From: Dongia sedimenti
GTDB taxonomy: Bacteria; Pseudomonadota; Alphaproteobacteria; Dongiales; Dongiaceae
Length of the DNA stretch: 64,000 bases
Direction of reading: 5' to 3'
NCBI GenBank assembly: GCA_030715195.1
Contig: JAUYVI010000007.1
Span: 186,001 to 250,000, forward strand
This document shows, one piece after another, positions 1 through 64,000 of the stretch. The notes beneath the pieces were generated by a model. That model did not search any database. It was not told the origin of the DNA and worked only from the letters and a program-made list of their open reading frames with translations. Within the stretch, counting starts at the first letter, position 1. The number at the start of each line of letters is the position of its first letter. The translations under genes and the position numbers were made by a program.

Positions 1-1059
1 CAGCCGTGGCTCGACCTTCCCGTCGACCACGCGGGGCAGCGGTGCCGGCGTGCCGAAGCCGATGATCGCGACCTGCGGCGGATAGATCACGCCGTAGAGG
101 CGTTCGACCCCGCGCTCGCCGAGGCTGGAAACGGTGATGGTCGGGTCGAACAGCTCGGAGCTGCGGAGCCTTCCAGCGCGGGTCCGCGCCACCAGGTCGC
201 GCAGCGCCGCCATCAATCCGTCCAGGGTCAGGGTGTCGGCATCGCGGATCGCCGGCGCGACCAAACCGCCGCCGCGGATTGCGATGGCGGTCCCGAGATG
301 GATCGGCCTGCTTGGCCGGAAGGCGCCGTCCTGGTAGAAGCCGTTCATCTCCGGGAAGGCATGCAGGGCGAGCGCCACGGCCTTCGACAGCAGCGCCGCG
401 AGCAGGATCCGTTCGGGCGGCTCGCGACCGGCATTGATGTCGGCCAGCCATTGCTGCGCCGTGGTGAGATCGATCGGATGGCTGAGATAGTAGTGCGGGA
501 TCTCGCGCTTGGAACGGGCCATGGCAGCGGCGATCGCTTTGCGCATCTCGCCAAGATCGATCCCTGGCTTCTTCGCGGCCCGCGGTTCGGCGGCGCGCGC
601 AGCCTGCGGGAGATCGGTGCTGATGATGGCGCCGCCGGGCCCGGTTCCCTTGAGGCCTTCCAGGGAAAGGCCGTGTTCCGCGGCGATCTTGCGGGCCGCC
701 GGGGAAACCCGCCGTCCGATCGCCGGCGGCGCGACGCTCACGGCGATCGGCGGCGCGACCGGCTTGGTCGCGGGTGTTTCAGGCAGCTTGATCTCCGAAG
801 GGACCGGGCTGGGTGCGGGCGCGCCCGCCGTCCGGATGAAGGCAAGCGGCGTGCCGACCGGCACCTTGGTGCCGAGCTCAACCAGCGGCCGGTCCAGCAC
901 GCCTTCCTCGAACGCCTCGATCTCGATGGCGCCCTTCTGGGTCTCGACCACCGCAATGACGTCACCGCGCTTGATGGCATCACCGGGATGCTTCAGCCAT
1001 TCGGTCAAGGTGCCGGCATCCATGTCGGCCCCGAGGGATGGCATGACGAACTCGCCCAT
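1..1059 (-). CDS. pdhC: Dihydrolipoamide acyltransferase (E2) of a 2-oxo acid dehydrogenase, 3' end outside window
   Basis: E2 core subunit that transfers the acyl group from lipoamide to CoA in a pyruvate/acetoin-type dehydrogenase complex in the cytoplasm. Reading left from the ATG at 1059, the protein opens with a lipoyl domain carrying the ETQKGAIEIE lipoyl-lysine motif. A proline/alanine-rich linker follows, then an E3-binding domain (VSPAARKIAAEHGLSLEGL, about 685-725 in DNA coordinates) and the start of the acyltransferase domain. The gene leaves the window at base 1, so the C-terminal His/Asp catalytic motif is not visible. It lies 14 nt after the E1-beta stop, as the last visible gene of acs-E1alpha-E1beta-E2. 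Whether the substrate is pyruvate or acetoin cannot be decided from sequence alone. Confidence 0.9.
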   Translation of the reverse strand, partial: MGEFVMPSLGADMDAGTLTEWLKHPGDAIKRGDVIAVVETQKGAIEIEAFEEGVLDRPLVELGTKVPVGTPLAFIRTAGAPAPSPVPSEIKLPETPATKPVAPPIAVSVAPPAIGRRVSPAARKIAAEHGLSLEGLKGTGPGGAIISTDLPQAARAAEPRAAKKPGIDLGEMRKAIAAAMARSKREIPHYYLSHPIDLTTAQQWLADINAGREPPERILLAALLSKAVALALHAFPEMNGFYQDGAFRPSRPIHLGTAIAIRGGGLVAPAIRDADTLTLDGLMAALRDLVARTRAGRLRSSELFDPTITVSSLGERGVERLYGVIYPPQVAIIGFGTPAPLPRVVDGKVEPRL

Positions 1060-1073
1060 CGGCGGCGCCCCTG

Positions 1074-2072
1074 TCAGCGTCCCAGGGTCGCGCGCGCGGC
1101 GGCGGCAATGCTCTCGGGCTGCGGCAGCGCCGCCTGCTCGAGATGGCGGGGATAGGGGATCGGCACTTCCGCCGAGCAGACCCGCGCGACCGGCGCGTCG
1201 AGCTCCCAGAAAGCCTGCTCCATGATCGTCGCGGTGACCTCGGCGGCGAGGCTGCCGGTCTTCCAGCCTTCATCGACGACGACCGCGCGCCGGGTGCGGG
1301 CGACCGAGCCGATGATGGTCGCCGTGTCGAGCGGCCGCAGCGTGCGAAGATCGATGACCTCCGCTTCGATGCGCTCCTTGGCCAGCGTCTCCGCCGCCGC
1401 CATGGCCTTCGCCAGCGAGCCGCCATAGGTGATCAGCGTCACGTCGCGGCCGGGCCGGCGGATCGCAGCCTTGCCGGTCTCGACGGCGCCGGCATCGGCG
1501 GCAATCTCGCCCTCCATGTTGTAGAGCATCACATGCTCGAAGATCAGGACCGGGTTAGGATCCTTGAGCGCGCCGAGCAGCATGCCGCGCGCATCCTCGA
1601 TTGTGGCCGGCGCCAGGACCTTGAGGCCGGGGATATGCGCGTACCAGCCCTCGAGGCTGTGCGAATGCTGGGCGGCGAGCTGGCGGCCGGCGCCCGTCGC
1701 CATGCGGATGACCAGGGGCACGTTGAACTGGCCGCCGGACATGTGGAGCAGGGTGGCGGCGTTGTTCAGGATCTGGTCGAGAGCCAGCAGGCTGAAGTTG
1801 ACGGTCATGACCTCGACGATCGGCCGCATGCCATTCAGCGCCGCACCGATCCCGGCGCCGACAAAGGCGGATTCCGAAAGCGGCGTATCGCGGATGCGCT
1901 CGGGCCCGAACTCGGCCAGCAGCCCCTTGCTGACCGCATAGCAGCCGCCGTAGTGGCCGACATCCTCGCCCATCAGGAAGGCCTTTGGGTCGGCGGTCAG
2001 CGCATCGCGGATCGCCGCGCGCACCGCCTCGCGATAGGTGGTCTTGATCCGGGCCGGCGCGATCTCGTTCAT
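1074..2072 (-). CDS. pdhB: 2-oxo acid dehydrogenase E1 component, beta subunit
   Basis: Beta subunit of the thiamine-diphosphate-dependent E1 heterotetramer, 332 aa, normal length for PdhB/AcoB. The N-terminal half shows the transketolase pyrimidine-binding signature (GEDVGHYGG, then [19 protein letters not shown]). The C-terminal half is a transketolase-C domain with the DLRTLRPLD motif. The ATG overlaps the E1-alpha TGA by ATGA (2069-2072), implying translational coupling and 1:1 synthesis. It acts with the upstream alpha subunit and downstream E2. No E3 gene is visible, so E3 is either beyond the window edge or shared from elsewhere. Confidence 0.92.
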
Positions 2073-3057
2073 GACTCAGGCTCCAGGGTGACATGCTTGG
2101 TGAGATCGGCCACCGGCTCCCAGGTTCCGGCCTCGGCGAAGGCCACCGCGGCCTCGACCTCGGCCGCGACCTCGGTTTCGATCGCCTGGAAGGCGGCCTC
2201 GTGCAGGATGTCGTTCTGGCGCAGCCAGGCGCCGAAGCGCTCGATCGGCCCGTGCGGCTTCCACCGCTCGACCTCGGCCTTGTCGCGATAGAGCTCGCTG
2301 TCGAACATCGAATGGCCGCGGAAGCGATAGGTGCGGCATTCCACGAAGTGCGGGCCCGCGCCGGCGCGGATCGCGACGACCGCCTTCCTGGCCGCGGCCT
2401 CCACCGCGACCACGTCCATGCCGTCCACCACCTCGGCCGGCATGCGATAGCTCTCGGCCTTGTGGTGGATGTCGGTTTCGGATTCCGAGAGCGCGAGTGC
2501 CGTGCCCATGGCGTAGAGGTTGTTCTCGCAGACGAACAGCACCGGCAGCTTCCAGAGCGCCGCGAGGTTCATGCTCTCATGGAACTCGCCCTCGGCTGCC
2601 GCGCCCTCGCCGAAGAAGCAGGCGGTCACGCTGGGCCGCTTCTGCATGGCATCGGCGAGGGCGGTGCCGACAGCGAGGGGCAGGCCGCCGCCGACAATGG
2701 CATTGCCGCCGTAGAACCGGGTCTTTGCATCGAACACATGCATCGAGCCGCCGCGACCCCGGCTGCACCCTTCCTGCTTGCCGTACATCTCGGCCATGAG
2801 CGTGGTCATCGGGACGCCGCGCGCGATCGCATGGCCGTGCTCGCGATAGGTGGCGATCACGGTATCTGCCGGAGCGAGCGCCTGCATGATTCCGACCGCG
2901 ATCGCTTCCTCGCCGATATAGACGTGGAGGAAGCCGCGGATCTTCTCCCGCTGATAGAGCTCGACGCACTTCTCCTCGAAGCGGCGGATGCGAACCATTT
3001 GTCGCAGCAACTCGGCGACGTGCTCGCGGGTGAGATGCGGTTTGATCGCGGGATCGG

Positions 3058-3061
<4 letters not shown>
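2069..3061 (-). CDS. pdhA: 2-oxo acid dehydrogenase E1 component, alpha subunit
   Basis: Alpha subunit that binds thiamine diphosphate and decarboxylates the 2-oxo acid, 330 aa. It carries the ThDP/Mg-binding stretch [15 protein letters not shown] ending in CENN. A phosphorylation-loop-like region follows ([18 protein letters not shown]). I chose the ATG at 3061 because it overlaps the stop of the upstream acyl-CoA synthetase as ATGA, although the open frame runs much further upstream in the shadow of that gene. The family includes pyruvate and acetoin dehydrogenases. Pairing with an acetyl-CoA synthetase fits convergence on acetyl-CoA, but acetoin use is possible. Confidence 0.92.
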
Positions 3062-4818
<1,757 letters not shown>

Positions 4819-4883
4819 GTCCGGTCCTTGCCGCATAAGATTTTGCCCGCAAAGCAATCTGCGCCGCATCGGCCGGAGGGACT

Positions 4884-4897
4884 TTGATTCACGTCAA
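4884..4897. promoter_or_regulatory. FNR/FixK-type box upstream of acsA
   Basis: TTGATTCACGTCAA, matching TTGAT-N4-(A/G)TCAA. It lies 66 nt upstream of the acsA start in the 185-bp acsA/ftsH divergent region, one of two boxes there, each nearer to one of the two genes. The spacing fits an activator at about -41.5. It belongs to a set of nine such boxes between 4.9 and 23.5 kb. Confidence 0.7.
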
Positions 4898-4918
4898 TTC
4901 CGAGCGGAGATGCGGTGC

Positions 4919-4932
4919 TTGATGCAAGTCAA
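4919..4932. promoter_or_regulatory. FNR/FixK-type box upstream of ftsH
   Basis: TTGATGCAAGTCAA, 71 nt before the ftsH TTG start. Only 21 bp separates it from the acsA box, so the divergent promoters could each be activated from their own site. Confidence 0.7.
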
Positions 4933-5003
4933 TACCAAGGGCGCGTCGTCGCCGTAGAAAAAGAGACCGATCGCCGTGGTGTCTCATGCACCGAGGAGCC
5001 GAA

Positions 5004-6857
5004 TTGGAGAAGAGCAAGCAGTTTAATCTCTGGTACCTCATTGGCGCCGTTCTGGCGGTGATGCTGCTCCAGGATCTCCTCGCGGTCTGGTCGCAGACCG
5101 AGGCCATCACTTACAACAAGTTCGAGTCGCTGCTGCGGGAGCAGAAGCTCGACAATCTGGTCGTGACCGAAACGATGATCCGCGGTGAGTTGAAGGACGG
5201 AACGGGAAAAGTGTTCGTCACCGCGCGCGTGGATCCGGGACTGGCGGGCGAGCTCGACCGCTATGGCGTGACCTACTCCGGCGGCACCGACAACACGATG
5301 CTTCGCTCCATTCTCTCCTGGGTCGTTCCGGCGGCTGTCTTCTTCGGCCTGTGGATGCTGGTTTTGCGCCGGTTGGGCGACAAAGGCTTCGGCGGCGGCT
5401 TCATGACCATCGGTCAAAGCAAGGCCAAGGTCTATGTCGAGACGGACACCAAAGTTACCTTCGCCGACGTCGCGGGCGTCGATGAAGCCAAGGCCGAGTT
5501 GATGGAGATCGTGAACTTCCTCAAGGACCCGCGGCGCTATGGGCGGCTCGGAGCCAGAATTCCCAAAGGCGTGCTTCTGGTCGGCCCGCCCGGAACCGGC
5601 AAGACCTTGCTGGCCCGGGCGGTCGCTGGCGAGGCCGGCGTCCCGTTCTTCTCGATCAGCGGCTCGGAGTTCGTGGAGATGTTCGTGGGCGTTGGCGCGG
5701 CACGCGTCCGCGATCTCTTCGATCAGGCGCGGACCAAGGCGCCGGCCATCATCTTCATCGACGAACTCGATGCGCTGGGGCGGGCTCGGGGCATCCACCC
5801 ACTGAGCGGCGGGCATGACGAGAAGGAGCAGACGCTCAACCAGCTGCTGGCGGAGTTGGACGGTTTTGATCCTTCCGTCGGCGTAGTGCTGCTCGCCGCG
5901 ACGAACCGGCCGGAGATCCTGGATCCAGCACTGCTGCGCGCCGGGCGGTTCGACCGTCAAGTTCTGGTAGACCGGCCGGACAAAGTCGGGCGGGTTCAGA
6001 TCCTGAAGGTACATTTGAAGAAGGCGAAGCTTGCGCAGAGCGTCGACCCCGAACGGGTGGCCGCCCTGACCGCGGGTTTCAGCGGCGCCGATCTCGCCAA
6101 CCTAGTCAACGAGGCGGCGCTGCTGGCCACCCGGCGCAATGCAGATGCCGTTGCGGAGGAGGACTTCGTCGCGGCGATCGAACGCATTGTAGCAGGTCTC
6201 GAGAAGCGCAACAGACTGCTCAACCCGCGCGAGCGGAAGGTTGTCGCCTATCATGAAAGCGGCCACGCCTTGGTTGCGCTGACCCTCCCAGGCACGGATA
6301 CCGTACAGAAGATCTCCATCATCCCCCGCGGCATCGGATCGCTCGGCTACACGATCCAGCGTCCGACCGAGGATCGCTATCTGATGACGAAAGCGGAGCT
6401 GGAGAACCGCATGGCGGTTCTTCTGGCCGGCCGCGCCGCGGAAATGGTGGCATTCGGTGAACTGTCGACGGGAGCGGCCGACGATCTGGTGAAGGCGACC
6501 GACATCGCACGCAGCATTGCGACGCGCTTCGGAATGACCGACAAGATCGGGCAGGTCGCCTTGGAGGAAACCCCACGAAGCTACCTCGGCGTGTCGGAGC
6601 CGGCGTGGCTGGTCGACAAGAAGTTCAGCGAGGAAACCGCCCGAGAGATTGACCTCGCCGTTAAGGCTGCAGTCGATCGGGCGTTCACGCAGGCGAGCGC
6701 CATCCTGACGGAGAAGCGCGCGATCCTGGAACGCATGGCAGAGACGCTCCTCGAAAAGGAGACGCTGACAGAGCCGGAGATCAAGGCGTTACTCAGGACG
6801 CAGGAAGCGGAAAGCTCCTCGCAATCCGTCGCTCGGCGGGACACGGCATCAGCATAG
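5004..6857 (+). CDS. ftsH: ATP-dependent zinc metalloprotease FtsH (accessory paralog type)
   Basis: Membrane-anchored AAA+ protease that degrades misfolded membrane and regulatory proteins. It has a TM segment near residues 8-25, a periplasmic FtsH-ext domain, a second TM near 100-120, Walker A GPPGTGKT near 194-201, Walker [10 protein letters not shown], the second region of homology ([18 protein letters not shown]) and the zinc site HESGH near 417-421. An in-frame ATG lies at 4986, but GAGGAG (4993-4998) sits 5 nt before TTG 5004, and [11 protein letters not shown] resembles the usual N-terminus, so I prefer TTG 5004. At about 617 aa it is slightly shorter than housekeeping FtsH. With the FNR-type box it looks like a stress-specific paralog. 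Confidence 0.93.
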
Positions 6858-6960
6858 TGATCTGTGCGTCACCGCGAAGCTTGCGGTAAGCTGGCCAGGA
6901 GGCTGCCGTCATTCAGTGATCTTCGATACCTCGACTTGCCGATCCCGACGCCCCAGCACG

Positions 6961-6974
6961 TTGATTTAGGTCAA
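6961..6974. promoter_or_regulatory. FNR/FixK-type box upstream of ABC permease operon
   Basis: TTGATTTAGGTCAA, 73 nt upstream of the permease ATG at 7048, in the 190-bp gap after ftsH. It has the same spacing as the box before the solute-binding-protein gene of this transporter (12368-12381). Confidence 0.7.
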
Positions 6975-7047
6975 TGATGCTGCTGACGCCTGATGATCTG
7001 CTGTTTATATGCTCCGGGAACGGGCGTCTTTTCATCGGCCTTGAATC

Positions 7048-8115
7048 ATGCCGCAAGCAGTAGAAAATCAGCCTGGAATCGCGAAACGGGCCGGATTCGC
7101 AGCTCTGCTCCGTCGCTTCGGCGGGGCACGCGAGAATACGACTTTGCTTGCGGCAATCATCGTCGCCTATGTCCTTATCGTTACCGCACGCTCACCGGAC
7201 TTCCTCTCTTTGGCCTCGCTGCTCGACCTCATCCGCAGCGGCGCGGCATGGACAGTGGTAGCGCTCGGCGTACTGGTCGTAATGGTGTCCGGCGGGATCG
7301 ACGTCTCCTTCCTGGCGAACGCCGTCCTTTCCTCATATGTCGCGACGACGCTCTGCAACCTGTTCGGCTTGGATAGCCTGGCATTCGCCCTGGCGGTGGC
7401 CATCACGGTCGGCATGCTGGTCGGGACTGTGAACGGGCTCATCATCTACTTGTTCTCCCTTCCGACGCTGATCACCACCCTCGCAATGCAGGGTGTGCTG
7501 CAGGGCGTGCTGCTGGTCTTCCTGGGCGCTCGCCCAATCACAGCAAGCCGCATGCCGCTTTCGTTGCGGAACTTCGGGACGGACGTCCTGTTCGAGGTGC
7601 CACTCGGGCCGGGCTTCATCGGCCTTTCGGTATTCATCATCCCGCTCGTGATTGCGATCGTGCTGACTTGGTATCTGTTAAACCGGACCGCGGTCGGCCG
7701 CGCAGCCTATGCCTTGGGGTCCAACCCGACCGGAGCCGCGCGCTCCGCGGTGCGGCTCCTGAACGTCAATCTCGTGGTCTACGCCTATGCCGGCGCGCTC
7801 GCCGGGCTCATGGGGCTGATGATGGCCTCCGATATCCGGCTGGTCGATCCCGTGGCGCTGGTCGGCAACGAGCTGTTCGTGCTGGCCGCTGTGGTGATCG
7901 GCGGCGCCAAGCTCACCGGCGGCACGGGAACCGTGACCGGGGTCGTGCTGGGCATGACGCTGGTGACCCTGCTCAACAACACGCTCGTGACGCTCGGTCT
8001 CTCGGCGTCCTGGAATCGCTTCTTCATCGGCGGCGCGCTGCTGCTGATCGCCTCGATCTCCCACTACCGGCTTCGTAGGCGCAACCTGCGGCAGCTCAAT
8101 TTCGAGAACATCTGA
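7048..8115 (+). CDS. Sugar-type ABC transporter permease (RbsC/BPD_transp_2 family)
   Basis: Inner-membrane permease of a ribose-type importer, 355 aa. It has about 8-10 hydrophobic segments, the characteristic VMVSGGIDVSF motif near residue 75 and the cytoplasmic ATPase-contact region NPTGAARSAVR. It is the first gene of a tightly coupled unit: its TGA shares an A with the next ATG (8113-8117). The ATPase and binding protein of the set lie 1.7 kb downstream on the opposite strand. The substrate is unknown; the SIS-domain isomerase at the end of this unit suggests a hexulose phosphate or related sugar. No strong Shine-Dalgarno is visible before 7048. Confidence 0.88.
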   Translation: MPQAVENQPGIAKRAGFAALLRRFGGARENTTLLAAIIVAYVLIVTARSPDFLSLASLLDLIRSGAAWTVVALGVLVVMVSGGIDVSFLANAVLSSYVATTLCNLFGLDSLAFALAVAITVGMLVGTVNGLIIYLFSLPTLITTLAMQGVLQGVLLVFLGARPITASRMPLSLRNFGTDVLFEVPLGPGFIGLSVFIIPLVIAIVLTWYLLNRTAVGRAAYALGSNPTGAARSAVRLLNVNLVVYAYAGALAGLMGLMMASDIRLVDPVALVGNELFVLAAVVIGGAKLTGGTGTVTGVVLGMTLVTLLNNTLVTLGLSASWNRFFIGGALLLIASISHYRLRRRNLRQLNFENI

Positions 8116-9209
8116 TGGCGCGCACCGTGGCCAAGGAACCGGGCAGGATCGCTTCCGCGGGGCATGGAGGTTGGCGCCGCCTGCTGCCGCAGCGGGTGGA
8201 TGAAGAGTTGCTGAGCGAGGTCGTGCTTTACAGCATGGTGGCGCTGGTGCTGATGGCGATCTCGGGACGCCTGGGCGGCGCGTTTTTTAACGCCAACAAC
8301 CTGGTCTCCGTGCTGCAGCAGATCCCGGAATTTGCATTGTTCTCCCTTGCGATGGCGCTCTCCATGATCTCCGGAGGCATCGATCTCTCCGTGATCGCCG
8401 TCGCCAACCTCGCCGGAATCTTCGCCGCAAAAATCATGACCGATGCCGGGCTTCAGGCCGTGCTGGGCGAAGGGGGTGTCATCGCACTCGCTTGCGTCGT
8501 CGCGCTGGCCTCCGGCGCGCTGATGGGCCTTATCAACGGCTTTATCATCGTCCGCTTCGGCATCCCGGCTCTGCTCACGACCCTAGGCAGCATGACCCTC
8601 TACTTTGGGCTTGGCAGCGGGCTGACCGGCGGCGTCGGCATCAGCGGCATGCCGCCGGCCTTCGTGGATATGCTGCCCACGCGGATCGGCGGCATTATGC
8701 CGGTCTCCTTCGTGCTCCTGTTTGTGATCTTCGTACTGATGTCGGCCTATCTCCGGTCTTCGATCTTCGGCAAGAGCCTGTATCTCTATGGCGAGAACAA
8801 GATAGCAGCCCTGTTCACAGGGCTCAGGGTCGAGCGGACGCTGATCTGGTCCTATGTGATATGCGGCCTGCTTTCGGGGCTCTGCGGCCTCATCATGCTT
8901 GCGCGCTTCAATTCGATGAAGGTCGGCTTCGGCGATACCTTCCTGTTACAGGCAATTCTGGTCGCGGTGCTCGCCGGCATGGATCCCTATGGCGGGCGAG
9001 GGCGGCTCTTCAACGTGCTGGCGACCGTGCTGTTGCTGCAATGTGTCGAGAACGCCTTCACCATCGAGGGGCTATCACCCTACGCCAAGAAGATGATCTG
9101 GGGCGGGCTTCTGCTGCTGTTCATGGCGATGAATCTCTTCTTCCGCCGCATCGTCGCGCGGCGATTGACCGCCATGGCCATCCGTGAGCAAGCGAGGAAT
9201 ACACAATGA
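8115..9209 (+). CDS. Second sugar-type ABC transporter permease (RbsC family)
   Basis: Second permease subunit, 364 aa, also BPD_transp_2 with MISGGIDLSVIAVANLAG near residue 83 and multiple TM segments. Two different permeases in one system imply a heterodimeric channel, as in AI-2/Lsr and some sugar importers. It starts inside the stop of the preceding permease, and its own TGA overlaps the ATG of the SIS gene (ATGA, 9206-9209). Confidence 0.88.
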   Translation: MARTVAKEPGRIASAGHGGWRRLLPQRVDEELLSEVVLYSMVALVLMAISGRLGGAFFNANNLVSVLQQIPEFALFSLAMALSMISGGIDLSVIAVANLAGIFAAKIMTDAGLQAVLGEGGVIALACVVALASGALMGLINGFIIVRFGIPALLTTLGSMTLYFGLGSGLTGGVGISGMPPAFVDMLPTRIGGIMPVSFVLLFVIFVLMSAYLRSSIFGKSLYLYGENKIAALFTGLRVERTLIWSYVICGLLSGLCGLIMLARFNSMKVGFGDTFLLQAILVAVLAGMDPYGGRGRLFNVLATVLLLQCVENAFTIEGLSPYAKKMIWGGLLLLFMAMNLFFRRIVARRLTAMAIREQARNTQ

Positions 9210-9766
9210 CGAATGTCGTGGAGGGATTCGGTCAGGCGGTCGCCGAGCTCGGTCGCGTCACCGGCAGGCTTGACGAGAAGCAGATTACCGGATTTATCGA
9301 GGCGGTTGCCCGCGCAAAGCGTATCTTCTTGATCGGCGTCGGCCGGGAAGGCTTGTCAACCCGCGCCTTCACCATGCGGCTGATGCATCTCGGCAAGGAG
9401 GCGCATTGGATCTGGGACGACACGACGCCGGCCATCGGCTCGGGCGATCTTCTGATCGCCACATCGGGCAGCGGCCAGATCGGTCATATCGACTACGTGT
9501 TCGATCAGGCAGCCGCCGCTGGCGCCGACACCGCCGTGGTCACCGGCGACCCGTCCGGCAGGACGGCCAGGAAAGCCAAGACGCTGTTGTGGGTTCCGGC
9601 CGCCGTCTACAAGGGCAATGCGGACGTCGTTGCATCATCCCAGCCGATGGGCAACCTGTTCGAGCAATCCCTGCTGATCCTGTTCGATCAGATCGTGATC
9701 GCCCTCGCGCAAAGGCTCGGGGTCAGCAAGGACTCCATGTCGGCGCGGCATCGGAACGTCGAGTGA
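9206..9766 (+). CDS. hxlB: SIS-domain sugar phosphate isomerase, 6-phospho-3-hexuloisomerase-like
   Basis: A 186-aa single SIS domain resembling HxlB, which interconverts D-arabino-3-hexulose 6-phosphate and fructose 6-phosphate. Visible features are FLIGVGREGLSTRAF near residue 42, the phosphosugar-binding LIATSGSGQ near residue 88 and VVTGDPSG. No hexulose-phosphate synthase (HxlA) is nearby, so formaldehyde fixation is not supported. The ATGA coupling to the permease suggests it processes the imported sugar after phosphorylation. No kinase is seen in this unit. Confidence 0.8.
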   Translation: MTNVVEGFGQAVAELGRVTGRLDEKQITGFIEAVARAKRIFLIGVGREGLSTRAFTMRLMHLGKEAHWIWDDTTPAIGSGDLLIATSGSGQIGHIDYVFDQAAAAGADTAVVTGDPSGRTARKAKTLLWVPAAVYKGNADVVASSQPMGNLFEQSLLILFDQIVIALAQRLGVSKDSMSARHRNVE

Positions 9767-9781
9767 ACTCGCGTCTGCAGA

Positions 9782-11275
9782 TTATGCCGCTTGCCGCAGT
9801 GCGGCGCCGAGCGATTGCGCGGTGAGGGCGCTGCCGGAGAACTCGCCGGCGAGTTCCCCTGCGCGCAGGAGGAAGACCCGGTCGCAGTTGCCGGCGAGCT
9901 CCCCGAGATCGTCGGAAATCATGATCACGCCGTGGCCCTCTCGCGCGAGCTCATGGATGATCTCGTGGATCTCCATCTTGGAGCCGACGTCGATCCCGGC
10001 CGTGGGATTGTCGAGGATCAAGACCTTGGGCGCAGTCGCAAGCCACTTCGCGAGCACGACTTTCTGCTGATTGCCGCCAGACAGGCTCTGTGCCGGTTCA
10101 TCGCTGGATGGGGTCTTCACCCGTACCCTCTCCACCCAAGTGTCGGCGACGCGCCGCTCGGCCGCGGTCGAGACGAAACCGAAGCGGCTCTTCAGGCGAT
10201 CATAGATCGAGGCGGCGATGTTGACGCGGATCGGCTTGCGGGCGAACAGGCCCTGGCTGTGGCGATCCTCCGAGACCAGGACGATGCCGGCGCGCACGGC
10301 GTCGAGTGGGGATCCGGCTTTGAGTTCCCGCCCTTCCATGGTCACCCGGCCGGCGTCCGGCGGATTGAGACCGAACAGTGAGAGCGCAATCTCCGTGCGG
10401 CCGGCCCCGGTCAGCCCGGCAAGACCCATGACCTCGCCCGGGCGTAGGGCGAAGGAAACGTTGCGGTATTGTCCCCCGCGCGTCAGCCCCTCCACCCGCA
10501 GCAGGGGTTCCACGGAGCCGTCGCGTACCGCCCCCGCGTGCTCGGCCTTCACTTCGATGCCGGTCATCAGGAAGCCGAGCTGGTCCACGCTGAGCTGAGA
10601 GGGTTCGTAGTCGCCGATCTTCCGACCGTCGCGCAGCACACAGAAGCGATCCGCCACTTCGAACAGCTCGTCGAGCTTGTGGCTGACGAAGAGCACGGAG
10701 ATGCCGTCGGCCTTCAGTCGCCTGACCATGTCGAGCAGATGAGCGACGTCGCGGCTGGGCAGTGCGCTGGTTGGCTCGTCCATGACCAGCAGCCGGCATT
10801 CCTGCGTCAAGGCCCGGGCGATCGCCGCCGTCTGCTTGGCGCCGATCGAAAGGTCGCCAAGCCGCGCGTCGAGCGGCAGTGCGGTGCCGAGCTGCTCCAA
10901 CGCGCGGCGCGCCACGGCGTTACAAGCCGCCCAATCGACCCAGAGGCGATGATGCCGCTGGATCGCATGAAAGGCGATGTTCTCCGCAACGCTCAGATCC
11001 GGGAAGATCGAAAGGTCCTGATAGATGACCTGGATGCCGAGCTGCTGGGCCTGAACCGGGGTCAACCGGCGGAAGGCTTGGCCCTGCCAGACAATCTGGC
11101 CGGCGTCGGGCACCTCGGCCCCGCTGATGCATTTCAGCAGGGTCGATTTGCCCGATCCGTTTGCCCCGGCGAGGCAGAGGATTTGCCCCGCCTCGACCGA
11201 GAGATCGACCGAATCAAGCGCCTGGGTGCCGATATAGCGCTTGCTCAACCCTTCGAGGCGCAGCAGCTCAGCCAT
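9782..11275 (-). CDS. Sugar-type ABC transporter ATP-binding protein (RbsA/MglA-like, two ABC domains)
   Basis: A 497-aa tandem ATPase energising the two permeases encoded convergently. The first domain has Walker A AGANGSGKST near residue 34, LLVMDEPTSALP as Walker B and an atypical signature LSIGAKQ. The second has a degenerate Walker A (AGLTGAGRTE) and an intact signature LSGGNQQKV with Walker B LILDNPTAGID, the normal RbsA pattern with one degenerate site. It lies 25 nt downstream of the binding-protein gene and ends only 15 bp from the SIS gene stop. Confidence 0.9.
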   Translation of the reverse strand: MAELLRLEGLSKRYIGTQALDSVDLSVEAGQILCLAGANGSGKSTLLKCISGAEVPDAGQIVWQGQAFRRLTPVQAQQLGIQVIYQDLSIFPDLSVAENIAFHAIQRHHRLWVDWAACNAVARRALEQLGTALPLDARLGDLSIGAKQTAAIARALTQECRLLVMDEPTSALPSRDVAHLLDMVRRLKADGISVLFVSHKLDELFEVADRFCVLRDGRKIGDYEPSQLSVDQLGFLMTGIEVKAEHAGAVRDGSVEPLLRVEGLTRGGQYRNVSFALRPGEVMGLAGLTGAGRTEIALSLFGLNPPDAGRVTMEGRELKAGSPLDAVRAGIVLVSEDRHSQGLFARKPIRVNIAASIYDRLKSRFGFVSTAAERRVADTWVERVRVKTPSSDEPAQSLSGGNQQKVVLAKWLATAPKVLILDNPTAGIDVGSKMEIHEIIHELAREGHGVIMISDDLGELAGNCDRVFLLRAGELAGEFSGSALTAQSLGAALRQAA

Positions 11276-11299
11276 CTCCGCTGTCCCCGTTGCTTGGAA

Positions 11300-12304
11300 C
11301 TAGAACTTGTAGTTCTTCCAGTTCTCCTTGGTGAGAACGAGCGTTGCGTCGCCGTAGATCACGCCATTTTCGAGCGTCACCTTCTCGTAGCCCGGCCGCT
11401 TCAGGTCCATGCCCGCCTCGATCGCTTCACCCTTCAGCAGCTTGTAGGCAACGTGGGCCGAGACGTAGCCGGCATCGGCCGGCCGCCAGCATTGCGCTTC
11501 CTGCTCATAGCCCGAGTCGAGATAGACGCCGTTGATGCTCGGCAGGCCGAGGCCGACCACCTTGATGTCCTTGCGGCGCAGCTTCTCGACCGCGAGCGCC
11601 GACATGGAGGTGCCGGAGACCGAGCAGCCGACGAGACCTTTGAGTGTTGGATACTTCTTCAGGACTTCGTTGACCTTGTCGAGCGCGGTCTTCTCGTCGT
11701 TGTTGTCCTCGAGCGGCTGCGCGAGGACGAATTTCATCTTCGGATAGTTCTTTTTCACGTGCTCGAGGCCGGCATTGAACCACTGCATGTGCGTTTCCAT
11801 GGTGAGCGCGCCGACCACGCCGGCGAAATCGCCTTCGCCGCCCATCGCTTTCGCGAGATTCTCGAACATCAGGCGGCCGAAGTTCTCGTTCTTGAAGGCC
11901 TCGACGTCGTAGTGGGCGATGCCGGCCAGGCTTTGCGCCTCGTGGCTGATCACGGTAATGCCGGCCTTGCGGGCCTCCTGCAGGACCGGGATCATCGATT
12001 TCGGATCGTTCGGCACGACCAGGATCGCGTCGACTCGCTTGGCGATCAGGCTCTCCACCATCTGCGCCTGCTTCGCGGGGTCGCCCTTCTCGGGGGCGAT
12101 CTGGTAGGCATTGACGCCGAAATCCTTGCCGAACTGCTCGACGCCGACGCGCATGTCGTCGAACCAGGAGATGCCCTCCTGCTTGGCACACATGACGATC
12201 TCCAGCTGCTTCTCGGCGAGAGCGCGCCGGCCGACCAACGGCAGCGCAAGGCTGGCTGCAACGAGGCCGGTACCGCCCTTCAGCATTGTTCTGCGGGTAA
12301 GCAT
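11300..12304 (-). CDS. Periplasmic sugar-binding protein of ABC transporter (type I, RbsB-like)
   Basis: Solute-binding protein, 334 aa, for the RbsC/RbsA components on either side. The ATG at 12304 is preferred to the upstream ATG at 12346 because AGGGAGAG precedes it. This exposes a twin-arginine-type leader (TRRTMLKGG followed by a hydrophobic stretch to ALA), so export may be through Tat. The mature part is a Peripla_BP_4 fold with DAILVVPNDPKSMIPVL and GLPSINGVYLDSGY. The ligand cannot be read from sequence. An FNR-type box lies 64 nt upstream. Confidence 0.88.
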   Translation of the reverse strand: MLTRRTMLKGGTGLVAASLALPLVGRRALAEKQLEIVMCAKQEGISWFDDMRVGVEQFGKDFGVNAYQIAPEKGDPAKQAQMVESLIAKRVDAILVVPNDPKSMIPVLQEARKAGITVISHEAQSLAGIAHYDVEAFKNENFGRLMFENLAKAMGGEGDFAGVVGALTMETHMQWFNAGLEHVKKNYPKMKFVLAQPLEDNNDEKTALDKVNEVLKKYPTLKGLVGCSVSGTSMSALAVEKLRRKDIKVVGLGLPSINGVYLDSGYEQEAQCWRPADAGYVSAHVAYKLLKGEAIEAGMDLKRPGYEKVTLENGVIYGDATLVLTKENWKNYKF

Positions 12305-12367
12305 GATTTCTCTCCCTTTGGCAATTGGTTGCGGTCCCAAGGTCATCGGAAACGGTCAAGGGCCGCA

Positions 12368-12381
12368 TTGACTTGCGTCAA
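12368..12381. promoter_or_regulatory. FNR/FixK-type box upstream of the binding-protein gene
   Basis: TTGACTTGCGTCAA, a perfect TTGAC-N4-GTCAA dyad 64 nt upstream of the binding-protein ATG. It pairs with the box at 6961-6974, so both halves of the transporter should respond together. Confidence 0.68.
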
Positions 12382-12476
12382 TAGCCCCTGCAGCTAAAGC
12401 GAGGCTGTTCTGGGCTTGTAGAAGACGGGAATGCCAAGGGCAGATCAGGCTCTCAGCCACTGGCACAACGGCATGT

Positions 12477-13337
12477 TCAGCTTGCTGCTTCATCCTCGGC
12501 ATAGGCCGGATCCGAGAACAGGATGTCGTAGACCCGCTCCGCCGTCGGCGTCAGCCCTTCCGCATTCAACCGCGGGTCTTCCCTGCCACCGCCGATCCAT
12601 TTCAGAGCCTGCTCGACCTCGGCATAGGTTGCGCCGGTCGCCAGGATGGCCGCGATCGTGCCGTCTTCGAGATCGCCCACCAGATGCACCACATCATCAT
12701 GGGCCAGATGTTGCGATCTTGGATGTTCGGCGGATGTATTACTCGTGGCTGCCTTCGGTTTGCGCTTGGGCTGTCCCGATTTGCGGACCTTGCCGACCGG
12801 CTTTACGACGGTGGCCTGCTGGCCCTTCTCGCCCGGTTCGGCGAGATAGTGCACTGTGCTGCCGATTGCGAGCTTGTCGAATCCGCCATTGGCGACACTG
12901 TTGGCGTGGAAATAGACTTCGCCGATTTGGTCGTCCTCGATGAAACCGTAGCGCTTGTCCGGAAAGAGTCGACTTACACGGCCGCTGGGCTCGGCCTGGT
13001 GGGTTTTGACGTCTCCCCTCCGCTCTCGCGCGACATCTTCCACCCGGCGCGAGAGGGCCTCGAACGCGTCGCGGATGGCGACATAAACATCCTCGTGGGC
13101 GTGATGCTGGGGCGGGTTGCGGTTGACGGCGATTTCGCGTCCCGGCAGTTTCACGTCGATGCTCACCTTGTAAAGCTTGCCCTGGCGGCCGCGACGGTTT
13201 GGCGCACTGACGACGACGCGGCAACTCATGATGCGGTCATGGAAGCGGTCGAGCTTCCCGGCCAGTGTCCGGATCCGCGCTTCGACTGCCTCGGATGGCG
13301 TCATGTTGCTAAAGGAGATCTGCAGAGGAATCTTCAT
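12477..13337 (-). CDS. Ribosome hibernation factor (HPF/RaiA) fused to a cold-shock domain
   Basis: A 286-aa protein in three parts. Residues 1-105 are an HPF/RaiA-type S30AE domain (ISFSNMTPSEAVEARI, with HHAHEDVYVAIRDAFEAL) that in the family binds the 30S subunit and silences ribosomes. Residues about 117-175 are a cold-shock RNA-binding domain (GRVSRLFPDKRYGFIEDD, then EVYFHANSV). The C-terminal 110 residues contain a basic linker and an acidic helical domain I do not recognise. It is probably co-transcribed with the small gene at 13432-13719 from the FNR-type box at 13814. In this context it would protect ribosomes when energy or oxygen runs out. Confidence 0.9.
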   Translation of the reverse strand: MKIPLQISFSNMTPSEAVEARIRTLAGKLDRFHDRIMSCRVVVSAPNRRGRQGKLYKVSIDVKLPGREIAVNRNPPQHHAHEDVYVAIRDAFEALSRRVEDVARERRGDVKTHQAEPSGRVSRLFPDKRYGFIEDDQIGEVYFHANSVANGGFDKLAIGSTVHYLAEPGEKGQQATVVKPVGKVRKSGQPKRKPKAATSNTSAEHPRSQHLAHDDVVHLVGDLEDGTIAAILATGATYAEVEQALKWIGGGREDPRLNAEGLTPTAERVYDILFSDPAYAEDEAAS

Positions 13338-13431
13338 ATGCGCACCAATCCGATAGAGGACAGATAGATAATCGCAAGATCAGCGGGCCGAGCACCGATG
13401 GCAATCGGCCATCAACGCTGCGGCTCCCGCG

Positions 13432-13719
13432 TCAGATTTCACAGTAGGTAACTTCAAGGCAGGGATCGTTGCGCATATATCCGGCATGAGGATCTCCGAA
13501 GACGTCATCCAGGACGGTGAGATCGGCTATCTCTTCGACCCGAAACAGCTTCCATCCGGACTGTCGCGAGGCGCTGAACCCGGAAATCTGATAGGCGCGC
13601 AGCAGTTCGTGCGTTTCGCAAGCGCCGTAAGCATACGGCTCAACGAGCCGCTCGCCACCGGCGTAGTTGAATCGCAGCCGCCGGCGTTGCCGGATGGCGG
13701 CGCAAATTTCCGGGGTCAT
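13432..13719 (-). CDS. Small WYL-like domain protein
   Basis: A 95-aa protein whose N-terminal half (IRQRRRLRFNYAGGERLVEPYAYG) resembles the WYL ligand-binding fold, without an attached HTH. The ATG at 13719 has GGAAGAGG about 10 nt upstream and is preferred over the ATG at 13848, which would overlap the FNR-type box. It lies 95 nt upstream of the HPF-CSD gene. The role is unknown; stand-alone WYL-like proteins may sense ligands or nucleic acids. The assignment is by motif resemblance only. Confidence 0.65.
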   Translation of the reverse strand: MTPEICAAIRQRRRLRFNYAGGERLVEPYAYGACETHELLRAYQISGFSASRQSGWKLFRVEEIADLTVLDDVFGDPHAGYMRNDPCLEVTYCEI

Positions 13720-13813
13720 TTGATGCCTCTTCCGCTCTGGTTTTCGCAGGTGCGCAACTTCGGCAACTAGCCCACGCCAGCAATCATGAAGCCTCAGACG
13801 CGGGCGTTGAGCA

Positions 13814-13827
13814 TTGACCTCAATCAA
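13814..13827. promoter_or_regulatory. FNR/FixK-type box upstream of the WYL-like/HPF unit
   Basis: TTGACCTCAATCAA (TTGA-N6-TCAA), 95 nt upstream of the ATG at 13719 on the minus strand. It is 115 bp from the next box, which faces the nitroreductase. Confidence 0.62.
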
Positions 13828-13942
13828 CGTTGACGGCTCTGCGGCCACTCCAACCGATGGCAGCCGGGTATCTCTGCAGCCAGCCAGGGCAATCGTGCCG
13901 CAGCAGCTTTATTAAGATACTGCAGCCGGGCCTGTAGAGCTG

Positions 13943-13956
13943 TTGATCCAAGTCAA
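13943..13956. promoter_or_regulatory. FNR/FixK-type box upstream of nitroreductase
   Basis: TTGATCCAAGTCAA, a full consensus match 155 nt before the nitroreductase ATG. The longer distance suggests a longer 5' leader than at the other promoters. Confidence 0.66.
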
Positions 13957-14111
13957 TACAACGATTTCGGTCCAATCCGAGGATGTCTGCGTCTTTGCTC
14001 GTCCAGCATGGAGTGGATGTTGATGCAGCTTGTGGTGGGTGACGGACTTCGGCGCTTGGTACCCGTTCGGTGTCGATCGCGTGGTCAATCGGATCGAGGT
14101 TTAGCCTCAGC

Positions 14112-14639
14112 ATGGATTTTTTCGAACTGATCAGAGATCGGCGTTCGGTTCGCAGCTATCGCGGTACGAAGCTCGATCCATCGAAAATCGCCCTCATCAT
14201 GGAGGCTGTGCGCGCGGCCCCCTCGGCCGGCAACCTGCAGTCCTATCGAGTCGCCGTGGTGGAAGAGCCGAAGCTCAAGAACGGGCTGGTGCAAGCCGCC
14301 GGCGGACAGCAATTTCTCGGATCGGCACCCGCTCTCCTCGTATTCTTTGCCGATCTGGAGCGAAGCGCGGCCCGATATGGTGATCGTGGGCGCGCGCTGT
14401 TTGCGATACAGGACGCCACAGTCGCGGCGGCCTACGCCCAGCTCGCGGTGGCGGCGCTTGGCCTTGCCGCGTGCTGGGTTGGTGCTTTCAGCGACGATGA
14501 TGTGGCCCGCGTCCTTGCCGCCCCACCGGGGTTTCGGCCGGTCGCGATGCTGTCGATCGGCAACGCGGCGGAAGCGCCGCGTCGCCCGGCCCGGCGACGC
14601 ATCGAGGCACTGTTCAAGCATGGCCGGCTGAAGCCCTAG
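14112..14639 (+). CDS. Nitroreductase family protein
   Basis: FMN-dependent NAD(P)H oxidoreductase of the nitroreductase superfamily, 175 aa. FMN-binding residues are visible in RDRRSVRSYRG near residue 8 and APSAGNLQSY near residue 37, with a C-terminal LSIGNAAEAPRRPAR contact loop. The protein begins MDFFELIRDRRSV, typical of the family, so ATG 14112 is used rather than 14070. The physiological substrate is unknown; these enzymes often take part in redox balance under low oxygen. It heads a plus-strand run with the HicA-like and THUMP genes. Confidence 0.86.
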   Translation: MDFFELIRDRRSVRSYRGTKLDPSKIALIMEAVRAAPSAGNLQSYRVAVVEEPKLKNGLVQAAGGQQFLGSAPALLVFFADLERSAARYGDRGRALFAIQDATVAAAYAQLAVAALGLAACWVGAFSDDDVARVLAAPPGFRPVAMLSIGNAAEAPRRPARRRIEALFKHGRLKP

Positions 14640-14673
14640 CCGCCCCTTACGATCAGAGAGAGGAGGATTTCCC

Positions 14674-14913
14674 ATGCAAAGTGAAACTTTCCGCAAGTGG
14701 CTGCTGGAACGCGGCTGTCACTTCGACCGCACGCCGAGAGGCCGGGCGAAGCACCTCAGCCAAGCCACGGTCGCTGTCCGTCGCGAAGGCCGGGTGTCCG
14801 CGCTGCCTCTGGTCGGCTCGCGCAAGCGCCTGCCGGACGACGTCGTGCAGTCGATCGTCGAGCAGTTGGGACTGGATCCCGCTGAGCTTCCAGGTCCGAA
14901 GAGCAGGGTCTAG
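14674..14913 (+). CDS. Small HicA/YcfA-like protein without a HicB partner
   Basis: A 79-aa protein with the HicA dsRBD-like outline: FRKWLLERGCHF at the N-terminus, TVAVRREGRVSALPLVGSRK in the middle and DDVVQSIVEQLGLDPAEL at the C-terminus. The usual catalytic His in the GSHH region is not obvious. There is no HicB antitoxin next to it, so a classical toxin role is doubtful. A strong GAGAGGAGG ribosome site precedes the ATG. The next gene starts 6 nt after its stop, suggesting co-translation with the THUMP protein. Confidence 0.68.
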   Translation: MQSETFRKWLLERGCHFDRTPRGRAKHLSQATVAVRREGRVSALPLVGSRKRLPDDVVQSIVEQLGLDPAELPGPKSRV

Positions 14914-14919
14914 ATCCGG

Positions 14920-15456
14920 GTGGACTGGAATGTCGTCATCAGCGCCAGTTCCGGCGGGTACACGAGGGCCCGGGCGCTGATGCGCGAACATGGAGAGGTC
15001 GCGAAGACACACTTCTACAACATCCTTACCATGATGGTGCCCTCGGTGCCGGCCTTCCTTGCTGCGCTCGAGGATCGCTTCCAACTTGATCTGGATCTTC
15101 GCGCTTGCGTGTCCAGAATTGCACCCGTCACCGAGACGTTCAACTTTTCTGGTGTGCAGGATTTCGAGACCAAGGCATGCGCGCTCGCGCGAATGTTGGC
15201 GCCCCCATTGAACGGAGCGTCGTTTCACGTGCGTATGCATCGTCGCGGCCTCAAAGGCTTGATCTCATCCAATGCGGAAGAGCGTCGGCTGGACGAAGCG
15301 CTGATCGGTACCCTCGAAAAAGCTGGCGGGCATGGCATGATCCGCTTCGATGATCCCGATTTTGTGGTGGACCTGGAGACCGTGGATCATCGGGCGGGAA
15401 CGGCACTCTGGAGCCGCGACGCCCTGCAGCGATACCCATTCCTGAAGCCGGATTGA
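14920..15456 (+). CDS. THUMP-domain protein
   Basis: A 178-aa protein with a GTG start placed 6 nt after the preceding stop and AGAGCAGGG just upstream. The pattern WNVVISASSGGYTRARALMREHG, then DLRACVSRIAPVTETFNF and SFHVRMHRRGLKG, resembles the THUMP RNA-binding domain found in tRNA-modifying enzymes and in Tan1-like proteins. No methyltransferase or thiouridylase domain is attached, so it may be an RNA-binding adaptor. The RNA-repair and ribosome-hibernation neighbours suggest an RNA-related stress function. Confidence 0.72.
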   Translation: MDWNVVISASSGGYTRARALMREHGEVAKTHFYNILTMMVPSVPAFLAALEDRFQLDLDLRACVSRIAPVTETFNFSGVQDFETKACALARMLAPPLNGASFHVRMHRRGLKGLISSNAEERRLDEALIGTLEKAGGHGMIRFDDPDFVVDLETVDHRAGTALWSRDALQRYPFLKPD

Positions 15457-15473
15457 CCACCAGGCTTTTCGGC

Positions 15474-15487
15474 TTGACCTGCCTCAA
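15474..15487. promoter_or_regulatory. FNR/FixK-like box upstream of the Ntn hydrolase
   Basis: TTGACCTGCCTCAA (TTGA-N6-TCAA, weaker inner positions), 86 nt before the ATG at 15574. It is the least consensus-like of the set. Confidence 0.5.
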
Positions 15488-15573
15488 TGCCCTGTCGGCC
15501 CGCGGCAGGGCAGAAAGGGCATTGCGTTGGCTCGTTGGTGCTGGTGCAGACGCATACAGAAAGAGGGTTCAGG

Positions 15574-16119
15574 ATGAGCGTGATCATCGCACTCAGGGCG
15601 GAAGACGGGCGTTGCTCTTGGCTGGGCTGTGACACCATGGTCACCGGAGGGAACTTGAAGCAGGACTACGGCCCCAAGTGGCTGCTGCAAGAGGATTGGG
15701 CTATCGGAGTCGCGGGCCATCTTCGCACCGTCAACCTCGTGGAGCACCACATCGAGTCTATGCTCCGCGACCTCAACGACCCCTACGAGTTTGCCCTGCG
15801 TGTTCGAGAAATCATGAAGAGCGACGGTTATCGTGCGAGCGAAGAGGAGATCGGACCGCTCACACTTGGTGGAGCACTCATGCTCGCCCGGCCGCACGGT
15901 GCCTGGGTGATCGAGGCCGACTTCTCAATCACGCCCATTGCGCCGGGCGCGGCTTGGGCGGAAGGCAGTGGCCGGGAAGTCTGCATGGGGGCTCTGCACG
16001 TACTGCTGACATCGGGCGGCGGACTTGCGCCTCGTGACATCGTGCAGCGCGCCCTCGACGCGGCCATGGCCTTGGAGGTCAATTGCGGCGGTCGCACCTG
16101 GATCCACCAGCTGGGATAA
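15574..16119 (+). CDS. HslV/proteasome-like Ntn hydrolase, stand-alone
   Basis: A 181-aa protein beginning MSVIIALR. Aligned by eye to HslV, removal of Met exposes Ser1 where HslV has Thr1. Asp19 (GCDTMVTGG) and Lys34 (YGPKW) fall where the proteasome family has Asp17 and Lys33. A late AEGSG plus GALHVL and DIVQRALDAAM follow the HslV C-terminal pattern. No HslU-type ATPase is adjacent. ATG 15574 is chosen over 15487 because it places the nucleophile at position 2 and the earlier start lies in the FNR-type box. It may be a self-compartmentalising peptidase acting in stress; substrate and ring assembly are unknown. Confidence 0.7.
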   Translation: MSVIIALRAEDGRCSWLGCDTMVTGGNLKQDYGPKWLLQEDWAIGVAGHLRTVNLVEHHIESMLRDLNDPYEFALRVREIMKSDGYRASEEEIGPLTLGGALMLARPHGAWVIEADFSITPIAPGAAWAEGSGREVCMGALHVLLTSGGGLAPRDIVQRALDAAMALEVNCGGRTWIHQLG

Positions 16120-16120
16120 T

Positions 16121-16777
16121 CTAGCGGGCGCGTTGGTCATCGCGCATTCGGAAGTAGCGCTCAAACCACGCTGCGGCGAGTTCGATGACCGCTTCCAGCG
16201 CACCAGGCTCCGGGAAAAGGTGCGTGGCGCGGGGCACGATCTCCAGCGCCTTCGGCGCGGGCAGCCGAGACAAGGCTGCCTGGTTCAGATCGATGACGCC
16301 GTCGTCGGCGCCGCCGACGATCAGGATCGTCGGGCTGCGCACCCGATTGAGTGCCAAGCCCGCCAGATCCGGCCGGCCGCCGCGCGACACGATGGCGCGA
16401 ATCTGATCCGGCTGCTCCGCCGCAGCGACGAGAGCCGCCGCGGCGCCGGTGCTGGCCCCGAACAGGCCGAGCGGAAGGGCTTTCGTCGACGGTTCAGTGC
16501 TCAGCCACTGGATCACGTCAAGCAAGCGCCCGGCGAGCAGCGGGATATCGAAGACGTTGGCGCGATCCGCCTCTTCGGCGGGGGTCAGAAGGTCGAACAG
16601 CAGGGTGGCAATTCCGCGCGCGTTCAGAGCCTTGGCCACATGGGTGTTGCGGGGACTGAAGCGGCTCGAGCCGCTGCCGTGGACAAAGACGACGAGGCCG
16701 CAGGCGTCCCGCGGGACCGATAGAGTGCCGGCCAGTCCGAGCGGTGGAATCTCAATGTCGCGAGCGGTCAACGCCAC
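16121..16777 (-). CDS. Dienelactone hydrolase-like alpha/beta hydrolase
   Basis: A 218-aa alpha/beta hydrolase. Visible elements are the oxyanion region VVFVHGSGSSRFSPRN, nucleophile motif GLFGASTGAAAAL (Ser in G-A-S-T-G), a late Asp in VGGADDGVID and catalytic His in PRATHLFPEPG. Such single-domain proteins are common beside stress-response clusters, and the substrate is unknown. It converges end-to-end with the Ntn hydrolase (1 bp between stops) and diverges from archease. The FNR-type box at 16827 lies 50 nt upstream. Confidence 0.85.
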   Translation of the reverse strand: MALTARDIEIPPLGLAGTLSVPRDACGLVVFVHGSGSSRFSPRNTHVAKALNARGIATLLFDLLTPAEEADRANVFDIPLLAGRLLDVIQWLSTEPSTKALPLGLFGASTGAAAALVAAAEQPDQIRAIVSRGGRPDLAGLALNRVRSPTILIVGGADDGVIDLNQAALSRLPAPKALEIVPRATHLFPEPGALEAVIELAAAWFERYFRMRDDQRAR

Positions 16778-16826
16778 GTCTCCTCAAGTCTTGTTGAAAT
16801 CCTGCGGTCACCGCCCGAGCCCTGCG

Positions 16827-16840
16827 TTGATCCACGTCAA
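16827..16840. promoter_or_regulatory. FNR/FixK-type box between hydrolase and archease
   Basis: TTGATCCACGTCAA, full consensus, 50 nt upstream of the hydrolase start and 65 nt upstream of the archease GTG. One box could serve both divergent promoters. Confidence 0.68.
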
Positions 16841-16904
16841 GACAACGCCCGCGGACGAGAGGAGAATTGCAGCCGGACCATGTCGGCAGAAGAACGGAAC
16901 CAGC

Positions 16905-17333
16905 GTGGGCACGCGGTGGGACGGCGGATGGGAGCATTTCGAGCACATGGCCGATATCGGCGTGCGGGGCTTCGGCGCGACCAAGGCGGAAGCCTTTGGG
17001 AACGCCGCCTGCGCCTTGACCGCCGCCGTTGCCGATCTCGATGCGGTTCGGCCGCTCGAGGCGGTCAGGATCGAATGCACCGCAGAGTGCGACGATCTGC
17101 TGCTATACGAGTGGCTTAACGCCCTGATCTTCGCGATGGCAACGCGGAAGATGCTGTTCTCCCGCTTTGCCGTGCGGATCGACGGGAAGCATCTCGAAGC
17201 TTCCGCCGAGGGCGAGCCGATCGACGCCGAGCGCCATGCCCCGGCAGCGGAAGCCAAGGGTGCGACGCTGACCGCGCTGCGGGTCGCGCCAGACCGCGAC
17301 GGCTGGGCGGCGCAATGCGTCGTTGACGTCTGA
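16905..17333 (+). CDS. Archease (RtcB cofactor)
   Basis: A 142-aa archease that in the family helps the RNA ligase RtcB reach multiple turnovers. It shows FEHMADIGVRGFGATKAEAF at the N-terminus, ECDDLLLYEWLNALIF in the middle and ends CVVDV, the usual terminal Asp motif that binds metal. The start is uncertain. The frame has GTG at 16905, whereas the strong GAGAGGAG (16857-16864) points to ATG 16880, which is in another frame. So either GTG is used or a small indel separates the ribosome site from the gene. It lies 17 nt before rtcB. Confidence 0.85.
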   Translation: MGTRWDGGWEHFEHMADIGVRGFGATKAEAFGNAACALTAAVADLDAVRPLEAVRIECTAECDDLLLYEWLNALIFAMATRKMLFSRFAVRIDGKHLEASAEGEPIDAERHAPAAEAKGATLTALRVAPDRDGWAAQCVVDV

Positions 17334-17350
17334 CGCGTCCGGAGGAGTCG

Positions 17351-18781
17351 ATGGATCGCAGCAATTTCCACCGGCAGGCGCCCGGGATCTGGCGCGCGGA
17401 ACCGAGCGGCGCGATGCGCGTGCCGGCGATCATCTATGCCGACGATGCGCTGATGCTGGCGATGGACGACAAGGTCTTCGATCAGGTGACGAACGTCGCC
17501 ATGCTGCCGGGCATCGTCGGCGCGGCCTATGCGATGCCGGACGCCCATTGGGGCTACGGCTTTCCGATCGGCGGCGTCGCAGCCTTCGATCCGGAGCAGG
17601 ACGGCGTCATCTCCGCGGGCGGGGTCGGCTTCGACATCTCCTGCGGTGTACGCGCGGTGCTCACCCACCTGTCGGTGGAGCGCATCCAGCGCGGCAAGGA
17701 GCAGATCGCGGAGCGGCTCTACCAATCCATTCCGGCCGGTCTCGGCAGCAAAGGGCACGTCCATCTCGATCCGGCAGAGATGGACCGCATGCTGGCGGGC
17801 GGGGCTCGCTGGGCGGTAAGCGAAGGCTACGGTGACGCCGCGGACCTCGCGCGGATCGAGGAATCGGGCTGCATGCCCGGCGCCGACCCGGCGGCGGTAT
17901 CCGAGCATGCAAAGCAGCGGCAGCAGGATGAGATCGGCACGCTGGGCTCCGGCAATCACTATCTCGAAGTGCAGGAGGTGGCGGAGATCTTCGACGAAGA
18001 TGCGGCGGCCGCGTTCGGCTTGCGCCGCGGCGAAGCCATCGTGAGCATTCATTGCGGCTCGCGCGGCCTTGGCCATCAGATCGGCACCGACTTCCTGCAT
18101 GAGATGGTAACCGCCGCAGCCGGTTTCGGCATCGAACTGCCGGACCGCGAGCTGGCTTGTTGTCCGATTCGCTCCGAGCTAGGCCAGCGTTATCTCGGCG
18201 CGATGCGCGCCGGCACCAACTGCGCGCTCGCCAACCGGCAGATCCTCACGCATCTGACCCGCGGCGCCTTCGCCCATGTGTTTGGGCGCGTGGAGATGCC
18301 ACTGCTGTTCGATGTCTCGCACAATACTTGCAAGGAGGAGACGCATCTCGTTGCGGGCAAGCCGCAGCGGCTGTTCGTTCATCGCAAGGGTGCGACGCGC
18401 GCCTTCGGCCCCGGGAACCCGACGCTGCCGCCGGTGTTCAGCGCGGTCGGGCAGCCGGTGCTGATCGGTGGCAGCATGGGTACGAGCTCATATGTGCTGG
18501 CGGGAACGCGGAAGAGCGAAGAACTGGCCTTCAGCAGCGCGTGCCATGGCGCCGGCCGGCGCATGAGCCGGCATGCGGCGATGCGCCAGTGGCGCGGCCG
18601 CGCCGTGGTCGATGCGCTTGCCGATCGCGGCATCATCGTGCGCAGCCCGTCCTTGCGCGGAGTCGCCGAGGAGGCGCCGCTCGCCTACAAGAACTCGAGC
18701 GAGGTGGTGGATAGTGCCGACCGGCTGGGCCTGGCGCGCAAGGTCGCCCGTCTGGAGCCGATGGTCTGCATCAAGGGTTGA
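17351..18781 (+). CDS. rtcB: RNA-splicing ligase RtcB
   Basis: GTP- and Mn-dependent ligase that joins 2',3'-cyclic phosphate or 3'-phosphate RNA ends to 5'-OH ends, 476 aa. Metal and guanylate motifs are visible: PDAHWGYGFPIGGVAAF, GVGFDISCGVRAV, GSGNHYLEVQ, SIHCGSRGLGHQ and DVSHNTCKEE, with KNSSEVVDS near the C-terminus. GGAGGAG lies just before the ATG. Archease immediately upstream makes a two-gene RNA-repair unit. An FNR-type box ahead of the pair suggests induction on low oxygen rather than, or in addition to, the RtcR/sigma-54 control known in other bacteria. Confidence 0.95.
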   Translation: MDRSNFHRQAPGIWRAEPSGAMRVPAIIYADDALMLAMDDKVFDQVTNVAMLPGIVGAAYAMPDAHWGYGFPIGGVAAFDPEQDGVISAGGVGFDISCGVRAVLTHLSVERIQRGKEQIAERLYQSIPAGLGSKGHVHLDPAEMDRMLAGGARWAVSEGYGDAADLARIEESGCMPGADPAAVSEHAKQRQQDEIGTLGSGNHYLEVQEVAEIFDEDAAAAFGLRRGEAIVSIHCGSRGLGHQIGTDFLHEMVTAAAGFGIELPDRELACCPIRSELGQRYLGAMRAGTNCALANRQILTHLTRGAFAHVFGRVEMPLLFDVSHNTCKEETHLVAGKPQRLFVHRKGATRAFGPGNPTLPPVFSAVGQPVLIGGSMGTSSYVLAGTRKSEELAFSSACHGAGRRMSRHAAMRQWRGRAVVDALADRGIIVRSPSLRGVAEEAPLAYKNSSEVVDSADRLGLARKVARLEPMVCIKG

Positions 18782-18850
18782 TTGCGGGGAGCTATCGGCG
18801 TGCCGGCAAAACTCGCCCCCTGTATCGGCTTCGATCTTGGAGCACAAGCG

Positions 18851-21509
18851 ATGGACTCAAGGGAAACTTCGCCCGCAACGCACACTCTCCGGACGCTGGC
18901 CGACCTGCTGGAGGGATTTCGCGACCGTGGCGATCAGCCTGCGGTCATGCTGGATCGCGAGGGCGGGTTTGAAACCTCGACTTATCGCTGGCTGGCCGAC
19001 TGCGCAACGAAGCTTGCGCAAGGGTTGATTGCCGCCGGCGTCGTTTCCGGCGAGCCGATCGCGATCCTGGCGCCGAACAGCGCCGCATGGATCGCCGCAT
19101 ATTTCGGAATCGTGACGGCCGGCGCGACGGCGGTACCCCTGGACTATCGCGCGACCGCCGGTGAGCTCGAAGAAATGCTGGCGCGCAGTGGATCGCGCCG
19201 GCTTTTCACGATCGAAGCCGCATCGGCACACCTGCCGCCCTCCTGGCGAGGCGGCGATCACGAAATCTATCTGATAGACGGCATCGGGAGTGCTGTGTCC
19301 GGCCTTGTCGGCTGGGACGCATTGTTGGCGGCGTCGCATGCCCCCGTGGCACTGCCCGGATCGAGCCGGAAACCCGCGCCTCGCTCCTGTTCACATCCGG
19401 CACAACCGGAACACCGAAGGTGGTGCCGCTCTGTCACCGGCATTGCTTTCCGAGCACATCATTGCCGAGGGCGAGAGCATGCTGCTTCCCTTGCCGCTGC
19501 ATCACACCTATCCCTTCACGGTCGGGATGCTGGCAAGCCTCGCCAGTGGCGCCACTCTGGTCATGCCGGGTGGCGTCACGGGCCCGCAGATCCTCCACGC
19601 CGCACGCGCCGCGCGGGTTGTCGTTATCCTCGGTGTTCCTGGCCTCTATCGCGCCATCGTCAATGGAATCGAGGGTGGAATAGCTCGGCGCGGCTCGCTC
19701 GCGCGCGCGGCATTCGACCGGCTGTTAGCGCTGTCGATCTGGCTGCGGCGAACATTCGGGCTGCGCATCGGCGGCATCCTGTTCGCGCGCTTACGCGCCG
19801 CGTTCGGCGACCGCCTCCGTGTGCTCGGCTGCGGCGGCGCGAAGCTGGATCTCGAGGTCGCCTGGAAGCTGGAAGGATTGGGCTGGCAGGTCTTAAGCGG
19901 CTATGGCCTCACCGAAACGGCGCCGATCCTGACCTTCAACCCGCCGCATCGCGCACGATTGGACTCGGAGGGACTGCCGATTCCGGGCGTCCGGTTGCGC
20001 GTCGAGGCACCCGCAGCCGCGCCATACGGCGAGATCCTCGCCTCTGGGCCGAGCATCTTCGACGGCTATCTCGACAATCCCGCCGCAAACGCGTCGGCCT
20101 TCGCCGAGCCTGGATGGTTTCGCACGGGCGACCTCGGCTACCTGGATCGCGACGGCTACCTTCATGTTGTCGGCCGTGCCAACGAAACGCTCGTGCTGCC
20201 GGATGGAAAAAAGCTCTTTCCAGAGGATGTCGAAACCCGGTACGCGGCCATTCCCTTCATCAAGGAAATTGCGGTCCTGCTGCAAGAGAACACGCTGGTG
20301 GGGCTGGTCGTCCCGGATCCCGACGCGATCCGCGTCGAGGGAACGGCTCGGGTCGAGGCGTTGCTGCGCGAAGCGATTGAGGCAACCGCTGCAACCCTGC
20401 GGCCGCATGAGCGGCTCTCGGGATATGCAATCGTCCAGGAACCGTTGCCGCGCACCCATCTTGGCAAGCTCAAGCGACACCTGCTGCCGGATATCTATGG
20501 CCGCGCGCGAGCCGGCCAGCGGCAGAGACCGGCGGCGGAAATGACGGCAGACGATACAGCCTGGCTGGCACGCGCCGATATCAAGCCGATCTGGGACTGG
20601 CTGCTTGCCCGCTATGCCGATCAGCGGATTTCACTCGACACCAGTCCGCAGTTGGACCTCGGCGTAGACTCCCTGCAGTGGATCGAACTCACGCTCGAAT
20701 TGCACGACCGGTTCGGTATCAGGTTGAGCGAAGCGGCGATCGGACGGATTCTGTCGATCCGCAACCTTCTTGAGGAAGTCGCGCGGCAGCAACTGGAGCC
20801 GGAGCGCCATCCGGTGCAGACCGCGCCCGCGCCGGAACAGTGGTTAACGCCCGCCGGGCCGGGCTATGCGTTGCTTGCGATGATGCTCTATGGCATGAGC
20901 GTGATATTCGCTCGCCTGGTGTTCCGTTTGAAGGTTCTGGACAAGCAACTGGTGCCGGCGGGCGGCCCGATCGTTCTGACGCCGAACCATAACAGCTATC
21001 TGGATCCGATCGTGCTTGCTGCGAGCCTCGGCTGGGGCGAGCTGCGCAGTACCTATTGGGCAGGTTGGTCGCGGATCATGTTTGCGGGGCCGGTCACGCG
21101 CGCCATCAGCCGCGCGGCCAACGTCCTGCCCGTGGACCCGGACCGCAATCCGGGCGCCGCGCTTTTACTGGCCACGTCGGCGCTCAAGATCAAGGACAGG
21201 CTGGTCTGGTTTCCGGAGGGCCGCCGCTCTCCTACGGGGGAGGTTACAGAGTTTCTGCCTGGCATAGCGCTGGTTTTGGAGCAGACCGGCGCCCGGGCAG
21301 TCCCCCTCTATATCAGCGGCACGTTCGAGGCCCTTCCTCGCACGCGCCTGCTCCCGCGGCCGCACAGAGTCACAGTGACGTTCGGCAGTCCCGTTACTGC
21401 CGATGCTCTGGCGGAACGCGGCGAAGGGTCCGACCGCCATGCTCGGATAGCAAGCGCTCTTCGGAAGGCTGTCGCAGACTTGGCCAAAGTCAGGGATAGC
21501 ACTGCATGA
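18851..21509 (+). pseudogene. Acyl-AMP ligase / acyl carrier / PlsC acyltransferase fusion, broken by two frameshifts
   Basis: A three-domain protein (about 880 aa if repaired) resembling Aas-type bifunctional enzymes that activate a fatty acid and transfer it to lysophospholipid. The frame starting at ATG 18851 encodes the N-terminal ligase part to about 19355. The motif LLFTSGTTGTPKVVPL is then in a second frame (about 19356-19440), and the rest is in a third frame to 21509. Each step equals loss of one base. The third frame holds the ligase C-lobe (SGYGLTETAPIL, GDLGYLDRDGYLHVVGR), an acyl carrier domain (LDLGVDSLQWIEL) and PlsC motifs (NHNSYLD, FPEGRRSPTGE). It follows rtcB by 69 nt. It could be decay or assembly error. 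Confidence 0.8.
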
Positions 21510-21587
21510 AGGGCGGAAAGCTGCAATCCTCGACATGCCTTCGGTATAGCCTGGAGCCAGCCTAGCGACGTGAAGCCGCCACAGTTT

Positions 21588-22265
21588 TCATGCGAGATAG
21601 GCCGCGATGACGCCCGAGAGAATGATGCCGTCGAAGGTACCAGCTCCCCCGATACTCAGAATGCCGGACGGAACCTTCTCCACTTCCTTCAGATGCAGCA
21701 GGTCCGCACCCACCAATGGCCCCGCCACGCCGGCAATGAAAGCCACAGGCGGTGCTTGATCCGGCGCGGCCAGCAATGCGGCGACGGCTGCAATGCAGCC
21801 CGGCACCAGACCCGGCAGGCCGATGCCCAAGCCGGGTATGGGCCGCGCCAGGAAATAGCAAGCCGCGACATTGGCGACGCAGGCAAAGCCTACGGCGCCG
21901 AGCAAGTGCGGCTTGAGGATGGCTATGTTGGCGAGCTCGTAGAGTGCAAGTCCGGTCGGAATCACGCATCCGCCGAGATTCACCGCGACAATTACTTCAG
22001 AACTGAATCGACGCAGTTCGGGCCAGAGGTCATGCAGGCCCAGTACGGAAAGAGGATTGGTGTCAACCGTGACGGAGCGCTGGATGCGCCGGATCGGAAT
22101 ATTGATGAACCCGCCGATGATGACCGCCAGCACCAACAGCAGTGCGATGCCGGGGCTGAGGTGCAGTTTGGCCAGGCTGACCGCCATGACCCCCGCGAAT
22201 AAGACCGGCAGCAAGACAATGAGCAGAAGTGCCACGAGAAGCGAAAGCCAGACGAGCACGAGCAT
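21588..22265 (-). CDS. DUF1614-family membrane protein
   Basis: A 225-aa integral membrane protein with six or more hydrophobic segments, matching the DUF1614 outline (GGFINIPIRRI near residue 52, ADLLHLKEVEKVPSGILSIGGAGTFDGI at the end, read in parts). The function is unknown. It lies 35 nt downstream of the CapA gene and is probably co-transcribed from the FNR-type box at 23494. It is convergent with the acyl-ligase gene. Confidence 0.82.
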   Translation of the reverse strand: MLVLVWLSLLVALLLIVLLPVLFAGVMAVSLAKLHLSPGIALLLVLAVIIGGFINIPIRRIQRSVTVDTNPLSVLGLHDLWPELRRFSSEVIVAVNLGGCVIPTGLALYELANIAILKPHLLGAVGFACVANVAACYFLARPIPGLGIGLPGLVPGCIAAVAALLAAPDQAPPVAFIAGVAGPLVGADLLHLKEVEKVPSGILSIGGAGTFDGIILSGVIAAYLA

Positions 22266-22300
22266 TGATCATGGTCCTTCCTGCAAATGTGCGGCGCTCA

Positions 22301-23425
22301 TCAGGACCAACTCAGCCGGAGTACGCCAGCCGCATGATCTACCCGCGTGCCGAGAGCCTGACCCTGACGCGTCAGGGTTGCGGCCAGCCAATCGGCTTCT
22401 TCCGCTTTCGCCGTATGCAGCTGGAATTTGGCCACGTGAAACGGCAGCATGGCGAGGTTTGTCAGATTCCCAGTGGCGGGATCGAGTTCGGGCAGATAGG
22501 CCAAGGTGAGATCTGGGCGATACTTTTCTTCGCCGCCGATACCCTCATAGTCATTGAGAAAGTCCCCGCAGCCATAGAGGATCAACTTGCCTTCATGCAC
22601 TTCGAGCCCTCTCGGATGATGCGAAGAGTGACCGTGGACCAGATCGACTCCGGCGCTCCTGGTCAGTCCTTGGGCAAAGCGCCGCTGCTCGGCAGAGATG
22701 GTATAGCCCCAATTGCCACCCCAATGGATCGATACCAAGGCGAGATCGCCGGGACGCTTCACGCGTCCGATCACCGCGGCGACAGCTTCGAGACTGCGGT
22801 CGGTGAAATCCGACAGCAGTGCCACCCCCGGACGTTCGGCGCGAGCCGCCCACGATCGCGGAATGCCGCTTGAGTCCGAACCGAGAGCGAGAACGATCAA
22901 TCGTCCGCCACTGAAGGGAAGAATGGCGGGCGCCCAAGCCTCCTCGGCATCCCGGCCGGCCCCCGCCGGCACGATGCCCGCGGCGCGCAGATCCGTGATG
23001 GTTTCAATCAAGCCCGATGGGCCCCAATCGGCAACATGGTTGTTGGCAAGAACGCAACAATCGATGCCGAAAGCCGTCAGGCAACCGATATTGCGGGGAT
23101 CCATCTTGTAGTTGATGCCTTTGGGTGCCGGTGTCGTGCTCCTGGTAATGCTGGTTTCCAGATTGACGATGCGCAGGTCCGGCCGCCGGTGCGCGACCGA
23201 GGAGATCGCGTCGCCCCATATATAGTCGAAGTCGACCGGCCGCGGGATTGGCCCGTTTGCCGCCTCCGCCAATTCCACGTAGCGCATCGCGGATTTTGCC
23301 CATCGCTCGTAAAGGCGCGGCTCGGCGGGATGTGGGAGCACCTGGTCTATGCCGCGACCCGTCATGACGTCTCCGGTCAGAAGCAGCCGCGGCCCGCCTG
23401 GATGTTCCTGCTCATTGCTCGCCAT
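22301..23425 (-). CDS. CapA family (poly-gamma-glutamate synthesis-type) metallophosphatase-like protein
   Basis: A 374-aa CapA-fold protein (PGA_cap): LLLTGDVMTGRGIDQVL near residue 10, VNLETSIT, CCVLANNHVADWG, SIHWGGNWGY and GHSSHHPRGLEV, giving the usual Asp/Asn/His metal-binding set. The ATG at 23425 is preferred over 23443 because GGAGGGG lies 6 nt before it. No signal peptide is evident, so a cytoplasmic phosphatase-like role is possible. It heads the CapA-DUF1614 unit, 69 nt from the FNR-type box. Confidence 0.85.
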   Translation of the reverse strand: MASNEQEHPGGPRLLLTGDVMTGRGIDQVLPHPAEPRLYERWAKSAMRYVELAEAANGPIPRPVDFDYIWGDAISSVAHRRPDLRIVNLETSITRSTTPAPKGINYKMDPRNIGCLTAFGIDCCVLANNHVADWGPSGLIETITDLRAAGIVPAGAGRDAEEAWAPAILPFSGGRLIVLALGSDSSGIPRSWAARAERPGVALLSDFTDRSLEAVAAVIGRVKRPGDLALVSIHWGGNWGYTISAEQRRFAQGLTRSAGVDLVHGHSSHHPRGLEVHEGKLILYGCGDFLNDYEGIGGEEKYRPDLTLAYLPELDPATGNLTNLAMLPFHVAKFQLHTAKAEEADWLAATLTRQGQALGTRVDHAAGVLRLSWS

Positions 23426-23493
23426 GCCAACCCCTCCATCCATCGGTGGCGCATTTCTGCGGCACTATATGATTCCTTTTCAATGGACCAACG

Positions 23494-23507
23494 TTGACCG
23501 AGATCAA
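23494..23507. promoter_or_regulatory. FNR/FixK-type box upstream of the CapA gene
   Basis: TTGACCGAGATCAA (TTGA-N6-TCAA), 69 nt upstream of the CapA ATG. It is the last box of the series; none is seen to the right of this point. Confidence 0.62.
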
Positions 23508-24042
23508 TGGCACTGAAACGGCTCGCTAGAGTCGAGGTGAGACCCGGAAGGGCGTGATGATAGAATAGCAGGGCTGCGACGATGTACGGACCGACATGAC
23601 CGCGGAGTCACGACAAATTCCAACATGTGCATAGCCAGTCGCGCGTCCATGAGCTGCCAGCGAAGGAAGCAGGTAAGCTCGATGCAGTCCAGCCTTGTCA
23701 CTACAGACTTGGCACGCAAGCACCGACGTTGCGGCGGTGAGATATCCCGAACTTGGACGGCTGCGCTGTTCGCGGTTGCGTCTCTCAAGATGGTCGCCAA
23801 GAGCACAGCACGCAGTTGCTGAGTGAGATCAGCGAAGAAGACTTCATGCCTGGCATCGATTGCGAAGAAGCGGACGCGGTGATTGGCGTCTCGATGATCG
23901 CCTACACTGCCACTGACTGGATCTCGGAAGGAAGGCAATTATGAGTTATCGCGAATTTGATGACAAGCCATGCGCGAAATGAGGTAGTCGTCCGAACTCT
24001 AGAATGGTGACCTAAAGGCTGCGACGAGGTCGGGGGTCCTGC
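23508..24042. other. 535-bp stretch with no convincing gene
   Basis: Open frames exist on both strands, but none shows a recognisable motif or a good ribosome site. The stretch separates the CapA unit from the response regulator and marks the end of the FNR-box cluster. A short plus-strand frame at about 23846-23944 is possible but unsupported. Confidence 0.5.
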
Positions 24043-24447
24043 ATGATCGATCCGCAAGTTAGGCGTGTGCTCATCGTCGATGACGATCCGCAGGTTCTAG
24101 AAACCGTCGCATCTATGCTCCGGTCCATCGGCTTCGAGGTCATTTGTACTGGCGGCTCAGATGCTGCCATCGCTCTTCTTCAAGACGATCGGCGGCCGGA
24201 CGTCATTCTGACCGACATTCATATGGCGGACGGTGACGGGTTTGAACTGATCAACGCCGTACGGGAGCAGGGATTGAGCATTCCCATCGTGGCGATGTCG
24301 GGGGGCTCGGGTACCATGGACGCTGATCATCTGGAGCTTGCGCGCAAACTCGGCGCTGCGGCCGTCATCGACAAGCCATTCCGCAGCTCACACCTCGCGG
24401 AGGCCATCGACAGGGCGATAGCGGGCCGCGGCGCACCTCCGCGGTAG
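24043..24447 (+). CDS. Single-domain response regulator (CheY-like receiver)
   Basis: A 134-aa stand-alone receiver: acidic pocket VLIVDDDPQ near residue 9, phospho-acceptor Asp in DVILTDIHMADGDG near residue 58, switch Ser in VAMSGGSG and Lys in VIDKPF near residue 112. It has no output domain. No histidine kinase lies next to it, so it is an orphan regulator here. It is the last intact gene before the repeat and tRNA-fragment junction. Confidence 0.9.
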   Translation: MIDPQVRRVLIVDDDPQVLETVASMLRSIGFEVICTGGSDAAIALLQDDRRPDVILTDIHMADGDGFELINAVREQGLSIPIVAMSGGSGTMDADHLELARKLGAAAVIDKPFRSSHLAEAIDRAIAGRGAPPR

Positions 24448-24462
24448 GGCGCGTGTTCATTG

Positions 24463-24652
24463 AGCGCGATGCCGTTGGTTTTTGGCTTTCCCTGCGGTGC
24501 AGTGTGGGCGGCGCTCCCTTTCTAGGCCCGCCGCAGCGGTCCGCAACCCTCCGCTTCGCTCCGGGTCCTCCACTGACGTTCCGGCCCTTTGGGTGCGGCC
24601 CGCCTCATTCGTCGGGCCTCTTCGGTCGCAAGGCGCCGCCCACCCCGCTTGC
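24463..24652. repeat. ~190-bp GC-rich dispersed repeat, copy 1
   Basis: Closely similar to 42512-42698 (shared blocks include TTGGCTTTCCCTGCGG, GCTTCGCTCCGGGTCCTCCACT and GGTCGCAAGGC, then CGCCCACCCCGCTTG). Inside it, GTGGGCGGCGC near the left pairs with GCGCCGCCCAC near the right, giving a long-range inverted repeat, with smaller dyads in between. Copy 2 precedes ardC in the ICE. A copy here beside the tRNA fragment suggests ICE-derived DNA. Confidence 0.72.
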
Positions 24653-24826
24653 GTCAATTGCCGGCCTGGAAGGGGCGCGCGTTGCTCTGGTCAGAAAGGC
24701 AAAGCCGGGATGGCACTCCTTCGCGAAGAAGAGAGACGGCGTAGATGAAGGCTATCGGCGTCGGCTTGGGTAGCGGATTTCTAGCGCTTGATCAATGCGG
24801 CTCAGCGACCGATCCACTTTGGAGGT

Positions 24827-24876
24827 TTGCCCTCCGAAGGCAAAGGTCGTACGTTCGAATCGTATCGGGTGCGCCA
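24827..24876 (+). other. 3' half of a tRNA-Arg(CCG) gene: probable attachment-site scar
   Basis: From 24827 the sequence folds as tRNA positions 27-76. The anticodon stem is TTGCC/GGCAA with loop CTCCGAA (anticodon CCG). The variable loop is AGGTC. The T arm is GTACG-TTCGAAT-CGTAT, followed by 3' acceptor strand CGGGTGC, discriminator G and encoded CCA. The 26 bases before it do not form a D arm or the matching GCACCCG acceptor strand, so this is not a working tRNA. Exact 3' halves of tRNA genes are typical of integrase attachment sites. Its orientation implies that an element once joined it from the left. Confidence 0.85.
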
Positions 24877-25140
24877 GATTTTCCAATGACTTAGCTGGCC
24901 AGCTTCCTTCCTGCCGAAGCTTCACGGAAGCACCACGGAAGCAGACGGTGTCGCAGTTGAGCGCATTTGGTCGCCGCTGCCGACCTCGCTCGATCGGGTG
25001 TCTACTTTGCCGTCTGCCCTTGCTCGCAGCGCTCCTCAACCCAGAACACGGCTGACATCCCAGAGGTCTGCCGCCGTAAATGTAGCCTTGAAGAGCGCTC
25101 CCATCTGCTGCCCGTCTTCGTTATGGGGCAACTCAACGCA

Positions 25141-25429
25141 TCATTTGCGTGCCTTGAGATCTGCTATCGACGGCCTGCCACGCCTTGAGGCTCGTGGATC
25201 AGCAGGATCGTGTGCCCCTGGCGGCTCTCGATGCTGTTGGATGAAAGCTTCAAGATCCGAGATCGCAAACAAAGTTCGGCGACCGATCTTCGTCACGACA
25301 GGGCCCCCGCCCTTTGTAGACGAGATCTCTCAAAGCCCCGCGTGAGAGGGATAGGGTGAGGGCTGCCTGCTCATAGCTGAGTAGGAGCTGGGGTACGGCT
25401 GCCCCAATCGGCATAGTCTTCCGAGGCAT
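25141..25429 (-). pseudogene. Excisionase/AlpA-like HTH gene, frameshifted
   Basis: Read from the ATG at 25429 the protein is MPRKTMPIGAA, then LLLSYEQAALTLSLSRGALRDLVYKGRG, a MerR/AlpA-type helix-turn-helix as in phage and ICE excisionases. At the GGGGG run (about 25308-25312) the frame breaks. One frame over it continues VVTKIGRRTLFAISDLEAFIQQH and ends at 25141. A one-base change in a homopolymer explains it, either as decay or as sequencing error. Its position 265 bp from the tRNA-Arg scar fits a recombination module, but no integrase is visible beside it. Confidence 0.6.
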
Positions 25430-25535
25430 CTGCGGTAGCTCCTGCGCCGATTCTGAAGGCGTGGCTATGTGGGCGCTTAAGTGCGCTATTTTTGCGTCCA
25501 ATGGGCTTCGGTCCGACAGCTTTCTGCCGGGGCTG

Positions 25536-25871
25536 TTACCGCACTCGGCGCTGAAGACGGTAGGTTAGCGTTACACCGCGAATGTCGGGGTGCGAGCGCA
25601 AGCGAGCCAACGCTGGCTGTAGTTGGCGACCTCTCGGAACGTGCAGGCGACAAATGATCGTCTCTCCCAATGCCCCATATCGCCGCGCGATGATCGAAAC
25701 CGGCGACGAGCCTGCTTCTGCAAAGAGACCGCAAATGATCGCCAGTGTTGGCCAATTGCAGTCTCCACGGATCTCGACTTCCTGGACCAGGCTATAATCG
25801 GGAAATGCGGACAAGAACTCGTTTGCACGGTCCACATATTCGAATCCTGGCAGATCCAACTGGCTTGGCAT
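25536..25871 (-). CDS. Hypothetical protein, possible ACT-like fold
   Basis: A 111-aa protein with no clear family. The C-terminal half (GETIICRLHVPRGRQL, then RLRSHPDIRGVTLTYRL) has the beta-alpha-beta spacing of small ligand-binding ACT-like domains. I chose ATG 25871, with AAGGG upstream, over a TTG at 25898. It lies alone between the excisionase remnant and edd, with about 290 bp of unassigned sequence before edd. The call is weak beyond being probably coding. Confidence 0.45.
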   Translation of the reverse strand: MPSQLDLPGFEYVDRANEFLSAFPDYSLVQEVEIRGDCNWPTLAIICGLFAEAGSSPVSIIARRYGALGETIICRLHVPRGRQLQPALARLRSHPDIRGVTLTYRLQRRVR

Positions 25872-26163
25872 TTCCTGGATCCCTTCGATCAGGCTCAAGC
25901 TCGAAGGGTGAAGCGCACCCCTCGCTTTAGCGGTATTTGTCTCGCGCCCGCAAGCTGAAGCTCAAATCGGCGCGTGGGGGGTCCATACCCCGGGTGGTCA
26001 AAGGTTGCGAAGACGAGCGGTTCTGAAGAGCCGTATTCGCATCACGGCCGTGATCCGATCTCCCCGTTGCTGTCGTCCGAAGAAGATCCGTTGGCCCGGC
26101 GATCGCCGATTGAGCAACCGCCGCAAGGGCCGATGGACGGAAATAGTCTTAACCCTTAGCCTC

Positions 26164-27975
26164 TCAAAGCACGCTCGCCCCGCGATCGGCTGCGCCGACT
26201 TGTGCTCGGAAGCCGGCGAAGAGCTCGCGGCCCATGCCCAAATGCTGGCTGCGCAGGTCCTCGGTCGCCGGTGCCCGCGAAAGGAACTCGCCCTCATCGC
26301 CGATGAACGCGAGAGTGCCGTTATCCGCATCGATGCGGATCAAGTCGCCGTCATGGATCCTGGCGATGGCGCCACCATCGCTTGCCTCCGGCGTTACGTG
26401 GATCGCTGCCGGCACTTTGCCAGAAGCGCCGGACATACGACCATCGGTCAGCAGCGCGACCTTGAAACCACGGTCCTGCAGTGCCCCGAGCGTGGGCGTC
26501 AGCTTGTGCAATTCCGGCATGCCGATCGCCTTGGGTCCCTGGAAGCGAACCACGGCTACCAAATCACAGTCGATGTCGCCGGCCTTGAATGCGGTTTGGA
26601 CCGCATCTTGCGAGTGAAACACGCGCGCTTTGGCCTCGACCACGCGGTTCTCGGGCTTGACGGTGCTGACCTTGATCACAGCGTGGCCGAGATTGCCCGT
26701 CAGCAACTTCAGGCCGCCGCTCTCGGAGAATGGCGTGCCCGCTGCAGCGAGGATCCCGCTATTGCCTGACGATTTGGGTGCGGGCTCGAAAGTCAGTCTT
26801 CCGTCCAAGAGCTTGGCCTCGGCGGCATAGTGCGACAGTCCAGCGCCGTATACCGTCTTCACATCCTCATGCAAGTGACCGCTTCCCAGGAGCTCGCGGA
26901 TCAGAAAACCCATTCCGCCAGCAGCGTGAAACTCGTTCACGTCGGCGATGCCATTGGGATAGACTCGCACGAGCAAGGGCACCACCTCGCTCAGGTCGGC
27001 CATATCCCGCCAGGTGAGGTGCAGGCCCGCCGCCGCGGCAATGGCTATGAGATGAATGGTGTGGTTGGTCGAGCCGCCGGTTGCGAGCAGGCCCACGAGG
27101 CTGTTCACGATGGTCTTCTCGGAAATCACATGGCCGACCGGCGTGTACTCGTTGCCTGTAGCGGTCAGCGACAGCGCCCGCTTCGCAGCCTCGCGGGTTA
27201 GCGCCTCGCGCAGCGGCGTACCCGGATTGACGAAGCTGGCACCCGGCAGGTGCAGGCCCATGATCTCCATCAGCATCTGATTGGAGTTGGCAGTACCATA
27301 GAAAGTGCAGGTGCCGGGCGAATGGTAGGACTTCACCTCGGCTTCGAGGAGCTCGGCGCGGCCAACCTTGCCCTCGGAGTAGAGCTGGCGGATACGGGTC
27401 TTCTCGTCATTGGCAATGCCTGACGGCATCGGTCCAGCAGGAACGAACACGGCGGGGAGGTGGCCGAAGGCAAGCGAACCGATCAGCAGGCCCGGCACGA
27501 TCTTGTCGCAGATGCCGAGAAACACCGCAGCGTCGAACATGTTGTGGCTGAGCGCAATCGCCGTCGCCAGGGCGATCACGTCGCGCGAAAACAAAGACAG
27601 GTCCATGCCCGGCTGGCCCTGGGTCACTCCGTCGCACATCGCGGGTACACTGCCTGCCACCTGCGCCGTAGCACCGATCGCCCGCGCCGCATCTTTGATG
27701 ATGTCGGGATAGAGCTGATACGGCTGATGCGCGCTCAGCATGTCGTTGTATGACGTCACGATCCCGAGGTTCGGCGCCCGGTTGCCGGCAAGCTTCGTCT
27801 TGTCGGCTGACGAGCATGCGGCGAATCCGTGGGCAAGATTGCCGCAGCTGAGGGACGCACGATAGACGCCCTCTCGGCGAGCGCGGTCGATGCGGTCAAG
27901 ATAGTCCCGGCGTGTGTCAGCGCTGCGTGCCGAGATTCGATCGGTCACGTCTCGAACGGCCTTGAGGACGGGCAT
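26164..27975 (-). CDS. edd: 6-phosphogluconate dehydratase (Entner-Doudoroff)
   Basis: Converts 6-phosphogluconate to 2-keto-3-deoxy-6-phosphogluconate, 603 aa, full family length. Fe-S cluster and substrate regions are visible: [42 protein letters not shown] and [11 protein letters not shown], with [16 protein letters not shown] near the C-terminus. No eda or zwf is next to it. It probably shares a unit with the SDR gene 28 bp upstream, whose promoter region carries the GntR operator. In this cluster it would channel sugar acid produced from the imported compound. Confidence 0.95.
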
Positions 27976-28003
27976 TTGAGTTCCTGCGGGTGCCTTTAGA
28001 AGA

Positions 28004-28750
28004 TCAAATGCCCGGCTTCAGGAAGTTCCCACTGGGGAGGGGCTTCATAAACTGCGGAACCGGAGAGGCTTCACCAATGTAGACGCGGGCCGGTCGCGTA
28101 ACGATGAATGCGACATAGTCTGCAACGTCCTCGGGCAGGAGCAGCTTCGACTGATCATCGATGTGGTTCTCGGCACGCTGTTGGGTGTCCACGGCTCCGG
28201 GGCAGAGCGCCGTCGCCTTGACGCCGAACTCGATGCCCTCGGCATCCGTCGTCTGGGTCAGGCCGAGCATGCCGAACTTCGACGCGGCGTACGCGCCGAA
28301 TTTCGCCGAAGCGACTTTGCCGGCGCGGGAGACGATGTTGACGATATGTCCGCTTCCCCGGTCGCACATATGCTGGAAGAAGGCCTGGGTACAAAGAAAG
28401 GTACCCTTGAGATTGATGGCCATCATCCAATCCCAATCTTCTTCCTTGATGTTGGGAATGGCGTTGTGGATCGCGACACCGGCATTGTTGACCAGGATAT
28501 CGACCGCACCGAAGCGGTCGAATGCGGCTTGGGCCAATGCCATGACCTGGGCCTTATGCTGGATATCGGTCTGAACGGCCAAGGCCCCTGACCCGATCGC
28601 CTTAACCTCAGCTGCGACGGCTTCGATTTGGTCCACTTCGGGTGCGGCGAGGACGATGTTGCAGCCTTCCCTGCTCAGAGCATGGGCGGTCGCACGCCCG
28701 ATACCGCGGCCGGCGCCGGTGATGACGGCGGTTTTGCCTTTCAATTTCAC
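28004..28750 (-). CDS. SDR-family oxidoreductase
   Basis: A 248-aa classical short-chain dehydrogenase: NAD(P)-binding [15 protein letters not shown] near residue 12, NNAGVA, catalytic Tyr/Lys in YAASKFG preceded by a Ser at IVSRAGK, and a PGAVDTQ loop. The presence of glutamate-valine-aspartate (APEVDQ) after the second strand favours neither cofactor clearly. The substrate may be a polyol or sugar intermediate. The gene diverges from the GntR regulator and has the 28894-28905 operator upstream. Confidence 0.88.
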
Positions 28751-28893
28751 GAAAGATCACCTTTAACTTTGAGATCCTGTCCCGGACATGGCGCCGGCGG
28801 GATCGTTTGAGGGTCGTCGTTGAGCATCACGGTGAAGTGCCGCGCCTCCCTGTGGACGGCATTTGCAATTCAAGTGAGCTCCTGCATGCTCGG

Positions 28894-28905
28894 TGGTATA
28901 TACCA
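28894..28905. promoter_or_regulatory. GntR-type operator 1 (SDR-edd / gntR intergenic)
   Basis: TGGTATATACCA, a perfect 12-bp palindrome between the divergent SDR and GntR genes. The same 12-mer recurs at 31074 and, with one base changed, at 31235. HutC/FarR-type GntR proteins bind palindromes of the GT-N-TA-N-AC class, so the adjacent regulator is the likely binder, including autoregulation. Confidence 0.78.
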
Positions 28906-29036
28906 GATTGTCAAGCGCCTTGGTTGCGTATGGCGCTATCCCCTATTCATGAAGTCCGGAGACCCGCGGCCTTCATGAGTTGGGGCGGACTATTTTGACG
29001 CGCGCCCAATGCGCGATGCTTGAGGAAGGCCGGCCT

Positions 29037-29831
29037 ATGGCAGCCAAGGATGACGATTTGAACAACGTCCCGATCTACATCAGGGTGCAGAAGGACCTGC
29101 TCAAGCTCATACATGACGGAGATGTTGCGCCAGGTGGGCGGTTCCCTTCGGAACGGGAACTCTCTCTTCGGTTCGGTGCCAGCCGCATGACAATGCGGAA
29201 AGCCGTCGACCATCTGGTGCAATCGGGTGTTCTCGAACGAAGGGGAACCAGTGGCACATTTGTTCCCGACCGCCTGTTCGACCGGCCACTGAGCGACCAC
29301 ACCTTCTACAGTGTCTCTGATGTTGTGGAAAAGGCCGGCCATACACCGGGTTCGAAACTGCTCTTCTTCGAGCGCAGAGAAGCCGATCCATTCATCGCGT
29401 CTAAACTCGCTCTGTCACCGGGCGATCCTGTGATCTCCATTGAACGTTTGCGGACGGTGGACGGCGTCCCCGTTTGCCTCGAGCTCAGCCATTTCCCAGC
29501 ATCCCTCGTCCCCGGATTGTCCGCGAGCGACGTCATTGAGAACAAATCTATCTATCGGCTTTTTCGAGACAACTATCATCTCGACTTTACCAACGATGTC
29601 AGGGTCATCAGCGTCCACTATGCAACGAAGGGCGAGGCCGAACTGCTCGATCTGCGGCCTGGTGCGCCAGTCTTGCATTTCGAAGGCTTGACCCTCACGG
29701 GTGAAGGCCAACCATTCGAGTATCTGCGCTCTTTGAATCATCCCGATCGCGTGAGCCTAACGATCAATCCACCGCCAAAGAAACAAGGCCCGAAGCAGAG
29801 CAACCCGATCAGCTGGACATTGCAAAGCTGA
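29037..29831 (+). CDS. GntR-family transcriptional regulator (HutC subfamily)
   Basis: A 264-aa repressor or activator with an N-terminal winged HTH (VPIYIRVQKDLLKLIHDG, then FPSERELSLRFGASRMTMRK) and a C-terminal UTRA effector domain (residues about 95-240). The ATG at 29037 follows GAGGAAGG and is preferred over an upstream start at 28980. It sits between two catabolic units, each preceded by the TGGTATATACCA operator. The likely inducer is the imported compound or its phosphorylated form. Confidence 0.92.
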   Translation: MAAKDDDLNNVPIYIRVQKDLLKLIHDGDVAPGGRFPSERELSLRFGASRMTMRKAVDHLVQSGVLERRGTSGTFVPDRLFDRPLSDHTFYSVSDVVEKAGHTPGSKLLFFERREADPFIASKLALSPGDPVISIERLRTVDGVPVCLELSHFPASLVPGLSASDVIENKSIYRLFRDNYHLDFTNDVRVISVHYATKGEAELLDLRPGAPVLHFEGLTLTGEGQPFEYLRSLNHPDRVSLTINPPPKKQGPKQSNPISWTLQS

Positions 29832-29891
29832 GACTCGGGTGATCCGCCAATCCCAATTGGCCGCGCCCATGCCGTTCTCCGGCTGGGACGC

Positions 29892-31052
29892 TCAACTGAG
29901 GGCCCCACGCGCTGAGATCACAAGATCAGTCGCCGGTTTGTCGCCGACAACAAGCCGGTCGTAGAGGTTCACTACGGGACACGAGTGGTTCGGCAATACG
30001 AGAAGCCGCGTGCCGATGGGGAAATCTGTATTCTCCCTGGGCACGAAGCCGTGCTCCTCTGAGAGGCGGCTGACGCTTAAACGCGTTCCAGTGTCCTGAT
30101 CGTCGGCGATCAGAACACGCCCATAACCTGCAAGCCCGCCACTGGAATGCGGACCGAGATCGCTGGTAAGCGCCTTCGATCCTGCATCGATGATGTAGTG
30201 CTGATCGTTTTGGCTGACGACTGTCGCAATGACGCAAAGGGCAATTTCATCTTCCGTCGCCACTCCAAGACGCTCAGCCGTGAGGTCGAACAGAGCGTAG
30301 TTGCCCGGCCGGATCTCGTCGATGCCCGAGAAATCCTCGGTCGCGAGTACGGTGGGCGTGGAACCAACGGTGAGGCGCAGAGGGAGGCCAAGTGAGGCAA
30401 GCCGCTCCTGGGCTTCCAGCATCAACACCCGCTCCTGACGGGCGATCTCGGTGAGCATGGAGGCGCCCGTAGCGCCGTAGCCGTGCCCCGCGTGAGATAT
30501 CAGCCCGGACAGTCGAAGTCTCGGGTTGCGCGCAACAGCTTCGGCGAGACTGGTGAGCGCCTCCGACGTCGGAGAAACACCGACGCGGCCGAGCCCGACA
30601 TCGATTTTGATGTGGACCTTCAATAACTGGCTAGCGCGTCGGGCAGCCTCAGCCAGAGCATCCGCTCCTGCTCTGCTGTCCAGGACAAATGTCAAAGCGA
30701 CTTCATGCTCCGCCGCGACCGTGAGCAAGTCGCGTAGGCGCTCTGGCTCAACGACGGGAAATGCAAGCAGGAGCGACGGTGCCCCCGCGCGGATGAACGG
30801 AAGGGCCTCCGAAGGTTTCGAAGCGGTGACTCCGATGGCGCCCAATGAGAGCTGAAGCCGCGCGATTTCCACCGACTTGTGTGTCTTGATATGCGGGCGC
30901 AGCGCTACGCCATGCCGATCCGCGATCGTCTGCATTCGCTCGAGATTCCGGCCCAGTCGCGCCGTGTCCAGGTAGGCGAAGGGGGTTGGTCTATGCGGCG
31001 GTTTGCGTTGATCGATCGGCACTGGGCACCTCTTCAAGATTGCCGTTGACAC
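29892..31052 (-). CDS. D-threonine aldolase / D-serine dehydratase-like PLP enzyme (alanine-racemase fold)
   Basis: A 386-aa protein of the fold-type III PLP family. The PLP lysine is in RPHIKTHKS near residue 56, glycine-rich phosphate-binding loops follow (VGSTPTVL), and the C-terminal domain has the zinc-site motif PNHSCPVVNLYD found in D-serine dehydratases and D-threonine aldolases. It would cleave or deaminate a D-beta-hydroxy amino acid. It is divergent from the transporter operon and has the operator 22 bp before its start. Its presence in this cluster suggests the imported compound yields a D-amino acid, or that it serves a related sugar-amine step. Confidence 0.85.
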   Translation of the reverse strand: MSTAILKRCPVPIDQRKPPHRPTPFAYLDTARLGRNLERMQTIADRHGVALRPHIKTHKSVEIARLQLSLGAIGVTASKPSEALPFIRAGAPSLLLAFPVVEPERLRDLLTVAAEHEVALTFVLDSRAGADALAEAARRASQLLKVHIKIDVGLGRVGVSPTSEALTSLAEAVARNPRLRLSGLISHAGHGYGATGASMLTEIARQERVLMLEAQERLASLGLPLRLTVGSTPTVLATEDFSGIDEIRPGNYALFDLTAERLGVATEDEIALCVIATVVSQNDQHYIIDAGSKALTSDLGPHSSGGLAGYGRVLIADDQDTGTRLSVSRLSEEHGFVPRENTDFPIGTRLLVLPNHSCPVVNLYDRLVVGDKPATDLVISARGALS

Positions 31053-31073
31053 ACCATGGTCGCGACTCTAGTT

Positions 31074-31085
31074 TGGTATATACCA
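31074..31085. promoter_or_regulatory. GntR-type operator 2 (PLP enzyme promoter)
   Basis: TGGTATATACCA, identical to operator 1, 22 bp upstream of the PLP-enzyme ATG and within its expected promoter, so binding would block transcription. Confidence 0.78.
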
Positions 31086-31234
31086 GTATCGGGAAAATAC
31101 CTAGAACTGGATCAAGGGTGGCTTTACTATCCAAGGCAAGGCTCAAGGCGAGAGAATGCCCAGAATTCCTAGGTCAATGAACTGGCTTGAGCTCGCTGCG
31201 AAGGGCCGTGGGAGGGTCTCGGTGAACCAACTCT

Positions 31235-31246
31235 TGGTACATACCA
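31235..31246. promoter_or_regulatory. GntR-type operator 3 (ABC transporter promoter)
   Basis: TGGTACATACCA inside the longer TTGGTACATACCAA, 31 bp upstream of the solute-binding-protein ATG. It differs from the other two by one base (C for T) and still keeps dyad symmetry at the outer positions. Confidence 0.75.
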
Positions 31247-31277
31247 ACCCCACTGTGGAAGCAAAGGGAGTACGACC

Positions 31278-32330
31278 ATGAGACTTCTAAGCCGGCATCT
31301 CGCGGCAATGCTGTTTTCGGCTGCCGTGATGGCAGCGAACGCCATTGCGACGGCGCAGGCCGCCGATGTTGTGATCGTGCAGAACGGCGGCGTCACTCAG
31401 GAGGCGCACCGCAAAGCCATGTGGGAGCCCGCGGCGAAAGCCCTGGGCTTCACGTTCGACGAAGACACCTCGCAAAGCTGGACCGAGGGAAAGGCCCAGG
31501 TGGATTCGGGTGCCGTGACCTGGGATATCGTCTCGCTCAACATGGGCGAGGTCCAGTTGGCCGTGAAGGCCGATGTCCTGACCAAGCTGCCTTCCGACAT
31601 CGTCGATCGAAGCGACTTCCTTCCGGGTTCCGTCAACGACTACTGCGTCGGCAACACAGTGTTCTCCACGAACATCGCCTACAACACCAAGAAGTTTGGC
31701 GATGCCGGACCCGCCGACTTTGCCGAATTCTGGGACGTCAAGAAGTTTCCCGGCAAGAGGGCCATGTACAAGAGCCCGCGTGGCAACATGGAAGCGGCTG
31801 CTCTGGCACTCGGCCATCCGCGGTCGGAAATCTACAAGTTCCTCTCGACCGAGGAAGGCCGCAAGGCAGCCCTCGACAAGATCGCAGAGCTCAAGCCCTA
31901 TGCCGTCTGGTTTGATAGCGGCGCCCAGTCGACCCAACTCGTGAAGGATGGGGAAGTCGACATGATCTACGGATGGAACGGTCGCATCATAGCTGCGATC
32001 GATGCCGGCGCGCCATTCAAGATCAACTACAAGGACGGCCTCCTGGATGTCGACTGCTACGCGGTTCTCAAGGATGCGCCGCACGTCGACAACGCCATAA
32101 AGTTCGTCAAGGAAATCTCGAAGGCGCAGTACGTCAAGGACATGCCCAAGTACGTCGCTTACGGCAGCCCCAATCTTAAGGCAAATGAGAGCTACGACGA
32201 AAAGACTCTGGCCCGTCTGACGACATCGCCGCAGAACGTCAAAGAAGAATACATGTCGGACTTTGCGTTCTGGGGCCAGTACGGAACGATCTTGTCCGAA
32301 GCCTTCGACCACATGCTGGCGTCGAACTGA
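31278..32330 (+). CDS. PotD-type periplasmic solute-binding protein
   Basis: A 350-aa extracellular binding protein of the polyamine/opine class with a Sec signal peptide ending TAQA-AD. The mature part has NGGVTQEAHRKAMWEPAAKA, DLASLN-like contacts (VSLNMGEVQLAVKADVL) and FDSGAQSTQLVKDGEVDM. PotD-class proteins bind polyamines but also fructosyl-amino acids and opines (for example SocA). The SIS and PfkB enzymes downstream make a fructosamine-type ligand more likely. It is followed by two hairpins before the ATPase gene. Confidence 0.9.
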   Translation: MRLLSRHLAAMLFSAAVMAANAIATAQAADVVIVQNGGVTQEAHRKAMWEPAAKALGFTFDEDTSQSWTEGKAQVDSGAVTWDIVSLNMGEVQLAVKADVLTKLPSDIVDRSDFLPGSVNDYCVGNTVFSTNIAYNTKKFGDAGPADFAEFWDVKKFPGKRAMYKSPRGNMEAAALALGHPRSEIYKFLSTEEGRKAALDKIAELKPYAVWFDSGAQSTQLVKDGEVDMIYGWNGRIIAAIDAGAPFKINYKDGLLDVDCYAVLKDAPHVDNAIKFVKEISKAQYVKDMPKYVAYGSPNLKANESYDEKTLARLTTSPQNVKEEYMSDFAFWGQYGTILSEAFDHMLASN

Positions 32331-32344
32331 TCGGCGCAAGAGCG

Positions 32345-32416
32345 GCAGCGGTCTCCCTCCCACCGCTGCGATCTGAAGTAGCCGACGGAGCGGGTCCCCG
32401 GGCCGTCGGCTACTTC
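32345..32416. terminator. Tandem hairpins between binding-protein and ATPase genes
   Basis: Hairpin one: GCAGCGGT (32345-32352) pairs with ACCGCTGC (32362-32369). Hairpin two: GAAGTAGCCGACGG (32375-32388) pairs perfectly with CCGTCGGCTACTTC (32403-32416) over a 14-nt loop. No T-run follows, so this is more likely a transcript-stabilising or attenuating element. It would leave excess mRNA for the binding protein relative to ATPase and permeases. Confidence 0.72.
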
Positions 32417-32448
32417 CCTGTACCTCTGGCCGGACGGCATGATTCTTA

Positions 32449-33570
32449 GTGAGCGAGATAATGGAACTGAGAGTAGGCAAAGACGGTGTCCGCGGGAAGT
32501 CGCTCCCGATCACCACTCGCTCCCTGAACAAGGCGTACGGCGCGTTCGTCGCCCTCAAGGATATCGACCTTGATATCAAGAGCGGAGAGTTCATGACGTT
32601 GCTCGGGCCGTCTGGATCCGGCAAGACGACGCTCCTGATGGTTCTGGCGGGGTTTGTACGGCCCGACTCCGGATCGGTGAAGTTCGGCGACGAAGAGGTC
32701 ATCGCCAAGGCGCCGCACGAGCGGGGCATAGGGATGATGTTTCAGAACTACGCGCTGTTTCCGCATATGAGCGTGTTTGCCAACATTGCCTATCCTCTCA
32801 AAATTAGGAAATGGCCCAAGGCGAAAATCGCGACCGCGGTCGACGAGGTTCTCGCGACGGTACAGCTGACCGGCTATCAGTCGCGGCGGATATCCCAACT
32901 GTCGGGTGGCCAGAAGCAGCGCGTCGCCTTGGCCAGAGCGATCGTTTTCAAGCCGCAGATCCTGCTCATGGACGAACCGCTTTCAGCGCTCGACAAGAAT
33001 CTGCGGGAGACAATGCAGGTCGAGTTGCGCGCGATGCATGAGCGCCTGGGCTTGACGACGGTTCTCGTCACCCATGATCAGCGAGAGGCTTTGACGATGT
33101 CGGACCGGGTCGCGGTCCTGCGCAACGGTGAGATCGCGCAGATCGACAGCCCTGCTGCGCTTTACAATGCCCCGAGGACCGCATTCATCGCCGAGTTCAT
33201 CGGCGAGTCCTCCTTGCTCAGCGTCTCGCTCCGAGACGGCGCCTGTTTCTATCGCGATCAACCAATCGATGTCGCGGACAACACCGGTGGAGCATCCGGG
33301 CTCTTGATCCTTCGCCCGGAAAAGCTGGAGTTTGACAACGCACAACGGAGGCGTCCGGACCGCAACTACTTTTTCGGCTCGCTGGAGCGGGTCTTGTTCC
33401 AGGGTGAGAGCAGTCTCGCGTTTGTCCGTCTCGCCGGGGGCGAGCTGGTAACGGTGCGACGCCATCTCAATGAAGCAAACCACGAGGACTTTCCCGCCGT
33501 TGGAAGTCCGATCGTGCTCAGCCTGCACAAAAACGAAAGCCGTGTCGTGCGCGACGACCGAGGGCAGTGA
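32449..33570 (+). CDS. PotA-type ABC transporter ATP-binding protein
   Basis: A 373-aa ATPase: Walker A LLGPSGSGKTTLLM near residue 51, Q-loop MFQNYALFPHMSV, signature LSGGQKQRVALARA, Walker B ILLMDEPLSALD and H-loop VTHDQREALTMSDR, plus a C-terminal TOBE domain. A GTG at 32449 opens the frame; an ATG at 32461 is an alternative and neither has a strong ribosome site. It energises the two permeases that follow at 1-nt and overlapping spacing. Confidence 0.92.
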   Translation: MSEIMELRVGKDGVRGKSLPITTRSLNKAYGAFVALKDIDLDIKSGEFMTLLGPSGSGKTTLLMVLAGFVRPDSGSVKFGDEEVIAKAPHERGIGMMFQNYALFPHMSVFANIAYPLKIRKWPKAKIATAVDEVLATVQLTGYQSRRISQLSGGQKQRVALARAIVFKPQILLMDEPLSALDKNLRETMQVELRAMHERLGLTTVLVTHDQREALTMSDRVAVLRNGEIAQIDSPAALYNAPRTAFIAEFIGESSLLSVSLRDGACFYRDQPIDVADNTGGASGLLILRPEKLEFDNAQRRRPDRNYFFGSLERVLFQGESSLAFVRLAGGELVTVRRHLNEANHEDFPAVGSPIVLSLHKNESRVVRDDRGQ

Positions 33571-33571
33571 C

Positions 33572-34474
33572 ATGTCGGCAAGCCTCACGTCTCTGCAGGC
33601 GCGCAGACTGAACCATGAAGCGCTCCGACGGGCGGCCCGGCGCGAGCGCCGAGGCCTTGAGGCACTTCTCCTGCCGGGCATAGCTCTCCTCGTATGCGCC
33701 GTCCTCTTGCCGATTGGAGTCATGTTCTATCTTTCCTTTATTGGAGAGGATGGCTCCTTCAGTCTCGAAAACTACCTTAGACTTTGGACGACTCCGGTCT
33801 ACGGTGAGGTCTTCAAGATCACCTTCCGGATTTCTTTCTTCACCACAATCATTGTGGCTGCGGTCGGCTATCCACTGGCGTTCGTTCTGGTGCATTTGCC
33901 GGGACGGCTACAGAACTGGGCTTTGCTGTTCGTCCTCCTGCCGTTCTGGACTCCCGTGCTTGTCCGGACATACGCCTGGCTGGTTCTCCTCCAGGACCAC
34001 GGCCTCATCAACGATGGGCTGATAAGTCTTGGGCTGATCAGCGAGCCGTTTGAATTGAGCCATAACGTCACCGGTGCACTGATCGGCATGGTGCAGATCA
34101 TGTTGCCTTTCCTGGTCTTGCCGCTTTTCTCCTCAATGAAGGCGATAGACCAGAACCTGATCGCCGCCGCTTCGAATCTTGGCGCCACACCTGCCCGGGC
34201 GTTTCGCGACGTCTTCTTCCCATTGTCGTTGCCGGGCTTCCTCGCCGGTATCCTGATGGTGTTCGTCCTGTGCCTTGGATTCTACGTCACGCCAGCTGTT
34301 CTTGGCGGCGGCAGTGTGATCATGGCAGCGATGCGGATCGACGCCACTGTCCGCCTCTACACGAGCTGGGGCGCCGCCAGCTCTCTCGGAATCGTTCTGC
34401 TGATGATCACCGTCCTCTTGATTCTGGTGGCGACTTACGTGGGCAGGCGCGCTGGACAGGGATTGTTCCGATGA
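33572..34474 (+). CDS. PotB-type ABC transporter permease
   Basis: A 300-aa permease with six TM segments and the EAA-loop region (NLIAAASNLGATPARAFRDV) that contacts the ATPase. The start at 33572 lies one base after the ATPase stop. An upstream in-frame start at 33470 would overlap the ATPase gene and is rejected. Its TGA overlaps the next ATG (ATGA, 34471-34474). Confidence 0.9.
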   Translation: MSASLTSLQARRLNHEALRRAARRERRGLEALLLPGIALLVCAVLLPIGVMFYLSFIGEDGSFSLENYLRLWTTPVYGEVFKITFRISFFTTIIVAAVGYPLAFVLVHLPGRLQNWALLFVLLPFWTPVLVRTYAWLVLLQDHGLINDGLISLGLISEPFELSHNVTGALIGMVQIMLPFLVLPLFSSMKAIDQNLIAAASNLGATPARAFRDVFFPLSLPGFLAGILMVFVLCLGFYVTPAVLGGGSVIMAAMRIDATVRLYTSWGAASSLGIVLLMITVLLILVATYVGRRAGQGLFR

Positions 34475-35289
34475 AGTGGCTGTTTCAACCCGCCTCGCTG
34501 ACGCAAGTCACTCATCTGCAGCGGCTTTGGCTCTATGTCATCACCATCCTCGCCATGGCATTTCTCGTGACGCCCACCTTGGTCGTCATTCCGATGTCCT
34601 TCTCGGAGTCACAATTTCTGGAGTTTCCGCCGAAGCAGCTCTCGCTGAGATGGTATGAGAACTATTTCATGTCGTCCCAGTGGATGCAGGCGACGTTGAT
34701 TTCGGTCAAGGTCGCCATCCTGAGCATGTTCGCGGCCACGATCATCGGAACAGCCGGCGCCTATGCCCTGTGGATCGGGACGGTGCGCTTCAGGACCGCG
34801 CTCTGGGGTCTGTTCGCCCTGCCGCTCGCCGTGCCAGTCATTCTTCTCGCCATTGGCTCTCTCTTCGTCTTCGCGCGCCTCGGGCTGGTGAACACGACGC
34901 TCGGTCTGACGCTGATGCATACAGCCATGGCGCTGCCGTTCGTCATGATCGTCATGACGTCCGGGTTTGCATCCTACGACATGAACCAGGAGCAGGCGGC
35001 CCGTAGTCTCGGGGCGAACCGGGTGTATGCCTTCTTCACCGTGACGTTGCCGCAGGTGAAGTTCTCCGTGATCTCGGCAATGCTTTTCTCCTTCTTTGCG
35101 TCTTTCGATGAAGTCGTCGTCGCGATGTACATTTCCACCGGCTCCGGCGCCACCCTCAATCGCAAGATGTTCGCTTCTCTCCGGGATCAGGTCGACCCGA
35201 CGATTGCCGCGATCTCCACCTGCCTCGTCACCGTTTCCATACTACTGCTTCTGATCAGCCAACTCGCTCGGTCGCGCAGGGCCGTCTAG
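34471..35289 (+). CDS. PotC-type ABC transporter permease
   Basis: A 272-aa second permease of the PotABCD-type importer, with six TM segments and the EAA-loop NQEQAARSLGANRVYAFFTV. Translation is coupled to the previous permease through the ATGA overlap. It completes a full importer (binding protein, ATPase, two permeases) in one operon. Confidence 0.9.
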   Translation: MKWLFQPASLTQVTHLQRLWLYVITILAMAFLVTPTLVVIPMSFSESQFLEFPPKQLSLRWYENYFMSSQWMQATLISVKVAILSMFAATIIGTAGAYALWIGTVRFRTALWGLFALPLAVPVILLAIGSLFVFARLGLVNTTLGLTLMHTAMALPFVMIVMTSGFASYDMNQEQAARSLGANRVYAFFTVTLPQVKFSVISAMLFSFFASFDEVVVAMYISTGSGATLNRKMFASLRDQVDPTIAAISTCLVTVSILLLLISQLARSRRAV

Positions 35290-35345
35290 GAGCAATCATC
35301 TCCGCAGGTACGTGACCCAACTTCGTCAGCAACAAAGGACAGGAC

Positions 35346-36329
35346 ATGACGACCCAACAAACCGACGCTCAGATCGCAAATGCGCTACAGGCCGTGGCTG
35401 CGCGAAAAGATGTGACCGACATCTTCTTCGTTGCCTGCGGCGGCTCGTATGCGCACATGCTGCCGAACCAGTACATCGTGGAGCGGGAGTCGAGCGCCAT
35501 CATCGGCAACGCCCTCAATGCCGCTGAGTTCAAAGCGCGGGCGCCGAGGCGTCTGGGCAAGAATTCGATCGTGATCACCTGTTCCCATTCGGGGACGACG
35601 CCAGAGACGGTCGAAGCGGCCAAGGTTGCGCGCGACGCCGGTGCTCTCACCATCTCGCTGACGCATGATCTAGGCAGCCCTCTCGACCAGGCATCGGAAT
35701 TCACCGTCTCCTATGTCCATTCTCCCATGACCATGTCGCCCATTCATTCGGCAGCGGTCCTGGAGCGTCTCACCTTCGGCATTCTCAAGATCCGCGAAGG
35801 CAACACCAAAGCCGATGAACTCGACAAGGGGCTCGCGAAGCTCCCGGCTTTGGTGGACAATCTCATCTTGGACCAGCGTGGCAAAATGGCCGAGTTCGCG
35901 GAAACCCATAAACGCGAAACCGTCATTTACACGATGGCGTCGGGCGCGAACTTCGGCGTGGCCTACGCGTTCGCAATCTGCATCCTGCAGGAGATGCAAT
36001 GGATCCATGCCGCGGCCATCCATGCCGGCGAGTATTTCCACGGGCCGTTCGAGGTTACCGACTTCGACGTGCCCTTCATTCATCTCATGGGCTTGGGTCC
36101 ATCGCGCGCGATGGATGAACGCGCGCTCGCCTTCACTGAGAAATACAGCCAGCGTTTGACGGTCCTGGATGCCAAGAAGCTGGGGCTGGCTACCCTTCCT
36201 GCGGCCGTGTCCGAGTACCTCGCGCCCCTGGTGTTCTCCCCGGTGCTGCGGGCTTATGCGGACAAGTTGGCGGAGGCGAAGGGACACCCCCTGACGGTCC
36301 GACGGTATATGTGGAAGATGGAGTACTGA
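35346..36329 (+). CDS. frlB: SIS-domain fructosamine-6-phosphate deglycase-like protein (FrlB-type)
   Basis: A 327-aa protein of two SIS domains like FrlB, which splits fructoselysine 6-phosphate to glucose 6-phosphate and lysine. Domain 1 has FFVACGGSYAHMLPNQY near residue 26 and ITCSHSGTTPETVEAAK near residue 76. Domain 2 has TMASGANFGVAYAFAIC and the HAGEYFHGPFEV signature characteristic of this group. It lies 56 nt after the permease gene, and a PfkB kinase follows. It could act on another Amadori compound. Confidence 0.82.
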   Translation: MTTQQTDAQIANALQAVAARKDVTDIFFVACGGSYAHMLPNQYIVERESSAIIGNALNAAEFKARAPRRLGKNSIVITCSHSGTTPETVEAAKVARDAGALTISLTHDLGSPLDQASEFTVSYVHSPMTMSPIHSAAVLERLTFGILKIREGNTKADELDKGLAKLPALVDNLILDQRGKMAEFAETHKRETVIYTMASGANFGVAYAFAICILQEMQWIHAAAIHAGEYFHGPFEVTDFDVPFIHLMGLGPSRAMDERALAFTEKYSQRLTVLDAKKLGLATLPAAVSEYLAPLVFSPVLRAYADKLAEAKGHPLTVRRYMWKMEY

Positions 36330-36473
36330 CCTTTCGGCGCGGGGACGGACGGGTTCGCCTGCCATACCCCGCGTCCTCCTAGGTCTGCCTGGTACCGGCT
36401 GGTGAGAACTCTCAGCCGATACCAGCTTCGGTCAGAAGCGCGCAACATTCAGTGGATTCGAAGGTCCTGCGCC

Positions 36474-37328
36474 ATGTCTCCCGCCGCTCACGTCGAAATC
36501 GGTCTCGTCGGGATTGGTGACAACGTCGTCGATTTCTATGTCGACCAAGGCGTCTACTACCCCGGAGGCAACGCCCTGAACGTTGCAGTGCTCGCGCATC
36601 GCTTCGGGCTGGCCAATTGCGCGTATATCGGCATCCTTGGCGAGGATGAGGAGGGCGCGCATGTGCAAGCCTGCATCCTGGCTGAGGGTCTCTCCGGCAA
36701 GCACCTGCGCTTCGCCAAGGGCGAGACCGGCAAGGCCAAGGTCTCCCTCGTCAATGGTGATCGCGTCTTCGTCGACTCCAATAAGGGCGGCGTGCGCAAG
36801 CGGGTGATGCTGCGCATGGACGAGGATGATCTGGACCTGATCTCTCGTCTCAAATATGTGCACTCGTCATGCTTCAGCTATATCGAACCGGAGCTGCCGC
36901 GGATCCGTGCGCGCGTTCAGGAGCTTTCCTATGATTTCTCAATCACACGGGACATGGAATACTTCGCTGCGGTTTGCCCGCTCGTGACTCTGGCGTTTCT
37001 GTCCGGATCAGACCTTTCTGATGGCGACACCGAAACGTTCATCGCCAGAATTCACGCTATGGGTGTCCCGATGGTGTGCGTAACGCAAGGCGAGCGCGGG
37101 GCTGTCTTCAGCAATGGCATACGGATTCTCCGCCAAGGCATCGTGCCGGCAAAGCTTGTCGATACGATGGGCGCCGGAGACGCGTTCATCGCGGGATTTC
37201 TCGCGGCGCGCGTCAACGGGGCATCGATCGAAGATGCGCTCCCACATGCCGCGACCTTCGCCGCCAGGGCTTGCGAATGGCCTGGGGCGTTCGGGCATCC
37301 GCATCCGGCGGACCGCTGTTCTACCTGA
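36474..37328 (+). CDS. frlD: PfkB-family sugar kinase, fructosamine kinase-like (FrlD-type)
   Basis: A 284-aa ribokinase-fold kinase starting MSPAAHVEIGLVGIGDNVVDFY. It has the substrate motif YYPGGNALNVAV near residue 35 and the catalytic PfkB signature DTMGAGDAFIAGFL near residue 225, with Asp as base. The FrlD group uses the GDN(V/C)VD start seen here, so it likely phosphorylates the 6-OH of a fructosyl-amino compound before FrlB-like cleavage. ATG 36474 is preferred over 36402 by alignment to family length. Confidence 0.84.
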   Translation: MSPAAHVEIGLVGIGDNVVDFYVDQGVYYPGGNALNVAVLAHRFGLANCAYIGILGEDEEGAHVQACILAEGLSGKHLRFAKGETGKAKVSLVNGDRVFVDSNKGGVRKRVMLRMDEDDLDLISRLKYVHSSCFSYIEPELPRIRARVQELSYDFSITRDMEYFAAVCPLVTLAFLSGSDLSDGDTETFIARIHAMGVPMVCVTQGERGAVFSNGIRILRQGIVPAKLVDTMGAGDAFIAGFLAARVNGASIEDALPHAATFAARACEWPGAFGHPHPADRCST

Positions 37329-37368
37329 ATATGCATAGATTTCCACCGATCGAGAGGACCCACGCACG

Positions 37369-38082
37369 ATGGCCAGCAATAAGCCAGTAATCCTCATTTC
37401 CGGCAGTGATGGCGGCATTGGCACCGCGATCGTCACGGAGCTTTCTGAGCATGGATATCGTCTGAGCCTGGCGGCGATGGACACGACCGTCCTCATGGAG
37501 AAGTTCGGGCCGGAAACACCGGACAAGATTTACCAGCCCTTCAATGCATTCGAGCGTGGCAGCGCGGAAGCCTGGGTTGACCGAACCGCAAAGACGTTCG
37601 GGCAGATCGATGGCTTGGTGAACGCCATCGGACTGGCGCTTCGTGTCACGATCATGGACGACAATGATGCGGATCTCGACAAGCTCTGGGAGGTCAATGT
37701 CAAGACACCTCTCCGGCTGGCGCGACTGTGCATGCCTTACCTCGAGGCTTGCGGGAAGGGGAGAGTCGTCAACCTCATTTCTCTGGGTGGCAAGCGGATC
37801 AGGAACGTTTCGGTCGGTTACGGAATGACGAAGTTCGCGGCCATGGGATTGACGCACGCGATACGGACATATGGCTGGGAGAAGGGTGTTCGAGCCACGG
37901 CGCTCTGTCCAGGTTGGGTGAGGACCAGTATGGGCCTCAAGTCACCAACCTTGAAGATCCAGCCGGACGCGATGACCGACCCGGCCACCATCGCGTTTCT
38001 CGTTCGGACTGCCCTTGAACTCCCGAACAATGCGGCGATGGCGGAGATGGTCGTCAACTGCGAGTTCGAAGACGTGTTTTAG
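37369..38082 (+). CDS. SDR-family oxidoreductase (second in cluster)
   Basis: A 237-aa short-chain dehydrogenase with a slightly altered nucleotide-binding motif (ISGSDGGIGTAIV), NAIGLALR in place of the usual NNAG, catalytic Ser in NLISLGGKR and Tyr-Lys in YGMTKFAAMG. GAGAGG precedes the ATG. It is the last gene of the transporter-frlB-frlD unit, 40 nt after the kinase stop. It may oxidise the released amino or sugar part. Confidence 0.85.
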   Translation: MASNKPVILISGSDGGIGTAIVTELSEHGYRLSLAAMDTTVLMEKFGPETPDKIYQPFNAFERGSAEAWVDRTAKTFGQIDGLVNAIGLALRVTIMDDNDADLDKLWEVNVKTPLRLARLCMPYLEACGKGRVVNLISLGGKRIRNVSVGYGMTKFAAMGLTHAIRTYGWEKGVRATALCPGWVRTSMGLKSPTLKIQPDAMTDPATIAFLVRTALELPNNAAMAEMVVNCEFEDVF

Positions 38083-38351
38083 TCGATAGCGGATGGAGGC
38101 ACGTGTCGGCGCATCGATCGAAGACGCGCACAGGGGCAATCGCTGGAATTTGCGATTGGCCTAGGGCACTCAGCACAGCATCCATTTGCGCCCGCTTTGC
38201 CGTCTTCGCTGACGGGAGCCTTTAGTCGCCTGCTCGGGACCGGATTCCCTCGGCAAGGCTCTTGTCGGCTCAGGTGGCTTGCATCGTTTGGACATGGAGA
38301 ACGCGACGATCTTTTGACTGAACTCAGCTCTGCAAGGAGCAGGAGCCCCAA

Positions 38352-39071
38352 ATGCACGAGGTCTTCCGGAGATTCGTGGATCGGCTCACCACCCGGCCGG
38401 ATGCTGCGGCGCTCGGAGAGACTCTCGCGGAGACGCTCACGTTCCTCGACATCCAAGCCTACGCGTACTTGCTGATTCCCGATGGCGCTACCACGGCACG
38501 GCTCATCTCCAACTATCCACCGGCCTGGACGGATCACTATTTGGCAATGGGCTACGAGGCCATAGATCCAGTGATCGCGGAAGCCCGCAATCGGGCGCAT
38601 AGCTTCGTTTGGGGGCCAGGCGCGGCTATCGGCCCTCCGTCCGAATTCCGCACCGAATTCTTCGAGGAAGCGGCGCGCTTCGGCATCCGGCGTGGATTTA
38701 CGATCCCGATCCACGATGGCCGGTCGCAGGTCGCGGCGCTCACGCTCGCGGCCGATATGCGGCAGCTCAGCTTCAAACGGGCGATCGAACGCGCCGAGGC
38801 CGCCTTGGAGCTCATCGCGACTCTGTTCCATCGCGCTGCGCGGCGAACTTTGGCTCCCGAGCTGGTGGTTGATGGCACGCCCCTCGCACCCCGGGAATAT
38901 GAATGCCTCGCTCTTTCCGCCCAAGGCAAGACAGCTTGGGAGATCGGCGTCATCCTCGGCATCTCGCAACGGACCGTCGTCGATTACCTCGAGCGAGCAA
39001 AGCGGAAACTCGGCGTCTTTTCGATCGCCGAGGCCGTCGCCCGGCTCGTTGCCTCTGCCAGCCGGCTTTGA
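38352..39071 (+). CDS. traR: LuxR-family quorum-sensing regulator (TraR-like)
   Basis: A 239-aa regulator with an N-terminal autoinducer-binding domain (residues about 20-165, with conserved aromatic residues in YAYLLIP and DHYLAMGYEAIDPVI) and a C-terminal GerE HTH (LAPREYECLALSAQGKTAW, then LGISQRTVVDYL). Conserved Trp57 and Asp70-type positions are represented by W and D in this segment. With the AHL synthase 1.2 kb downstream it forms the sensing pair that, in ICEMlSym-type elements, switches on excision. The gene name is given by context. Confidence 0.85.
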   Translation: MHEVFRRFVDRLTTRPDAAALGETLAETLTFLDIQAYAYLLIPDGATTARLISNYPPAWTDHYLAMGYEAIDPVIAEARNRAHSFVWGPGAAIGPPSEFRTEFFEEAARFGIRRGFTIPIHDGRSQVAALTLAADMRQLSFKRAIERAEAALELIATLFHRAARRTLAPELVVDGTPLAPREYECLALSAQGKTAWEIGVILGISQRTVVDYLERAKRKLGVFSIAEAVARLVASASRL

Positions 39072-39135
39072 CGCGAAGCTGTAACGGCTGAAGGGCACAG
39101 TGCCCTCCCACTCAACAACGAAGAGAGAAGCGCTC

Positions 39136-40035
39136 ATGGTTTCATCGCGGCCCACTTATGTCGAGTACATTGCCGATCCCGCGCGGTCCTGCGCGATCGT
39201 CGCGCATCGGGGTGTCTGGGCGACTGCCCCGGAAAACAGCCTGTTGGCGATCGAGACCGCGATCGAAGCTGGCTACGAGGTCGTCGAGATCGACGTCCGG
39301 CGCAGTGCGGACGGCGAGTTCTTCCTCCTGCATGACGATACGCTCGAGCGGATGGCGAGCCTCAACCTGGTCCCGGAGCAGCTGAGCCTTGAGCAGCTCT
39401 CGCGCTTGCGCCTGCGGGATCGCGACGGTGGTGTCGCCAACCGGGTGACAGACCAGAAGATCCCCAGCCTCAAGGAGGTCTTCGCGTTGACGCGGGACCG
39501 GATCTTTCTCGATCTCGACATCAAGGACAACGAGATGCTTCCCGACGTCATCGCCTGCGCCCGGGCGATGGGCGTTGCCGATCAGGTGGACTTCAAGGCG
39601 GACCTCAAGACCCGGCAAGATCTGGCCTGGATTCTCGCCGCAATGGAACCGCATCGTGTTCCCTTCATGGCCAAGACGCATCTCGAGGCATCGGACGCCG
39701 ATCTCCAGCTCGAGCTCCTGTTCGGGCTGGCACCGTTCATGTGCGAGATCAGTTTCGCACGGCTGGACCAGCTGGCCGATCGCAAACGGCTGTTTCGGGA
39801 AGCCGGCATAGCCCTCTGGGTCAATACGCTCGACGCCGTCTCCTCCGCCGGTTTTACCGACACCGCCGCGCGCGACGACCCGGAGGGCATCTGGGGGCGA
39901 TTGATCGACGCTGGGGTGTTGGCGATCCAGACCGATTATCCTGACCGGCTGAGGGCGTTGCTCGATCGCCGGATGCGTCGGGAAGCCGTCGGCAAGGGCA
40001 CGCCGGCCATGGGCGCCCTGCCGAGCAGAGGGTGA
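39136..40035 (+). CDS. Glycerophosphodiester phosphodiesterase family protein
   Basis: A 299-aa GDPD protein: IVAHRGVWATAPENS near residue 20 (catalytic His), EIDVRRSADGEFFLLHD near residue 53 (Glu-x-Asp metal ligands and second His) and KTHLEASD later. There is no signal peptide, so it acts in the cytoplasm, if active, on glycerophosphodiesters or a related phosphodiester. ATG 39136 with GAGAG upstream is preferred to a GTG at 39100. Its position between the LuxR and LuxI genes is unusual. Confidence 0.86.
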   Translation: MVSSRPTYVEYIADPARSCAIVAHRGVWATAPENSLLAIETAIEAGYEVVEIDVRRSADGEFFLLHDDTLERMASLNLVPEQLSLEQLSRLRLRDRDGGVANRVTDQKIPSLKEVFALTRDRIFLDLDIKDNEMLPDVIACARAMGVADQVDFKADLKTRQDLAWILAAMEPHRVPFMAKTHLEASDADLQLELLFGLAPFMCEISFARLDQLADRKRLFREAGIALWVNTLDAVSSAGFTDTAARDDPEGIWGRLIDAGVLAIQTDYPDRLRALLDRRMRREAVGKGTPAMGALPSRG

Positions 40036-40221
40036 GCGTCCGGTTGCGGCGACCCCCATTCCCAGATGCTGCCGCGCTGAGCATCACACCCATGCCAGCA
40101 TCGGCGCTGGCGTAGCGATCCACCGCACTCGACTTCGATCGGTCCTTGCGGTGGTTGGATAAGTCCGGCCGGCGACGGTACTCCGCGCAGTCGGGGTTAG
40201 CGCCTCGCGCCAACCAGAAAC

Positions 40222-40245
40222 CCGTCAATCCGTAAGATTCGACGG
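40222..40245. promoter_or_regulatory. Imperfect dyad upstream of the AHL synthase, candidate TraR site
   Basis: CCGTCAATC and GATTCGACGG form an imperfect inverted repeat about 62 nt before the synthase start, a position expected for a LuxR-type activator site. The sequence does not match a textbook lux box, so this is tentative. Confidence 0.35.
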
Positions 40246-40306
40246 CCTGACCCTTTCCATGGCATCGCCTCCAATCCCTCCGTCTTCGTATGGAATGGAG
40301 GGCGAG

Positions 40307-41020
40307 ATGATGCAGTTGATTGGACCCGAGTGGCACGGGGCGTTCGCGGCGGAGCGTGCCGAGATGCACCGCCTGCGCTATCGGGTCTTCAAGGAACGCC
40401 TGGACTGGGGCGTGCAAGTCGCGGATGGCGCAGAGACCGACGTCTTCGATTCGGCGGAGCCGGTATACCTCCTGCAGCGCGGCCGGAGCGGCGATATCCA
40501 GGGCTGCGTCCGCTTGCTGCCGACGACCGGCCCCAACATGCTGCGTGACGTCTTTCCCAAGCTCCTGGCCGGTAGACCGGCTCCTGCCGGCGAAGAGATC
40601 TGGGAGAGCAGTCGCTTCGCCTTGGATCTTCCGCCGGCGGCCGCAGAGAGGGCGGCGGGGCTTGCGGCGGCGACCTATGAGCTCTTCGCCGGCATGATCG
40701 AGTTCGGTCTCTCCCGTTCCCTGATCGACATCGTCACGGTGACCGACATCCGGATTGAGCGGATCCTCCGCCGTGCCGGCTGGCCGCTCCGGCGGATCGC
40801 CGAGCCCTATACGCTCGGCAACACCAAGGCGGTCGCCGGCTACTTGGAGGTGTCGCTAGAGGCACTGCGGAGCGTGCGCCAGGCCGGTGGGATCGGCCGC
40901 CCGGTGCTGTGGGCACCGGTGCTGCCGGCTGCCTATGCCGCGGCGCTGGAAGAGGCCGGTCTGGTCCGGCCCGACGGTTTGGCGCTGCCCGACGCGGGAA
41001 GCAGTGGGGCGGCGACGTGA
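40307..41020 (+). CDS. traI: Acyl-homoserine-lactone synthase (LuxI/TraI-type)
   Basis: Makes an N-acyl-homoserine lactone from SAM and acyl-ACP/CoA, about 237 aa. Conserved family residues are present: RLRYRVFKERLDW (Arg, Phe, Trp), ETDVFDSAEPVYLL (Asp pair), GCVRLLPTTGPNML and WESSRFALD (Glu, Arg). The C-terminus is longer than usual by about 20 residues. The start is chosen among three close Met codons by GGAGGGCGAG just upstream. The next gene starts two bases after its TGA, so synthase and excision activator share one mRNA. Confidence 0.92.
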   Translation: MMQLIGPEWHGAFAAERAEMHRLRYRVFKERLDWGVQVADGAETDVFDSAEPVYLLQRGRSGDIQGCVRLLPTTGPNMLRDVFPKLLAGRPAPAGEEIWESSRFALDLPPAAAERAAGLAAATYELFAGMIEFGLSRSLIDIVTVTDIRIERILRRAGWPLRRIAEPYTLGNTKAVAGYLEVSLEALRSVRQAGGIGRPVLWAPVLPAAYAAALEEAGLVRPDGLALPDAGSSGAAT

Positions 41021-41021
41021 C

Positions 41022-41219
41022 ATGTCGTCCCAGAATCCGCCGCATTCGACCGTCCCGCCGCTGACCCGGCGGGGCTGGGCCTGGGAGTTCCTGCGACGCA
41101 ATCCTGGATACCGGCGGCTTTACGCGGAATGGCAGGCGTTGGGCCACGGCCAGGATTCTGCCGCCGTCTTGGCGTCCTTCCCACGCTGGGGGTTGATGTT
41201 TCGCGGAGGATCCGGATAA
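41022..41219 (+). CDS. Msi172-like N-terminal half of a frameshifted excision activator (DUF6499-type)
   Basis: A 65-aa product with the compact RRGWAWEFLRRNPGYRRLYAEW motif of the small protein (Msi172 in ICEMlSymR7A) found before DUF2285 genes in ICEs. Zero-frame translation stops at TAA 41217. In the known element, +1 ribosomal frameshifting joins this product to the DUF2285 product to make FseA, the activator of excision. Here the same arrangement and a plausible slip site are visible. It is coupled to traI by a 1-nt gap, so it should be expressed only when quorum sensing is on. Confidence 0.82.
   Translation: MSSQNPPHSTVPPLTRRGWAWEFLRRNPGYRRLYAEWQALGHGQDSAAVLASFPRWGLMFRGGSG
41199..41202 (+). 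promoter_or_regulatory. Candidate +1 programmed ribosomal frameshift site (TTT-C)
   Basis: In the zero frame the codons are TTG ATG TTT CGC GGA. A +1 slip of the Phe-tRNA from TTT to TTC continues GCG GAG GAT CCG GAT AAG, reading AEDPDKPAW. That restores a continuous protein into the DUF2285 frame and avoids the TAA at 41217. Confidence 0.7.
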
Positions 41220-41283
41220 GCCGGCGTGGGAAGCATGTCCGTTCTGGGATCCTGATTTCTGTCCTCAAGTCCTTCGCCTGATC

Positions 41284-41778
41284 GTGATGGGCGGAGGGGG
41301 GCCGCCTGAAATTCCCGCGCTGCCAAAATCCATGCTCGACCAGGCGAAGGCGCTTTGGGTCGGCACCGAGACTCTTCATCTTCTTTGGGGCCAGGGACAT
41401 GGATCGCTCCAGGTTCGCATTCGCTGGTTTGCGAGCGACGGACCGGCATCTCTGTCGGCTGAGCTCCCCACGACCGCTGCCGCGTATGACGCTTGGCTGA
41501 GTGCGCTGAGGCGCCTTTCCTGCCTCCGGTCGACCACCAAGGCCGACCACGGGTTCGCGCCGGATCCTCGGGGAAGCCGGTTCTCTACGCTTCTCTGTGC
41601 ATTGGACGGCTCGCTCGCGGGAAAGACCCATCGGGAAATCGCGGCGGCTCTCGTCGGTCCGGCGCGGGTAGAAGCCGACTGGCAACACCCTGGCCAGCAC
41701 CTCCGCGATCGGGTGCGGCGCGCCGTTAAGCGCGGCTGTGCGTTGATGAACGGGCGCTATCTGGCGCTGCTCCGTTAG
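41284..41778 (+). CDS. Msi171-like DUF2285 protein, C-terminal half of the excision activator
   Basis: The DUF2285 winged-helix-like domain (THREIAAALVGPARVEADW, then LRDRVRRAVKRGCALM) at the C-terminus marks the ICE regulator family. The annotated span starts at a GTG, but the frame is open back to the slip site, where AWEACPFWDPDFCPQVLRLIV continues the upstream product. So it is probably made mainly as the fusion. The fusion would be about 250 aa and would activate the recombination directionality factor gene, which is not in this window. Confidence 0.82.
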   Translation: MMGGGGPPEIPALPKSMLDQAKALWVGTETLHLLWGQGHGSLQVRIRWFASDGPASLSAELPTTAAAYDAWLSALRRLSCLRSTTKADHGFAPDPRGSRFSTLLCALDGSLAGKTHREIAAALVGPARVEADWQHPGQHLRDRVRRAVKRGCALMNGRYLALLR

Positions 41779-41796
41779 CGCCCGCGGCGAGGGCGG

Positions 41797-42048
41797 CTAT
41801 TGGTCTTCCAGGATCCGCCGACGGCCATCCGTGCTGAGCCAGCGGGCGCGATCGAGATGACTCTGCAGCATCGATTTGGCGCGGTCCGGCTCGGTCTCGA
41901 GGTCGACGCCGAGGATGTTGCGGCACATTTCGGCCTCGCTAGTGCCCTCCCCGCTGGCATGCAGCAGGCTCAGGTAGATCGCGAAGTGCGCCTCATCATA
42001 GGGCGTGAGGGCGTCCGCGGTGGGGGCGGTTTGCTGGAGTTCGACCAT
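41797..42048 (-). CDS. qseM: QseM-like small DUF2285 antiactivator
   Basis: An 83-aa protein with a shortened DUF2285 pattern (ILGVDLETEPDRAKSML, then SHLDRARWLSTDGRRRIL). In ICEMlSym elements a small DUF2285-type protein, QseM, binds TraR and FseA and blocks transfer. It sits divergent from an XRE gene and just after the activator pair, as in that element. The ATG 42048 has AGGA upstream. The name rests on synteny and the domain, not on a sequence search. Confidence 0.75.
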   Translation of the reverse strand: MVELQQTAPTADALTPYDEAHFAIYLSLLHASGEGTSEAEMCRNILGVDLETEPDRAKSMLQSHLDRARWLSTDGRRRILEDQ

Positions 42049-42086
42049 GGTGGTCCTGCGCTCTGGCATCGGGCACAAGCAGTCTA

Positions 42087-42117
42087 ACATACTATAGTTG
42101 ATAAACTCAAAGTATGT
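42087..42117. promoter_or_regulatory. Inverted repeats in the qseM/qseC divergent promoter
   Basis: ACATACT (42087-42093) is the exact reverse complement of AGTATGT (42111-42117). Inside lies AGTT-GATA-AACT (42096-42107). The AT-rich dyads sit between the two start codons, where a QseC-type repressor would be expected to bind and choose between the promoters. Confidence 0.65.
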
Positions 42118-42137
42118 AATCCGCCGACCATTGGCGC

Positions 42138-42365
42138 ATGGATATGCGCAAACTGGTCGGGCGAAATGTCAAGCGGTTCAGGCAGAAGAATGGCCTGACG
42201 CAAGAGCAGTTCTCCGAGATTTCGGGCTTCAGTCAGCAGTATCTCAGCGGACTTGAACAGGGCAAACGCAACCCGACTATCGTCACTGTCTACGAACTAG
42301 CGCAAGCCTTGGGCGTCAGCCATTTGGATCTCCTGCGCCCCCACAGATCCATCGGGAAGTCATAG
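42138..42365 (+). CDS. qseC: XRE-family HTH regulator (QseC-like)
   Basis: A 75-aa Cro/CI-type regulator consisting almost only of the HTH domain: LVGRNVKRFRQKNGLTQEQF, then SQQYLSGLEQGKRNPTIVTV. In ICEMlSym-type switches the divergent XRE protein QseC controls its own gene and qseM. The dyad operators at 42087-42117 lie directly upstream. The next 370 bp to ardC is non-coding and contains repeat copy 2. Confidence 0.85.
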   Translation: MDMRKLVGRNVKRFRQKNGLTQEQFSEISGFSQQYLSGLEQGKRNPTIVTVYELAQALGVSHLDLLRPHRSIGKS

Positions 42366-42511
42366 CTCTTGGTGCGTCCGCGCGCTTTGCGCGCGCCGGG
42401 TGCTCGTGAACCGAGCCGCTGCGTCGCTGCGCTCGCGTTGCGTCTCGGCCCTTCGGCATCGCCCCCTGACGCCGTGCCCGCTGATGCGGGCTCACTCGGC
42501 CATCGCGCTTC

Positions 42512-42698
42512 AGCGCGATGCTGTCCGTGTTTGGCTTTCCCTGCGGCGCGGTGTGGGCGGCGCTCCCTTCTAGGCCCGCCGCGGCGGGCCGCAACCCTTC
42601 GCTTCGCTCCGGGTCCTCCACTCCGTTCCGGCCCTTCGGTGCAGCCCGCCTCTGACGTCGGACCTTTCCGGTCGCAAGGCACCGCCCACCCCGCTTGC
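42512..42698. repeat. ~190-bp GC-rich dispersed repeat, copy 2
   Basis: Shares most of its length with 24463-24652. Long-range pairing is kept: GTGGGCGGCGC near the left with GCACCGCCCAC near the right (one G-T-type difference). The internal GGCCCGCCGCGGCGGGCC is a perfect 18-bp palindrome here but is decayed in copy 1. It forms the leader region of ardC. Confidence 0.72.
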
Positions 42699-42739
42699 CG
42701 GGGAAAGCGCGCGGCGTTTAGCGGAGCGGAGGCGCGGCC

Positions 42740-43695
42740 ATGGCCAGGAACGGCGGACGACGGAGCAGCGGCGATCAGCCCATTCAAGAAGGCGCGGGGA
42801 GGCCCAGCCTCTACCAGGAGGTTACGGACCGGATCGTCCGAGAGCTTGAGGCGGGGCGGGTGCCCTGGGTGCAACCTTGGGGGTCGACCAAGGCCGCGCC
42901 GGGTCTGCCGAAGAACGCGGCGACGGGGCGCGCCTATTCGGGCGTCAACATCCTGATCCTTTGGGGCTCGGTGACCGAGGCGGGATATCCCACGCAGCAC
43001 TGGCTGACCTTCCGGCAGGCGCTGACCCTCGGCGGCCATGTCATGAAGGGTGAGAGCGGCACCACGGTCTGCTACGCCGACCGCTTCACCCCGCGCAGCG
43101 AATTGGAGCGGGTCGCGCGCGAGGGCGGCGAAGCCGACACGGTTCCCTTTCTCAAGCGCTTCACCGTGTTCAATGCCGCGCAATGCGATGGACTGCCGGA
43201 GCACCTGCTTGCACCCGCGCCACAGGCGCCGGAGCGGGAGATCATCCCCAGCGCGGAAGCGGTCATCGCGGCGACCGGCGCGGATTTACGGATCGGCGGC
43301 GACAAGGCGTTTTATGTGCCGGCCGAGGACTACATCCGCGTCCCCCCGCAGTCCGCCTTCTTCCATCAGATAGACTATTACCGCACGTGCTTCCATGAAC
43401 TTGGGCACTGGACCGGCCATGCCTCGCGGCTGAACCGCGGCCTTTCCAGCCGCATGGGATCGAACCCATACGCGCGGGAAGAACTCGTCGCCGAGATGGC
43501 GAGCGCCTTCCTCTGCGCCCATCTCGGCATCGTCCCGACCGTCCGCCATGCCGACTATCTCGGCACGTGGCTCACGTGCTGCGCGAGGATGCCCGCGTCA
43601 TCTTCCGCGCCGCCAGTCAGGCCGGGAAGGCGGCGGATTTCGTGCTGGGTGGCAAGGACGAGGCAGCGCGGGAGCGGCGGGAGGCGGCGGAATGA
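42740..43695 (+). pseudogene. ardC: ArdC-type antirestriction protein, one-base frameshift near the C-terminus
   Basis: An ssDNA-binding/metalloprotease-like protein of the ArdC family (DUF1738 plus zincin domain) that shields incoming conjugative DNA. It shows SLYQEVTDRIVRELEAG, VPWVQPW, NAATGRAYSGVN, the HExxH-type CFHELGHWTGH and REELVAEMASAFLC. After HADYLGTWL near 43570 the reading frame must shift by one base to give HVLREDARVIFRAASQAGK and stop at 43695. The lost base could be real decay or an assembly error. Without the shift the protein ends in an unrelated tail. Confidence 0.82.
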
Positions 43696-43889
43696 GCGAG
43701 CCGTTTCCGGCAGCGAGCGAGCCGACTGAGCAGGGCGAGCAGGTGCTCGTCCCCGGCGTGGCGCCGCTCACTTTGCAGCGGCGTCTTGCCGCTCTGTTCA
43801 CGGCACCTCTCACGTCCTCGAAACCGCAGCGACCGATGAACATCGGCCTGTTCGATGAGGACGCACGCAATCAACTCGACTTGTTCTGA
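43692..43889 (+). CDS. Small conserved ICE protein of unknown function
   Basis: A 65-aa protein starting at ATG 43692, which overlaps the ArdC stop as ATGA once the ArdC frameshift is corrected. That overlap itself supports the corrected frame. The sequence ends GLFDEDARNQLDLF, a short acidic motif. No domain is recognised. It lies 12 nt before the DUF2958 gene. Confidence 0.6.
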   Translation: MSEPFPAASEPTEQGEQVLVPGVAPLTLQRRLAALFTAPLTSSKPQRPMNIGLFDEDARNQLDLF

Positions 43890-43901
43890 CGGAGGCAACC
43901 C

Positions 43902-44357
43902 ATGGAACTCATGCCCGATGACATTCGTGCAAAGCTTCTCGCCAACGGCGCGGTCCTCGAAGAAACCGATCACCTGCCGGTCGTGAAGTACTTCGATCCC
44001 TGCGGCGCGGCGACCTGGATCATTACGGAATTGATGCCCGCCGAAGGCGACGGCGTCGAGCCGGACATCCTCTTCGGCCTCTGCGACCTCGGGATGGGAT
44101 GCCCGGAACTGGGCTATGTCAGCCTCGCCGAACTCGAGAGCGTTAAAGGTCGGCTCGGCCTTGGCATCGAGCGCGATCTTCATTTCCGGGCGCGCTACCC
44201 GCTCTCGGTCTATGCGCATGCAGCCAATCGGCGCGGCCGGATCGTGGAATCCGACGCGTTGCTCGCCGAGTCCGCCGCGATCCTCGGGATCGCGCCGGTC
44301 GCGGATTCCACCACCCACCAACCCCATCCCGACGCCCCGTCGGACGAACACGGCTGA
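43902..44357 (+). CDS. DUF2958 domain protein
   Basis: A 151-aa protein: MELMPDDIRAKLLANGA, VVKYFDPCGAATW, ELMPAEGDGVEPDILFGLCDLG and HFRARYPLSVYAHAA match the DUF2958 family common in alphaproteobacterial ICEs and plasmids. Its function is not known. GGAGG is close upstream of the ATG. It lies in the ardC-DUF2958-parB gene string typical of these elements. Confidence 0.88.
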   Translation: MELMPDDIRAKLLANGAVLEETDHLPVVKYFDPCGAATWIITELMPAEGDGVEPDILFGLCDLGMGCPELGYVSLAELESVKGRLGLGIERDLHFRARYPLSVYAHAANRRGRIVESDALLAESAAILGIAPVADSTTHQPHPDAPSDEHG

Positions 44358-44417
44358 ACCCGCGCTAACCCCCGCCCGCCGGGTTCGCGCGGGCTTCATC
44401 AAGAGAGGAGAACCACC

Positions 44418-46148
44418 ATGCAGCTTGCTCACATTGAACTCGAACGGCTCTCGATCTCGCCGCTCAACATGCGGCACGGAAAGAAGGCCCCGGATGTGTC
44501 GGACATCCTGCCCTCGATCCGCGCGCGGGGCGTCTTGGTGCCGTTGCTGGTCCGGCCCAACGGCAAGCCCGACACCTATGAGATCGTCGCCGGGCGGCGG
44601 CGCTGGTACAGCGCCAAGACCGTGAAGGAAGAGGGCGGCGACATGCCGCCGCTGCCCTGCGCCATCATCGAGGAGGGCGACGACGCGGCGGCACTCGAAG
44701 CCTCGCTGATCGAGAACATCGCCCGGCGTGATCCGGATGAGATGAGCCAGTACGAGACCTTTGCCCAGCTGGTGAAGAAGGGCCGGACCGTCCCGGACAT
44801 CGCCTCGACCTTCGGCATCTCCGAGCGGCAGGTCACCCAGCGGCTGGCGCTCGGCAATCTGCTGCCGCGCATCCGCGATGCCTACCGCGCGGAGGATATC
44901 GACCCTGAGACCGTGCGGCACCTGACCCTCGCCTCCAAGGCGCAGCAGAAGGAATGGCTGGTCCTGTTTGAGGGCGAGGACAGCCACGCGCCGATGGGCT
45001 CGGACCTGAAGCACTGGCTGTTCGGCGGTCAGTCGGTCTCGACCAAGGTGGCGATCTTCCCATTGGAGGACTATCCGGGCGAGATCGTCTCCGATCTCTT
45101 TGGCGAGGAGCGGTATTTTGCCGACGCGACCCTGTTCTGGAGACACCAGAACGAAGCGGTCGCGGCGCGCAGGACGGCCTATGCCGAGACTGGATGGAGC
45201 GAGGTGGTCGTGCTCGAACCCGGCCAGCATTTCCACAATTGGGAATACGAGAAGACCGCCAAGAAGAGGGGCGGGAAGGTCTTCATCGAGGTCACGCAGC
45301 GCGGCGAGGTCGTGTTCCACGAGGGCTATCTCGGACGCAAGGACGCCATGCGGATAAAGCGCTCCAGCGCGAAGAAAGGGGCGAGCAGCGAACAGGGCGC
45401 CGAGCATCCCGAGGTCAGCAATGTGATGCAGAACTACCTAGACCTCCACCGCCGCGCGGCTGTCGCGGTGCGGCTGCTGGACGCGCCGGGAACGGCGCTC
45501 CGGCTGATGCTGGCGCATGCGATCAGCGGCTCCGGCGGCTGGCAGGTCCGGGCCGATCCGCAGACGGCGAAGAACGAGTCCATCGCCGGGAGTGTCGCCG
45601 CCAGTGCCGCAACGGCGGCACTGAACACGCGCCGCATCGAGATCGCGACGTTGCTCGGAATCACCGAGGAATGCCAGCGGGTCGTCGCTGGCAACGGCGA
45701 TTCCCACCGGACGGTCGCCGTTTTCGTGCGGCTGCTGGCGCTTTCCGACGAGGATGTGCTGCGCATTCTGGCCCTGGTCATGGCGGAGACCCTGGAGGCC
45801 GGGAGCGCCACGGTGGAGGCGGTCGGCGTCCAGCTCAGCGTCGATCTTCGGGGTCAATGGCAAGCGGATGACACCTTCCTGGAGTTGGTCCGCGACCGCC
45901 CGGCGATCAACGCACTGCTGGCATCGGCCGCCGGCAAAGCCGTCGCGGACGGCAACGTCGCCAGCAAGGCCAAGGACCAACGCCAGATCATCCGCGACTG
46001 TCTCGATGGCGCCAACGGCCGGGACAAAGTCGAGAACTGGCTCCCCGGCTGGATGGAGTTCCCGGCCCGCGCGGTGACACCGCATGGGACGCTCGGCAGC
46101 CTCGCGGCGTGGCAGCGCGTCGAGGCGCTGCTGCCGCCTTGGCAATAG
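44418..46148 (+). CDS. parB: ParB/RepB/Spo0J-like partition protein (long ICE type)
   Basis: A 576-aa protein with an N-terminal ParB/sulfiredoxin-like domain (LSISPLNMRHG, LVRPNGKPDTYEIVAGRRRW, ASLIENIARRDPDEMSQYE) and a KorB-type HTH (VPDIASTFGISERQVTQRL). A long C-terminal part of unknown function follows (residues about 200-576). No parA is adjacent, which is usual for this ICE protein group. It probably acts in element maintenance or regulation rather than classical partition. GAGAGGAG precedes the ATG. Confidence 0.9.
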   Translation: MQLAHIELERLSISPLNMRHGKKAPDVSDILPSIRARGVLVPLLVRPNGKPDTYEIVAGRRRWYSAKTVKEEGGDMPPLPCAIIEEGDDAAALEASLIENIARRDPDEMSQYETFAQLVKKGRTVPDIASTFGISERQVTQRLALGNLLPRIRDAYRAEDIDPETVRHLTLASKAQQKEWLVLFEGEDSHAPMGSDLKHWLFGGQSVSTKVAIFPLEDYPGEIVSDLFGEERYFADATLFWRHQNEAVAARRTAYAETGWSEVVVLEPGQHFHNWEYEKTAKKRGGKVFIEVTQRGEVVFHEGYLGRKDAMRIKRSSAKKGASSEQGAEHPEVSNVMQNYLDLHRRAAVAVRLLDAPGTALRLMLAHAISGSGGWQVRADPQTAKNESIAGSVAASAATAALNTRRIEIATLLGITEECQRVVAGNGDSHRTVAVFVRLLALSDEDVLRILALVMAETLEAGSATVEAVGVQLSVDLRGQWQADDTFLELVRDRPAINALLASAAGKAVADGNVASKAKDQRQIIRDCLDGANGRDKVENWLPGWMEFPARAVTPHGTLGSLAAWQRVEALLPPWQ

Positions 46149-46163
46149 AAGCGGTGCGGCCAA

Positions 46164-46186
46164 GGCGGCGTCCTTGGGGCGCCGCC
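46164..46186. terminator. GC hairpin after parB
   Basis: GGCGGCG (46164-46170) pairs with CGCCGCC (46180-46186) across a 9-nt loop, 16 nt after the parB stop. There is no U-tract, so intrinsic termination is uncertain. Confidence 0.4.
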
Positions 46187-46341
46187 ACCCGCTCTCACCG
46201 GTCGTCACTTCGGCGTGTCCCCAGCGCCCTTGTGGTTGGATTTTCTCCTCATCCGGTGCGGTTTCCGCTAGGCTGGTGGTTGCGCCGTGGTGGTGGTGGA
46301 AGGCGTAACCCGTCACAAATCCTGTCACGGAGACCGCCACC

Positions 46342-46821
46342 ATGCTCATCATCGGCATCACCGCCTGCATCTTCGGAATCGGCCTGTTCTGCTGGCTGAT
46401 CTTCACCCTCACGGTCTATGCGCTCCCGTTCTTCGTCGGCCTCACATCTGGCATGGCTGCGTTCCATGCCGGGCTGGGCGCACCCGGTTCGCTCCTGGTC
46501 GGCCTCGTCACCGGGATCCTGACGCTGGGTGGCGGCCGGCTCGCCTTCGCCTGGGTGAAGTCGGTCCCGCTGCGTGCCGCTATTGCTGCCGTCTTCGCCA
46601 TTCCCGCCGGGATCGCCGGCTATCACGCCGTGCTCGGCCTATCCGAGATCGGCATCGCTTCGCTCGCGTGGCGGGAGGCCTTTGCCTGGATCGGCGCGGT
46701 GGTGATCGGCTGCACGGCCTGGGGGCGCATGACGGGATTGGGACCCATCCCGGCACGGCCAGGCGGGGCTGCCGCGGGCAAGTCACATCCGGTTCTGACA
46801 GCCGCGACCAGGCGGAACTGA
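46342..46821 (+). CDS. Small integral membrane protein
   Basis: A 159-aa protein with about four TM segments (MLIIGITACIFGIGLFCWLI, then VYALPFFVGLTSGMAAFHAG, LLVGLVTGILTLGGGRLAFA and further stretches). Similar multi-TM proteins are common between parB and DUF736 in these ICEs. The function is unknown. An ATG with GGAG-like sequence (CGGAGACC) upstream supports the start. Confidence 0.72.
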   Translation: MLIIGITACIFGIGLFCWLIFTLTVYALPFFVGLTSGMAAFHAGLGAPGSLLVGLVTGILTLGGGRLAFAWVKSVPLRAAIAAVFAIPAGIAGYHAVLGLSEIGIASLAWREAFAWIGAVVIGCTAWGRMTGLGPIPARPGGAAAGKSHPVLTAATRRN

Positions 46822-47358
46822 CCTCTCGCCATCCTCGCTACCGAATAGGCTGAGACGACGGGGCGTGCGGGCTACGGCTGCGCGTGAACGCATTTCGCGG
46901 CCAGGCGGAGCTCAAGAGGACCTCGACCACGATCACCGCACGGCCCAATAAGACCGGGTGCGCGGGGCGGTCAGTCGCTGCGCTTTCGACAACGAAGCCG
47001 CCTTTGTCGAACTGCAGAGCGTCTTGCTCCTGCCCCCAATCGCCGACCTCTTGTGCGGCTGAAACCGGTCTTTGCCACGCCTTCTCCTCGGTGCTGTTCG
47101 GGCGCACGACCACCTCGCCTCTTGATGGCCTGATCTGGCCGGAGACCGGCTGCGCCTCGATCGCCTGAGCCGCAACGGCGGCGGATCGACTTTCTTCCCC
47201 TGGGCTACGCCCATTCCTCGCGAGGCAAGAAAGTCGCTCCGCCGCCGTCCTCCGCTGCGCTCCGGCCCGCTCGCGGGTGCGTCGTCGATCGTCTCCGGCC
47301 TGCCGATCGCCATCGAGGCCGCGGTGGTCGCGGGCTCGAAAACAGCAGGAGAAGTGAC
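46822..47358. other. 537-bp leader/intergenic region upstream of DUF736
   Basis: Frames here are short, proline/serine/arginine-rich and without motifs, so I call no gene. The right half holds a large hairpin (47176-47247). A 120-bp GC-rich tract leads into the DUF736 ribosome site CAGGAG. Confidence 0.55.
47176..47247. repeat. Large inverted repeat (21-bp arms) in the DUF736 leader
   Basis: The left arm 47176-47196 and right arm 47227-47247 pair at 20 of 21 positions across a 30-nt loop. The core is CGACTTTCTT against AAGAAAGTCG, extended by CGGCGGCGGA-type pairing. It is far too perfect for chance in a leader and would form a strong RNA hairpin or a cruciform. Confidence 0.8.
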
Positions 47359-47679
47359 ATGGCGAACATCGGTTCCTTCAAGAAGGTCGGCGACCAGTAC
47401 CAGGGCGAGATCGTCACCCTCAGCGTCCGGGCGAGCGGCGTCCGCATCGTTCCGGAAGACAATCGCAGCAACGAGAACGCGCCCACGCACCGGGTCTATG
47501 TGGGCCGGGCCGAGATCGGGGCGGCTTGGTCGAAGCGCTCCGAAGAGGGCCGCGATTATCTCTCGCTGAAGCTCGACGATCCCTCTTTCAACGCCCCGAT
47601 CTACGCGAATCTGTTCGGCGACGAGAAGGGCGAAGAGCACACCCTGATCTGGTCGCGGTCGCGCAAGAACGGCGACTGA
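47359..47679 (+). CDS. DUF736 family protein
   Basis: A 106-aa protein: MANIGSFKKVGDQYQGEIVTL, then YVGRAEIGAAWSKRSEEGRDYL and SFNAPIYANLF, the classical DUF736 pattern. These proteins are abundant on rhizobial plasmids and ICEs near conjugation genes. Their role is unknown, though the compact beta-rich sequence suggests nucleic-acid or protein binding. CAGGAG precedes the ATG by 7 nt. Confidence 0.92.
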   Translation: MANIGSFKKVGDQYQGEIVTLSVRASGVRIVPEDNRSNENAPTHRVYVGRAEIGAAWSKRSEEGRDYLSLKLDDPSFNAPIYANLFGDEKGEEHTLIWSRSRKNGD

Positions 47680-48040
47680 GGCCCGTGAGCTGCCCCGCCC
47701 GGCACGGCCGGGCGGGGCTCGCCAAACCAGTTGCACGGGCTCCGGAGAGACCGTCTCCCATCGCGACGCTCCCGGAACAAAGGCCGTGACGGATCACGGT
47801 CCCGCAGCGGGGAATGTCTGGGCAATCCGGCGCTGGCGAAACGCACAGTCGGCCCCACCAGAACGGGCTCCGGATCTCGCGCAATCTTGCCGGCGCACCG
47901 CGGAACTCGAGCCGCGGCGCGCCGGCTCCGGCGAAAAGTGACAAGGGAGTTTTCGCCCGTCCCGAGGCGTCCGCCGCGCGGCCATGCTCGCCCCAGGACG
48001 GCGATTTGCGCCGTCCTTTGAGATCAGAACGAGGGCGATC

Positions 48041-48268
48041 ATGACCGACGAAGCGGCAAGGGCGGCGGCGGCGAAGAAGGGGAGTCCGTTCCTCAACACG
48101 GCACAGGCCGCTTTCTACATCGGCCTCTCCAAACGGACCCTGGAGAAGATGCGGGTCACCGGCGGCGGCCCCAAATACCGCAAGCATGGCCGCTATGTCC
48201 GCTACCACATCGACGACCTGAACGCCTGGTCGGAGGGCCGCGCCAAGGCCTCCACGTCCCATGCGTAG
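48041..48268 (+). CDS. AlpA/excisionase-type helix-turn-helix protein
   Basis: A 75-aa HTH_17 protein: FLNTAQAAFYIGLSKRTLEKMR, then GPKYRKHGRYVRYHIDDLNAW. In the ICE context it may regulate the transfer genes downstream or act as a directionality factor. ATG 48041 is chosen because the HTH lacks the extra N-terminal residues of the longer frame from 47984. It overlaps the peptidase gene start by 8 bp. The 360 bp before it holds no clear gene. Confidence 0.82.
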   Translation: MTDEAARAAAAKKGSPFLNTAQAAFYIGLSKRTLEKMRVTGGGPKYRKHGRYVRYHIDDLNAWSEGRAKASTSHA

Positions 48269-48785
48269 GCAATTGAGGGGCCGCCGCCAGGGCTTCGCGG
48301 CGCTGACGCTGGCGGTCGCCTTGTTCGGCGTTCTCGCCACCGCCGCCAGTGCGATCCCGTCGCGGCGCCTGGTCTGGAACGCCAGCGCCAGCGCGCCGAT
48401 CGGGCTCTATTGGCGCATCGACGGCCGGCCCGAGCGGGGCGACCTGGTGCTCGCCTGGGCACCGTTCTGGGCACGGCGGCTCGCAGACGAGCGGTACTAC
48501 CTGCCTCTTTCGGTGCCCCTGGTGAAGCGTGTCGCCGCAATCTCCGGCGACGTCGTCTGTGCGACCGGCCGTGAGATCGTCATCAACGGCGAGCCGGTCG
48601 CGCGCCGAATGGAATCGGACCACCTCAATCGGCTCTTGCCGGTCTGGACCGGCTGCAGGCTCCTCGCGCCCGGCGATTTCCTGCTGTTGATGGCCGATGT
48701 GCCGGACTCGTTCGACGGCCGGTATTTTGGGGTCAGCGACGGGCACGACATCATCGGTCGCCTGGTGCCGGTTTGGACGCGGTGA
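48261..48785 (+). CDS. traF: S26-family signal peptidase (conjugal TraF-type)
   Basis: A 174-aa membrane-anchored serine peptidase with an N-terminal TM segment, the catalytic Ser region ASAPIGLYWRI near residue 48, and Lys in PLVKRVAAISGD near residue 90. TraF-type enzymes mature the conjugative pilin. It overlaps the HTH gene upstream and the transglycosylase gene downstream (GTGA), so the three are translated together. Confidence 0.87.
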   Translation: MRRQLRGRRQGFAALTLAVALFGVLATAASAIPSRRLVWNASASAPIGLYWRIDGRPERGDLVLAWAPFWARRLADERYYLPLSVPLVKRVAAISGDVVCATGREIVINGEPVARRMESDHLNRLLPVWTGCRLLAPGDFLLLMADVPDSFDGRYFGVSDGHDIIGRLVPVWTR

Positions 48786-49600
48786 GGGCGCCGCTCGTCG
48801 CCGCTTTGGTGGTGGTGTCGTGTTTTCACGGCGCGGCGGCGGCGCAAGAAGCCAGACCGCTCGACCCGGAAACCCGAGCGCGGATCGAGGCGCTGGACCC
48901 TTTCATCGACGAGGCAGCGCGGCGGTCCCCAGTGCCCATGACCTGGATTCGGGCCGTGATCGCGGCGGAAAGCGGTGGGCGAACGGAGCTCAATGGCAAG
49001 CCGATCACCTCTCCCGCCGGCGCCATGGGGCCGATGCAGGTGATGCCGGAAACTTACGAGGAGATGCGCCGGCGCTACGGGCTCGGGCCTGATCCTTACG
49101 ATCCGGAGAATAACATCCTCGCCGGCACAGCTTATCTCGCGGAGCTCTACCGCCGCTTCGGAATGACCGGAATGTTCGCCGCCTACAATGCCGGGCCGGA
49201 TCGATATCAGCAGTTCCTTGACGACGGGAGACCGCTGCCGGCGGAGACCAAAGCCTATTTGGCAGCACTCCACCTATCGGGTTCCGGCGCGTCGGCGGAG
49301 CCGAGCTTCGCATCGGGCCAAGGTCTGTTCTTCCAGCTCCAAAACAGAAGCCCTCCGGGATCGGTGCCGCACCCGGAGATTGAAACCGGCGGGCTGTTCG
49401 TGCCTTTGGTGCCGCCGGAGCCCGACCCCGCCGCCGGAAGTAGGGGCGCTGGGCAGCGGAGAGAGGGGTCTCGTCTCGGTCAATATCAGCGTAACAGCCA
49501 GGTCGAACCGTCTGTCAAGGATGCGTGGTCCCCCCAAAATGCTGGCGCATTTTGGCTCCCCCACGCCCCGCTCCGCGGCGCGATGACGTCGCGTCCCTGA
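48782..49600 (+). CDS. Lytic transglycosylase (conjugation-associated)
   Basis: A periplasmic muramidase that opens peptidoglycan for the transfer apparatus, about 272 aa. It has a signal peptide (LVAALVVVS to AAAAQEA), catalytic Glu in VIAAESGGRTE near residue 63, MQVMPETYEEMRRRYG and FAAYNAGPDRY. GTG 48782 overlaps the TraF stop and is preferred to TTG 48773. The last 50 residues look unrelated to the family and run across a hairpin at 49523-49566, so the true end may be earlier or altered. Confidence 0.86.
   Translation: MRAPLVAALVVVSCFHGAAAAQEARPLDPETRARIEALDPFIDEAARRSPVPMTWIRAVIAAESGGRTELNGKPITSPAGAMGPMQVMPETYEEMRRRYGLGPDPYDPENNILAGTAYLAELYRRFGMTGMFAAYNAGPDRYQQFLDDGRPLPAETKAYLAALHLSGSGASAEPSFASGQGLFFQLQNRSPPGSVPHPEIETGGLFVPLVPPEPDPAAGSRGAGQRREGSRLGQYQRNSQVEPSVKDAWSPQNAGAFWLPHAPLRGAMTSRP
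49523..49566. repeat. Perfect hairpin at the 3' end of the transglycosylase gene
   Basis: CCAAAATGC (49534-49542) pairs perfectly with GCATTTTGG (49547-49555) over a TGGC loop. Outer arms GCGTGG (49523-49528) and CCACGC (49561-49566) also pair, separated by symmetrical unpaired pyrimidines. It is possibly a terminator-like or processing element. Confidence 0.68.
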
Positions 49601-49668
49601 CAGCCGTTTCGCCGGCCGATCTCCAGGGCTTGTCCTCGATCAAGAGGATCAAAGCCACGGAGGATACG

Positions 49669-50025
49669 ATGTCTCAAGCACAGCATGATCACGCCGCGTT
49701 CGACCGGTTTCCGGCACTCGTTCGGGACCTCACGGCGGAGTTCGGAAGCGACGGAATAGGCGCCGTCATCGAGAAATTCATCGCGGCGGAGGAGGCGGAT
49801 TTCCTCTGGGAAAGCCGGTTCGCGGAGCGGAATCTCGGCGACCTCGAGTGCTTCGACGGCGACGAGGACAGGTGCCAGCGGGTCGCGGTGATGGGGTATT
49901 TCCAGGGCGAATATTACGTCGCGATCTGTATCGTGGACTCGGAAAGACAGGCGGCGGCGCTGCTCAAATCACGGCAATTCGAGAGCTTCGAGGGCGCCGA
50001 AATCGCCTTCCTGGCGAGCAGCTAA
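49669..50025 (+). CDS. Small ICE protein of unknown function
   Basis: A 118-aa acidic protein (MSQAQHDHAAFDRFPALVRD, then GAVIEKFIAAEEADFLWESR). Genes of this type occur between the transglycosylase and relaxase genes of related ICEs. No functional motif is recognised. An ATG preceded by GGAGGA-like sequence (ACGGAGGATACG) supports the start. It is the last backbone gene before the cargo block. Confidence 0.7.
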   Translation: MSQAQHDHAAFDRFPALVRDLTAEFGSDGIGAVIEKFIAAEEADFLWESRFAERNLGDLECFDGDEDRCQRVAVMGYFQGEYYVAICIVDSERQAAALLKSRQFESFEGAEIAFLASS

Positions 50026-50744
50026 GGCTTCAATCCAAGGCTCGGGAGAGCGGTTTGAGGGCCGTTTTCTCGAGCCTCTGATCCTGCGTCTGTGCGGTCG
50101 AGCAGGGGAGGTCATCGTGCGAGAGAGTATGAGGAGGTAGGGGCGAGAGAAGTTTTGCGCGAGGGCAAGATAAAAGCAGTGTCTCTACGAGACACGCAAG
50201 CCCTTGTCTGCACATCGACATCTATGGAGACGAGCTGCAGCAGGCGCCTCGCATCCCACTCTGCAGCATTGAGGTGGAACTAGTAGTCTCTAGATCAGTG
50301 CAGATTGGTCGGCGACTGATGTAATGTGCTGACGCGTAGATCGCGTCCCAGCGGCGTTTGCGACAATGAAAGCCCGCTACGATCGAGGTCGATTGCTGGA
50401 CCCGGAGCTCGAAATGGCATCGGCCGGCAGAGGCTTCGATCTGATAGCAATGAAACGAGAGGCCCACCTTTGAACGACCGATCGTTCTGTCGTCTTGGTC
50501 GCGACCTCACGTATTATGGGCAGCAACGATCCCGGTTGCTACTCGAACCTAGCATTCATGGGTTCCGCATTTAGGTCCGGCCGAGCTGCATCCAATCGCA
50601 AGCCGGATTAAGGCTCATCCGGGACTTTCAGACGGTCTGCTTTGCCGGCACCTGCGGCCAACGCGTGACCGCCAGGGCTCAACCCTGAGCACACTTGTTA
50701 CTTCGCAGCTAGTCTGCATAATTGTTGGTTGGGGGGAGAAAACC
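50026..50744. other. 719-bp gene-free region immediately upstream of the reverse transcriptase
   Basis: No frame has a motif or good ribosome site. Two small perfect hairpins are visible: GTGTCTC-TAC-GAGACAC (50179-50195) and CAGGG-CTCAA-CCCTG (50673-50687, with an alternative GCTCA-ACCC-TGAGC fold). Some defence reverse transcriptases use an adjacent non-coding RNA, so this stretch is a candidate locus, but nothing here proves one. Confidence 0.5.
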
Positions 50745-53700
50745 TTGCGGACGCAACGCCATACATCCTGGAGCGATGTAGATTTATCCGACCTCTTGGG
50801 GGCATTTCGCAAGGCCAAGGCGGACTGCTTCTTCGAGCGGTCGACATACTGTGCTGAGCAGTTCTCGAATTACGAACAGAAGCTCTTTTCCAACCTGGAG
50901 GAGCTCCTTTCGGAGCTCCACGAAGGGCGGATTGCGAATGTGTTCGTGGAGGCGCTTGGAAGGCCGCGGATATTCGCCAAGTGCCTTGGCGCAAAACCAC
51001 GTGCCAACGGCACACCACAGTGTTTCTTTTCTGACGACCGCCGGGCGTTCGAGCGTCTGCAGGATACTCACGACCTCACGCCGGAGTTCCGGCTGGTCGG
51101 CGATTTCGGTGTTGAAATGCATGTACTGTCCGGGCTCTGGATCAATCTCATCGGGCACAGGTACGATGCCCGCCTCCGCGGCCACTCGTTCGGCTCGCGC
51201 GTGCGGCGCTTTGGCCGGACCGGCCTCAGAGAGCGTCCAACTGGAGACTACCAGTACGACGCTGTGGGGTCGTTCGAGCCCTATTTCCAGCCCTATCGGG
51301 CCTGGAGAGACCGTGGAATCGAAGCGATCCGCTCGGCTCTCGACGGCGACGAGCCTGTTGTTGCGCTGACGCTGGACTTCTCCTCGTATTACCATAACGT
51401 TGACCCGTCGTTTGTCGTTGATCCGGCTTTCCTCACGACGATCGGTCTCGAACTCAATCAGTGGGAAATCGAGTTCACTCAGGCGTTCGTGGTGGCGCTC
51501 CAGGCCTGGGGTAAGGAAGCGTCGAAACTCATCGGCGCTGGGGCGCGCCGTTCGCAAGACCAGCTCGGCGGCCTGCCAATAGGACTTGCTGCCGTTCGTA
51601 TCATCACCAACGTCCTGCTCTATGAGTTTGACGAGCGGATACTGGATGCGCTGGCGCCGGTCTACTACGGCCGGTATGTCGACGACGTGTTCTTGGTCAT
51701 TCGAGACTCGGGACGAATCCGCAGCGCTACCGAGCTTTGGGATTTCATTAAGCAGCGCGCTGGTGACATCTTCTTGGATGTCGAGACGCGCAGAGAAGTT
51801 GAGGTCCGCCTTCCTGGAGGCTATCAGGCGCGCTCGCGCCTGACGTTGAAGCAGGAGAAGCAGAAGGTCTTTTTCCTTCGGGGTCAGTCGGGCCGCGATC
51901 TGCTCAACAACATCGCTCACCAGGTAAATACTCTCTCCAGCGAGCGCCGCCTCATGCCCTTGGCGGAGGAGATGGACACCATGGCCTCTGCGAGGGCCTT
52001 GGCGGCCGCCACCGGCACAGCTGAGGAGCCGGACTCCTTACGCCGCGCCGACGGCTTAACGCTGCGACGACTTGGATGGGCGCTCCAGCTTCGGTCGGCG
52101 GAGATACTCGCGCGCGACCTCGATCGGAAAGTGTGGGCCGAAGAACGCAAGCGCTTCTACGATTTCGCCTGCGCCCACATCCTGCGGCCGGACAAGATTC
52201 TTGAGCACGTCGACGGCCTCGCGAGGTTGATCTCTTTGGCCGTATCACTGGCCGATTGGTCCGACGCGTCAATGATGTACCGAAAGGCAACTTCTGCCCT
52301 CAGAACGCTCGAGAGCAATCTGCGAAACGGCAACTGCAAGATCAATGGCCAGGACCGGAAGCTAACGGCCCGTGTTTGGGACGGATTGCGCGAATGGGTG
52401 CAAGGAGCTTGCCGCGAAGCCGTCCTCCGGTCGATCGCTTACGACCCTCGAAGGCGTGTGCGGCCGTCCCGCGCGGCGCATGACCTCCTGACACAGCTGA
52501 GGATCGACTATCTTGTGGATTCTCTGCTTCGCGTCGTCCTGGAGCTCCGCGAAACTGATTGGGCGAAGCGTCCCTATCGAGAGCACCTGAGGGTCGATGC
52601 CGACCGCGAACGCCCTGCGATTGCGGGCGAAGAGGTGCTACCAGAAGTCTTCGAGCACTACGCGAAGCTGTCGGAATTCCTCGAGAGGTCCCGGCATGTT
52701 GAACCGACGTCAGGTGTGCGCCGCGTGAACCCGGCGGCCCTGGAGTCCGACCTGAATTCCAAGCCCTCGTTGCTTCCGTACATTTTAGCGACGCGGCCCT
52801 ACAGTGCCCAGGACATCGCGCTCTACCGCCCCGACGAGTGCATTTTCGGCGCCGGTGACGTGCCACCCGCCCAGGCCTGGGCACATTATTGCCGTGCGAT
52901 TCGTGGCGCACCCCAATCCGCTCCTGACTCGGCTGGCGACAGGCCGTTGCCCTCAAGGACGAAAGGACGCCTGGTCGATTTGACTGGCGCCGCGACGGGC
53001 AGGTCCGTTCACCTCGGCATCACGAGTCTGGAAACGAGTCAGGCCACCTGGGCGCTGGCCGCTGACGGAAAGCCGGATCGGTCGGCTGAGCGCTATAGGC
53101 GCTTGGCGACGATCGTGAACTTAGCGGTTCAGGCCACACCGCGACCTACCCATCTTCTCTTGCCGGAGCTGAGCGTCCCCGAAGCCTGGCTGGACACGAT
53201 CAGCGCCGTGCTCCTCGAGGCGGGGATAAGTCTAATCGCGGGGCTAGACTATGATCTCCACGGGCGCGATCGGATTGGGAGCTCCGCGGTTCTGGTCCTC
53301 AGGGACGATCGCTTGGGGTTCAAGACGGCTGTGCAAATCCGCCAACCGAAGTTACAGGCTGCGCCTGGCGAAGAGGAACACCTTCTTCAGTCCTATGGCC
53401 GCACGTGGGTCGATAGCGGTGGTAGAAGTCTACACCCGGTCTATGTCCACGAGGGCCTTCATTTCGGTGTGCTCATTTGCTCCGAACTTCAGAACATAGA
53501 CCATCGTCAGAGCTTCCAAGGCGATGTGGACCTCCTCGCGGTGCTATCGTGGAATCAGGACTTGGAGACATTCTCGGCTCTCGTCGAGGCCGCCTGCCTG
53601 GACGTGCATGCCTATGTGGCGCTAGTGAACAACCGTGCCTATGGCGACAGCCGGGTGCGGGCGCCCCGAAAGGACGCGCACGCCCGAGACATTTGCCGGA

Positions 53701-53864
53701 TCCGCGGCGGAAAGAACGATCATCTGGTTGTTGTAGAAATCAATCCGACGCTCCTGAGGGCTCAGCAAAGTCGCGTACGCCGATGGCCGAAACCGAACGA
53801 CAGGTACAAGCCCGCACCTGAGGGTTTCAAGATTTCCAATGGTCGAAGAATCACGCCAAATTAG
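50745..53864 (+). CDS. drt1: Reverse transcriptase-nitrilase fusion, DRT1 (UG1)-type defence protein
   Basis: A 1039-aa two-enzyme protein. The RT half has motif A LTLDFSSYYHNVD (Asp211), GLPIG (276-280), the catalytic YVDD box (311-314) and a lysine/arginine-rich motif D region. The middle (400-770) is helical with no clear family. The C-terminal half is a nitrilase/carbon-nitrogen hydrolase domain with an intact triad: Glu808 (PELS), Lys869 (QPKL) and Cys912 (ICSE). RT-nitrilase fusions define DRT type 1 (UG1), shown in published work to protect against phage. The start is TTG with GGGGGGAG 8 nt before it. It opens the cargo block and precedes two recombination-type nuclease genes. Confidence 0.9.
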   Translation: MRTQRHTSWSDVDLSDLLGAFRKAKADCFFERSTYCAEQFSNYEQKLFSNLEELLSELHEGRIANVFVEALGRPRIFAKCLGAKPRANGTPQCFFSDDRRAFERLQDTHDLTPEFRLVGDFGVEMHVLSGLWINLIGHRYDARLRGHSFGSRVRRFGRTGLRERPTGDYQYDAVGSFEPYFQPYRAWRDRGIEAIRSALDGDEPVVALTLDFSSYYHNVDPSFVVDPAFLTTIGLELNQWEIEFTQAFVVALQAWGKEASKLIGAGARRSQDQLGGLPIGLAAVRIITNVLLYEFDERILDALAPVYYGRYVDDVFLVIRDSGRIRSATELWDFIKQRAGDIFLDVETRREVEVRLPGGYQARSRLTLKQEKQKVFFLRGQSGRDLLNNIAHQVNTLSSERRLMPLAEEMDTMASARALAAATGTAEEPDSLRRADGLTLRRLGWALQLRSAEILARDLDRKVWAEERKRFYDFACAHILRPDKILEHVDGLARLISLAVSLADWSDASMMYRKATSALRTLESNLRNGNCKINGQDRKLTARVWDGLREWVQGACREAVLRSIAYDPRRRVRPSRAAHDLLTQLRIDYLVDSLLRVVLELRETDWAKRPYREHLRVDADRERPAIAGEEVLPEVFEHYAKLSEFLERSRHVEPTSGVRRVNPAALESDLNSKPSLLPYILATRPYSAQDIALYRPDECIFGAGDVPPAQAWAHYCRAIRGAPQSAPDSAGDRPLPSRTKGRLVDLTGAATGRSVHLGITSLETSQATWALAADGKPDRSAERYRRLATIVNLAVQATPRPTHLLLPELSVPEAWLDTISAVLLEAGISLIAGLDYDLHGRDRIGSSAVLVLRDDRLGFKTAVQIRQPKLQAAPGEEEHLLQSYGRTWVDSGGRSLHPVYVHEGLHFGVLICSELQNIDHRQSFQGDVDLLAVLSWNQDLETFSALVEAACLDVHAYVALVNNRAYGDSRVRAPRKDAHARDICRIRGGKNDHLVVVEINPTLLRAQQSRVRRWPKPNDRYKPAPEGFKISNGRRITPN

Positions 53865-53987
53865 ACACGATGGAGTCCTAATCCTATACGCCGCACGGGG
53901 GGCGCGATAAATCGCCTGATGATGCATACCGCTAGCCTGCCCTTTGCTCCCGGCCGGCGCGGCCAGACTGAAGGACAGCGAGGCGCA

Positions 53988-56603
53988 ATGGAGCGAATTA
54001 CACGCGTCGTGTCAGGGCCCCTTGCGCTCAAGATGGAGCGGATCAAGGCGGCACGGGAACACAGGCTAGGAGTCGAAGTAACAACCCTGCCCCTGTTGGC
54101 GGCACGATTGGCGGGTGGCTTCCGGCGACCTCCCACTACCGAGTTGCTTCAGCCTGCGATCCGCTACGCCCTGAAAGCGGGAGGATTCAAGGAGCTCGAG
54201 CCTCTGCGCGAACTGCCGGGGATGGTGCGTGCCGTCCAATCGACCCTGGCAACGATTTGGCGCGCCGATTTTGTCCTTGATGCGAACAGAAGTGCGCGCC
54301 TCAGGGATCTAGCAACCTTGGATCAGCGGGTCCGCCGTACTTTGCCCGCGGGTGTGCTTGTCCCGCCGGACTTACGCGACGCGGCCATCGCACGTCTGTC
54401 GCATGCTAAGCTGTTGCTTGGGCGCGTCGAGCTGACCGGGATCATCGACGTCGATCTCGTATGGCGTCCATTGATCTCGGCCCTCGCCGGATTATTGCCA
54501 TTGTCTTGGGCCGCTCCATGCGCGGGCGACCGGAATTGGTTTCCTGGCTCCCTGACAGAGTCGCGGATACCTACCCAGGTACGTCTCACGGCCGTAGTGT
54601 GTGCCGACCCGCACTCCGAAGTGGTCGAGACCCTGCGCTGGGTAAGAAGTCTCATGGTTTCGGGTGTGGCTGCCTCGGACATCGCTATAGCGGCTACCTC
54701 CTGCGAGCCTTGGGACCAGGCGATGCTCGTACTGGCTCGCGGTGCCGGGCTCCCGTTACATTTTACTCATGGGATTGCAGCTCTCGAGGAGCCGGCGGGT
54801 CAGGCCTGCGCAGCGCTGGCCGATGTTCTTTTGCGCGGCGTTTCACAACGTCGGGTGCGCCGGCTTCTGCGACGCTCGGCACGTGCCCGCGAAGGGCTCC
54901 CGGGCGATTGGGGCCAAGGCCTCCGGCGCTCGGCGGGACTCTTCACCGTAGCGCAATGGCAAGCCGCCTTGATTGCCGCGCGTTCGGAGCGCCCAAGCGG
55001 TGTGGCTAGTGAGGACGTTCTCCTCCCTCGCATCGCAGAGCTGGCTCAAGGAGTGACAGAGGCTGCGGCGGCAGGCGAGAAGTTCTTGGGGGGCCATGCA
55101 CTTGCGATCTGGCGCCAAGCCTTGCGAGCGGCCCCTGCCGAGGCCCTCGACGTGAGCCTTCAAACTCTGCGCGTCGCTGACGGAATCTCTCCTGGAGCGG
55201 CGGTCACATGGGGCCCCGCCGCGCACTTGGCGTCTTCGCCGCGGCGACACGTCCGCCTGCTAGGCCTCACCGGCCGCGGCTGGCCGCGCGCCAGATCCGA
55301 GGATCCCCTGATTCCGGAGCATGTGCTGTCGCGCGTTCAGCTGGAACCTATCCCGCGGCCGGAACAGGACATCCGCGCGTTCGAAACGATTCGGGCGCAC
55401 GCGGTCGGAAGCTTCTGTGTTTCGCGCAGCCGTCGGTCCGCCGAGGGAACGCTGCTTTCACCGAGTCGGCTTTTCCCCGTTGACGGCGTTGAGGTATTCG
55501 CTAAGGCGCGCGCGCCGGCACATGCCTTCAGCGAATCCGACCGGCTCCTGGCTCGTCCACTGGAGGCGCGCGAAAAGCCAACGCTGGCGCTCGCAGTTGC
55601 CGCGTGGAGGGCCTGGCAATCGCCAGATTTTACGGCCTGGGACGGGCAAGTCGGTCCGGACGACCCGGTTGTGCGTGCTGCTCTTGCCCGCGAACAGTCG
55701 GCCACGTCTCTGCGGCGCCTGCTTCGCGACCCGTTGGGTTTTGTCTGGCGCTCCGCCCTTGGCTGGCGGCCGGCCGATATCCATTCCGACGTGCTGGCCC
55801 TGGACCACGCCACGTTCGGCGAACTGGTTCACGAAGTCCTTGGGCTGGCCGTGGAGCGTTTGGAATCCACTCCTGGTTTGAACCGCGCAACGTTGCAGGA
55901 ACTGCAGGGCGCGGTCGAGGTCGCCGGAGACACGGTCGCATTGCGCTGGCCATCCGAGCGACCGGTGCCACCCGCACTGCTTTGGCGGCGCACAATCGAC
56001 GAAGCGGTGCGCTTGGCCGTCGCCGGTTTGGCGTTTGACCAAGGACTGCAGCCCGGAACGCGCAGCTGGAGTGAGGTGCCGTTCGGCGAGGAAGCCGAAG
56101 CGGCGGCTTGGCAAATCGACGCGGAGGTGCGGCTGGGAGGCTTGCGGGTGGGCGGTCGCATCGACCGTCTGGATTTGCGGGGCGACGGCGGCGCGGCGCG
56201 AGTCACCGACTATAAAACCAGTGCAGTGCCACGGAACATGTCAGCAATAGTGCTCGCCGGCGGCGCGGAGCTGCAGCGCGTGACCTATGCCGCGGCCGTT
56301 CGATGCCTTCTACCCGAGGTTCGCCAAGTCGTGTCCCGATTGACTTACCTTCGCGGCGGCCCCGAAGCACACGCCCTTTCCGGCGACGCGCTTGACGCGG
56401 CAATCGCCGACACAGAGCGGTTCATCGCGGCCGCCGTGGCCCTAGTCTCGGACGGAGCCGCGCCGCCGGGGCCAGATGCGCGAGAGCCTTTCAATAATCT
56501 GCGGCTGGCGCTGCCGGCCGACCTGGAGAACTATCTGTTTCGAAAGTCGCGCGCGCTCTGGACCGCGGCGGGCGAGCTGCCGACCTTCTGGAGCGCACCA
56601 TGA
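53988..56603 (+). CDS. AddB-like protein with PD-(D/E)XK nuclease domain, helicase site lost
   Basis: An 871-aa protein related to the AddB/RexB family. The N-terminal region lacks a Walker A motif. The C-terminal RecB-type nuclease keeps the His in FGELVHEVLGL near residue 612, GRIDRLDLRGDGG near 722 and the catalytic VTDYKT near 738. The cysteines that hold the Fe-S cluster in canonical AddB are not seen (DPLGFVWRSALGW at the first site, none at the C-terminus). ATG 53988 with GAGG upstream is preferred over ATG 53919. It overlaps the next gene by ATGA, so the two are made as partners. It lies 123 nt after the RT-nitrilase gene. Confidence 0.8.
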   Translation: MERITRVVSGPLALKMERIKAAREHRLGVEVTTLPLLAARLAGGFRRPPTTELLQPAIRYALKAGGFKELEPLRELPGMVRAVQSTLATIWRADFVLDANRSARLRDLATLDQRVRRTLPAGVLVPPDLRDAAIARLSHAKLLLGRVELTGIIDVDLVWRPLISALAGLLPLSWAAPCAGDRNWFPGSLTESRIPTQVRLTAVVCADPHSEVVETLRWVRSLMVSGVAASDIAIAATSCEPWDQAMLVLARGAGLPLHFTHGIAALEEPAGQACAALADVLLRGVSQRRVRRLLRRSARAREGLPGDWGQGLRRSAGLFTVAQWQAALIAARSERPSGVASEDVLLPRIAELAQGVTEAAAAGEKFLGGHALAIWRQALRAAPAEALDVSLQTLRVADGISPGAAVTWGPAAHLASSPRRHVRLLGLTGRGWPRARSEDPLIPEHVLSRVQLEPIPRPEQDIRAFETIRAHAVGSFCVSRSRRSAEGTLLSPSRLFPVDGVEVFAKARAPAHAFSESDRLLARPLEAREKPTLALAVAAWRAWQSPDFTAWDGQVGPDDPVVRAALAREQSATSLRRLLRDPLGFVWRSALGWRPADIHSDVLALDHATFGELVHEVLGLAVERLESTPGLNRATLQELQGAVEVAGDTVALRWPSERPVPPALLWRRTIDEAVRLAVAGLAFDQGLQPGTRSWSEVPFGEEAEAAAWQIDAEVRLGGLRVGGRIDRLDLRGDGGAARVTDYKTSAVPRNMSAIVLAGGAELQRVTYAAAVRCLLPEVRQVVSRLTYLRGGPEAHALSGDALDAAIADTERFIAAAVALVSDGAAPPGPDAREPFNNLRLALPADLENYLFRKSRALWTAAGELPTFWSAP

Positions 56604-59600
56604 CGCTCGTCGACGAAGCTGCACGGCGCCGTGCGCTGACCGCCTTGTCGGAGACTCTCTTGGTCGAGGCGGCAGCGGGAACCGGCAAAACGGCACTAAT
56701 GGCGGGCCGTTGTGCGTTGCTGCTAGCAAGCGGGATCAAGCCCGGCGCTATCGCGGCGATTACCTTTACCGAGCTAGCCGCCGGCGAGCTTGCTTTGCGC
56801 ATCCGCCAGATGGTGGAGGCACTTCTGAGTGGGAAGATCCCACCGGAGCTTCATCCAGCCCTTCCCGACGGCCTGCACGCGGACCAGCGCACGAAGCTCC
56901 AGGCGGCGCACGCGCGGCTGGACGAGCTCACAGCGACCACGATCCACGGGTTCTGCCAATCCATAATTCGCGCCTATGCGGTCGAGGCTGACCTTGATCC
57001 GGGCGCGGCGGTGATGGACGGAGCGCAGGCGGATGCGATGTTCGAGGGAGCGTTTACGCGATGGCTGCGCGGCCGCCTGGCCCAGGATGCCGAAGCGGCG
57101 GGAGCCGTTGGCGTGCTCGCAGGCGACGATCCGCTGAAGGTTGTCGATACGCTACGAGAACTCGCACGACTGCGGCGCAGTCACCCGACTGCTCGACCGC
57201 CGTCCGTAGACCTCTCCTACCGCCCGGACTTGGAATTCCGCGATGCTGTTGAAGCCTTCGAGCGCTGGGCTGCGGGCCAGCCGGGCGAGCCTAAGACCCA
57301 AGACCTGCTGGAAGAGATGCGCGATTTGGCTGGCTTCTTCGGCGACACCCTCGCCCAGCCCTGCAGTTTTGCCGTCCTGTGGCGGCTAGCGAGCCCACGG
57401 CGAACGCGATTTATGAAGGGCAAAGGCCTTGGATGGCGCAGCTATAATCTTAAGGCGGCCTGGAAGCAGGTGGCCGGAGCGGAGGACGGCCCCGCGCTGT
57501 TCGAAGCGGCATCATCGTACTATGAAGCCTGCCGAACTGCCTTCGCTGCTTTGATGGGCGAGATCGGTGGCGCGTTGATCGCAGACCTGTCAGTCGAACT
57601 CGACGAACTTCTCGCCGACTACGCTGGCCGCAAGCGCGCCGCGGCGGCGCTTGACTTCGACGACCTTTTGTTGCGCGCCCGTGCACTGGTGCGGGGCCAC
57701 GAAGAGGTGCGCCTGTCCTTGGGACACCGATACCGGCACATCTTCGTCGACGAGTTTCAGGATACTGACCCGGTTCAAGCCGAGATCATCTTCGCGATCA
57801 CAACCGACACGTTCCCACCGCGCTGGACGGACGCCGTTCCGCGCCCTGGTGCACTGTTCTTGGTGGGTGATCCCAAGCAGGCCATCTATCGATTTCGGGG
57901 CGCTCACGTTGCAGCATACCAGGCGGTCCGCGAAGCCTTCTTGGCGCGTGACCCCAGCTCGATCATCCAAGTGACTGCTAATTTCCGCTCGGAAGAGGGG
58001 ATACTGGAGCACGTTAACAGCTGCTTCCAGCTCCCGCTCGCTGCCGCGGGACAGCCCGGCTACGTGCCGCTTGCGCCGACATTGGAGCCTCGCGACGGGC
58101 TCGTGCCTTGCGTGGCCAAGATCACCGTCGACGTCCGGACCCTCTCGGCTAGGCAGCAACGTGATACCGAGGCGGAGGCAGTAGCGCTCCTCTGTCGCAG
58201 GCTCGTGGGTGCGGTCGATGTCCGCCGCCGCGACGGGAAACGTACGCTGCTGCGCCCTGGGGACATCGCACTCCTCGCACCGACCGGATCTGAACTGTGG
58301 CGCTACGAGCGTGCGCTCGAGGCAGAGGGCCTCGCGGTTGCCTCCCAGGCCGGCAAGGCGCTTATGCGAAGGCAGGAAACGCAGGACCTGCTGGCATTGC
58401 TACGGACGTTGGCTGACCCATCCGACACGCTGGCATTCGGAGCGTTCCTTCGCGGACCTATGGTCGGCCTCACCGAGGCGAGGCTACTGGCGGTGACCGC
58501 ACAGCTTCCGCCGGCGGCCGATGGGCGCCCAACCATGTTTACTATGCTGACCGACCCGTGCCAGGTGGCGGACGCGGAGGCTCGGCAGGTCCTGGAGATG
58601 CTCCAAGTACTCCGCCGTCGCACCGCTTCGGCAACCCCCGCCGCCCTGCTCGCCGAGGCCATCGAGCGCCTGAACCTGCGGGTCGTGCTCGCGCTACGCA
58701 CTGGTGATCGTAGCGGGCGCGCTATTGCCAACCTCGATGCCCTCATTACCTTGGCGCGGCCGTATGGCGTCCGAGGCTTGTCCGCGTTCGTGGCCGATCT
58801 CACCGCCGACTGGCAGGCGGGCCGTGGGCTAACCGAAGGACGTATAGACGAGAGCGAAGAAGCAGTATCCCTGGTCACAATCCATAGCGCCAAGGGGCTC
58901 GAGTGGCCCGTGGTGATTCCAGTGAATACCGGCACTCAGCTGCGAGCTCCCGAGCAGTTCGTGCACCGCCAATCAGATGACACCTTGCATTGGGTACTCG
59001 GCGGCCTGCCGCCTCCCCACTTGGCCGACGCCCAGGCCGAGGAAGCGAGCGAGGCGGCCCGTGAGCGGGAGCGACTTTGGTACGTGGCGTGCACTCGGGC
59101 CCGAGACTTGTTGATACTGCCCGATCTAATCGGCGCAGACCCTACGAGTTGGGCGCGCATTTTGGACCTGGGCGCGACGCGCCTCCCTGAACTCAACGCG
59201 ATGGCTCTCCCCGAAACGCGGCGGCGGCGGACGCCTTCAGCGACGAACCTGCAGACGCCGGAGGTCTTCGCCGCAGAGGATGAGTTCATCGTAGCTGCCG
59301 CACCGCCAATCGTTTGGCGGCGACCCAGCGACCATGATGATGACCGTCAGCACCTCGGGGAGGTGGAGGCAAGCGAAGCGGTGGACGATCAGGTCGAAGT
59401 GGTTCAGCCCATAGGCGCCGGGCGGGTCCGCGGGATTCTCCTGCACAAACTCATGGAGGAGATGGTCACCGGCGAGCTTGCCAGAGAGCAGGCCATCGTC
59501 ACTGCGCGTGCTGCGGAGCTCGGAGGGGAACTCCGCACGCTTGAAGCCGGCGAGGCCACCCATCCTGATCCCGCAGAGTGCGCGATGACAGCGCTACGGG

Positions 59601-59893
59601 CTCGCAGCTTGCCCGAAGTCGAAGCGTTTTGGCCGTCGCTCCAAACCGAAGTCCCACTGTTCGCGATAGATGCCGATGGCGCGTTGGTCGCAGGCCGGGC
59701 GGACGCTCTCTCCGTTGTCGAAGGCCGGATCGAACTCGTCGTAGACTGGAAGAGCGATCTCGCCCCAAGCCAGGCTGAAAGGGCGGCGCATGCCAGCCAG
59801 GTGGCGGCCTACCTTAGAGTTACGGGTGCTGCCCGTGGCGCGATCGTTTATCTCAGCCGGGGCGAGGTGGTGTGGGTGCAAGCTGAGGCTTGA
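56600..59893 (+). CDS. AddA/RecB-like UvrD-family helicase-nuclease
   Basis: A 1097-aa SF1A helicase with a C-terminal nuclease: Walker A EAAAGTGKTAL (25-31), motif Ia AAITFTELAAGEL, Walker B HIFVDEFQDTD near 380, motif III LVGDPKQAIYRFRGA, motif V VSLVTIHSAKGLEWP, motif VI YVACTRARDLL near 825 and a RecB nuclease VVDWKSD near 1046 with His in GILLHKLMEEM. It should unwind and degrade double-stranded ends together with the AddB-like partner. Its position inside an ICE cargo block right after a defence RT suggests anti-phage use rather than housekeeping repair. Confidence 0.85.
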   Translation: MTLVDEAARRRALTALSETLLVEAAAGTGKTALMAGRCALLLASGIKPGAIAAITFTELAAGELALRIRQMVEALLSGKIPPELHPALPDGLHADQRTKLQAAHARLDELTATTIHGFCQSIIRAYAVEADLDPGAAVMDGAQADAMFEGAFTRWLRGRLAQDAEAAGAVGVLAGDDPLKVVDTLRELARLRRSHPTARPPSVDLSYRPDLEFRDAVEAFERWAAGQPGEPKTQDLLEEMRDLAGFFGDTLAQPCSFAVLWRLASPRRTRFMKGKGLGWRSYNLKAAWKQVAGAEDGPALFEAASSYYEACRTAFAALMGEIGGALIADLSVELDELLADYAGRKRAAAALDFDDLLLRARALVRGHEEVRLSLGHRYRHIFVDEFQDTDPVQAEIIFAITTDTFPPRWTDAVPRPGALFLVGDPKQAIYRFRGAHVAAYQAVREAFLARDPSSIIQVTANFRSEEGILEHVNSCFQLPLAAAGQPGYVPLAPTLEPRDGLVPCVAKITVDVRTLSARQQRDTEAEAVALLCRRLVGAVDVRRRDGKRTLLRPGDIALLAPTGSELWRYERALEAEGLAVASQAGKALMRRQETQDLLALLRTLADPSDTLAFGAFLRGPMVGLTEARLLAVTAQLPPAADGRPTMFTMLTDPCQVADAEARQVLEMLQVLRRRTASATPAALLAEAIERLNLRVVLALRTGDRSGRAIANLDALITLARPYGVRGLSAFVADLTADWQAGRGLTEGRIDESEEAVSLVTIHSAKGLEWPVVIPVNTGTQLRAPEQFVHRQSDDTLHWVLGGLPPPHLADAQAEEASEAARERERLWYVACTRARDLLILPDLIGADPTSWARILDLGATRLPELNAMALPETRRRRTPSATNLQTPEVFAAEDEFIVAAAPPIVWRRPSDHDDDRQHLGEVEASEAVDDQVEVVQPIGAGRVRGILLHKLMEEMVTGELAREQAIVTARAAELGGELRTLEAGEATHPDPAECAMTALRARSLPEVEAFWPSLQTEVPLFAIDADGALVAGRADALSVVEGRIELVVDWKSDLAPSQAERAAHASQVAAYLRVTGAARGAIVYLSRGEVVWVQAEA

Positions 59894-60100
59894 GAGCGAA
59901 CAGCTAGGGTGGACGCATGTCGCAGACGATGGTCACGATCTTTACTTCAGCGGCTCAGCAAGGCGTTAGCAGTCGGCACTGGGGTGCCAGATTTTCAGAG
60001 GGATCTTCCCGAACTGTTTGGACATCTATGCGATCGGGCGTGCAGCCTGGTAGCAAACCGATCAACAGTGGGTGCGGGATCGCCTTCGCTCTCCGGAGGC

Positions 60101-60691
60101 TCAGCTACCAAGATGCTTGCTGTATTTTTGGATTGCGTCGTCGAGCAGCGATTGGGCGTACTCCCATCGCTTGGTAGCGCTACGCTTCTTGTGTGTCCAG
60201 GCCTTGAGTTTACCCGGCCCATTCCGGCGCTTTGCCAACGCGTCGAGCCGGAAGCGCGCATTCTCGACGTAATAATTAAAAGTCCATTCTCGATTCTTCT
60301 TGTCCTGCACATATGAGATGGCATTGTCCTCAATGAGCCCCCCGAGGAAGTCTCTGAAGTGCTGGTAAACTAGCTTCCGTTTGCTCAATTTCTCTCCGAG
60401 GAAGACGGCGCGCCATAACGAGAATGCGGCACCGACCATATCTTGAGCAGCAAAGAACTGTTCATCCTCCCATGTGCTGCGGTTCTTTTCGAGGAGTTCA
60501 AACAGTTTGAGGCAACACTGTTGATTCTCGGAGCGCCGCTCAACCAGCCATCGCATATGCGCGAGATTTTTAGCAGGCGCATCGATCTTGTCAGTATGCA
60601 CCGTCTTCGAAGATCCCGCGTCTATTCGGCTAGCCGTGTGCGCCAATCGATCACCTATGTGCAGGCGGTGCTTTGTCAGTGCCGGTCTCAT
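60101..60691 (-). CDS. Hypothetical protein in the cargo block
   Basis: A 196-aa, Lys/Arg-rich protein on the opposite strand to its neighbours. It has no recognised domain; the middle (FSLWRAVFLGE, then YQHFRDFLGGLIEDN, EWTFNYYVENARFRLDAL) reads as a helical protein. The local base composition is richer in A/T than the ICE backbone, suggesting separate acquisition. The start is uncertain; an inner Met at residue 46 is possible. It may belong to the defence cargo, but nothing in the sequence shows it. Confidence 0.55.
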   Translation of the reverse strand: MRPALTKHRLHIGDRLAHTASRIDAGSSKTVHTDKIDAPAKNLAHMRWLVERRSENQQCCLKLFELLEKNRSTWEDEQFFAAQDMVGAAFSLWRAVFLGEKLSKRKLVYQHFRDFLGGLIEDNAISYVQDKKNREWTFNYYVENARFRLDALAKRRNGPGKLKAWTHKKRSATKRWEYAQSLLDDAIQKYSKHLGS

Positions 60692-60996
60692 TTACGCTGA
60701 TCACATATCAGGTCGCCATGCATGGTCGCTTGGTTTGCGCTTCTGCCACACCGTATAGCCTCGCCTGGCCATCCCGTGGGCACTGTCATAGCGCCTACTC
60801 TTCAAGACATTGCCCATAACTGCACGAGAACCTCAACCGCGCCTTGCCCCTGTCGGATACTATATCTAGTAGTTTCGACAGATGGAGAGCCACAGTAAAG
60901 CTTTATAATCAAAAACTTATTGACGTTATCCACAGTCAGAAGGACAACGTTGTCGCAACTTATGCGGCAGCGACTGCGCCGCGACCCGGGGGGATT

Positions 60997-61422
60997 ATGG
61001 ACAACGTTGCGCGCGCACTCGAGGTGTATTCGCAGGAAACGCGAAGATACGCGGAGCTAAAGAGTTCAACGGAGGCGACCTACTATCCGGTGATCAGGAA
61101 CTTACTGACAACCGCTTTGAACGAGCGCTCTCTGCCGTTTGAAATACGAACAGGCACGAGTGAGCAGCGCCGTGTGAAAGGGCGCGATGCGCCAGACTTT
61201 GTCCTCAGTGACAACGGACTGCTGGTATCCGCTTTCGGCGAAATCAAACTCCCCGAAGTCGATCTCGAAGACATCGCAATGTCTGAAGATAGAGACGACC
61301 AAATCGGTCGCTATCTTGCACAGACAGGTATGCCGGCCGTTGAGCTACCTCATTGCCGAGGTCTTGCATCTGAGGCCGCCGATCACCTTCTAATTTTCGG
61401 AAGATGGTCGAGTGATTCATGA
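60997..61422 (+). CDS. Truncated restriction-type PD-(D/E)XK nuclease domain
   Basis: A protein of about 141 aa that matches the N-terminal nuclease domain of Eco57I/type ISP restriction enzymes: ELKSSTEATYYPVIRNLL, then DAPDFVLSD (Asp) and FGEIKLPEVDL (Glu-x-Lys), followed by DDQIGRYL. The methylase and helicase parts are absent. The frame is open upstream to 60844, but ATG 60997 with GGGGGG before it is a better start. Its TGA overlaps the relaxase ATG (ATGA). It looks like the stub of a larger gene cut when the block joined the ICE, yet the neat coupling leaves open a small working protein. Confidence 0.6.
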   Translation: MDNVARALEVYSQETRRYAELKSSTEATYYPVIRNLLTTALNERSLPFEIRTGTSEQRRVKGRDAPDFVLSDNGLLVSAFGEIKLPEVDLEDIAMSEDRDDQIGRYLAQTGMPAVELPHCRGLASEAADHLLIFGRWSSDS

Positions 61423-63401
61423 AGTGCGACGAAAAGTTCACGCCCAAGCTGGGTCGGATACGATCGCGATCGCTTCGAGGGCGGACATTCCTGCGAGAGA
61501 TCCAGACAGCCCTCGGGCGCGCAAGTAGGCTTCGCCAGGCAAGATCGGGTAGACAGAGCAAATTTGACGGCAGCCGCATCGGTCGGGGCGCGGGTATCGG
61601 CCGAGTCGTAGGGCGGCAGGACCGTGTCAGCGCACTACGGTGCCGGCACGTCATCGTTAAGGCGCGGCTGATACGCTTGTCTCCATCCGGCCTAAGTGGC
61701 GCAAAGGCTCACCTTCGGTACCTGCAGCGTGATGGCGTTACGCGAGAAGGAGAGCCAGGCGCCCTCTATAGCGCCGAACAGGATCGTACCGAGGGATCGA
61801 GTTTTCTCGATCGATGCGATGGCGATCGCCACCAGTTCCGCTTCATCGTTTCCGTGGAGGATGCGATCGAGTACTCGGATCTGAAGCCGGTGACCCGACG
61901 GCTCATGCTTCAAATGGAACAGGATCTCGGCACCAAGCTCGAATGGATCGCCGTTGACCACTACAACACCGGCCATCCGCATACCCATATTGTCCTCAGA
62001 GGCAAGGACGACCAGGGCAAGGATCTCATCATAGCCCGCGAGTACTTGAGCCGCGGCATGCGCGAGCGCGCCGCGGAACTGGTCACCCTCGACCTCGGCC
62101 CACGCACCGACCACGAAATCCAATCCCGCCTGCGCGCTGAAGTCGAGCAAGAGCGGTTCACGAGCCTCGACCGCAGCCTTCTCCGCGAAACCGAACCTGA
62201 CGGCACGTTCCGATCCGGCCGTGACCAGGACAGTTTCCGCCAGACCCTCCGCGCCGGCAGGCTGCAGAAGCTGAAGCGCCTCGGACTGGCTGAGGAGGTC
62301 TCCCCCGGCCGATGGCGACTGGCTGCCGACCTGGAGTCGACCCTCCGTCGCATGGGCGAACGCGGAGACATCATCAAAGCTTTGCACCATGAGCTGACCC
62401 GCGCCCGGATCGACCGAGCATCATCGGACTTGGTGGTCCACAATCCTGGAGAGCTAAGCGGGCCGTTGATCGGCCGGGTCGTCTCACGTGGCCTCGCCGA
62501 CGAGCTCTCAGACCGGCACTATCTGGCCATCGACGCGTTAGACGGCCGCATCCACCATCTCGAAATCGGCCAAGCCGATGCGACCGAACCGACGCCGGAA
62601 GGCAGCATCGTCGCCGTCAGGCCGAAGCAACCGGCCGTCAAACCGACCGACCACACCATAGCCGACATTGCAGCGGCCCATGACGGCCGTTACAGCGCCG
62701 AGCTGCACCTCAAGTACGATCCCAGTACCACGGCAGCTTTCGTCGAAACCCAGATCCGGCGCCTCGAAGCCATGCGCCGTGCCGATATCGGCGTTGATCG
62801 CGAAGCAGACGGAACCTGGGTCATTTCATCAGATCATCTGGATCGGGCACTCCAGTATGAGCAGGTGCTGGCCCGCAAAGCACCAGTAGAGGTCCAAGTC
62901 CTCTCAACGCTGAAGCTGGAGCGTCAGGCTCACGCAGAGGGGGCCACCTGGCTAGACCACGAGTTGGTTGCCGGTGATGCAATGCCGATACGAGAGGCTG
63001 GCTTCGGCCAGGAGACCCGAAAGGCCTTAGCGCAACGTCGCCAATGGTTGCTGGAGCAGGGCTTGGCGTCGGAGAGCCAGGGCAGTTTCGTCTACCGGGC
63101 CAATCTCCTTCGAATCTTGCGCGAGCGCGAGTTGCAGAAGGTTGGAGGGCAGCTCGCTGGCGAGCTTGGGTTGCCTTACACACCGCAGGAACCGCGGGGG
63201 CGGATCGAAGGCATCTACCGCCGCCGTGTCGATCTCGCCAGCGGTCGTTTCGCCGTCGTTGAGAACGCGCGGGAATTCACCCTCGTCCCTTGGCGGCCCG
63301 TGCTCGAACGCAATCTCGGTCGGCAGGTCACTGGGGTTGCGAAAAGTGACGGCGGGATCTCGTGGAATATCGGACGCCAAAGGGGTCCCGCGATCTCATA
63401 G
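61419..63401 (+). CDS. Relaxase (VirD2-like, DUF3363)
   Basis: A 660-aa conjugative relaxase that nicks oriT and pilots the DNA strand. The histidine triad is visible in VDHYNTGHPHTHIVLRG near residue 185, preceded by the N-terminal Tyr region LRYLQRDGV. A DUF3363 domain follows from about residue 300 to the end. The N-terminus MKCDEKFTPKLGRIRSRS matches the usual start, so ATG 61419 is retained although it overlaps the truncated nuclease. oriT is expected close by but is not identified. Confidence 0.92.
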   Translation: MKCDEKFTPKLGRIRSRSLRGRTFLREIQTALGRASRLRQARSGRQSKFDGSRIGRGAGIGRVVGRQDRVSALRCRHVIVKARLIRLSPSGLSGAKAHLRYLQRDGVTREGEPGALYSAEQDRTEGSSFLDRCDGDRHQFRFIVSVEDAIEYSDLKPVTRRLMLQMEQDLGTKLEWIAVDHYNTGHPHTHIVLRGKDDQGKDLIIAREYLSRGMRERAAELVTLDLGPRTDHEIQSRLRAEVEQERFTSLDRSLLRETEPDGTFRSGRDQDSFRQTLRAGRLQKLKRLGLAEEVSPGRWRLAADLESTLRRMGERGDIIKALHHELTRARIDRASSDLVVHNPGELSGPLIGRVVSRGLADELSDRHYLAIDALDGRIHHLEIGQADATEPTPEGSIVAVRPKQPAVKPTDHTIADIAAAHDGRYSAELHLKYDPSTTAAFVETQIRRLEAMRRADIGVDREADGTWVISSDHLDRALQYEQVLARKAPVEVQVLSTLKLERQAHAEGATWLDHELVAGDAMPIREAGFGQETRKALAQRRQWLLEQGLASESQGSFVYRANLLRILRERELQKVGGQLAGELGLPYTPQEPRGRIEGIYRRRVDLASGRFAVVENAREFTLVPWRPVLERNLGRQVTGVAKSDGGISWNIGRQRGPAIS

Positions 63402-63612
63402 ACATACCGATCCGGCGTTGGTGTGATTCAGCAGATGGATGTTCGGCTGATCTGCGCTCTCCTCGCTTCTATCTCCAAGATCGTCAGGCCGTGCACCGAA
63501 ACGTCGTTTCAGCGTAGTTGGGCGCAGGTAATGGCGCCGAGAGATTCTTAGCTGTTGGTGAATGCTTGTCTCGTCGCGCTGCTCTTTGCAGCGCTCATCG
63601 GGACGAGACGAG

Positions 63613-64000
63613 ATGACACCGACCAGCCTCCTCATCGGGCAGATCTCCATCGTGTTTGCCATCGTCATCGCCGGCGTCTGGTCGGCGACGCAATGGGCGG
63701 CGAGCATGCTGGGATACCAGGCGCAGCTTGGGGCACCTTGGACGGTGCTCTTCGGCTTGCCCGTTTATCGCCCCTGGCAGCTTTTTCCCTGGTGGTACTC
63801 CTACGACGCCTATGCGCCGGCGGTCTTCAATCGCGCCGGCATGCTGGCGGGAGCGAGTGGGTTCCTGGGCTGTGGTGCCGCTGTCGCCGGCTCGCTGTGG
63901 CGGGCGCGGCAAGCGCGACTTGTCACGACCTACGGCTCCTCGCGCTGGGCGACTTCCCGCGAGATTATCCGCGCCGGCCTCTTCAAGGCTTCGGGTGTTT
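63613..64000 (+). CDS. traG: Conjugal coupling protein TraG/VirD4, N-terminal part
   Basis: The first 129 codons of a type IV coupling protein: an N-terminal TM (LIGQISIVFAIVIAGVW), a second TM near residue 80 and the SSRWATSREIIRAGLF region typical of TraG before the ATPase domain. The gene leaves the window at base 64000, so no Walker motif is visible. It lies 211 nt after the relaxase, as in other ICEs of this type. Confidence 0.88.
   Translation, partial: MTPTSLLIGQISIVFAIVIAGVWSATQWAASMLGYQAQLGAPWTVLFGLPVYRPWQLFPWWYSYDAYAPAVFNRAGMLAGASGFLGCGAAVAGSLWRARQARLVTTYGSSRWATSREIIRAGLFKASGV

Follow-up and report, generated by a model that had tools for sequence, protein, structure and literature searches.

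The RT-nitrilase gene and the AddB-like/AddA-like pair (AddBA) that follows it in the window, by which we mean the whole 64,000-nucleotide stretch analysed, are best read as two independent defence cargos that lie side by side in a single slot of the conjugative element, a reading to which we assign a probability of roughly 0.7. Their adjacency would then be a matter of neighbourhood and not of a conserved joint system. The relevant features are:

48261..49600, + strand: TraF-like signal peptidase and lytic transglycosylase, the left border genes (TraF_Ti, SLT)
50106..61362, no strand assigned: variable ICE cargo slot (flanks aligned to the sister ICE, G391)
50745..53864, + strand: UG5-type RT-nitrilase (class 3 DRT), 1039 aa, TTG start (PDLC03780 profile, 17-protein alignment, predicted structure)
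51675..51686, + strand: RT catalytic motif YVDD, residues 311-314 (17-protein alignment)
53028..53831, + strand: nitrilase domain with E808, K869 and C912 (PADLOC nitrilase stretch 762-1029, alignment, Foldseek)
53919..56603, probable start 53988, + strand: AddB-like nuclease subunit (C-terminal PD-(D/E)XK, without Walker A)
56600..59893, + strand: AddA-like helicase-nuclease, 1097 aa (UvrD-helicase and PDDEXK_1 matches)
61419..63401, + strand: ICE RlxS relaxase, the right border of the slot (NF041267 relax_RlxS)

A variable cargo slot in an ICE

The sequence-only reading had placed the three genes on one strand inside an ICE. The ORFs, strand and coordinates proved exact, with RT, AddB and AddA all on the + strand, and the ICE setting is confirmed by the RlxS relaxase in the window (956 bits with NF041267 relax_RlxS, cut-off 850) and by a matching sister ICE from another genus of the same family (G391), which aligns with both cargo flanks at 72-74% (window positions 47842-50105 and 61363-63998). 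The left border genes score 91 bits with TraF_Ti, just under the cut-off of 100, and 65 bits with SLT. In the sister ICE the corresponding slot is occupied by other cargo: a transposase that looks by eye like the IS66 type, an ORF of 682 aa and a gene for a TIR protein. This speaks for independence. Pointing the other way, the window cassette is codirectional, and the only + strand site that a promoter scan placed near these genes precedes RT, at 50695-50722, the gap before AddB having none on that strand. The true start of AddB is probably M24 at 53988, judging from its relatives, because the alignment of most of them begins near there; the gap between RT and AddB would therefore be about 123 bp, not 54. 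When the stretches upstream of AddB were set side by side, nothing was seen by eye that the window has in common with the relatives.

The RT-nitrilase: an ordinary class 3 DRT

The first gene had been described as an RT with a YVDD motif fused to a nitrilase with intact E808, K869 and C912, and all of these residues are present; the triad, together with Y311, D313 and D314, is invariant in 17/17 aligned UG5-nitrilase proteins. Its assignment to DRT1/UG1, in contrast, was not borne out. The PADLOC model RT_UG5-nitrilase (PDLC03780) covers residues 3-1038 with a score of 893.9 bits (profile positions 12-900 out of 907), whereas the Drt1a profile reaches only 99.2 bits, with its best stretch at 804-1013, in the nitrilase, and no full-length match. 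DRT1/UG1 itself (PDB 9yfd) shares the make-up of RT plus nitrilase and is found by phmmer at E 1.4e-6, again with the best stretch in the nitrilase (911-1028). Foldseek searches with the predicted structure returned nitrilase-superfamily amidases as well as Abi/DRT-like RTs, and 16 full-length relatives are 38-50% identical to the window RT. The window RT is thus an ordinary class 3 DRT, one more member of a known family: it shares with the UG5-nitrilase RTs of PADLOC the full-length match, both active sites and the single gene with changing neighbours, and no feature was found that sets it apart. The proposed membership in an anti-phage family is upheld. The DRT5L of PMC13275509 is probably the UG5-nitrilase RT, an equation of our own, as the term 'UG5' is absent from the text of that paper; the names of UG/Abi RT classes used here are in part taken from PMC13275509. 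The priming Ser402 of DRT1 is reported not to be conserved in other class 3 DRTs (PMC13275509).

A search for a conserved partner, in which 252 ORFs around 26 RT loci (window included) were clustered, yielded no group containing the window. The widest cluster spans 6 loci, on both sides of the RT and at scattered distances, and two clusters of 4 loci each proved to be type I restriction genes wherever they were scanned, namely in L002, L005 and L013 (the fourth locus is L022); there the RT relatives come after the restriction genes.

By analogy with DRT1, its relative by family, the RT-nitrilase would most likely act as a single-gene class 3 DRT through self-primed, untemplated DNA synthesis. 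Its nitrilase would most likely be an abortive effector, as in DRT1.

AddBA is a coupled pair of AddAB type

The first gene of the pair had been called a helicase-dead nuclease, in agreement with a Pfam PDDEXK_1 match of 62.3 bits, the lack of any Pfam helicase match, and an alignment of 36 proteins in which the nuclease motif is kept and no Walker A occurs among residues conserved at 95% or more. AddB of B. subtilis carries Fe-S cysteines, which alphaproteobacterial AddB may or may not keep; no Cys was found among the residues conserved at that level in the 36 proteins. Profile comparison with canonical AddB (hhalign) indicates full-length homology (probability 98.9, 767 columns, 20% identity). 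The addB_alphas model (TIGR02786) did not match it, the sole match in this genome being a gene on contig C21, and PADLOC gave 0 matches at E 0.01.

The second gene is, as had been proposed, a helicase-nuclease. It matches Pfam UvrD-helicase (169.2 bits) and PDDEXK_1 (26.3 bits, cut-off 22), and across 33 proteins the Walker A and DEFQD motifs of the SF1 helicase, like D..D.K of the PD-(D/E)XK nuclease, are conserved at 95% or more. It scores 257 bits with addA_alphas, below the equivalog cut-off of 860.75, and is about 28% identical to the host AddA over 69% coverage. The best PADLOC model is the RT-associated helicase RTasHel (128 bits), which we discarded as a sign of a link to the RT; the match is unspecific, because the same model is also best for the AddA of L047, beside Gabija, and of L071, beside Shango (132 bits each).

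The two genes overlap by ATGA at 56600-56603, as had been noted, and their description as one coupled two-gene unit holds, with AddA following AddB in 36/36 loci examined outside the window. These loci are not independent (the four with Gabija, for example, are close relatives), and they exclude two fragments (L073, L074), one duplicate (L129, the same place as L131) and weak or partial matches in G029, G190, G244, G433 and G409:C29. AddB-like proteins occur in 62/72,556 plasmid records, of which 25, hand-picked for diversity, were read, and in 0/50,697 phage records; an IMG/VR scan with short patterns of one protein likewise found no relatives. Since the host already encodes a neighbouring AddB and AddA of its own, on contig C21, the mobile pair is an addition.

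By sequence, AddBA is a branch of AddAB that has diverged, occurs mostly on plasmids and recurs in defence islands. It resembles AddAB in that its AddA has UvrD motifs and a nuclease, while its AddB has a nuclease and matches the AddB profile over the full length, and differs in the AddA-like score below the NCBIfam cut-off and the missing addB_alphas match. With Gabija (GajAB) it shares the combination of a nuclease and a UvrD-type helicase, GajB models giving the AddA-like protein at most 115 bits; in contrast, no GajA is present here, and the partner is AddB-like with no PADLOC match. L047 carries a true Gabija beside AddBA as a separate system.

The upstream neighbour of AddBA varies by locus and includes Gabija (4 loci), Shango, Hma, BREX, AbiE, E1-E2, restriction-modification (type III among it), DRT1 and a retron-type RT. 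Among the 34 loci with upstream DNA, at least 12 (L047-L050, L067, L068, L070, L082, L084, L089, L092 and L130) have it divergently oriented, and AddBA therefore needs no co-transcribed partner in those loci. A 58-aa ORF lies between the divergent neighbour and AddBA in L084.

From motifs, homology and the company it keeps, we infer that the most likely role of AddBA is to load on the ends of linear DNA from an invading phage or plasmid and to unwind and degrade them. On the same grounds, it may substitute for host AddAB when a phage blocks the latter.

RT and AddBA rarely travel together

The sequence-only reading had further proposed that the three genes act together, which the comparison from both sides mostly contradicts. 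No AddB or AddA was found near relatives of the window RT in 22 genomic loci (tblastn, E 1e-3, with at least 6 kb downstream covered in 20 of them) or in 6 plasmid records carrying such a relative, and the upstream neighbour of AddBA differs between loci. Conversely, tblastn with UG5 RT and DRT1 queries detected a class 3 RT in one AddBA locus beyond the window, out of 36, of which 34 include upstream DNA; for further or more distant RT types the scan covered part of the loci. A DRT1 relative occurs in 7 plasmid records, none of which is among the AddB records. Across 385 genomes of the class, a full-length class 3 RT (UG5-nitrilase or DRT1) is present in 3 and AddB in 8; the RT adjoins AddB in 2 of the 3, one being the window's own genome, and G033, which holds the second full-length DRT1, has no AddB within the surrounding 19 kb. 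No conserved joint neighbourhood of RT and AddBA thus emerged. Repetition of the arrangement around RT homologs was nil in the UG5 loci examined, and the only partial repeat found came from a different RT family: in G271 (L069) a true DRT1 (1274 bits) directly precedes AddB-AddA and reads in the same direction, so it cannot strictly be said that the neighbourhood never recurs. This class 3 RT immediately ahead of AddBA is an observation against independence, as is the adjacency in 2 of the 3 genomes of the class that have such an RT.

Weighing the alternatives

A composite system, in which AddBA would process DNA ends in concert with DNA synthesis by the RT or with its activation of the nitrilase, appears improbable. 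The shared strand, the short gap without a promoter-like site and the G271 case are in its favour, and a helicase link is not absurd, because activation of DRT1 needs the phage DNA helicase Dda, which is not sufficient for it (PMC13275509). The absence of AddBA from the RT-relative loci and the near absence of class 3 RTs from AddBA loci argue against it, as does the finding that DRT1 alone, as a single gene, protects E. coli (PMC13275509).

The RT-nitrilase might instead watch over AddBA or host AddAB and respond to a block by a phage protein with cell killing. Such a guard model has been proposed for retron Ec48 and RecBCD. Three RT types upstream of AddBA (UG5 in the window, DRT1 in G271 and a retron-type ORF in G065) would fit it, as would the Gabija loci, Gabija acting on DNA left free of RecBCD (PMC12407980). 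RT-AddBA linkage is rare, however, and the G065 ORF is a 218-aa fragment adjoining an AddB short by about 120 residues; we consider this guard role unlikely. A bolder version is equally a long shot: AddBA would be an undescribed portable anti-phage helicase-nuclease with many partner systems, and the RT-nitrilase its sentinel here, firing and killing the cell once AddBA is stalled by a phage end-protector or an inhibitor of AddAB; it would thereby be the protein-primed equivalent of the RecBCD-guarding retron. It is possible, if rather doubtful, that AddBA is not defence at all and repairs or recombines element DNA after conjugative entry. The predicted mobility of the AddB plasmid records (conjugative 40/62, mobilizable 13/62), the absence from phage records and the repABC genes near AddBA in L046 would suit such a service, and such plasmids may carry defence islands anyway; yet AddBA keeps company mainly with defence genes, not with transfer or replication genes, and the host already has AddAB.

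Taken together, the comparison with other genomes suggests, at the level of sequence, that RT and AddBA are independent neighbours, and that AddBA is a little-noticed travelling part of defence islands. Genes that share a strand and stand close together in a defence slot need not form one system. The pair is the more interesting part of the locus, a second AddAB-type machine unlike that of the host, recurring on conjugative plasmids and ICEs in the company of Shango, Azaca, Gabija, BREX, Hma and DRTs. If AddBA is anti-phage, it would constitute a sizeable defence family whose AddB subunit has no model in PADLOC 2023, and would raise the question of whether mobile elements come with a DNA-end degrader of their own because that of the host is disarmed by phages.

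RT-nitrilase of the UG5 type

The three genes under study are long open reading frames (ORFs):
50745-53864, + strand: RT-nitrilase
53919-56603, + strand: AddB-like gene
56600-59893, + strand: AddA-like gene

The RT scores 894 bits against the PADLOC model RT_UG5-nitrilase, the match covering residues 3-1038, whereas Drt1a, also from PADLOC, reaches only 99 bits, with its best stretch within the nitrilase; the DRT1/UG1 label of the sequence-only reading therefore named the wrong subfamily. The protein adds a member to an established family, and UG5 RTs are described in PMC8934634 as fused to or located near nitrilases. The catalytic residues named in that reading were correct, as Y311, D313, D314, E808, K869 and C912 are invariant in an alignment of the RT with 16 full-length relatives (38-50% identity) from Methylotuvimicrobium, Gallionella, Bradyrhizobium, Acidithiobacillus, an acidobacterial MAG and others. 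An AlphaFold model generated from the 17-protein alignment (mean pLDDT 77, pTM 0.80) displays a C-terminal end with a structural match to nitrilase-superfamily amidases, and also matches AbiA, DRT4, UG15 and DRT6, where the alignments are longer and looser (query-length TM-score 0.20-0.26).

Class 3 DRTs, the group that includes DRT1 and UG5-nitrilase, are reported in PMC13275509 to carry out self-primed, untemplated DNA synthesis, with the DRT1 nitrilase serving as an abortive effector and DNA adducts also formed by DRT5S and DRT5L; the name UG5 does not occur in the text of that paper. By analogy with the family (PMC13275509), the RT would self-prime untemplated DNA and its nitrilase would act as an abortive effector.

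A divergent AddAB pair

The AddB-like protein harbors a PD-(D/E)XK domain, with no match to a helicase domain and no PADLOC or PHROG match, and sequence searches gave it no convincing relative of solved structure (best E 0.22). From end to end, a profile of 36 AddB-like proteins could nevertheless be aligned to canonical AddB, represented by 11 proteins from as many genomes (probability 98.9, 20% identity); the nuclease motif is kept in this profile, and no Walker A motif is present among the conserved residues of the 36 proteins. In the AddA-like protein, which scores 257 bits against addA_alphas (cut-off 860.75), the helicase and nuclease motifs are at least 95% conserved across 33 aligned proteins. 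Domains and motifs bear out the proposal of a helicase-dead nuclease paired with a helicase-nuclease. The host encodes its own adjacent AddB and AddA on contig C21, and the AddA-like protein shares approximately 28% identity over 69% with the host AddA; as judged from sequence, the pair in the integrative and conjugative element (ICE) is therefore an extra, divergent AddAB. Canonical AddB scored above the cut-off in 12 of 12 genomes queried.

Among 72,556 plasmid records, 62 contain a relative of AddB, in 59 cases with cover of 80% or more; 40 of the 62 are predicted conjugative and 13 mobilizable, and one, from Desulfosarcina, lies outside Proteobacteria. None was found in 50,697 phage records and none was confirmed in IMG/VR. 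The gene is complete or almost so in eight of the 385 genomes of the class, including the window's own genome and G065, whose copy lacks about 120 residues; fragments or nuclease-only matches occur in five more. We examined 36 AddB loci outside the window (25 plasmid and 11 genome stretches). In every one, AddA comes after AddB, and a scripted comparison placed the two genes in overlap or no more than about 20 bp apart in 33; the gaps are larger in L078, L084 and L088, that of L084 reflecting an incomplete AddA match.

The cargo slot

Consistent with the earlier placement of all three genes on one strand inside an ICE, an RlxS relaxase lies 3' of the slot (956 bits, cut-off 850; matched in 5 of 61 genomes, the window's own counted), and the backbone is shared with G391, a genome from another genus of the same family. 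Alignments of 72-81% with G391 span 42374-46093 and 47842-50105 to the left of the slot and 61363-63998 to its right. Between the latter two stretches the window carries the RT and AddBA, while the G391 slot (C9 364001-400000; L104, L105) holds a transposase (IS66 type by eye), a 682-aa ORF without a family and a TIR protein (PDC-S66 204 bits, TIR_2 69 bits). The common backbone with differing content between its two sides therefore identifies 50106-61362, at the level of sequence, as a cargo slot able to hold defence genes.

Within the G391 slot, the TIR protein is ThsB-like and the 682-aa ORF may, by eye, be a GHKL-type ATPase. A 192-aa ORF without a family (60844-61422) overlaps the RlxS start by 4 bp. 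ICE homology sets in at 61363, within this ORF, which may accordingly be a leftover fused at the edge of the slot. No Pfam, PADLOC or PHROG match was obtained for a 196-aa ORF that also lies in the slot (60101-60691, - strand).

Proposed association between the RT and AddBA

The sequence-only reading had joined the RT and AddBA in one candidate composite system. A single genome-collection scan, which recovers close relatives and may miss others, yielded 22 RT-relative loci (16 nearly full-length matches and 6 partial, several of these at contig ends). AddB or AddA relatives were present in 0 of 22 at E 1e-3, with at least 6 kb of downstream DNA in 20 and 4.4 and 2.1 kb in L008 and L009, respectively. 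RT relatives also occur in six plasmid records, two covering at least 80% of the RT length, and none of the six is among the 61 of 62 AddB-bearing plasmid records listed; the remaining AddB record is Rhizobium by genus tallies, and the six RT records come from Sinorhizobium, Escherichia and Vibrio. In three loci, type I restriction genes precede the RT, the last of them ending 18-43 bp before it in L002 and L013 and 750 bp before it in L005; the RT therefore also varies its company. Its position in these three loci looks as if nested within hsd operons.

The one partial repeat came from G271 (L069), which shares its genus with G175, a genome whose coordinates are those of Niveispirillum cyanobacteriorum NZ_CP025613. 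Here a genuine DRT1 (1274 bits) lies 300-370 bp upstream of AddB on the same strand, with an MkoA-like gene farther upstream and Azaca downstream. Full-length class 3 RTs (UG5-nitrilase, DRT1) occur in 3 of the 385 genomes (the window's own, G033 and G271) and AddB in 8; once the window's genome is set aside, having been selected for carrying both, AddB is present in one of the two RT genomes that remain, a result noticed post hoc and with a chance of about 0.04 by a hand calculation that ignores defence-gene clustering. No AddB lies in the 19 kb surrounding the DRT1 of G033, and none of seven plasmid records with a DRT1 relative (three over at least 80%) is among the 61 of 62 AddB plasmid records listed. 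We regard DRT1 and AddBA in G271 as defence-island neighbours, but the case leaves coupling a low probability; beyond this one partial repeat, the composite system is not supported.

Neighbours of AddBA

The upstream side could be assessed in 34 of the 36 AddBA loci, the other two starting at a contig end. A recognised system lies upstream in 20, with one or more examples of every kind called by PADLOC and the others assigned from tblastn identity or annotation.

Systems upstream of AddBA
Shango: 5 loci (L052, L054, L071, L081, L091)
Gabija: 4 loci (L047, L048, L050, L089)
Hma: 3 loci (L067, L068, L130)
BREX: 2 loci (L082, L084)
Type III restriction: 2 loci (L079; L053, weak match, 83 bits, about 4 kb off)
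E1-E2: 1 locus (L078)
AbiE: 1 locus (L066)
DRT1: 1 locus (L069)
Retron-type RT fragment: 1 locus (L072)

Azaca genes lie downstream in six loci (L055, L068, L069, L083, L085, L092; ZacA 384 bits in L055, ZacB 568 bits in L069), four of which bring the loci flanked by a recognised system, on one side or both, to 24 of 34. No system was named in ten (L046, L049, L051, L070, L080, L086, L087, L088, L090, L131): one or two upstream proteins gave no or weak PADLOC matches in the seven scanned (all but L051, L086 and L087), and annotation places toxin-antitoxin or AbiE genes close to some of the ten. Multiubiquitin clusters were excluded from the count; the ThiF protein of the cluster in L055 has no PADLOC match at E 1e-10. 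In one control 50-kb stretch elsewhere on an AddBA plasmid, 0 of 43 genes are annotated as defence, a small comparison by annotation that does not amount to a null distribution.

Several arrangements recur. SngABC (Shango), a 2-bp gap, AddB and AddA share one strand in L054 (Roseovarius plasmid), L071 (genome G288) and L091 (Phaeobacter plasmid), a possible five-gene unit tighter than RT-AddBA. The Azaca genes downstream are ZacA/DUF6361 and ZacB, and their position is taken by a 1113-aa DEAD-type helicase or relative in L067, L082, L084, L091 and L130. A divergent WYL-domain regulator just upstream of AddB (L067, L068, L070, L082, L084, L092, L130) precedes Hma, BREX or other genes, a possible sign of a shared control region. 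L055 has a further UvrD-helicase gene on the upstream side, in the vicinity of multiubiquitin and ThiF genes (a distant AddA relative, approximately 28%), as do L083 and L085, there by annotation only. The retron-type RT fragment of L072 (G065; 218 aa, RT_VI, 136 bits) is just upstream of an AddB missing about 120 internal residues.

Predicted role of AddBA

No AddAB-like defence pair or RT-AddAB link is described among the literature matches listed, in the main text of PMC13092281 or in PMC8934634, the latter two as accessible in part. This coverage excludes the majority of subscription papers as well as the principal UG/Abi survey, and the silence is therefore weak evidence for novelty. A preprint on Gabija (PMC12407980) reports that the DNA of several phages is shielded from RecBCD and that Gabija targets DNA of this sort; this fits the company AddBA keeps, without proving its role. 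Domains, motifs, gene pairing, neighbourhoods and the slot are what the analysis shows, whereas the biochemistry and any effect on phage are predictions. From homology to AddAB, we infer that AddBA would be a DNA-end-dependent helicase-nuclease. The pair represents a novel form of AddAB and is the component that merits further study. A divergent second AddAB copy on a mobile element would break down linear DNA of invaders, possibly at times when the host's own enzyme has been blocked.
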